Positions 1 to 28,239 of a stretch of 28,239 nt of DNA are shown piece after piece (within the stretch, counting starts at the first letter, position 1; every line of letters starts with the position of its first letter). The position numbers and the translations under genes were made by a program. Below the pieces are notes generated by a model. It ran no database searches. It was not told the DNA's origin and saw nothing but the letters and a program-made list of their open reading frames with translations. This stretch comes from a virus, in IMG/VR virus record IMGVR_UViG_3300012920_000195, positions 1-28,239 of that record, one strand, 5' to 3'.

Positions 1-200
1 AATGGGGTACACTCATTAGACCGTGGAACAATGTAGATAAAAAATTTATAGCTGCAATTTATAAAAAATTTAATTGTGAAGAATTAATCAAATATACATG
101 GAGCTGTATAGGCTATGCTGAACAAACAAATAATTTTACGCGCCCTTGTGGTAAATGTTATTGGTGTAAAGAAAAAATGTGGGGATTTAATCAAATATGA
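1..200 (+). CDS. PP-loop ATPase (QueC-like), C-terminal part only
   Basis: This reading frame is open from the window edge (codons in phase with position 3) and ends with TGA at 198-200, so only the last 65 residues are present. It carries a zinc-type cysteine set near the end: one Cys, 13 residues, then CGKCYWC, that is C-x13-C-x2-C-x2-C, followed by KEKMWGF. The same spacing and nearly the same ending occur in the N-terminal half of the protein at 1438-2883, which also has an intact PP-loop; this partial gene is therefore a paralogue of that half. QueC-type 7-cyano-7-deazaguanine synthases have a comparable C-terminal zinc cluster, but the true substrate is unknown. The stop codon overlaps the next start as ATGA, implying translational coupling. 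The nucleotide-binding motif would lie upstream, outside the window. Confidence 0.72.
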   Translation, partial: WGTLIRPWNNVDKKFIAAIYKKFNCEELIKYTWSCIGYAEQTNNFTRPCGKCYWCKEKMWGFNQI

Positions 201-1441
201 AATGGTTTTGTCCTCTTCCTTTTTATCACATTTATTCTAATTCCAATGGAAAGTGGGCAGCATGTTGCTTGTCTAAATCCCCAGGACATACTACCGAAAA
301 CACATCTTTAATGGAATGGTACAACTCAGAACATATGAATAATTTAAGAGATGAGATGATTGGTCTATCAAATTCAAGTGAAAATATAAATGCTTTTTGT
401 AAAATATGTGTGAATCAAGAAATAAATGAAGGCTCTTCTACTAGATTAAAATGGATTTCAAACCTTAAATCAGACAGAAAAAAAGGAGTTGATAAAACTG
501 TAGAAGAATACGTAAACACTAACAAAATATCTTTTAAAGACAATAACTATAGATTCTTAGAATTAAAATTAAGAATATTTGGAAATCTTTGTAATTTATC
601 TTGTTTTATGTGTTGGCCTCAAAATTCATCTTCAAGAATGAATGACGTAAACAAAATGGCAAATCCAATATGGAAGAAAATGCTAGTAGATCCAAGCATG
701 TCAAAATTTTTTAGTAAGGGTAAGTCATTAATGAAGGAACAGCCAGCAGATAAGTTTCGAACTACTATTGATGAAATACGATCATTTTCTAAAAATATAG
801 AATCAGTAAAAATAACTGGAGGCGAGCCTTTAATGTTAGACAGTCATTATGAACTATTAGATATGTTTATTGAAACTGGAGATGCTAAAGATATAAGATT
901 AAAATATCAAACTAATCTTACAAAATTTGATAGAGGAAAAAATAATTTTATAAGCTATTTGCACCAGTTTCGTTCAACACATATTTCTGCGTCTATTGAT
1001 AGTTATGGTATTTATGATGAATACTTAAGAAAAGGAACTGATTCTAAACTTGTAGCAAATAATTTAAAAGTGGTAGAAAATTTGGACAAAGTCACTGTAC
1101 ACATAGCTTCAACGGTTACTAATTTAAGTGTGTTAAGACTTAAAGAGTTTTATAAAAGATATAAAAATTATAAAATTGAAAGTTTCATTCTTACAACTCC
1201 TGAGTTTTTAAATATTAAACACTTACCAGATGAGATAAAAAAATTTTTGATAGAAGATTTAAAAGATACTCCAAACTTATATGAATATGATAAAATAAAA
1301 AATATGTTAAGCGAACCAAGAGATGAAGATAAATTTCAGCTAAGTTTAAAATACTTAATAGATACTGATACCTTATATGGCAGAAAAAAAGGAGTGTTTG
1401 ACTTGTGGCCAGAACTTAAACAATACTGGAGACATACATGA
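197..1441 (+). CDS. Twitch-domain radical SAM protein
   Basis: A 414-residue radical SAM enzyme. The N-terminus (residues 1-85) is a Cys-rich segment with C5, C23-C24, C68 and C71, of the kind that binds an auxiliary iron-sulfur cluster and occurs in N-terminal twitch-domain radical SAM proteins. The radical SAM core follows: the cluster motif CNLSCFMC (C132, C136, C139; CX3CX2C) and a GGEP motif at 208-211 for S-adenosylmethionine binding. It would reductively cleave S-adenosylmethionine to make a 5'-deoxyadenosyl radical; the substrate cannot be read from sequence. The start is set by an ATGA overlap with the PP-loop gene upstream, and its own stop makes an ATGA overlap with the PP-loop/radical SAM gene downstream, so the three are probably one transcript. 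Such enzymes occur in marine phage genomes beside sugar or nucleoside modification genes, but no pathway is assigned here. Confidence 0.85.
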   Translation: MKWFCPLPFYHIYSNSNGKWAACCLSKSPGHTTENTSLMEWYNSEHMNNLRDEMIGLSNSSENINAFCKICVNQEINEGSSTRLKWISNLKSDRKKGVDKTVEEYVNTNKISFKDNNYRFLELKLRIFGNLCNLSCFMCWPQNSSSRMNDVNKMANPIWKKMLVDPSMSKFFSKGKSLMKEQPADKFRTTIDEIRSFSKNIESVKITGGEPLMLDSHYELLDMFIETGDAKDIRLKYQTNLTKFDRGKNNFISYLHQFRSTHISASIDSYGIYDEYLRKGTDSKLVANNLKVVENLDKVTVHIASTVTNLSVLRLKEFYKRYKNYKIESFILTTPEFLNIKHLPDEIKKFLIEDLKDTPNLYEYDKIKNMLSEPRDEDKFQLSLKYLIDTDTLYGRKKGVFDLWPELKQYWRHT

Positions 1442-2883
1442 TAATTTCTCATAATCAATATTCTATAGATTTTCTTAAAGATGTTAATTTAAATGACCAT
1501 GACAGTGTAGGTATATCTTTATCAGGTGGTACCGATTCAGCCATGGTTTTCTATCTACTTTGCAAGTACGCCCCTCAATTATCGATAGTGCCTTTTACTA
1601 TGATTGAAGAAGGCCACCCTACTGCTCGTCCAAATAATATTTGGCACGTGGACGAAATATGTTTATACATGAAAGAAAAATTTCCTAAAGTAAATATTAA
1701 AGATGTCAGAGAATGTAGATTTAATCCAAAAGATCCAATACTTCATGAAGAAGCACTAGACCATATAAAAAGAAAAATAGTATCTGGAATAGAGCCGTAT
1801 GGTTACGTAAAATCGCTAGCCACTAATAATTTTAGAAATAAATTAATTGATGCCGGAGAATTTAGTCTGGTTTGTTCTGGTATGTCTATGAATCCACCGG
1901 TAGAAGATCAAAAAAAATATAAGTTTACACGAGTAGAATCAAGACGTAATCAATCAAAAGATGATGTTACAAATATAAAAAATAAAATAGTTTTAGGAAA
2001 AAAAATAGTTCATCACAATCCTTTTATTAACTCACATAAAAAAGTTATTGCAGCCTTCTATCACAAATATAATCTTATGGATGATTTATTTCCTTTAACT
2101 TCTAGTTGTGTTGGAACTGCAACAGCTACTGATTTTTTTACTAAGCCTTGTAGAGTATGTTTTTGGTGTCAAGAAAAAATGTGGGCATTTGGTTATTATG
2201 ATGGTAAATTAACAAATAATAACCCTTGGTTAAAAAAAAAGCATCGAAGTAAAGTTGGAATAAATATTGATATAACTCATCGATGCTTACTACAGTGCCA
2301 TAAGTGTATGAGACAACAGTTTCCAAAAATGCACATGAGAGGCAATGATATATCATTAAAAGCAATGAAAAAACTATTAGATTCGTATGTGCCTCAAATT
2401 GATTTTTGCGGTCAGATGGGAGATTGCATATATCATCCTAAATTTATCGACATACTAAAAATGTGCACTCAATATAAAGATAAAAGATTTGTTTTTCATA
2501 CTAATGGATCTCATAAACCTAAAAAATTTTGGAATCAAGTTATTGAGATATATAAAAATCAACCACGACTTAATCATAGATGGTGGATAGCACTTGATGG
2601 ATTGCCAGAGGAGAGTCATATATACAGAGTTAATCAAGATGGGCCAGCTGTCTGGGAAGTAATGAAACGTCTAGCTAAGTACACAAATGTATATTGGCAA
2701 TATATAGTATTTAAATATAATGAAAATGATATTGAAAAATGTAGAAAAATGGCAAGGGAAAATAATATTACTTTTCTTAAACTTATTTCTAGTAGATGGG
2801 ATGAAAATGACCCATTTAAACCATCGCTAAAATACACAATACCATCAAAACACGAATTACATGCTAAAAAAAATGAAACTTAA
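1438..2883 (+). CDS. PP-loop ATPase fused to radical SAM domain
   Basis: A 481-residue two-domain protein. Residues 1-255 are an ATP-pyrophosphatase of the adenine nucleotide alpha hydrolase fold: the PP-loop SGGTDSA is at 29-35 and a zinc-type cluster C224-x13-C238-x2-C241-x2-C244 closes the domain, as in QueC-like enzymes. Residues about 270-465 are a radical SAM core with CLLQCHKC (C283, C287, C290; CX3CX2C). In place of GGEP there is a CGQMGDC segment near 324-330, and an ALDGLPEE segment follows later, as in SPASM-type radical SAM proteins. The radical SAM half does not look like QueE, so a queuosine-precursor role is uncertain. The C-terminal Cys-rich domain usual for SPASM enzymes is missing from this frame but is encoded in the overlapping next gene. 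The start is coupled by ATGA to the preceding radical SAM gene. Confidence 0.85.
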   Translation: MIISHNQYSIDFLKDVNLNDHDSVGISLSGGTDSAMVFYLLCKYAPQLSIVPFTMIEEGHPTARPNNIWHVDEICLYMKEKFPKVNIKDVRECRFNPKDPILHEEALDHIKRKIVSGIEPYGYVKSLATNNFRNKLIDAGEFSLVCSGMSMNPPVEDQKKYKFTRVESRRNQSKDDVTNIKNKIVLGKKIVHHNPFINSHKKVIAAFYHKYNLMDDLFPLTSSCVGTATATDFFTKPCRVCFWCQEKMWAFGYYDGKLTNNNPWLKKKHRSKVGINIDITHRCLLQCHKCMRQQFPKMHMRGNDISLKAMKKLLDSYVPQIDFCGQMGDCIYHPKFIDILKMCTQYKDKRFVFHTNGSHKPKKFWNQVIEIYKNQPRLNHRWWIALDGLPEESHIYRVNQDGPAVWEVMKRLAKYTNVYWQYIVFKYNENDIEKCRKMARENNITFLKLISSRWDENDPFKPSLKYTIPSKHELHAKKNET

Positions 2884-3169
2884 TCCACAATGCATAAATG
2901 ATTATAAACAAATTACGTTATCTGCAACGGGCTGGGTATTGCCATGTTGTTGGTGCGATAATTCTACAAAAGATTTAAATCAGTTTAAAGCTCTTGGTTT
3001 TTTAGATTCTGGCTTAAAATTAGAAAATGTAAATAGCTTAGATGAAATTTTGACATCCGATCAATGGACTAATTTTTATTCTCTTTTAGATGAAAATGCA
3101 GAATCTGCACCAAAAGTTTGTAAATCATTTTGTGGAGTAGATTACAAAGCGCAAAAGTATGAAACATGA
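2861..3169 (+). CDS. Small SPASM-like Cys-rich protein
   Basis: A 102-residue protein with a cysteine pattern like the auxiliary-cluster (SPASM) tail of radical SAM enzymes: C11, PCCWC at 28-32 (Cys 29, 30 and 32), and CKSFC (87 and 91). The stretch from NPQC through GWVLPCCW matches the usual start of such a domain. It overlaps the preceding PP-loop/radical SAM gene by 23 bases in the +1 frame, and the overlap contains eight A in a row. If the two frames are joined, the product reads as a normal radical SAM-SPASM protein. So this is a separately translated subunit, the result of slippage, or a fused gene broken by a one-base length error. ATG at 2861 is used as start; ATG at 2873 is an alternative. 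The stop is coupled by ATGA to the glycosyltransferase gene. Confidence 0.72.
   Translation: MLKKMKLNPQCINDYKQITLSATGWVLPCCWCDNSTKDLNQFKALGFLDSGLKLENVNSLDEILTSDQWTNFYSLLDENAESAPKVCKSFCGVDYKAQKYET
2866..2873 (+). other. Run of eight A at a domain junction
   Basis: Eight consecutive A lie in the overlap between the radical SAM frame and the SPASM-like frame. Loss of one A, or a +1 shift, would join the two in frame. It could be a slippage site or a sequencing or assembly length error. Confidence 0.5.
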
Positions 3170-3750
3170 TAAGAATCATAGCTGTACGAACTGGTACAAA
3201 ATATAATCAGTGGTACGAAGATAATCTAATTTATATGATCGACAATTACTCTAATATTAAGTATGATATATTAGAAGTAGTAAGAGATAATAAATTTGAT
3301 GATGATAGAGGTGTCTTTAATAAACTACAAATGTTTGATAAGTTTACCGAATCACATATAACCAACTTATATTTTGACTTAGATGTATGTATTAAAAAAG
3401 ATTGTAATTATTTTTTAAAAGAAGAGTTTACGTTATGTCATGCTTGGTGGAGAGATCCGCATCACACTCCTCTTAATTCTTCTATAATGTCGTGGAAAGG
3501 TGATTGTAGTCACATATATAAAAAATTTATAGAAGATCCTGAATATTATATGTTTAAGTACCACAGAGGAATAGATCAATTTATCTATGAAAACATAAAA
3601 TATAACACGTACAAAGACAAGTCACTGTATTATTCATTCAGAGAAGCGCCTGAAGAAAAAGATGCTTCAATATGTTTATTTAATCAAAGGTACGAATTTA
3701 TGAAAAAAGAAGGGTGGTGGACTAATTACTTTGTTCAAAAATATCAATAG
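3166..3750 (+). CDS. GT-A-like glycosyltransferase
   Basis: A 194-residue protein that looks like a small nucleotide-sugar-dependent glycosyltransferase. The N-terminus (IIAVRTGTKYNQWYEDNL, residues 4-21) resembles the first strand and helix of a GT-A family in which a short Rossmann-like start is followed by a metal-binding acidic motif. Here that motif is YFDLDVCI, with D71 and D73 as the likely metal ligands. A conserved-looking HAWWRDP segment (92-98) and NSSIMSW (104-110) follow. Known members transfer sugars to surface polysaccharides or other acceptors; acceptor and sugar here are unknown. It is the last gene of the accessory cluster, coupled by ATGA to the SPASM-like gene. Its last 29 bases overlap, tail to tail, the end of the opposite-strand gene at 3722-4219. 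No terminator hairpin was seen between the two. Confidence 0.68.
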   Translation: MIRIIAVRTGTKYNQWYEDNLIYMIDNYSNIKYDILEVVRDNKFDDDRGVFNKLQMFDKFTESHITNLYFDLDVCIKKDCNYFLKEEFTLCHAWWRDPHHTPLNSSIMSWKGDCSHIYKKFIEDPEYYMFKYHRGIDQFIYENIKYNTYKDKSLYYSFREAPEEKDASICLFNQRYEFMKKEGWWTNYFVQKYQ

Positions 3751-4219
3751 CTATTTTAGTTGCTTGTCTTATATTTTCAGCTTTTCTTAATTCAGATTTC
3801 ATCTTTCTGCTTTTACAATTTTTTACAAAGTCTAATTCAAATATTTTTAATTTAAATACAAAAAGAGTATTTTTAGAATCACTATTATCATCTTGCTCGT
3901 TCTGCTCAAATAATACCTTTACAATTGCGTTATTGATAACATTTTTATCTTGAAAGTCTTGTAATATTCCTTGATCTTTTGCTATTTGTATGGCTTGATT
4001 TTCAAAAGCCTTTTGAGTATTTTTTATAAATTTATACGTGTCTTCGTGTAATTTATCGATATCAGTATGAGTTAATAAGTTCTCCCAATTAGGATCACCA
4101 TCTTTAGCTTCGATATATTCAACTCTCTCAACTTTTCCGTCAGTCCAATAAGATTCTACTATAGTTCTTGCATCATTATAAAAATGAGCTCTTACAAATT
4201 CATGTCCAGGGATTGCCAT
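3722..4219 (-). CDS. Conserved marine T4-like phage protein
   Basis: A 165-residue protein, the last gene of the long minus-strand late block. The N-terminus (GHEFVRAHFYNDARTIVES) and the basic segment near residues 136-148 (KSRKMKSELRKAE) resemble a family that recurs in marine T4-like phages next to virion genes. No enzymatic motif, signal peptide or membrane segment is visible; the middle is acidic and probably helical. Position beside fibre genes suggests a structural or assembly role, but that is inference. A strong ribosome-binding sequence AAGGAG sits eight bases before the ATG, the best such site seen in this block, which suggests independent initiation. The 3' end overlaps the convergent glycosyltransferase gene by 29 bases. 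Confidence 0.65.
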   Translation of the reverse strand: MAIPGHEFVRAHFYNDARTIVESYWTDGKVERVEYIEAKDGDPNWENLLTHTDIDKLHEDTYKFIKNTQKAFENQAIQIAKDQGILQDFQDKNVINNAIVKVLFEQNEQDDNSDSKNTLFVFKLKIFELDFVKNCKSRKMKSELRKAENIRQATKIAIDIFEQSN

Positions 4220-4221
4220 AA

Positions 4222-5145
4222 TTAACTCCTTGTAATCTTTAAAAAATAAGTGTTTATAGTTTGAGGTGAACCACTAGGAAATTCTTGAGTACGATAATCA
4301 TTAGCATTAACAAATCTTTGTTGATACGTACTTCCATCTAGTCTCGTATCAACCATACCACTACCTCTGTTATTGCCAGTTCCATTTATAGAATAATTAA
4401 TTCTAGATCCTGCAGTGTTAACTGTATGATGCCTCATTTCTGCTAGCAGCATAGCATCAAAGCTTGATGTAGAATAAGTTTGCAAATCGTTTCCGGTTGT
4501 CACTTGAAATGGGACAGTGATTGATGGTGCACTACCTTGGTTTGTTCTAAACAAATAGTAGTTAGTAATAGTAGTTGGCTGATCTTGCGTCTCTGGAATT
4601 CCACCTGCTGTATAAGCTGCAGAGTTTGCACGAGTATCAGTAAATACAGGAGTTGCAGATATTAAAGTATGATCTGTTAAAGAAGTTGCCGTGTGTATTC
4701 TAAATGTTCCGTCTCTATCAGTTCCATCAACTAGACTCGTGATAGCCTGAGTTATAAAAGTATCAAAAACATCAGTTGCTGTCATAGCTTGAATAGCTCC
4801 GCTTCCATCATAATATACAGGATATAATCTATTATTTGTATCAGTTGGAGCGCTTAATGATGCGTTAACTTGACTTATCTTATCAAAAACTATTGGAGTT
4901 ACTTGAGCAACGTTAGGGGTCTCACCTGCCGTGTCAAAATTAGTAGCATCAGTTGTACTGGCACCAGCTCGCATTCTAGTGTCTGACATTGAATCTAACG
5001 TGCCGCTACTTCCAACAACACTTAACGTTACACTGGGATTGCTTCCATGAACATACACACAACGATCTTGTATCGCTGTGACCATCGCTGACGTCATTTC
5101 TCTGAGGTTATTACCATCATTATATAATGGCCTTCTAACTGCCAT
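4222..5145 (-). CDS. Virion structural protein, marine T4-like
   Basis: A 307-residue protein rich in Thr, Ser, Ala and Asn with few charged residues, typical of beta-rich phage fibre or decoration proteins. It starts MAVRRPLYNDGNNLREMT; that opening and the ending NTYFLKITRS look like a recurring marine myovirus virion family. No catalytic motif is visible. It lies between a small fibre-like gene (four-base gap upstream) and a small unknown gene (two-base gap downstream), inside the late structural operon. Role as a peripheral baseplate, fibre or head decoration component is inferred from composition and context only. Confidence 0.6.
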   Translation of the reverse strand: MAVRRPLYNDGNNLREMTSAMVTAIQDRCVYVHGSNPSVTLSVVGSSGTLDSMSDTRMRAGASTTDATNFDTAGETPNVAQVTPIVFDKISQVNASLSAPTDTNNRLYPVYYDGSGAIQAMTATDVFDTFITQAITSLVDGTDRDGTFRIHTATSLTDHTLISATPVFTDTRANSAAYTAGGIPETQDQPTTITNYYLFRTNQGSAPSITVPFQVTTGNDLQTYSTSSFDAMLLAEMRHHTVNTAGSRINYSINGTGNNRGSGMVDTRLDGSTYQQRFVNANDYRTQEFPSGSPQTINTYFLKITRS

Positions 5146-5149
5146 GATA

Positions 5150-5641
5150 TTAAACCCCTGCGCCGTGTATCGTCTTTAGTGTACTTCCTGCTGAATCTTT
5201 TATTAAGAGTGTTGATAGTGTTTTAAGCTGCACTGAACTTACAGCATCATCTGCTATTTTCGTTTCAGTTATAGAAATTGGTTCTATCATAGAAGTGTTG
5301 ATAGTATTTGGTGGTACAAAAAACCTACCTTGCGAAGAATCAAAACCTATTCCATTAGCACTGTCTTTTTGAAAATTAGACATAATGCTTGTTTCACCTG
5401 AATCTGCTTTAATTAGAGCAAGCACTTCTGCAGAATCCATAGCGTTAGCTTGAATCAAGTTTATAACATCAGCTGAATCAACCTTATTTACTTGAGTATT
5501 GATTTCATTTATTGCCGCTACTAAATTACTTTTATCTGTGGTAGTTAACGTTGCTTTGTCACCTAGATCACTAGATACCGTATTTGTCTTAGTAACCAGA
5601 GTGGTTACTGGATCTGATAGATTAATTGTTGTTACTGCCAT
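5150..5641 (-). CDS. Short tail-fibre-like structural protein
   Basis: A 163-residue protein. Residues about 25-50 (LGDKATLTTTDKSNLVAAI) carry a segment that recurs in marine phage fibre proteins, usually followed by a coiled or trimeric stalk. The middle has two DSAEV/DSADV stretches (about 56-76) with hydrophobic spacing compatible with a coiled coil, and the C-terminal part (PNTINTSMIEPISITETKI) resembles fibre-protein segments ahead of a receptor tip. It overlaps the small coiled-coil gene upstream by 20 bases and is followed four bases later by another structural gene. A fibre or fibre-adaptor function is inferred; no receptor-binding domain can be named. Confidence 0.6.
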   Translation of the reverse strand: MAVTTINLSDPVTTLVTKTNTVSSDLGDKATLTTTDKSNLVAAINEINTQVNKVDSADVINLIQANAMDSAEVLALIKADSGETSIMSNFQKDSANGIGFDSSQGRFFVPPNTINTSMIEPISITETKIADDAVSSVQLKTLSTLLIKDSAGSTLKTIHGAGV

Positions 5642-5840
5642 CGAGTTTCTCTATTATTTTACCTAACATGTTTTTAATATCACTTACTTCATTCTTTAGG
5701 TTATTTATATCTTCTTCTTGCTGCTTCTTTAAAGCCTTTCTTTTTCGAGCTGCTTCAATTTCTGCCTTATTCACGTTTAACACGACTCCTGTTCTAGTGT
5801 CTTTAACGTAGCCGTCATGACCATCAACTTTAACAAACAT
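5622..5840 (-). CDS. Small coiled-coil structural protein
   Basis: A 72-residue protein. The N-terminal third (MFVKVDGHDGYVKDTRTGVV) is short-stranded and looks like a small beta unit. Residues about 26-68 form a lysine- and glutamate-rich coiled coil (heptad hydrophobics in INNLKNEVSDIKNMLGKII). Proteins of this shape sit among the fibre and wedge genes of marine T4-like phages. It has a 1-base TAATG overlap with the 533-residue gene upstream and a 20-base overlap with the next fibre-like gene, so it is embedded in the operon. An antisense 61-codon frame over the same bases is judged a shadow. Function unknown; an oligomerising connector is plausible. Confidence 0.65.
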   Translation of the reverse strand: MFVKVDGHDGYVKDTRTGVVLNVNKAEIEAARKRKALKKQQEEDINNLKNEVSDIKNMLGKIIEKLDGSNNN

Positions 5841-7441
5841 TAAACACTCAGCGCTATAGCTCTTAAGCTTGATAGCTGTGGTACTCTTGCACTATTAGTA
5901 CTTCTAAAAACTATTTTAAGCTGAAACTTAGTAAACGCCGGAAGAGAACCATTTTGACCACCGATTAAAAAAGTGTGTTGTCTGTAAACAGCTAAGTTAT
6001 CAGTGTTTGGAATTGCTTGTTCTATTGTAGCTAAAGTATAATTTTTAGTTTCTATTTCTTCGTCGGCCGTTGCAGTTCTAAAATATAATTGAAAGTCCGT
6101 TCCATTTGGCTTATTAGCATTTATTAATACTTTAAGACCAACTGCGTCATTAGCCAAATTGATAACCTTTGTTAGGTGCTTAGCGGCAGCAGACCCATTT
6201 GGATTAGTTTCATCTACGTATTTCAATGGTACGTTAAATCCACCTGTTGTTGCAGCAGAATCTTGCCTATCTATAACGTTATCATATAAGCTTGCCGATG
6301 TTCTTTGCATATCTATCATAGGCGATATATTAGAATCAGCAGCAGGCCTTCCCATAGTGATTTGAAACTCTAAAGATTTAGTGTTAGTTTCAGTAGATAA
6401 CTCGATGGTTTCATCAGAATCATTTAGTACTACATAAGCTTTTCTAGAAAAATTGTTTTCACCTATTTTAATTGGATCAAAGTTATCATCTTTATCATGA
6501 CTACCTTCTTCTCCTGCAAAAGATTTACCGGTAGTTCCCTTCATGGCAGCGTTTATAGTTGTGTCTAATGGCTGTAAAATTTCTATCTTTGGTACAATTA
6601 TAGAATATGGTATATTCTTTGTAGCTAAAACTTGTCCGCCTCCTCCTATTGCATCTGAATCTGCACTAGAATCAGCATTAAAAGCGTATCCAGACCAATC
6701 TACTTTAGTTACATTATATTTTTTATTTAAAGTTGAAGCAAAGATACCACCAACTCCATTAGAATCCACTCCACTTAGCGTTACACCACTTCCTACTTGT
6801 AAACCATGATTTAAGTGTCTTACAAATACTTCAGCACTATTTTTTGTAGTTTTAATTGGTGGACTAATTAAATGCTGTTTAGGAACTGCAGCGTTTTTAA
6901 GTGAAACTGTTCCGGATGTGTGCTTAAAAGAAGCTCTGTGAAGCCTAAAAGTTAGATCTTGATTTTGAGCTGGAGTAAAAGTAACTCCATTTTGAGTGTA
7001 AAATAAACTTCCAGATATTGGATTTTTATTTGTTCTTCTCTCAGTAGATCCAAATTGAAATTCGTCTATTTCTGCAATATAAAGAGAATAATCTTTAGAA
7101 TCAGCTATAACCACTAGTGCGTAATCTTCAAACCCCTTTAAAAATACTGGTTCTTCAAAAGTAAAAGATGTGGCGTTTAACTCTGGTCCAACAGTATCAA
7201 CTACAACGTCTGCAGCTGGTTTAACGACTGTAGACCCTGGAAGAACATGCCTAGAAGATGGAACACCATTAACCATAGGCCTAAGTTCAATTCTTACTGG
7301 AAGTTTTGTAGTAGCGGGATTATCTCTAGCAGCAAAGAAAAGATCAACTTTAGTTGCGTATATTCCTTTCGGTTCATCTATAAAAAATGACTGAGCTATT
7401 GGCTGTTTATTTACGTTATATCCTAAACTAGTTACTGGCAT
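5840..7441 (-). CDS. Baseplate/fibre-associated virion protein
   Basis: A 533-residue structural protein. It opens with a segment common in marine T4-like virion proteins (QPIAQSFFIDEPKGIYATKV, residues 13-32), followed by a beta-rich domain with PVRIELRPMVNGVPSSRHVL (48-67). Later it has a KHLTKVINLAND segment and LKVLINANKPNGTDFQLYFR, both seen in large fibre-type proteins of cyanophages. It starts 15 bases after the end of the DUF4815 gene with a GAAGGA ribosome site, and is followed by a 1-base TAATG overlap. It probably occupies the outer baseplate where T4 has gp10-gp12, but no similarity to those can be claimed from reading alone. No enzyme motif is seen. Confidence 0.68.
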   Translation of the reverse strand: MPVTSLGYNVNKQPIAQSFFIDEPKGIYATKVDLFFAARDNPATTKLPVRIELRPMVNGVPSSRHVLPGSTVVKPAADVVVDTVGPELNATSFTFEEPVFLKGFEDYALVVIADSKDYSLYIAEIDEFQFGSTERRTNKNPISGSLFYTQNGVTFTPAQNQDLTFRLHRASFKHTSGTVSLKNAAVPKQHLISPPIKTTKNSAEVFVRHLNHGLQVGSGVTLSGVDSNGVGGIFASTLNKKYNVTKVDWSGYAFNADSSADSDAIGGGGQVLATKNIPYSIIVPKIEILQPLDTTINAAMKGTTGKSFAGEEGSHDKDDNFDPIKIGENNFSRKAYVVLNDSDETIELSTETNTKSLEFQITMGRPAADSNISPMIDMQRTSASLYDNVIDRQDSAATTGGFNVPLKYVDETNPNGSAAAKHLTKVINLANDAVGLKVLINANKPNGTDFQLYFRTATADEEIETKNYTLATIEQAIPNTDNLAVYRQHTFLIGGQNGSLPAFTKFQLKIVFRSTNSARVPQLSSLRAIALSV

Positions 7442-7456
7442 ACTATTATTCCTTCT

Positions 7457-10400
7457 TTATGTCCACGATCCATTACCTGCTCCACCACCTGGGTCAGATG
7501 AGTATCCACCGTCGTCACTATTATTATCATTATTACTATAGTTATTATTATTTGCTTGAACAGCTGCAGCAAGTCCTGGGTCTACTTGCCCTGGCTCATA
7601 ACCTACTGTTATAGTGGATGTGTTTGAAACTGAAGTTTTACCAGCACCTATAGTTTCATCTTCCAAACCCATTGAATGAAAGTTACCAGAGATTTCAGGA
7701 TCTACAGTAAATGATACTGAAAAATCGTCAACCTGCGCCATATTCATACCGTCAGTAACTTGTGCATCGTTAGCGAAGCTAACACCTCCTGTGACGGCCG
7801 TAGCTTGAGCGTCATTAGCATAATAAAAATTAGTACCTGCTGGTATGGTGTAAACAGTGTCAAATACTGGTGGTCCTCCATCTGGAGTATTACCTAAGTT
7901 TTGTCTTCTTTCCACTTTAACTCCCATCAAGTGAAGTATTCTAGAAGAAGCTACAGTTCCAGTTCTTGTTTCTAAAGTTCCTGCTGCGGTATAGTTAGCT
8001 TCTGCTACGCTTGACGCGTTGTTTGGATTAGGAGCACTAATATCTAGTAATTGAATTTCTCTTGTTCCTGTTTTAAATTTTAATTCATTATTATTTGGAA
8101 TTATAAGTGATCCAATTATTTCGCCATTATCGTCAGAAGTTAATATACCCGCAGTGTCTGGATGAGTTGTTTTTCCAAATAAAGTATTTCCTGGGTCTAA
8201 TGGATTATCACTATGCCTCGTAAAAGTTGATTCTTCTCTAACATAATTAGCCATGTTTTGACCGTCAAAAAACATAAAATGTTGAGTGTTAGGTCTTAAT
8301 CCTTCTGCCCTAAAAAATATTTTTCTTGCTCTTATATATGGTATAAGAGTACTCTGGACTACTTTATCTTCTATGATATCTAAGACACTCTCTTCGGCTA
8401 TAACTCTGTTAACCATTGAAGATATTTCATTAGTCATAGATCCTATTCCTAAATTTTCTACAGACTCTCCATTCCAGTTCCAAGACCAGTTGTCCCAGTT
8501 ATAAGCATTAACACCACTTATTCTCGTAGTCCCTGGTACAACTTTATCATTAATTCTTTCGATATCTTTCCATTCATCAGAGGCCGGAGATAATATTAAA
8601 TTTCCTTGAAAAATACTGGCTGCAAAAGGATTAATAGTTATGGCTTTTGTAGCTAAATCTTGATTAATATAAGGAGTTTCTCCAAACTTAAGATAGATAT
8701 TATCACCGTATTTTTGAACGTTTGTAGATGCAGCAGAATCATAAATTAATTTTATATTATCTTCAGTAAACATCGGACGAGCTCTATGACGAACTGGATC
8801 TATCGAAGCTCTATGGCCTCTACTAAAAGAAGCGTCAGTGAGGCTATGATCTGTAAAGTTGTCAATTACAAATCCTGCTTTAAGTCTATCGTTTCCTGCT
8901 GAATCTATTATTTGTAAATTTTTAGTGTCATGCTCTAATAAAGTTAAAGAAGTTAACTCTTCTAACTGATCTATTCTTTTTTCTAATTGACTTATATCTT
9001 TCATAGTAAATCTTCTATGATTGATTTTTACAGACTTAGTATCTCTAGCATCGAAAGTATTTGCGCCTAAATACACATCGTATAAACCTAACGTATTTTC
9101 TGGTTTTGGTGGAACTTGAGGATTAAATCCAGGGTTTCCTCCAATAAATTTTAATACTCCTTCTGTGTCTATTACGAGCTTGCCTGCTTTTCCTAAAAAG
9201 TATGTTACGTCTGCATTTATTAAAGTATTTGGTTGCGGTACTTCTATTGCTCGAGCTCCAGAACCTGTATTAGTAAAGTTTCCGTCAGAATCCATGACTG
9301 ATCTAAAATCTAAAGCGTTTCTTAAATGAATAACATTTCCAGTACTTAGCCTTATACTAGGAATTTTTGAATAATCTACTGAACCAGAATATGAATTAGC
9401 AGCAAAAAAGTCTCCAGCTTCACTATGAGAAAAATATTGATAGCCTACTTGAACTGCAGTAGAAGGAGCTGTTTCTCCGGGTTTTAATCTTAATTTAGCT
9501 AATCCATAATAACTTGGAAACTGCGCAAAATCTATTTCAAATCTACTACCTATGTCTGAGCTGTCACTTAATAAGTTAACTCTATCAACTTTATAAACGT
9601 CTGCTTGTCTTAAATTAATAAATTTAGATCCACCTCCATCAGACTCAACTAGATAGTTTTGAACTTTAGTTTCTAAAGTTTTAGCTTTTACTGAAGCATT
9701 TGCTTTATTGACATACGCTAGCACTTTAATACTACTACTAGCAGGAAGACCGCTAATAGTCATTGATTGACCGCCTGATGCAGTAAAAGACAATCCAGAA
9801 GGTATTATATCGCTATCAGTTTTTGCTACTATCCAATCGTTAGTGTTGGTAAAAGTTTCACCTGTAGCTGATAAAGGAGTTAGCGATGCTTGTCCAGCTC
9901 CATTTGATAGGGCAGTAAATTCTCTTTGTACTGTAACTTGTATATCTGTAAGTGTTTGAGGTCTTGGTTTTGGAAGTGCAAATATAGAACTGTTTCCAGT
10001 GACATCTTTTAAAACAGCTTTATTATTTTCAAGATCAAGATTAAAATAATTTGTAGAACTATCTCCAATAGATTGAACATTTCTAAAAGCCTGTCCTGCA
10101 TTCATTTGAACGTCAAATAAGTGAAATCTCAATTTTGAGCCATCTTGTGTTACATGTTTAATTCTTGCACTACCTATAGTTGTTCCATTGTGACTTGAAT
10201 CATTTTTTAAATCGTATTGCTTAAATAAAGTAGGTATTCCTTTAGTGGCGCTATCTGTGCTAGGGTTTACAAAAACAAAGTTACCAAAAGTTGCTGGTAC
10301 TACTTCATTTTCAATAGTGGTCGTCGTAGTAGATTTTGGAATTCTTATTACAGTCGGAAAAGATCTTGAAGCTCTATGACCCTCAACCACTACTACTCCG

Positions 10401-11389
10401 TCGCTCACTCTTAATTGCAAATGCGTATTTGCGGAATCAGCTTGAAAATTAGAGATGAAAGGTTTTACAATGTAATCTCCAGAATTTTCTTTTATTCGTT
10501 CGGCTAAAACTTTATTTGGTACGTTAAATGCGTCACTAAGCGAAATTGCATTGTAGATAATACCTCGTTTTATCGTGACGACATGTATAAAATTTTCATC
10601 TGAATCGACATCTTTTCTCTCAGTTATAGTAAGACGTATTCTGTATCTATCTGCACCAGGGGCCGATATGTCTGGAGTAGCTCCAGAGTTATCATACAAA
10701 TCTGTATCATCTGATACTGTAACTATATCTTCAACTGCTTTAAATCCTAAATCTGTAGTTACAACGTCTGAGTATTTTGATATTATTGTAGATTGATCTT
10801 CAGTGAATACAAAATGGCCTCTTGCATAGTAAATACCAGATTTTAATGTTGCTAGTATTCCTACTCCTGTTGCAGGATTAGCTAGTGTATTAGTAGTTTG
10901 CACAGTTAAAGTTTCACCAAGTGCTGTTCCAGCACCGGTCATGTTCTCTCCAGCAGTCATTCTTAAAGTTGTCGTTCCTGCTGTAGCGGAAGAAGTATTT
11001 ATGTATTGAACATAAAGAGTTGCTGGATCTGATCCAGTGGCTTGAACTACTTGAAGAACTTTAACTTGTATAGATGACGTAGTACCAGTAAATATTTGAC
11101 CAAGCAGTATTGAAGTGTCAGTAGGTAAATTGTTTACAGCAGTGTTAAGTTTTATAAATTCATACTTTTGATTAAGGTTAGCTCCCCCAGGTTTTACGAC
11201 AGCACCTTCTTTGTATATGTTATTACCAAATCTTGATATTTGATTCTGTAAGAAAGTCTGTATTTGAGTTAATTCTCTTGCTTGTAATGATTTACCTGTA
11301 TTAAATAATATTCTATGATAGTTATCACTATCGCGAAAATCATCTTTATACGTAGTTGAGAATGTAGTGTTGGTTAAAGTTGTCGCCAT
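7457..11389 (-). CDS. Large DUF4815-type virion/fibre protein
   Basis: At 1310 residues this is the largest protein in the window. The N-terminal signature RILFNTGKSLQARELTQIQ (26-44), continuing to NIYKEG, is characteristic of the DUF4815 family of marine myovirus structural proteins. A long beta-rich body follows, with GTTSS and AGENMTG segments like those in gp8 and gp53 here. A helical stretch (KDISQLEKRIDQLEELTSL) may trimerise. Near the end, RPNTQHFMFFDGQNM is a known-looking motif of this family. The last about 35 residues are a low-complexity Asn/Asp/Gly/Ser tail. The gene starts after a TAAGG ribosome site and lies between gp8 and the 533-residue protein. A role as a fibre attached to the baseplate periphery is inferred from family context. 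Confidence 0.8.
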   Translation of the reverse strand: MATTLTNTTFSTTYKDDFRDSDNYHRILFNTGKSLQARELTQIQTFLQNQISRFGNNIYKEGAVVKPGGANLNQKYEFIKLNTAVNNLPTDTSILLGQIFTGTTSSIQVKVLQVVQATGSDPATLYVQYINTSSATAGTTTLRMTAGENMTGAGTALGETLTVQTTNTLANPATGVGILATLKSGIYYARGHFVFTEDQSTIISKYSDVVTTDLGFKAVEDIVTVSDDTDLYDNSGATPDISAPGADRYRIRLTITERKDVDSDENFIHVVTIKRGIIYNAISLSDAFNVPNKVLAERIKENSGDYIVKPFISNFQADSANTHLQLRVSDGVVVVEGHRASRSFPTVIRIPKSTTTTTIENEVVPATFGNFVFVNPSTDSATKGIPTLFKQYDLKNDSSHNGTTIGSARIKHVTQDGSKLRFHLFDVQMNAGQAFRNVQSIGDSSTNYFNLDLENNKAVLKDVTGNSSIFALPKPRPQTLTDIQVTVQREFTALSNGAGQASLTPLSATGETFTNTNDWIVAKTDSDIIPSGLSFTASGGQSMTISGLPASSSIKVLAYVNKANASVKAKTLETKVQNYLVESDGGGSKFINLRQADVYKVDRVNLLSDSSDIGSRFEIDFAQFPSYYGLAKLRLKPGETAPSTAVQVGYQYFSHSEAGDFFAANSYSGSVDYSKIPSIRLSTGNVIHLRNALDFRSVMDSDGNFTNTGSGARAIEVPQPNTLINADVTYFLGKAGKLVIDTEGVLKFIGGNPGFNPQVPPKPENTLGLYDVYLGANTFDARDTKSVKINHRRFTMKDISQLEKRIDQLEELTSLTLLEHDTKNLQIIDSAGNDRLKAGFVIDNFTDHSLTDASFSRGHRASIDPVRHRARPMFTEDNIKLIYDSAASTNVQKYGDNIYLKFGETPYINQDLATKAITINPFAASIFQGNLILSPASDEWKDIERINDKVVPGTTRISGVNAYNWDNWSWNWNGESVENLGIGSMTNEISSMVNRVIAEESVLDIIEDKVVQSTLIPYIRARKIFFRAEGLRPNTQHFMFFDGQNMANYVREESTFTRHSDNPLDPGNTLFGKTTHPDTAGILTSDDNGEIIGSLIIPNNNELKFKTGTREIQLLDISAPNPNNASSVAEANYTAAGTLETRTGTVASSRILHLMGVKVERRQNLGNTPDGGPPVFDTVYTIPAGTNFYYANDAQATAVTGGVSFANDAQVTDGMNMAQVDDFSVSFTVDPEISGNFHSMGLEDETIGAGKTSVSNTSTITVGYEPGQVDPGLAAAVQANNNNYSNNDNNSDDGGYSSDPGGGAGNGSWT

Positions 11390-11399
11390 TTTTTATACC

Positions 11400-12827
11400 T
11401 TACAATGTAATTACCACTTTAATATCTTCTGTCTGTCCTGAAGCTCTTACCACTGGTGCTCTATTTTCTATATATAAAATCTCTCCTGATGTCTTTCTAA
11501 CGTCATTAGAAGAAAACGCGTTAGAATCAGCGTCGAGTCCAGCAGCGACTAGTGTAGCAGCTCCGGAGCCTCCAGATATTGCTTCTCCTTCAGCAAAGGG
11601 TTTAAATCCAGTTGAATCGTTTTGATGAACAATTAACTGCGGATGAAATCCAGTAGTAGTTTCAATCTTGTCTATAACTGCTTTTGCTGTTGAAGAACCT
11701 CCAGTAATTGTGGTATCGATCGCAAACGAAGATGCTTCAGAAGAATCAGTAACTCTTAAACTTTGTAACATTAAACCAGAAGCTGCTGTTAACTTTTTAC
11801 CAACTGTTGCACTATCTGATTGAAATGGATTTCTAATTAGAGCTACTTGTCTAAAATCTTGATTAATTATGAATGTTTTATTACTTACGGATCCTTGAGC
11901 AACTTCTCCATCTGGTTTAATATTAAACATTAAAGAAGTAGCTTTTAATTCATCTCTTGGATCAGCACCAATTCCACTATCTGGACCTATAATCGCTCTA
12001 GCAGTTGCAGTAGTTCCAGAAGTTGGAGCAGCGATAGTAACACTTGCAAAATTATATCCTTGTCCCATTTTGATAGCACTGTCTGTACTTGAATCTAATT
12101 CTATCTTAACCACAGCTCCACCACTTACTGTCGCAGTTGCTGCAGCTCTAACGCCATCTCCGTTTATAGTCACAGCTGGAGCACTAGTGTAACCTGTTCC
12201 TGCCTCTGTAACGGCAATTCCTAGTATTTGCCCAGGGACCGCGTTGCTATCAACTTGTTTTTGCTGAGCTTCAGTAACGTTAAGACTTGGAACTCCTGCT
12301 GAATCCGCTATTACTCTTTCAACTGGAACAAAGTTAGCCGATAAAAACTTGCTTGCTCTCGCAGCACTAAGTGTATATAAAAATTTCCACACGTATCCAT
12401 CAGCATTTTTAAATGGTTTTGAAGTATTTAATCCACTTGGTTTAACTGTAGAAGTAACTGCAGTTCCATTAGCATCTTTACCTTGTTGTAAACAGATATA
12501 GACTTGGTTATCTTCAGTTATTACGTAATAACTGTTAGAAGGAATTTCGGTTAAATCATCGTCAAAAGCGTTGTATATTGCACCAGAAGTCCAATTGTAT
12601 CTTGGAATAACAAAAGAAGTACCTTCAACTTTTTTTACTGATTGCATAGCTGATTTAGTATTTCTTATAGTTCTAGGTGTATCAGTTGGAGTAGGAACTG
12701 TTTCAGTGGCATTCCATTGTTCTGATCTGCCAATTCCAATGTAGTAATTTTGAGAACCAGCGTTTATCTCGTCAAAAACACTTTTCACTAGTTGCTTTTT
12801 AAGAATGTCTGTAATTATTGCCGTCAT
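11400..12827 (-). CDS. 8: Baseplate wedge protein gp8
   Basis: A 475-residue homologue of T4 gp8, a wedge subunit of the contractile baseplate. The N-terminal motif YYIGIGRSEQW (28-38) and NADGYVWKFLYTL (141-153) match the gp8 family, and the C-terminal GEILYIENRAPVVRASGQ (448-465) followed by TEDIKVVITL is its usual end. It is longer than T4 gp8 (334 residues). The extra length comes from residues about 195-285, with two repeats beginning GTGYTSAPAVTINGDG and GQGYNFASVTI, and from 369-425, with two ITGGSS/ISGGSG units like one in gp53. It follows the short fibre gene by nine bases and precedes the DUF4815 gene. An antisense open frame at 11380-11625 is a shadow. Confidence 0.85.
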   Translation of the reverse strand: MTAIITDILKKQLVKSVFDEINAGSQNYYIGIGRSEQWNATETVPTPTDTPRTIRNTKSAMQSVKKVEGTSFVIPRYNWTSGAIYNAFDDDLTEIPSNSYYVITEDNQVYICLQQGKDANGTAVTSTVKPSGLNTSKPFKNADGYVWKFLYTLSAARASKFLSANFVPVERVIADSAGVPSLNVTEAQQKQVDSNAVPGQILGIAVTEAGTGYTSAPAVTINGDGVRAAATATVSGGAVVKIELDSSTDSAIKMGQGYNFASVTIAAPTSGTTATARAIIGPDSGIGADPRDELKATSLMFNIKPDGEVAQGSVSNKTFIINQDFRQVALIRNPFQSDSATVGKKLTAASGLMLQSLRVTDSSEASSFAIDTTITGGSSTAKAVIDKIETTTGFHPQLIVHQNDSTGFKPFAEGEAISGGSGAATLVAAGLDADSNAFSSNDVRKTSGEILYIENRAPVVRASGQTEDIKVVITL

Positions 12828-12836
12828 TGTCTATTC

Positions 12837-13784
12837 CTATGTTATTGTTATTCCGGTTGCTGAAGAATCGGCGCCATTCAACATAAACCAATTTGTTCCA
12901 TCCCAAATACATTGAGTCGCTTTATTTTGAGTTAACGTAAAAGAAGTTCCATTAGCAAAACTACGAGGCGTTATAGTAGCTGCACCAGCACCTTTATTAG
13001 TAAAAATCTTATACTCGCCATCGGTAGTTCCATTACCTAAACCTACTGCAAGAGTTGAACCTGAATTACATATAATAAGACTTGAAGAAGAGTCTGCTTC
13101 TCCATCTGTACTTATCGTAGAAGCGCCGTAAGCAGCCTTACCAACACTTACAGATCCGGTTCCTTTTGGAGTCATTATAATATTAAGATCTGTGTGATTA
13201 CCTGTGGCTGATAATGTAGGTCCAGTTGTTGATGCACCATTTGCAATTGTAATTTCATTAACTGCGCTTCCAGTTGCAGTAAATTTTATAAGTTCATTAC
13301 CGTTAACGTCATTTATTGCAGTTCCAATGGTAGGAGAAGTTATGGTTGGAGTTGTTAACGTCTTATTAGTTAAAGTATCTGTACTAGTTCTTGCGACCAA
13401 AGTATCTGCACCTGATGGTATAGTAACAGTTCCACCATTGGTTATGCTTGCTATAGTAGGCGTAGTAAGAGTTTTATTAGTTAGAGTATCTGTAGTATCT
13501 TTAAAAACTATAGTTCCAGTAGCATCAGGTATAGTTACTACTCTATCTGCAGTAGGTTCTGCTGCAAAAAGTCTAGTTTCATGCGAGTCTAGGTTGCTGC
13601 CTTCAAAAACCACAGCGCTGTCTTGGAATTTAACTCTAGAAGCTAAAGTACTACTGTCTCCAGCTGCGCCTAAGAAGTTATATAGTTCAATAAAATTCGA
13701 ATTAATTTTAGTACCAGCAGAGCGTAAGGTATCGCCAGTACCATCATTTGCAGCCGAGCCTGTATTAATATTTTGTCTTGTCAT
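12837..13784 (-). CDS. Short tail fibre protein with TLTNKTL repeats
   Basis: A 315-residue fibre-type protein. Residues 1-39 (NTGSAANDGTGDTLRSAGTK then a helix ending FIELYNFLG) form an N-terminal unit known from many cyanophage and marine phage fibre proteins. Residues 99-111 and 136-148 are identical 13-residue repeats, DTLTNKTLTTPTI, typical of phage fibre shafts. The C-terminal third is Gly, Ser and Thr rich (ICNSGSTLAVGLGNGTTDGE) and reads like a small beta domain. A late promoter box lies just upstream at 13807-13814 and an AGGA ribosome site precedes the ATG, so this gene starts a transcription unit. It sits where T4 has short fibres, but no direct relation to gp9, gp11 or gp12 can be shown by reading. 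A 198-codon frame antisense to it is a shadow. Confidence 0.75.
   Translation of the reverse strand: MTRQNINTGSAANDGTGDTLRSAGTKINSNFIELYNFLGAAGDSSTLASRVKFQDSAVVFEGSNLDSHETRLFAAEPTADRVVTIPDATGTIVFKDTTDTLTNKTLTTPTIASITNGGTVTIPSGADTLVARTSTDTLTNKTLTTPTITSPTIGTAINDVNGNELIKFTATGSAVNEITIANGASTTGPTLSATGNHTDLNIIMTPKGTGSVSVGKAAYGASTISTDGEADSSSSLIICNSGSTLAVGLGNGTTDGEYKIFTNKGAGAATITPRSFANGTSFTLTQNKATQCIWDGTNWFMLNGADSSATGITIT
13341..13379 (-). repeat. Fibre shaft repeat, second copy
   Basis: Encodes DTLTNKTLTTPTI (residues 136-148). The protein repeat is exact but codons differ from the copy at 13452-13490, so the duplication is old or kept under protein-level selection. Confidence 0.85.
13452..13490 (-). 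repeat. Fibre shaft repeat, first copy
   Basis: Encodes DTLTNKTLTTPTI (residues 99-111), identical at protein level to the copy at 13341-13379 but with different codons at several positions. Confidence 0.85.
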
Positions 13785-13806
13785 TTTTTATCCTAAATAA
13801 TAGTTC

Positions 13807-13814
13807 TATTTATA
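13807..13814 (-). promoter_or_regulatory. T4-type late promoter for short fibre gene
   Basis: The plus strand reads TATTTATA, which is TATAAATA on the minus strand, the consensus T4 late -10 element. With the usual spacing the transcript would start near 13801, 17 bases before the ATG at 13784, leaving room for the AGGA ribosome site. Confidence 0.7.
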
Positions 13815-14774
13815 CTAGAAAGTTGAATCAATTAAGTAATTTCCGAATATTTCATTATCCATCGTCTCAGTTGATAGTGAGAAGTCAGGTCTTGCTGTTC
13901 CAGCACTATCACCAATATCGCTATCGTCGAACTTAAATGAATTTGGTCCAATTAGTTCACTTATATTCGAGTAAAATGTATCAATTTGTGTAGGTGTTAA
14001 TGTTTGATATACACTAACTAATTGATCTAATCCTACTCTAAAATCATCAGTACCATTTTGATCTGAATCTATCAAAGCTGTAAGCTGTGCAAATGGAGCA
14101 ATAGCTGCCAAAGAAGCTTCAGAAGTTATCGATGGTCCAACAGAAGAATCTAATACTACTATCGGCATCGCTCCAATGCCAGCATTTGCTTCTGTATCTG
14201 ATGTTATTTGCGCCCCGAAGAAAAATCCTGCAGGGTGTATAAACTTTTTATATAATTCTGACCAAGTATTAGTAGATAAACCCGTCTTTATAAGAATCGA
14301 AAATATTTGAAACAATTGACCATTTTGAATTTTTTTTAAAGATTCTGGTCCTAACTTAGAATTACCTACAATAAATAAATCTTTTTTTGGAAACTCAACT
14401 TCAATAGCCTCTTGAAAGAACATTCTAAAAAATTCTTGTATAGCAAACTTGGTTCCTTTATTTCTTTGAAGCTCAGCTATTCTTCTTGCAGATATTCTTG
14501 GATCTGTAAAATTATCTCCGTTTGGAAGTCCACTAGCTATCTCAGATATTAAACTGTTAAGCTGAGTAGTTTCTCCAATATCTCTTAAAGAAAAAAGTTG
14601 CCTTACTTCGTTACCAAAAGAAGTTTGGCTATCTGAATCTAAATCTTCATAATATTTTTCTAAAAAAGTTACGAGCTTTGGATATTCATCTACAAAATAT
14701 TCTGGTAAAGCTTCACGAACTTTTCTATTTAAAAAGTTCTTTGGTCTTCTATTATGATGATAGTTTATAGCCAT
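13815..14774 (-). CDS. Wedge-associated virion protein, marine T4-like
   Basis: A 319-residue protein directly after gp6, whose stop abuts this ATG. The N-terminus (LPEYFVDEYPKLVTFLEKYY, 23-42) and the segment RRIAELQRNKGTKFAIQEFF (97-116), which continues RMFFQEAIEVEFP, are mainly helical and match a family found beside gp6 in marine T4-like phages. A third conserved-looking part is ELYKKFIHPAGFFFGAQI (173-190). T4 has gp7 in this position, but gp7 is far larger and no similarity is evident, so equivalence is only positional. It is probably a baseplate wedge component. No catalytic motifs, signal or membrane segments. Confidence 0.7.
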   Translation of the reverse strand: MAINYHHNRRPKNFLNRKVREALPEYFVDEYPKLVTFLEKYYEDLDSDSQTSFGNEVRQLFSLRDIGETTQLNSLISEIASGLPNGDNFTDPRISARRIAELQRNKGTKFAIQEFFRMFFQEAIEVEFPKKDLFIVGNSKLGPESLKKIQNGQLFQIFSILIKTGLSTNTWSELYKKFIHPAGFFFGAQITSDTEANAGIGAMPIVVLDSSVGPSITSEASLAAIAPFAQLTALIDSDQNGTDDFRVGLDQLVSVYQTLTPTQIDTFYSNISELIGPNSFKFDDSDIGDSAGTARPDFSLSTETMDNEIFGNYLIDSTF

Positions 14775-16607
14775 TTATAAAGTTACCGCAGTGTTTTGAA
14801 AATCTAATAAAGCACTTGAAGCTGATTTACTAGTATCTATATCTAATATAAAATTACGTAATGGTCTTATAGTACTTTGATTAGCAGGAGTCGCTGTAAT
14901 TTTTATTCCAGATCCTACGAAAGCTGAAGGATTGAACCCAACTAAATTTACAGTTCCAGCCGCAGCATCGTAAGAGCCAATGTTGTCTATCTCAACTGTT
15001 CCGTCTTGAGATATAATTTGTAACTTAGTACTGTTTAACCTATTTTTAATAGCACAAGTTTTTGAGTTAAAAGTAAAGTTAGTACTTGTTATGGTATGTA
15101 TTGTGTCATCTGCTGATGCTAGTGTAGCTGGAAAATTTATAGTGTACGATAGCGAAGTTCCAGAAGTAGGTGTAAAACTTCTCTGCATTTTAACGTCCAT
15201 TCTTGAGTTTAGTATTGCTACATCTAAATCATCGATAACACTTAGTATGTTAGATCTTCTAAATACTTTTCCAAATTTTTGTAAGTTAGAAGAAAAGAAA
15301 TTGTTGATGGTTGTTTGTACACTTTCTTCTACAGCTTTTGCGGTTGAACTAGTTAAATCTGGATCAAGATTAAAGAATGTTTGAATTTCTAAGAAAGTAG
15401 TTTCAACATCAGCAAATTCAAGATCAATAGACATTATCGCTAAGTTTTCTGATAATTCTGTAGTTATTTCATCTTTAACTGCCTGCTGTACGTCTGTGGC
15501 TATGTTACTTTTAAATTTTAATCCTGCATAGACTCTACCATACACTTGAGGAACATTGTCATGGCCACCCCAAGCAATGACGTCATCTAAAAAACTACCA
15601 AAATTTGTAAGTATCTGAGCTTTATAATCTTCTGCAGTTACTAGCCTTCTTTGAGAACCAAATGCAATGGGAGCGTTTTGTCTTATAGATTCAATTGCTT
15701 CTTTATAAGCTCCACCAGCTGCAGAATTTGCTGTAGTGGCTACTACGTTATAAGCAACTGAGTTAACTGTTAATTGTGCAGTAGTCGTAAAGCTTGAGGC
15801 GCCATTAGCGACTGTTCCTTTTGTAGAAAGATAATCAATTATTATTTTATTACCAGCAACTGGAGCTTTACCAGTAGATATGCCATCTCCAAATATTACT
15901 TCATAGTAACCATTGGGGACTTCTTTTATTTGGTAATATGTTGTGTCATTAGTAATTCTTACTGCTTTACTTATATTAGTGTACGTGGTAAAACTAGTAC
16001 TAGTTGCCGTGTCGAAGACTCGTACTCTAATAGTAGAAGTATCAATAGTAACGTCAGGTATCACATATATTTGCGCGTCTGTTTTTTCTCCAACAAAAAA
16101 CGTTTTGGTTTTTTCTGTGCCTTCGAACACTGGAATTGCTGTATCTCCAGAAGTGTCTACTGTAAATTGATATAATCCATTGCCATCATCCGTACCTGTA
16201 AAATTTTCTCTTGTTTGAAAAGTATAACTTACATCATCAACAGTAGAAGTAAATTCTGTATTTCTAGGTAAAGTTATAGTAGTAGGTCTGTTAGTATCTG
16301 TCACAGTGACTGAGACATTTAATTTTGCTTGCGCAGACGAATAAGACCTTGGAACATATCCTAAAGATTCTGCATGAGCTACTATCGAGCTTCTTAATTG
16401 CGATGTAGTTAAAAAACTTTCATTCAGCGCAAAGTTAGCTATTAGTCCATTGTAGTGCGTATTATACGCTAGAACATCTAGTATGTTGTTTAATCCTGAT
16501 GCTTCAAAATCATAATCAGCAAACTCACTTTGAGCTTTTAAAAACTCTTTTAAGTTTGCCTTGATAACATCAAAATCTAATTGAGTTGATTTTATTGAAG
16601 TTGCCAT
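14775..16607 (-). CDS. 6: Baseplate wedge protein gp6
   Basis: A 610-residue gp6 (baseplate J-like) protein, which forms the inner wedge ring that triggers sheath contraction. The N-terminus is the family's helical region: FDVIKANLKEFLKAQSEFAD (12-31), then LNNILDVLAYNTHYNGL (39-55) and LRSSIVAHAESLGYVPRS (71-88). The central domain has VIFGDGISTGKAP (235-247), typical of the J-like fold, and GSQRRLVTAEDYKAQIL (315-331), a hallmark of gp6 and P2 gpJ relatives. Length is close to T4 gp6 (660). It follows gp25 with one base between, the arrangement usual in contractile-tail systems, and abuts the next gene. Antisense frames at 15091 and 15930-16175 are shadows. Confidence 0.92.
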   Translation of the reverse strand: MATSIKSTQLDFDVIKANLKEFLKAQSEFADYDFEASGLNNILDVLAYNTHYNGLIANFALNESFLTTSQLRSSIVAHAESLGYVPRSYSSAQAKLNVSVTVTDTNRPTTITLPRNTEFTSTVDDVSYTFQTRENFTGTDDGNGLYQFTVDTSGDTAIPVFEGTEKTKTFFVGEKTDAQIYVIPDVTIDTSTIRVRVFDTATSTSFTTYTNISKAVRITNDTTYYQIKEVPNGYYEVIFGDGISTGKAPVAGNKIIIDYLSTKGTVANGASSFTTTAQLTVNSVAYNVVATTANSAAGGAYKEAIESIRQNAPIAFGSQRRLVTAEDYKAQILTNFGSFLDDVIAWGGHDNVPQVYGRVYAGLKFKSNIATDVQQAVKDEITTELSENLAIMSIDLEFADVETTFLEIQTFFNLDPDLTSSTAKAVEESVQTTINNFFSSNLQKFGKVFRRSNILSVIDDLDVAILNSRMDVKMQRSFTPTSGTSLSYTINFPATLASADDTIHTITSTNFTFNSKTCAIKNRLNSTKLQIISQDGTVEIDNIGSYDAAAGTVNLVGFNPSAFVGSGIKITATPANQSTIRPLRNFILDIDTSKSASSALLDFQNTAVTL

Positions 16608-16608
16608 T

Positions 16609-17052
16609 TTATCTCAGCCTTGTTAAATTAATTTCTACAAAAGTTTCTTCTTGAGTACTTATCACTTTAAACGTCACCGTAACTCTTATTTCGTTACTAT
16701 CTGGACTTATAACACTATTAACGTTAAGCACTTCTGCTCTAGGTTCATAAGTTTCAATAGCTTTTATAATGTCATCTTCTAAAGTATCATCATCAATATC
16801 TGTACTTAATCTAAAGAGCATAGCATTTAAATCACCGCCAAACCTAGGTAAAAACGGTTTTTCAGAATAATTTGTTAATAATAAATTCCTAACAGCTTGT
16901 TTTACTGCAGCCGCATGCTGTTTTTTAAATACATCTCCAGATCCTTTTTTAGCAAAAGATAAATCGATGTCAGAGTACGCACGCTCGCGCGCGGTAATAA
17001 TAGTCTTATTACTTAAATTTCCGTCCTCTACTGAAAAAGCTTTTGCTGGCAT
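16609..17052 (-). CDS. 25: Baseplate wedge protein gp25
   Basis: A 147-residue gp25 (GPW/gp25 family), which joins the wedge to the tail sheath and nucleates its assembly. Family marks are VKQAVRNLLLTNYSEKPFLP (50-69), continuing RFGGDLNAMLF, and the ETYEPRAEVLNVNSV stretch near 106-120, matching the EPR core of gp25 relatives. It has its own late promoter box at 17069-17076 and an AAGGGA ribosome site before the ATG. It is followed after one base by gp6, with which it interacts in known baseplates. A short CG-rich patch at about 16977-16995 encodes TARERA; it contrasts with the A+T-rich surroundings but is within the reading frame. Confidence 0.93.
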   Translation of the reverse strand: MPAKAFSVEDGNLSNKTIITARERAYSDIDLSFAKKGSGDVFKKQHAAAVKQAVRNLLLTNYSEKPFLPRFGGDLNAMLFRLSTDIDDDTLEDDIIKAIETYEPRAEVLNVNSVISPDSNEIRVTVTFKVISTQEETFVEINLTRLR

Positions 17053-17068
17053 TTAAATCCCTTTTCTC

Positions 17069-17076
17069 TATTTATA
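17069..17076 (-). promoter_or_regulatory. T4-type late promoter for gp25-gp6
   Basis: TATTTATA on the plus strand is a perfect minus-strand TATAAATA box. Expected start of transcription is near 17063, giving an 11-base leader that contains AAGGGA before the gp25 ATG. It abuts the end of the spike gene upstream. Confidence 0.72.
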
Positions 17077-19119
17077 TCAAGTTACAACAATATTTTCTAT
17101 ATTTTCAGTTTCGTCTAAAATCTCTAACAATTCTTCAGTGGTCTGCACAACGTTATTAAATCTTGTTTCAATTTTATTATTGTAAGTTACCGTCCATGGA
17201 GCTAGTATTTTAGGCATAATTAATATAATACAAGCGTGTAGAGAACCATCTGGATTATAAGTGTCATAATCTAATATCATCTTTTCAAAATTTACATGAT
17301 CTTTCCAATATAACGCAAGATCATATGTTTTTTCTACGGCTACCTCGCCATCTAATCCATACAATCCATAAACTACAGCCTGACCGTTTGTTAACAGATG
17401 ATTAATACCATCTGTTTTATCTAGTGTTTCTCCAGATTCTGCAACATAAAGACCTTCTAAAACTTCAAGTCTAAAGTTTTCAAATTCAGACGTACCAGTA
17501 GAAAAATTTATAGTCTTCATAGCTTCTGCATGAAGCATGTATTGTTTAGCTAAGTTCTTTCTTTCTGAAACTTCTGTTAAATGATTCATTGTTACTGGAT
17601 CTGCATGACTACCTAAAAATTTAGATAAAGTTATGCCATCAGCAAGTCTAGTTCTTGGATTTATATCAGTTTGAAATACTGGATTATACTTGTGATCAGG
17701 TACAAAAACTGTTTTAAAGAAAAAGTTAGTTTCACCAGATTGTACTTTAAATCTTTTAACTAAACCATCTTGCGTTCCAATAGATTCAGTTCCAATCATA
17801 GCGTTCTTTTCAGGTCCAACTATTCTACCAAATTTTGCTGGTGTAGGAACAGCAAAATTCTTTGATATCAATCCTTCTGATACTATCGCTCCAGTGAAAG
17901 TTTGATTTTTAAGATTATTTGGATCTCTTAATTTAGATCTAGCCTTTTCAGTAGAAAGTCTTACAGGAGAAACTCCACCATAATTTGCTGATAGATCTAT
18001 TGTATTAACAAAGTCGTCATTTGGATCTATCTGAATTCTTCTTATTCCTAAGTCAGATTTATCTAAAAGATCTGTTATTATAGTAGTGTTAGGATTAACT
18101 GTATTTTTATCGGTAGCAGTAGCTACAGTTGGAGTACCGCCTGTGCCAGCAGGTCCTATAGCTGCAGTTCCAGCTTTATTCGCCTCATTAGCTTTTTCGG
18201 CTACTCCAGTTAAATCACCGTGAAATGTAGTAGCATGCATCGAAGTAGAATTAACTCTAGGGATGTGCGCTGTTTTTCCATAGTACACAATCTCGTGGCC
18301 ACCAATTGTTCCACTGTCTCCAATAACCGACAAAGATGACGCATTAATAATTGCATTTTCAGTAGATATTATTACTCCATTTTCAGATGTTAATGTGTAT
18401 TCTGATTTCACGTTTTGTTCAAAAGTTCCGTTAATGTCTACTTCAACGTTACCTTTAACAGTTGAAAATTTATTACCTATTATTGTTTCAGTTTGAGAGC
18501 CTTTTATACTTTCTGCTTTACTTCCTTTAATTGTCTTTGTATGATTCTTTGTAACTTCTTGAGTGTATGAGCCTAATACTTCTTCATCAGCTTCTCCAGC
18601 TACTTTAACAAAATAATTACCACCTACTTCTAAATTAAAGTCACCAGCAACTCTCATGCTTAAGTTGCCATTATAAACTATCTCGCCATCACCTTCAACG
18701 ATTACTTTCTCGTCTGCGGCAGTAACTCTTATTGAGTTTTTCGTAGAGCTTATAATCACACTTCCGTCTGCTCTCATTTCTACGCCAGAACCTGTCTTAT
18801 GGCGTAACATTATTCTTTCACGACCAAAAGTATCGTCGTACTCTATTATATGTCCAGAAGCTGTTTGTTTGACTTGATTCATAGTATAGTTTGAAGCTGG
18901 CTCTTCTTGAATTTCTAAGTCAACTCCTTTTGTTCCACCACCAAGATAAACACTTTTAGTATTAACGCCTGTAGCTATGTTATTTACAGAACTTACTCCT
19001 ACGTAATCTGCCCTTGGAAATTTTCCTGCAGGATCGCTTCTTCCGTCATCAGGATCTTTAACAGAAGCAAATTCTGCAGGATCGATAAATAAGTCAGCGT
19101 TTTCTAGTTCTTTCCCCAT
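17077..19119 (-). CDS. Baseplate spike protein, gp5 beta-helix-like
   Basis: A 680-residue protein that appears to supply the needle part of gp5. Residues about 85-265 are a run of short valine/glycine/charged repeats (for example EVGGNYFVKVAGEADEEVLG and TKTIKGSKAESIKGSQTETI) like the trimeric beta-helix of T4 gp5 and VgrG spikes. A HATTFHGDLTGVAEKANEA segment (295-313) resembles a common phage fibre motif. The C-terminal part (about 485-640) is a globular domain that might be a peptidase M15-like fold, but no zinc-binding SxHxxGxAxD motif is seen, so activity is doubtful. No OB fold or lysozyme is in this protein; those are encoded in the gene at 21224-22174. It begins with an AGGATAAAAA leader and is followed by the gp25 promoter. 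Confidence 0.75.
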   Translation of the reverse strand: MGKELENADLFIDPAEFASVKDPDDGRSDPAGKFPRADYVGVSSVNNIATGVNTKSVYLGGGTKGVDLEIQEEPASNYTMNQVKQTASGHIIEYDDTFGRERIMLRHKTGSGVEMRADGSVIISSTKNSIRVTAADEKVIVEGDGEIVYNGNLSMRVAGDFNLEVGGNYFVKVAGEADEEVLGSYTQEVTKNHTKTIKGSKAESIKGSQTETIIGNKFSTVKGNVEVDINGTFEQNVKSEYTLTSENGVIISTENAIINASSLSVIGDSGTIGGHEIVYYGKTAHIPRVNSTSMHATTFHGDLTGVAEKANEANKAGTAAIGPAGTGGTPTVATATDKNTVNPNTTIITDLLDKSDLGIRRIQIDPNDDFVNTIDLSANYGGVSPVRLSTEKARSKLRDPNNLKNQTFTGAIVSEGLISKNFAVPTPAKFGRIVGPEKNAMIGTESIGTQDGLVKRFKVQSGETNFFFKTVFVPDHKYNPVFQTDINPRTRLADGITLSKFLGSHADPVTMNHLTEVSERKNLAKQYMLHAEAMKTINFSTGTSEFENFRLEVLEGLYVAESGETLDKTDGINHLLTNGQAVVYGLYGLDGEVAVEKTYDLALYWKDHVNFEKMILDYDTYNPDGSLHACIILIMPKILAPWTVTYNNKIETRFNNVVQTTEELLEILDETENIENIVVT

Positions 19120-19127
19120 TTTTTATC

Positions 19128-21224
19128 CTATGTGTCTATTTGATTCGCATTTTGTATTGCAGTTGCTGTTCTTTGTATTTGAGTATCTAACTGTTGAGTT
19201 CCTTCTACAGCGGTGTCTATATTATCCGCAAAAGAATTTAATTTAGTATCAAATCCAATGACACTAGTGTCTAATAAATTTTTAGCGTTTCCAGCTGGCA
19301 AATCAATAGCTTTATTTAAATCTCTTAGTTTGTTATTAAATTCTCTTATAGCTAGAGGTGTGTCTGTTTTTAATGCATCTTGAGCAGCTGCTAGATCATT
19401 TTTATATTTATCACTTTTAATCTTGTGCGCTGCTTCACGATTAATCTTGTTAAAGTCAAGAGAGAAAGTACCTGAATTAGACGGCTTTAAAACTTTCTTT
19501 GGCTTGGTAATACACTGTGCTACTTTACTTGGCATTTCTGTAAAAGAAGATGGATCCTCAATAATAAATTGTCTTTTATGCTTTGCATTTACTCTATCCT
19601 TTACGTTAAATCCTGGGCCCATATAATCATTATCTATTTCTGAATCTGCAATAACTTCTCCACCTGGGAATACTTTAAAAAATTCATTTATGAACATATC
19701 AAACGTCTTAAACTGTTCTTCATTTACTGGCTTCAAAGGCGTAGCCACAAAAGCTATTTTTAATCCACTTAAAGCAAATGGAGCATATTCTGAGTTACGA
19801 GTCTGATCAATGGGGCGGCCTCTTTCAAGATCTCCGTTTCTTTTAATAATGTAGTGTGGTTGTATTCCATATAATTTAAATTTTCTATTAATTATTTCTA
19901 GTGCTTTTTTGCCAGCATCAGCAGAACCTGTAGTAACACTAATTTCATTTTCTAAATTTTTTAAGTCAAACTTTTTACTGAGTTCATGAATTTTTTTAGC
20001 GTTAGCTTTTTCAGGCGGACCATCTAAGTGCGAAGTCCAACCAACAACTAAACATCGTATTGAATCTGCTTCTTTTGATCTTGTTCTAGTTGAGTTAGCT
20101 ATTTCAAGATATAATTCTTCAGAAGAAGATACTGTGGTAAAAACATAATTAGGAGACGTATTATATCCAGCAAATCCACTTTGTGCTGCTGTGATATCAA
20201 AAATACTACTTGGCTTAACATTGCTTGAAGTCGCTTCGCCTTTACTTAAATTTGACCTTACGTTTGTTTGAGCATTTTTTATTAGACTAGTAAGATTATT
20301 AGATGGTAAATCTATATTAGAAGATTTAAGTTCAGCAAGAGTATTTCCAGCATCGGTTGGATTTTGTATTACACTTCGTGCTTTACTTATCAAGTGAGCA
20401 AAAGCGTTTTGCTTTGATCTTCCAATGCCGCCAAGTAAAGACTTTGGATCTAAAGTACTTCCACAGTCGTTTAAAGATTTTATCTTTTCTTTATATACTG
20501 TTTCTACTTCTCTGTTAGCTCTTAATTTAGGTTCGTTATTAGGTCTTAATACTTCTAAAGCTTTAGTAGGATTTATAGAAGAACCAGTTGAAAATTCTCT
20601 AATCTTTGATTCTGATTTAGTTGGAAATATTTTCTTAGCTGCATTTTTTATAGATGCAGGATTAAATTGAGTAGCTATTCTTCTTAAAGCACCGTTTCCT
20701 GTACTTGATCTTTTTGTTATTGATGTTATCGCTGATATTTGAGTACTTACTTCTGTCACTCCATCTCCAAAACTTCCAGTCGTCTTGCAAAATAAAGTCT
20801 TATCGGTAAGCTTTTGAAATGGTTTTGCGAAATCTTGAACAGCTTTTACTCCACCTACGGTTTGAAAATCTTTTACAGTAGATCCTTCCAAGCTTATCTT
20901 ATCAGCTTGAAAGTCTTCTGCTGAAGCCTGCAACTTTGCTCTAAAACTCGCAAGTCCTAGTGCAGCATCATGTCCTATAACAGGAGTTATCTCGTCTATA
21001 GTTGATTGTGTTTCATAAGATACGTTAACATCAGGAAAAGCTTTAAAAAATTCTATACTACCGTTTTTTACATCCCAGTTACCAGACTTGTTTAAAGTAG
21101 TAAAGAAAGTCTTTCCTTCATCTTTCGTAGTCACACTTGTTATATTAGGACTCTCGCCAGCGTCTTTAGGAAGTGGGAAAGTTTGACCCTTAAAGACTCT
21201 ACCTAATTTTAGTAATCTAGCCAT
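19128..21224 (-). CDS. Large amidase-fold-like baseplate protein, likely inactive
   Basis: A 698-residue protein between the lysozyme gene and the spike gene. Residues 1-385 are helical and Ser/Lys rich with no recognised domain. Residues about 388-545 resemble an N-acetylmuramoyl-L-alanine amidase (Amidase_2) fold: CLVVGWTSHLDG (391-402), IQPHYIIKRNGDLERGRP (454-471), LSGLKIAFVA (485-494), and EVIADSEIDNDYMGPGFNV (523-541). In active amidases the first and last of these carry the zinc His, His and Cys; here those positions read Gly, Ser or Asp, and Met. It is therefore probably a non-catalytic, peptidoglycan-binding or structural relative. The C-terminal 100 residues are helical, possibly coiled coil. 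It begins with a TAATG overlap on the lysozyme gene, so the two are coupled. Confidence 0.62.
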   Translation of the reverse strand: MARLLKLGRVFKGQTFPLPKDAGESPNITSVTTKDEGKTFFTTLNKSGNWDVKNGSIEFFKAFPDVNVSYETQSTIDEITPVIGHDAALGLASFRAKLQASAEDFQADKISLEGSTVKDFQTVGGVKAVQDFAKPFQKLTDKTLFCKTTGSFGDGVTEVSTQISAITSITKRSSTGNGALRRIATQFNPASIKNAAKKIFPTKSESKIREFSTGSSINPTKALEVLRPNNEPKLRANREVETVYKEKIKSLNDCGSTLDPKSLLGGIGRSKQNAFAHLISKARSVIQNPTDAGNTLAELKSSNIDLPSNNLTSLIKNAQTNVRSNLSKGEATSSNVKPSSIFDITAAQSGFAGYNTSPNYVFTTVSSSEELYLEIANSTRTRSKEADSIRCLVVGWTSHLDGPPEKANAKKIHELSKKFDLKNLENEISVTTGSADAGKKALEIINRKFKLYGIQPHYIIKRNGDLERGRPIDQTRNSEYAPFALSGLKIAFVATPLKPVNEEQFKTFDMFINEFFKVFPGGEVIADSEIDNDYMGPGFNVKDRVNAKHKRQFIIEDPSSFTEMPSKVAQCITKPKKVLKPSNSGTFSLDFNKINREAAHKIKSDKYKNDLAAAQDALKTDTPLAIREFNNKLRDLNKAIDLPAGNAKNLLDTSVIGFDTKLNSFADNIDTAVEGTQQLDTQIQRTATAIQNANQIDT

Positions 21225-22174
21225 TAAATAGCTCCTCTACCTAATTTTCTATATTGCTCTTCAGCAAATTTTATTCTACCTTCATTGTTAGCATCTTGAG
21301 CCCTTGGTCTTTCGTATTTTTTGCTAAATATTAACGTAGCTTCTTTTACACTTTTTGATCTTTTTAATTGAGATAGACCATAAAACTCTGGTTGTGTTTC
21401 TAATTCAAATTTTACAAATTGAACTTGAGCATATAAAGATCTATAATTTAAGCCTAGATTTTCAGAGTATTTTATAAGTTGTCCAAGTCTATTTCCAGCT
21501 TTCTTTTGTGGATTCCATTGAGCAATTCCAAAACCTCTTATAGTAACGCCACCAACGACAGCAGTGTCCGTCGCTGACTGCGCAACAATATTTATGTCTC
21601 CATTTTTATCTCTTCCAGCTTCTTGTAAAAAGTTACCTATCATTCCGCACGTAGCTTCTTGAGAAAAAGAACCACCGCTTTTTGATATAAAAAAATTAAA
21701 TATTTTTTCACAATTAGTAGATCCAGCCATCTTTGAGTCATTGTCAGCTAAGTTTGATCTAATACCAGCTGAAGAAGTTTGCGGACCTATTTGTTCTCCA
21801 AATCCTCCAAAAGCTACCAAAGCTGGATCAGTAGAAGCTTTATCAAATCCATCACCAACATCATTTTGTCTTGTTTCTATTTTTGGTATAGAACCTACAA
21901 CTAAAGGAAGTTGAGAATTTTTACCGTCTAAAAAGAAACCAAAAACTTGAGCTCTCTCTTTAAGCTGTGAATTAGCTCCTAATCCTGAACTACCGCCTTC
22001 TGTATTTGGTATGACAACTTGAGCCCATGGCAAGTCATCATTAGCTATGAGTCTTGTGTCTTCGCTGTGTACACCATTTATTCTAACTTTTACTCTATCG
22101 AGTCTAAGAGGATCATTGATGTCTACCACAGTTCCAATGAACCACCTAGTGCTATCTCCGTAATAACCTTGCAT
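21224..22174 (-). CDS. gp5-like OB fold plus tail lysozyme
   Basis: A 316-residue protein with two parts. Residues about 9-97 match the gp5 N-terminal OB-fold that sits on the gp27 hub: WFIGTVVDINDPLRLDRVKV (11-30) and VFGFFLDGKNSQLPLVVGSI (77-96). Residues about 152-312 match the phage tail lysozyme family (Phage_lysozyme2) with CGMIGNFLQEAGRD (176-189), in which E185 is the likely catalytic acid, and GFGIAQWNP (214-222). It would degrade peptidoglycan during DNA injection. T4 gp5 uses a T4-lysozyme-type domain and continues into a beta-helix; this protein has a different lysozyme family and stops before any beta-helix. It overlaps the hub gene by one base (TAATG) and the amidase-like gene the same way. 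Confidence 0.82.
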   Translation of the reverse strand: MQGYYGDSTRWFIGTVVDINDPLRLDRVKVRINGVHSEDTRLIANDDLPWAQVVIPNTEGGSSGLGANSQLKERAQVFGFFLDGKNSQLPLVVGSIPKIETRQNDVGDGFDKASTDPALVAFGGFGEQIGPQTSSAGIRSNLADNDSKMAGSTNCEKIFNFFISKSGGSFSQEATCGMIGNFLQEAGRDKNGDINIVAQSATDTAVVGGVTIRGFGIAQWNPQKKAGNRLGQLIKYSENLGLNYRSLYAQVQFVKFELETQPEFYGLSQLKRSKSVKEATLIFSKKYERPRAQDANNEGRIKFAEEQYRKLGRGAI

Positions 22175-23529
22175 TAAAATGTAACCTCATCTCCGAAAGA
22201 CGCGAGCTTTCCACACAATAACACTGTATCAAATCTTTCATATTTAATCACGTGTTTAGCTCCACATATTATATAGTCTCCTGACTTTTTAGTATCTATG
22301 ATTGGTCTATTTTCTCCGCGCTCTTGTGTGTTATCCAAAAAAACTATTCTAATAACTTGTCCTATAGAATAGTTAGCGTCTCCAGTTAAGAATTCTCTTC
22401 CATTAACTGTTATTGATATAGGAGCCTTAGCTAAGAAATGCTGCAATGCTTTTCCGATTACTTTTCTTTTGTGCTCGCTTGCAGCATTAAAATCATTATA
22501 GCTCTTAAAATCTGTTCCACCTTGCTTATAAGCTCCAGTAGAAGATATTTCTGATACTACAGTTGAATTATAATTTGATATTTTTCTATTTTTAACTGCA
22601 TATTCTGGACCATACACGAATTTTTTATTATCACCACCTAATATATTTTCTTGTGCTAAATTAAAGAAGACATCATCATCGACTCTAAAGTCTACTTTCT
22701 TAGTTGTTCCAGTCATGGTATCGATAAATCTATATTGAGAACCAACTAAACCTTCTCTAATTAGTTTTAAGAGGTTATCACTTTTCTCGTAAGCAAAATC
22801 TTGTATAGAATAAAATCTTTGTATAGAGGTTGGAGATACTTGAACGCTCGGTGCGTACACGTACGGAGCAGCTGAGTTTATAGGTTTTTGAGTCAGCATA
22901 GATCCAAGATCTTTTAATATAAGTTTATCTAAAGCTAAAGTAGAATAAAGATAAAAAGGAGTTCCCGTAGAACTATTAGTTCTGTTTTTTAACCATACGC
23001 AAGCTTCAATAGGATGTAAGTTAGGAACTATAACTTTCATGTCAGAGACAGCGTCATCGCCATCTACTTCTACTATTTTATTTAAGTACTCATCACATAT
23101 CTTCGATATCATGACAGAAGGTTTGCCAGTATAAGCTCTACTAATATTTTGAACTGATGACTCAAACGTATGATATTCTATGCAGTGAATAAACACTGCC
23201 TCATTTCTTTCATCTGTCTTAACTACTTTATTAACGTAATCTATAAGAAATTCTTTTTTAATTTCAAATCCATCGAGCTTATTCTCGCTGTGTACCATAG
23301 TTATCGTAAGTTTTTCACCACCTTGAAAGTCAACATCTTGGAGTATATTTTCTTGATCTAAAAATAATATGTCTGCCGTAATATACGGTTTTCCAATATG
23401 CTCATATATAGTAATATCTGTTATTACTTTAGCAATATCAACTCTGTTAGTTTCACTTAATCTGTCATTTGATATAACAGCAGATGTAATTAAGACATCT
23501 GTTTGATTGCTAGCAATCCCTTGTGCCAT
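22174..23529 (-). CDS. Baseplate hub protein, gp27-like
   Basis: A 451-residue hub protein. Features of contractile-phage hub proteins (T4 gp27, P2 gpD relatives) are the early strand-rich part VDIAKVITDITIYEHIGKPY (28-47), with GGEKLTITMVH (75-85) and an acidic-basic middle. The C-terminal region ITVNGREFLTGDANYSIGQV (around 377-396), with SGDYIICGAKHVI, resembles the last hub domain. T4 gp27 has 391 residues. Its identity rests partly on position: it lies between gp53 and the OB-lysozyme protein, which by analogy docks onto it. It overlaps the lysozyme gene by one base, so hub and lysozyme would be made in step. It is also plausible as a generic virion structural protein in other annotations. 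Confidence 0.75.
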   Translation of the reverse strand: MAQGIASNQTDVLITSAVISNDRLSETNRVDIAKVITDITIYEHIGKPYITADILFLDQENILQDVDFQGGEKLTITMVHSENKLDGFEIKKEFLIDYVNKVVKTDERNEAVFIHCIEYHTFESSVQNISRAYTGKPSVMISKICDEYLNKIVEVDGDDAVSDMKVIVPNLHPIEACVWLKNRTNSSTGTPFYLYSTLALDKLILKDLGSMLTQKPINSAAPYVYAPSVQVSPTSIQRFYSIQDFAYEKSDNLLKLIREGLVGSQYRFIDTMTGTTKKVDFRVDDDVFFNLAQENILGGDNKKFVYGPEYAVKNRKISNYNSTVVSEISSTGAYKQGGTDFKSYNDFNAASEHKRKVIGKALQHFLAKAPISITVNGREFLTGDANYSIGQVIRIVFLDNTQERGENRPIIDTKKSGDYIICGAKHVIKYERFDTVLLCGKLASFGDEVTF

Positions 23530-23530
23530 A

Positions 23531-24259
23531 TTATTCTCTTATCGCTTGTTTATAACTAGAAACTAAAGTGCCTATCAAAGAAGGCTTCACTACTCTTATA
23601 GTTCTTAAACTTTCATTAACATTAAATTCTACTTCTTCATTAGTTCTTTCAGTAAGTAAAACTCCCGGTGAACTGAAAGGATCAACATCCACTATTTCAG
23701 AATCAGAATTAACATAGTGTCTGGCCGCTAAATACTCTTTGACACTAGATACTGAAGTTACGGTTTCAACCACTCCAGAAGAATTAGTAGACGATAATAA
23801 CTCTCCTGTGGGTGTAAAAGAGACATCGCCTTTTATTACTATTTGTCCTAAGTTTAAATTTCTTCGAAGTATAACTCCACTAGCTCCAGACGTACCACCT
23901 GTAATAGTTTGCCCTGGTTTAAATTTAGCAGAAATATTTTCACGAGTAGTAATTACTGTATTGGGGTAGTGTTTTCTCGTGTATACTTCAAGTTCTCCTC
24001 TTGTCATAGGCCAACCTTGCTGTCTTATATCGTCATTTAACAAATAAAAAGTCCAATAGTAAAGAGGAGAAGCATAAAGCTGTAAAGACACTTGATCTGG
24101 TCTAAACCCTTCTTGTATAGTGTGAAAAGTAAGAAAAGATATATTATCTTTAATTTGATCTATGACATCTGCATAACGAGAAATATCTTGAAATACTATT
24201 GGATCATTTTCGTTTCCAAATTTATATAGTAGGGTGTTGAAGTCTTTAAAATATAACAT
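23531..24259 (-). CDS. 53: Baseplate wedge protein gp53
   Basis: A 242-residue gp53 homologue, a wedge component that holds the wedges together around the hub. The N-terminal part has the family pattern: DVIDQIKDNISFLTFHTIQE (31-50), GFRPDQVSLQLYASPLYYWT (51-70), then FYLLNDDIRQQGWPMT (71-86). T4 gp53 has 196 residues. The additional length is around residues 112-175, where FKPGQTITGGTSGASGVI (113-130) starts a beta-rich insert related to units in gp8 of this window. The gene overlaps gp48 by one base (TAATG) and precedes the hub gene by one base. Confidence 0.87.
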   Translation of the reverse strand: MLYFKDFNTLLYKFGNENDPIVFQDISRYADVIDQIKDNISFLTFHTIQEGFRPDQVSLQLYASPLYYWTFYLLNDDIRQQGWPMTRGELEVYTRKHYPNTVITTRENISAKFKPGQTITGGTSGASGVILRRNLNLGQIVIKGDVSFTPTGELLSSTNSSGVVETVTSVSSVKEYLAARHYVNSDSEIVDVDPFSSPGVLLTERTNEEVEFNVNESLRTIRVVKPSLIGTLVSSYKQAIRE

Positions 24260-25602
24260 TAAAATCCTCTATCTCTTACATCTTGTTTGTTAAGTGTTTT
24301 GTATTCTATAAAACTTAACGTTAAGTCTATCTCGTTAGGTTGACCATCGCGCTTAAATGTTCCACCTGTAGGATTAACAGTATGACTTACATTTCTTAAA
24401 TAACAATACTGTAATCTTGGCAACTTTTTATTTTCTGAATTCTTATAATTAAAAGTGATTTGAAACACGTTCGGAAACTTATATCCTAAGTCTGCGCTGG
24501 TTCCAGTACTTCCTATCGGTAAGTTATAAGTGTCGGGATACATCTCACTTCTAAAATGTTTTATAATATTTTGTACTGTAGCAGCTTCTTGAGCTGATTC
24601 TGCTATCATCTTAAACTGGAAAGTAAATTCTCTTAAAGCAACTCCTCTAAATAAAGCTCTTATGTTTGGATTTATTATTGTTCTATTTTGAAGAGTTAAC
24701 GCATTTCTAATACCTTGACTAAAAATTGCTCCGCTTACGTCTATCGCTCTTGCAGCAGCTATTCTTGCGGCTCCTTCACTTAACTGTTTGTTTCCTAAAA
24801 AAGCATCAAAAGTAGAAGTTGCACCTTGTTTAAAAGATTGTAACGTGCTTTCTAAAACACCTGCTCCTGCTTCAGCAAATCCAGTAGCGGCAGCTCCAAG
24901 AGCTCCAAGAGATGCATTTTCATATTGTGCAGTATCTACATAAGCAAAACTTAATGGAAAATACATATCTACTATTGGTGAACTCTTTACGGGTTGAAAC
25001 GTAAATCCTCCAGAAATAGAACTAGTAGCAGCTTTTACCGCATTCATTTTAGCAATTTCATCTAATTTAGCTTTCGTGAAATCACCTATTTTTTCACCTC
25101 CACTTTTTATTTTATCAAGAAATCCTTGTTGCGTTCTACTGTTATTAGCGTCGTCTAGTCCTCCTGTAAATAGATTATCAGTACTTCCTGAGCTCGTGGT
25201 AGTTGGACCTACTGACTGCGCTGCACCATAAGTATCATCAAAATACTGAGCTGGGTTTGCTTTCTTAGTATTATCTGCTGGAGACTCAGACAAATGAGAT
25301 TTTTGAGAAGATCCGTCTTGTTTAGGTTGAAGCGAAAACATTCTAAAAGAAACTCTTGCCTGATAAGCCGGATTACCAGTTTCCATTGGATAAGATAGCT
25401 TTTCACCAGATCCTCTTATTATTTGAGAAGCGGTTAAGACATCGTTAATAACTTGAGAAGTGTTGCTATTACTTACGCTCTTAACAAATTGTCTTCCAAA
25501 CTCGATAGATTGGCTTCCATCAACAGTAGAAGGATTAACCTCTCCACTTGGGTCTCTCTTTAACGCTGCTGTAGGTATTCCTGTTAATCCAATATCTGAC
25601 AT
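24259..25602 (-). CDS. 48: Tail tube cap protein gp48
   Basis: A 447-residue homologue of T4 gp48, which caps the baseplate hub and starts the tail tube with gp54. The C-terminal half has the tail-tube fold signature: ALFRGVALREFTFQFKMIAE, an AATVQNIIKHFRSEMYPDTY helix, then FNYKNSENKKLPRLQYCYLR and a FIEYKTLNKQDV end. The N-terminal 130 residues are Ser and Asn rich and look flexible; T4 gp48 is 364 residues, so this portion accounts for most of the difference. It is the first gene of the minus-strand block, preceded by a late promoter box at 25640-25647 and an AAGGA ribosome site. Frames at 25209 and 25460 inside it are shadows. Confidence 0.85.
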   Translation of the reverse strand: MSDIGLTGIPTAALKRDPSGEVNPSTVDGSQSIEFGRQFVKSVSNSNTSQVINDVLTASQIIRGSGEKLSYPMETGNPAYQARVSFRMFSLQPKQDGSSQKSHLSESPADNTKKANPAQYFDDTYGAAQSVGPTTTSSGSTDNLFTGGLDDANNSRTQQGFLDKIKSGGEKIGDFTKAKLDEIAKMNAVKAATSSISGGFTFQPVKSSPIVDMYFPLSFAYVDTAQYENASLGALGAAATGFAEAGAGVLESTLQSFKQGATSTFDAFLGNKQLSEGAARIAAARAIDVSGAIFSQGIRNALTLQNRTIINPNIRALFRGVALREFTFQFKMIAESAQEAATVQNIIKHFRSEMYPDTYNLPIGSTGTSADLGYKFPNVFQITFNYKNSENKKLPRLQYCYLRNVSHTVNPTGGTFKRDGQPNEIDLTLSFIEYKTLNKQDVRDRGF

Positions 25603-25639
25603 ATTTTTTCCTTATACATATATTAAAGATTTATTTTTC

Positions 25640-25647
25640 TATTTATA
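25640..25647 (-). promoter_or_regulatory. T4-type late promoter for gp48 block
   Basis: TATTTATA on the plus strand gives a perfect minus-strand TATAAATA box. Expected transcription start is near 25634, leaving a 32-base leader with AAGGA before the gp48 ATG. It lies in the 54-base divergent gap. Confidence 0.75.
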
Positions 25648-25651
25648 ACAA
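25644..25651 (+). promoter_or_regulatory. Possible overlapping late promoter for gp4
   Basis: TATAACAA matches the late box TATAAATA at six of eight bases and overlaps the opposite-strand box at 25640-25647. Its distance to the gp4 ATG (five bases between) is the same as for the perfect box before 26175. Weak on its own. Confidence 0.35.
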
Positions 25652-25656
25652 AACTC

Positions 25657-26160
25657 ATGGTATATTCAGGTAGATATTCAATCAAAAATCCTAGTAAGTA
25701 TAGCGGAGATTCTTCTAATATAGTATATAGGTCGCTTTGGGAGAAGGCTGTTTTCCAATGGTGCGATAAGAATCCAAAAGTTAAGAAGTGGAGTTCTGAA
25801 GAAGTTATCGTTCCATACTTCTATGAAGTCGATAAGAAATACCATAGATACTTTGTTGATATGAAAATAACATATGATGATAATAAGACAGTGCTAGTTG
25901 AGATTAAACCAGAAAAAGAGACCGTACCTCCAACAGGAGAAAAAAGAACAAAAAGATATATCACTGAAGGATTAACATATATCAAAAACATGAACAAGTG
26001 GCAAGCAGCAAATGAATACGCAAAAGATAGAGGATGGGAGTTTCAAGTATGGACCGAAAAGACTTTACAAGAAATGAAGCTCATGAAAAAACCTGTCCCA
26101 GGCAAACTTAAGTCATTACCAAGGCTTAAACCATTTAGACGTAAAAAACGCAGAAAATAG
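25657..26160 (+). CDS. 4: Head completion protein gp4
   Basis: A 167-residue homologue of T4 gp4 (head completion, also called gp50), which acts on filled heads before tail joining. The family pattern is plain: SGRYSIKNPSKYSGDSSNIV (4-23), then YRSLWEKAVFQWCDKNPKVK (24-43). It has the PD-(D/E)XK nuclease-type arrangement with E29, D68 in YFVDMKI, and E82-x-K84 in VEIKP. The C-terminus is strongly basic (LKPFRRKKRRK), fitting DNA contact. T4 gp4 has 150 residues. It is the first gene of the plus-strand block and is divergent from gp48. No ribosome-binding sequence is seen before its ATG. Whether the nuclease residues are active is not shown by sequence. Confidence 0.9.
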   Translation: MVYSGRYSIKNPSKYSGDSSNIVYRSLWEKAVFQWCDKNPKVKKWSSEEVIVPYFYEVDKKYHRYFVDMKITYDDNKTVLVEIKPEKETVPPTGEKRTKRYITEGLTYIKNMNKWQAANEYAKDRGWEFQVWTEKTLQEMKLMKKPVPGKLKSLPRLKPFRRKKRRK

Positions 26161-26161
26161 T

Positions 26162-26169
26162 TATAAATA
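26162..26169 (+). promoter_or_regulatory. T4-type late promoter before the gene at 26175
   Basis: A perfect TATAAATA box lies directly after the gp4 stop codon. Only five bases separate it from the next ATG, so a transcript starting at the usual distance would begin at or next to the A of that ATG. Confidence 0.68.
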
Positions 26170-26174
26170 GAATC

Positions 26175-26765
26175 ATGAGTAATCTATTTCAAAAACTTGA
26201 ACTTGAAGCTTTCCGTAAAGGCATTAATCCACGTACGCGCGAGTCACGCGAGTGGTTTCGAAGAAGAGTTCAAAGATTAACACGAGTTAGCAGAGAACAA
26301 CTTATGAAAGAGCCAGAAGTAACTAGAAGAGCAACTCACAGTTATGGTGGAATGTTTATGTATTTTTATGATCCAAAACACAAAGATAAGCTACCTTATT
26401 ACGATAGATTTCCATTAACAATACCAGTAGAACCAGCAAAAGGTGGATTTAGAGGAATCAATCTACATTATTTACCACCTATACTAAGAGCTAAATTTTT
26501 AGACGCCTTGCTAAACATAACTAATAATAAAAAATATGATGAGTCTACTAAGTTTAATTTAACTTACAATTTATTAAATGGTTCTCGTAATACAAGATAC
26601 TTTAAACCCTGCTTCAAACACTATTTGTTAAATCATGTTAAATCTAGATTTGCAGAAGTACCAGCGCCTGAATGGGAAATAGCGACGTTTCTACCTACAG
26701 CACAATGGGAAAAGTCTACAGCAGGAAGAATATATTCAGATTCAAGGAAGATAGCAAATGGCTAA
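26175..26765 (+). CDS. Conserved T4-like phage protein, function unknown
   Basis: A 196-residue basic protein that looks strongly conserved in type: RTRESREWFRRRVQRL (20-35), then MFMYFYDPKHKDKLPYYDRF (60-79), GINLHYLPPILRAKFLDAL, and a C-terminal EWEIATFLPTAQWEKSTAGR. Proteins with this pattern accompany head-completion and tube-initiation genes in marine T4-like phages. It lies between gp4 and the gp54-like gene. T4 has gp2 (DNA end protector) near gp4, but length and reading do not allow that identification. A virion or packaging-end role is inference only. It has a perfect late promoter box five bases before its ATG and no clear ribosome site. The last eight bases overlap the next gene. 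Confidence 0.72.
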   Translation: MSNLFQKLELEAFRKGINPRTRESREWFRRRVQRLTRVSREQLMKEPEVTRRATHSYGGMFMYFYDPKHKDKLPYYDRFPLTIPVEPAKGGFRGINLHYLPPILRAKFLDALLNITNNKKYDESTKFNLTYNLLNGSRNTRYFKPCFKHYLLNHVKSRFAEVPAPEWEIATFLPTAQWEKSTAGRIYSDSRKIANG

Positions 26766-27414
26766 TAGTGTAGATGAATTAAAAGCTTTAGTAAATACTA
26801 AGTTAGGATTCGCAAGAGCGAATAGATTCTTAGTAACCCTTCCATCTTTTGGAGGTGGAGGCATATTTGGTATTTTTACTGATGGAGCTAATCAAAGAGA
26901 ACTTAATATACTTTGCTCGAATGCTACTTTACCTGGGAAGCAAATACTTACCAACGACAGAAGAATAGGTATGGAATATCAAAAGATGGCGTATGGTTAT
27001 GCAGTCGATGATGTTTCAATGACTTTCTACCTTATGAATGACTATGGTGTTAAAGAATACTTTGACACTTGGAGAAATGTTGTCGTTAATGAGAACAGAA
27101 TGGAAAGTAACTATAAGAACGAATATGCTAGAACAGTAACGATACACCAACTAAGACAACCACTAAAAGGATTTACTAAAAATATAGGTCCTATAAGATT
27201 AAGTGCTGGTCTTGGTGGAGGAACGGTTTATTCCGTAGACTTACTAGAAGCATTTCCAATAGCAAACAGTGCTATTGAACTAAATAATGATTTAGATGGA
27301 TTGGTACAACTAAACGTTACTTTTGCGTATACCAATTGGAGAAGATCAAAAAATACGCAAGGTTTTATTAACATGGATATTGACACACCATTTGGTGGAA
27401 TTGATATTATATAA
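26758..27414 (+). CDS. 54: Tail tube initiator gp54-like protein
   Basis: A 218-residue protein with the tail-tube fold shared by T4 gp19, gp48 and gp54: ANRFLVTLPSFGG (20-32), LNILCSNATLPGKQIL (49-64), a GMEYQKMAYGYAVDD strand pair, then MTFYLMNDYGVKEYFDTWRN (83-102). The end LVQLNVTFAYTNWRR is also usual for this fold. It is called gp54 because it stands beside gp26 and gp51 rather than with the sheath gene, and because gp48 is encoded nearby; T4 gp54 is longer (320 residues), so a gp19-like tube protein is the alternative. It starts inside the end of the preceding gene (eight-base overlap) and is followed after ten bases by gp26. Confidence 0.7.
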   Translation: MANSVDELKALVNTKLGFARANRFLVTLPSFGGGGIFGIFTDGANQRELNILCSNATLPGKQILTNDRRIGMEYQKMAYGYAVDDVSMTFYLMNDYGVKEYFDTWRNVVVNENRMESNYKNEYARTVTIHQLRQPLKGFTKNIGPIRLSAGLGGGTVYSVDLLEAFPIANSAIELNNDLDGLVQLNVTFAYTNWRRSKNTQGFINMDIDTPFGGIDII

Positions 27415-27424
27415 GGAGTGAAAA

Positions 27425-28141
27425 ATGGCATTGCCAAGAGTATCAAATGATAGACCAATTTATGAGATGGTCGTTCCTTCTACTAAAGAAACTGTAAAGT
27501 TCAGACCTTTTTTAGTAAAAGAACAAAAGAGTTTACTAGTTGCTTTTGAGTCGAAAGATCCAAAGCAAATATTAAATTCAATGTTAGGTTGCATAGAGTC
27601 GTGCGTCCCTGGCATAAACGTAAAACAATTAGCAACTTTTGATGTTGACTACATGTTTACACAAGTAAGATCAAAATCTGTAGGTGAAACTTCTACAATA
27701 CTAACAGCTTGTCAGAATTGTAATGAAGAAAATGAAGTGAGTATAAACCTGCAAGAAATACAAATTGACGCAGATGGAATGAAATCTGAAGTTATCGAGA
27801 TAAACGATGACATAAGTGTTGAGATGAGATATCCCACATATCAAGATATGTTAAATAAATCTCAAGCGCTTAAGAATGAAACTTCAACTGCAGATGCTTT
27901 ATTTGATTCTGTTGTCTTATGTTTACATGCAGTTCAAACAAAAGATGAAAATATATTAATAAGTCAAGAACCAAAAGAAGAGGTAGATAATTTTATAAAC
28001 TCGTTGAATAATCAGCAATTAGAGAAGATAACTAATTTTGTACAAACTATGCCTTCACTCAAACATAGTCAAGAATATGAATGTAAAAAGTGTGGTCATA
28101 AAAATAATGTTGAATTAGCAGGACTACAAGATTTTTTTTAG
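27425..28141 (+). CDS. 26: Baseplate hub assembly protein gp26
   Basis: A 238-residue member of the T4 gp26 (T4_baseplate) family, an assembly factor for the baseplate hub. The conserved opening TVKFRPFLVKEQKSLLVAFE (23-42) is diagnostic. Two CxxC pairs, CQNC at 96-99 and CKKC at 220-223, suggest a zinc-ribbon. It has a strong AAGGAG ribosome site. Its last codons and stop lie in a run of eight T, and the following reading frame encodes gp51 without an ordinary start codon, so a -1 shift would give a gp26-gp51 fusion. In other tailed phages, tail assembly chaperones are made in exactly such a short form plus shifted long form. Confidence 0.87.
   Translation: MALPRVSNDRPIYEMVVPSTKETVKFRPFLVKEQKSLLVAFESKDPKQILNSMLGCIESCVPGINVKQLATFDVDYMFTQVRSKSVGETSTILTACQNCNEENEVSINLQEIQIDADGMKSEVIEINDDISVEMRYPTYQDMLNKSQALKNETSTADALFDSVVLCLHAVQTKDENILISQEPKEEVDNFINSLNNQQLEKITNFVQTMPSLKHSQEYECKKCGHKNNVELAGLQDFF
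28132..28139 (+). promoter_or_regulatory. Candidate -1 frameshift site (T8)
   Basis: In the gp26 frame this reads GAT TTT TTT TAG: a T-TTT-TTT heptamer (28132-28138) with the stop codon immediately after it. Slipping back one base continues as TTA GTT AAC into the gp51 frame. It could also be a homopolymer length error. Confidence 0.55.
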
Positions 28142-28239
28142 TTAACCTCTCTCATGAAACGTTGGAGAACTATTTCAAGACGAATTTTTTAATGATGCAG
28201 CATTTTAACTATTCATTAACAGACTTAGAAGAAATGATG
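28138..28239 (+). CDS. 51: Baseplate hub assembly catalyst gp51, 5' part
   Basis: Thirty-four codons in the -1 frame relative to gp26, running off the window. The peptide LSHETLENYFKTNFLMMQHF, followed by NYSLTDLEEMM, matches the N-terminus of the gp51 family (small helical proteins that help assemble the hub in T4-like phages). The conserved-looking part begins right at the T run. No ATG or GTG precedes it in frame; the frame is open back only to a TGA at 28111-28113. The first possible ordinary starts are TTG at 28162 and ATG ATG at 28192, both inside the conserved part and without a ribosome-binding sequence. So it is probably made as a shifted extension of gp26, unless initiation is unusual or the base count is wrong. 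Confidence 0.65.

Follow-up and report, generated by a model that had tools for sequence, protein, structure and literature searches.

Five consecutive ORFs on the plus strand lie at the left end of the window (the whole stretch of 28,239 nt that was analysed, a 28 kb IMG/VR fragment), and this cassette is cut at the contig start (Table 1). Their coordinates agree with those of an earlier reading of the same DNA made from its letters (the sequence-only reading), and its five ORFs, domain calls and three ATGA overlaps were all borne out by ORF positions, family matches and fold; genes 3 and 4 overlap too, by 23 nt (2861-2883). The window beyond the cassette is a T4-like baseplate and tail region, the phage setting that had been proposed.

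Table 1. Features of the cassette and of its right border (positions in the window)
Feature	Position	Strand	Evidence or remark
Gene 1, C-terminal fragment of QueC-like PP-loop protein (PP_A)	3..200	+	5' open, remainder lost at contig start
Gene 2, N-terminal-twitch radical SAM (N_Twi_rSAM)	197..1441	+	NF033640; CxxxCxxC 590-616, GGEP 818-829
Gene 3, fusion of QueC-like PP-loop and radical SAM (rSAM1)	1438..2883	+	Domain matches, fold
Gene 3, PP-loop domain	about 1438-2205 (residues 1-256)	+	SGGTDS 1522-1539; C-x13-CxxCxxC 2107-2169
Gene 3, rSAM1 domain	about 2245-2856 (residues 270-473)	+	CxxxCxxC 2284-2307
Gene 4, small stand-alone SPASM-type Fe-S protein	2861..3169	+	PF13186; regular rSAM1 partner
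Gene 5, predicted GT-A glycosyltransferase (GTlast)	3166..3750	+	Fold model; DxD 3376-3384; usually closes island
ATGA stop/start overlap, genes 1-2	197..200	+	Sequence
ATGA stop/start overlap, genes 2-3	1438..1441	+	Sequence
ATGA stop/start overlap, genes 4-5	3166..3169	+	Sequence
m5, conserved convergent gene	3722..4219	-	Right border of island in relatives
Virion genes st4, st12, st11 and VrlC-like protein in two ORFs	4222..11389	-	Conserved border of host recognition cluster

The island and its border

Cut short where the contig begins, the cassette most probably represents the right-hand end of the hypervariable host recognition cluster in a marine T4-like phage of the pelagimyophage/Kyanoviridae type. 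The homologous island of Pelagibacter phage Mosig (EXVC030M, Kyanoviridae), which is grown on Pelagibacter HTCC1062, closes with the same glycosyltransferase and convergent gene, VrlC coming next, and the right border m5, st4, st12, st11, VrlC is common to Mosig and many viral contigs. These contigs were retrieved from IMG/VR by two-row alignments with Mosig homologues (single window proteins searched directly against IMG/VR gave no match, their patterns being too specific), and they show a modular, variable island with a constant right border. Within the window the VrlC-like protein (5840-11389) is split into two ORFs of 1310 and 533 aa, as it is in the relatives L045 and L049; the Mosig counterpart is a single gene of about 2,045 aa. 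The gp5-type baseplate hub/lysozyme of the window also seems divided (17077-22174): the ORFs at 21224-22174 and 17077-19119 each correspond to a different part of phrog_430, and a 698-aa gene sits between them.

A hypervariable host recognition cluster of pelagimyophages, located between VrlC and gp14 and holding GT8 genes and radical SAM cassettes, is described in the available part of Zaragoza-Solas et al. 2020 (PMC7029224), and the island itself is thus already known; 12 radical SAM genes have also been noted in one T4-like genome (PMC5332604). The window matches that cluster, as far as its description is available, in border genes, in the VrlC side and in variability, the side towards gp14 falling outside the contig. 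PP-loop genes, PP-loop/radical SAM fusions, a split SPASM protein and the core module are not named in the same part of the source (PMC7029224). Within the partial literature covered, the PP-loop/radical SAM module inside the known island appears to be undescribed, the new part being a tight unit of QueC-like PP-loop, twitch radical SAM, radical SAM and separate small SPASM proteins.

The Mosig island has neither PP-loop nor twitch genes, which are therefore optional modules. Sugar-type neighbours occur in the islands of relatives (DegT above its cut-off, GT8 just under its cut-off), a NodU-type carbamoyltransferase is annotated in the Mosig island, and methyltransferase and nitroreductase-like proteins are encoded in islands of relatives as well. 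A domain of about 100 aa without Pfam match (c33; L019:12675-12983 and relatives) is found alone or fused to a DegT aminotransferase, a PP-loop protein (L096) or a methyltransferase (L035), and is perhaps a carrier or adapter. Beside the Mosig island, on the opposite strand (L003:4702-10955), oxygenases, an aminotransferase, a peroxiredoxin and a desaturase are annotated.

Protein families of the cassette

Gene 1 scored 19.3 bits against PF06508, under the 22-bit cut-off, and is 69% identical to an intact PP-loop protein of the viral locus L051 (4856-5494), which identifies it as the C-terminal end of a QueC-like PP-loop protein; it ends in SC-x13-CxxCxxC-x-EKMW. A PP-loop domain of the window likewise stays under the gathering score of 22 (16.8 bits), and some relatives exceed it (e.g., 30.5 bits in L096). 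All 24 full-length members carry the SGGxDS P-loop (one as SSGxDS), and 21 of the 24 the Cys cluster, with variable spacing (x13 in the window as against the canonical C(x)8CxxCxxC zinc motif). None of the 24 has the motifs YxQxHxxE, VPxRN or YPDC, published as canonical for QueC (PF06508 cluster 1; PMC13329287), and the motifs (Y/F)xQ(x)5E of QatC/Cap9, YxDC of Cap9 and CGxCxxRR of QatC are absent from all 24 as well. The closest structures to the fold model (pLDDT 90.5) are QueC and Cap9. The family shares its P-loop, a C-terminal Cys cluster and its fold with the QueC/Cap9/QatC proteins of PF06508, but differs from them by the missing signature motifs, the C-x13-CxxCxxC spacing of the window, a terminal ExxW, the lack of a nearby QueD and a distribution almost confined to uncultured marine phages.

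Two queries found no member of this PP-loop family among 50,697 phage records; a viral scan, with an alignment built from loci that had been retrieved via rSAM1 or the glycosyltransferase, found 347 relatives. The search of 84,980 cellular genomes, with one peptide pattern only, returned five loci, of which two contain phage tail genes (L126, L127) and two the same island genes (L125, L128). A cellular origin was looked for in this way and set aside, the family being almost absent from cellular genomes. The sole locus that looks possibly bacterial, L129 (662-2607) on an alphaproteobacterial MAG contig, has a PP-loop gene with an rSAM1-like gene directly after it, flanked by genes that resemble dnaJ and clpA by eye; at E 1e-20 the family is missing from 288 of 289 genomes of that class, and the pair is possibly a cellular relative of the PP-loop/radical SAM module.

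Gene 2 is a full-length member of NCBIfam NF033640 (N_Twi_rSAM; 280.5 bits, cut-off 170, residues 2-411 of 414), a model whose name carries no reaction; here its members are fused to PP-loop proteins or lie next to them. The Cys residues are invariant in the family alignment. The twitch part weakly matches (E 0.0015) the twitch of BtrN, a 2-deoxy-scyllo-inosamine dehydrogenase, but is N-terminal here; BtrN works beside a DegT-type aminotransferase. In the C-terminal half of gene 3, the Cys residues of the radical SAM cluster motif CxxxCxxC are invariant across 24 aligned sequences, and gene 4, also with invariant Cys, matches SPASM (PF13186) with 24.3 bits (cut-off 21.5). Because 66 of 76 SPASM genes have rSAM1 adjacent or fused to them, and the SPASM domain is elsewhere fused to glycosyltransferase-like proteins, comparison of the sequences suggests that rSAM1 and the small SPASM protein are a radical SAM enzyme with its auxiliary domain on a separate polypeptide, probably tied to glycosyl transfer.

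A twitch radical SAM domain and a NodU-type carbamoyltransferase are joined in one 960-aa protein in L009 (2645-5527) and in similar ORFs. L197 (8830-10188) has an A-type Fe-S carrier gene (PF01521) close to the compact radical SAM operon, and the gene beside this carrier gene looks by eye like a sulfotransferase (SMPRSGSHY motif, without a supporting Pfam match).

Gene 5 has no Pfam match, and a confident model (pLDDT 95.2), the top structural matches of which are GT-A glycosyltransferases, predicts that it belongs to this class; the FDLD (DxD) motif is invariant in its family, which has at least 198 relatives. Its best match among solved folds is the glycosyltransferase of capsid glycosylation in PBCV-1 (2p6w, 2p72; 17-18% identity), an enzyme of an algal virus that likewise has the GT-A fold, although matches as distant as these (TM about 0.6) are uninformative on the acceptor.

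Linkage and timing in related phages

A radical SAM gene was present within 8 kb in 35 of 36 non-redundant viral loci anchored on the PP-loop gene (the exception begins at a contig end; all co-occurrence counts rest on such anchored searches), and in loci anchored on the glycosyltransferase the comparison of PP-loop with twitch genes gave 12/13 versus 13/30 (p=0.003, uncorrected, 15 pairs tested). Fusions were seen of PP-loop with twitch (several contigs), PP-loop with rSAM1 (the window and L147-L149), rSAM1 with SPASM, SPASM with glycosyltransferase, twitch with carbamoyltransferase, DegT with c33 and PP-loop with c33. As the same architecture is found in L147-L149, an assembly artefact is an unlikely source of the gene 3 fusion; L147 also repeats the order PP-loop, twitch, PP-loop/rSAM1 fusion, SPASM, and its fusion protein is 33% identical to that of the window. 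Gene order, adjacency and fusions recur across many distantly related viral contigs, so that the arrangement is more than chance. The functional coupling of PP-loop and radical SAM proteins proposed in the sequence-only reading is supported by the 35 of 36 loci and by the two kinds of fusion, and the genes of the cassette do co-occur in related phages.

Not all PP-loop genes are found beside a sugar transferase. Seventeen PP-anchored loci are compact operons of nitroreductase (NTR), twitch, SPASM, rSAM1 and PP-loop genes (some without twitch, one with twitch only) that contain no glycosyltransferase, DegT or carbamoyltransferase and are located within the baseplate gene block. Among eight searched records with such a separate operon, GTlast was found elsewhere in six, which indicates that operon and glycosyltransferase island share a genome even when apart; in the three regions that were read, GTlast closes an island of c14, rSAM1, SPASM, DegT, c33, rSAM19, carbamoyltransferase, methyltransferase and GT8 beside VrlC. 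We therefore rejected an operation of the PP-loop operon without the sugar island, as most of the same genomes carry the island elsewhere, and the sugar transferase keeps its place in the set, since it recurs in the loci and is carried by the same genomes where the operon is separate. Four large contigs with PP-rich islands have no GTlast-type glycosyltransferase.

Of the 77 genes that open a cassette run, 23 have the T4-late motif TATAAATA, described for cyanophage late genes (PMC2984593), no more than 60 nt upstream, compared with just 10 of 567 inner genes; in the PP-anchored set the motif is found at only 6 of 27 starts as against 7 of 383. Over the whole window its count is not above chance, and only the position at the cassette starts of relatives is informative. 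This enrichment points to expression like that of virion genes, and the cassette is probably expressed late, the timing being read from relatives since the window's own cassette promoter lies off the contig.

Candidate product and acceptor

Enzymes of the PP-loop family adenylate a carboxylate, and radical SAM enzymes oxidise, rearrange or couple by radicals; the DegT, carbamoyl-, methyl- and glycosyltransferases of the relatives point to a sugar. The functional claims made here for the cassette rest on such homology. The PP-loop and radical SAM enzymes travel together, and probably do so to make an unusual, decorated sugar destined for the virion or the surface of the host. In the scheme that we favour with moderate confidence, the cassette would be part of a modular and probably late pathway for the synthesis and attachment of an unusually tailored sugar, with a virion protein as the likeliest acceptor. 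The QueC-like PP-loop domains would adenylate a carboxylate (e.g., of a uronic acid) to yield an amide, amidine or similar group, and the same intermediate might then be oxidised, rearranged or coupled by radical chemistry, the work of the twitch enzyme and of rSAM1 with its SPASM partner (a core and an auxiliary Fe-S domain, each on its own polypeptide); the fusions could assist channelling. In relatives, the DegT aminotransferase, NodU-type carbamoyltransferase, methyltransferase and nitroreductase-like proteins may add more groups, and the finished sugar would be transferred by the terminal GT-A enzyme to a protein of the virion, for instance a tail fibre, or, as second choice, to a host surface glycan; sugar substrate, reaction order and acceptor are those that we infer. 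Mycobacteriophage virions carry glycans on subunits of the capsid and the tail tube (Freeman et al. 2023, cited in PMC12619734), where, in contrast to the window cassette, PP-loop/radical SAM tailoring goes unmentioned in the available part of that source.

Modification of the host surface is consistent with most of the same facts. The same sugar-tailoring pathway might place its product on the lipopolysaccharide or capsule of the host and so block adsorption of rival phages, and superinfection exclusion of this kind was proposed for the glycosyltransferases of the cluster in the available part of Zaragoza-Solas et al. (PMC7029224; the lock-out idea is also found in PMC5332604). The GT8-type glycosyltransferases, DegT, carbamoyltransferase and methyltransferase do resemble O-chain genes, but with late-type motifs at the cassette start exclusion would have little time to act, the islands that were read showed no recognisable genes for a lipid carrier, flippase or polymerase, the island lies among tail fibre genes, and the closest structure to the glycosyltransferase is a capsid glycosyltransferase. 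We regard this outcome as rather unlikely, and the late motifs, the position at tail genes and the PBCV-1 fold match tilt the choice slightly towards the virion, with the tail fibre slightly favoured over a host surface glycan. A sugar might also be dispensed with altogether: peptides are frequent substrates of radical SAM/SPASM enzymes, and Cap9 and QatC, fold neighbours of the PP-loop protein, act on proteins, conjugating an acid to a protein N-terminus, both of which count against a sugar. Radical SAM/SPASM enzymes and the QueC-like ligase would then modify a tail or baseplate protein of the phage, a proposal with which the closeness of the PP-loop fold to Cap9 and the GT-free operons inside the baseplate gene block agree. 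It is made improbable by the glycosyltransferase island still carried by most genomes with GT-free operons, by the fusion of the SPASM domain to glycosyltransferase-like proteins, by the absence of QatC/Cap9 motifs, and by the fact that no precursor peptide was identified.

DNA had been named in the sequence-only reading as one possible target of a modified group, and QueC-like PP-loop and radical SAM enzymes do recall QueC and QueE; carbamoyl- and glycosyltransferases are also known in DNA hypermodification. Searches of 14 records, among them complete Mosig and six IMG/VR contigs >100 kb, found no QueD, FolE or TGT (PF01702, against which DpdA may score poorly), and QueD was in none of 10 additional records. 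The thymidylate synthase/hydroxymethylase family PF00303 occurs in just 4 of the 14 records and is absent from complete Mosig, so these searches lend no support to 7-deazaguanine or hydroxymethyl-pyrimidine routes. Together with the missing QueC motifs, the searches make 7-deazaguanine unlikely, in agreement with the earlier view that the cassette does not match the known phage gene set for this base, and no complete known pathway was found upstream in relatives (the window's own upstream region is off the contig). Since the late-type motifs at cassette starts also disfavour DNA, we consider hypermodification of its bases, including 7-deazaguanine derivatives, very unlikely; of the proposed synthesis and attachment of a modified group, the coupling of the enzymes and the membership of the sugar transferase were upheld and the DNA target was not. 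A role in defence or counter-defence (Qat/CBASS-like or viperin-like) is scarcely credible: weak similarity to pVip is seen in the twitch radical SAM enzyme (22.5 bits) and in rSAM19 of the island (41 bits), and the PP-loop fold is near Cap9, but the pVip matches are partial, the PP-loop, SPASM and glycosyltransferase proteins match none of the PADLOC models, no partner of the CD-NTase, ATPase or nuclease type was recognised, and the island adjoins tail genes.

The families of the cassette genes recur in hundreds of viral contigs from the sea, the phages being relatives of those that infect SAR11, and they take up much of the island that is believed to control host recognition. We put forward only tentatively that the combination of a QueC-like ligase, two radical SAM enzymes and a separate SPASM protein is a phage-restricted module for a new sugar or protein modification without cellular counterpart, decorating marine virions. 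The compact operons and the fusions amount to small gene sets that are directly testable. If the product is indeed a new decorated virion glycan, these phages would hold an abundant and unexplored radical enzyme chemistry, and a new layer would be added to marine phage-host recognition.
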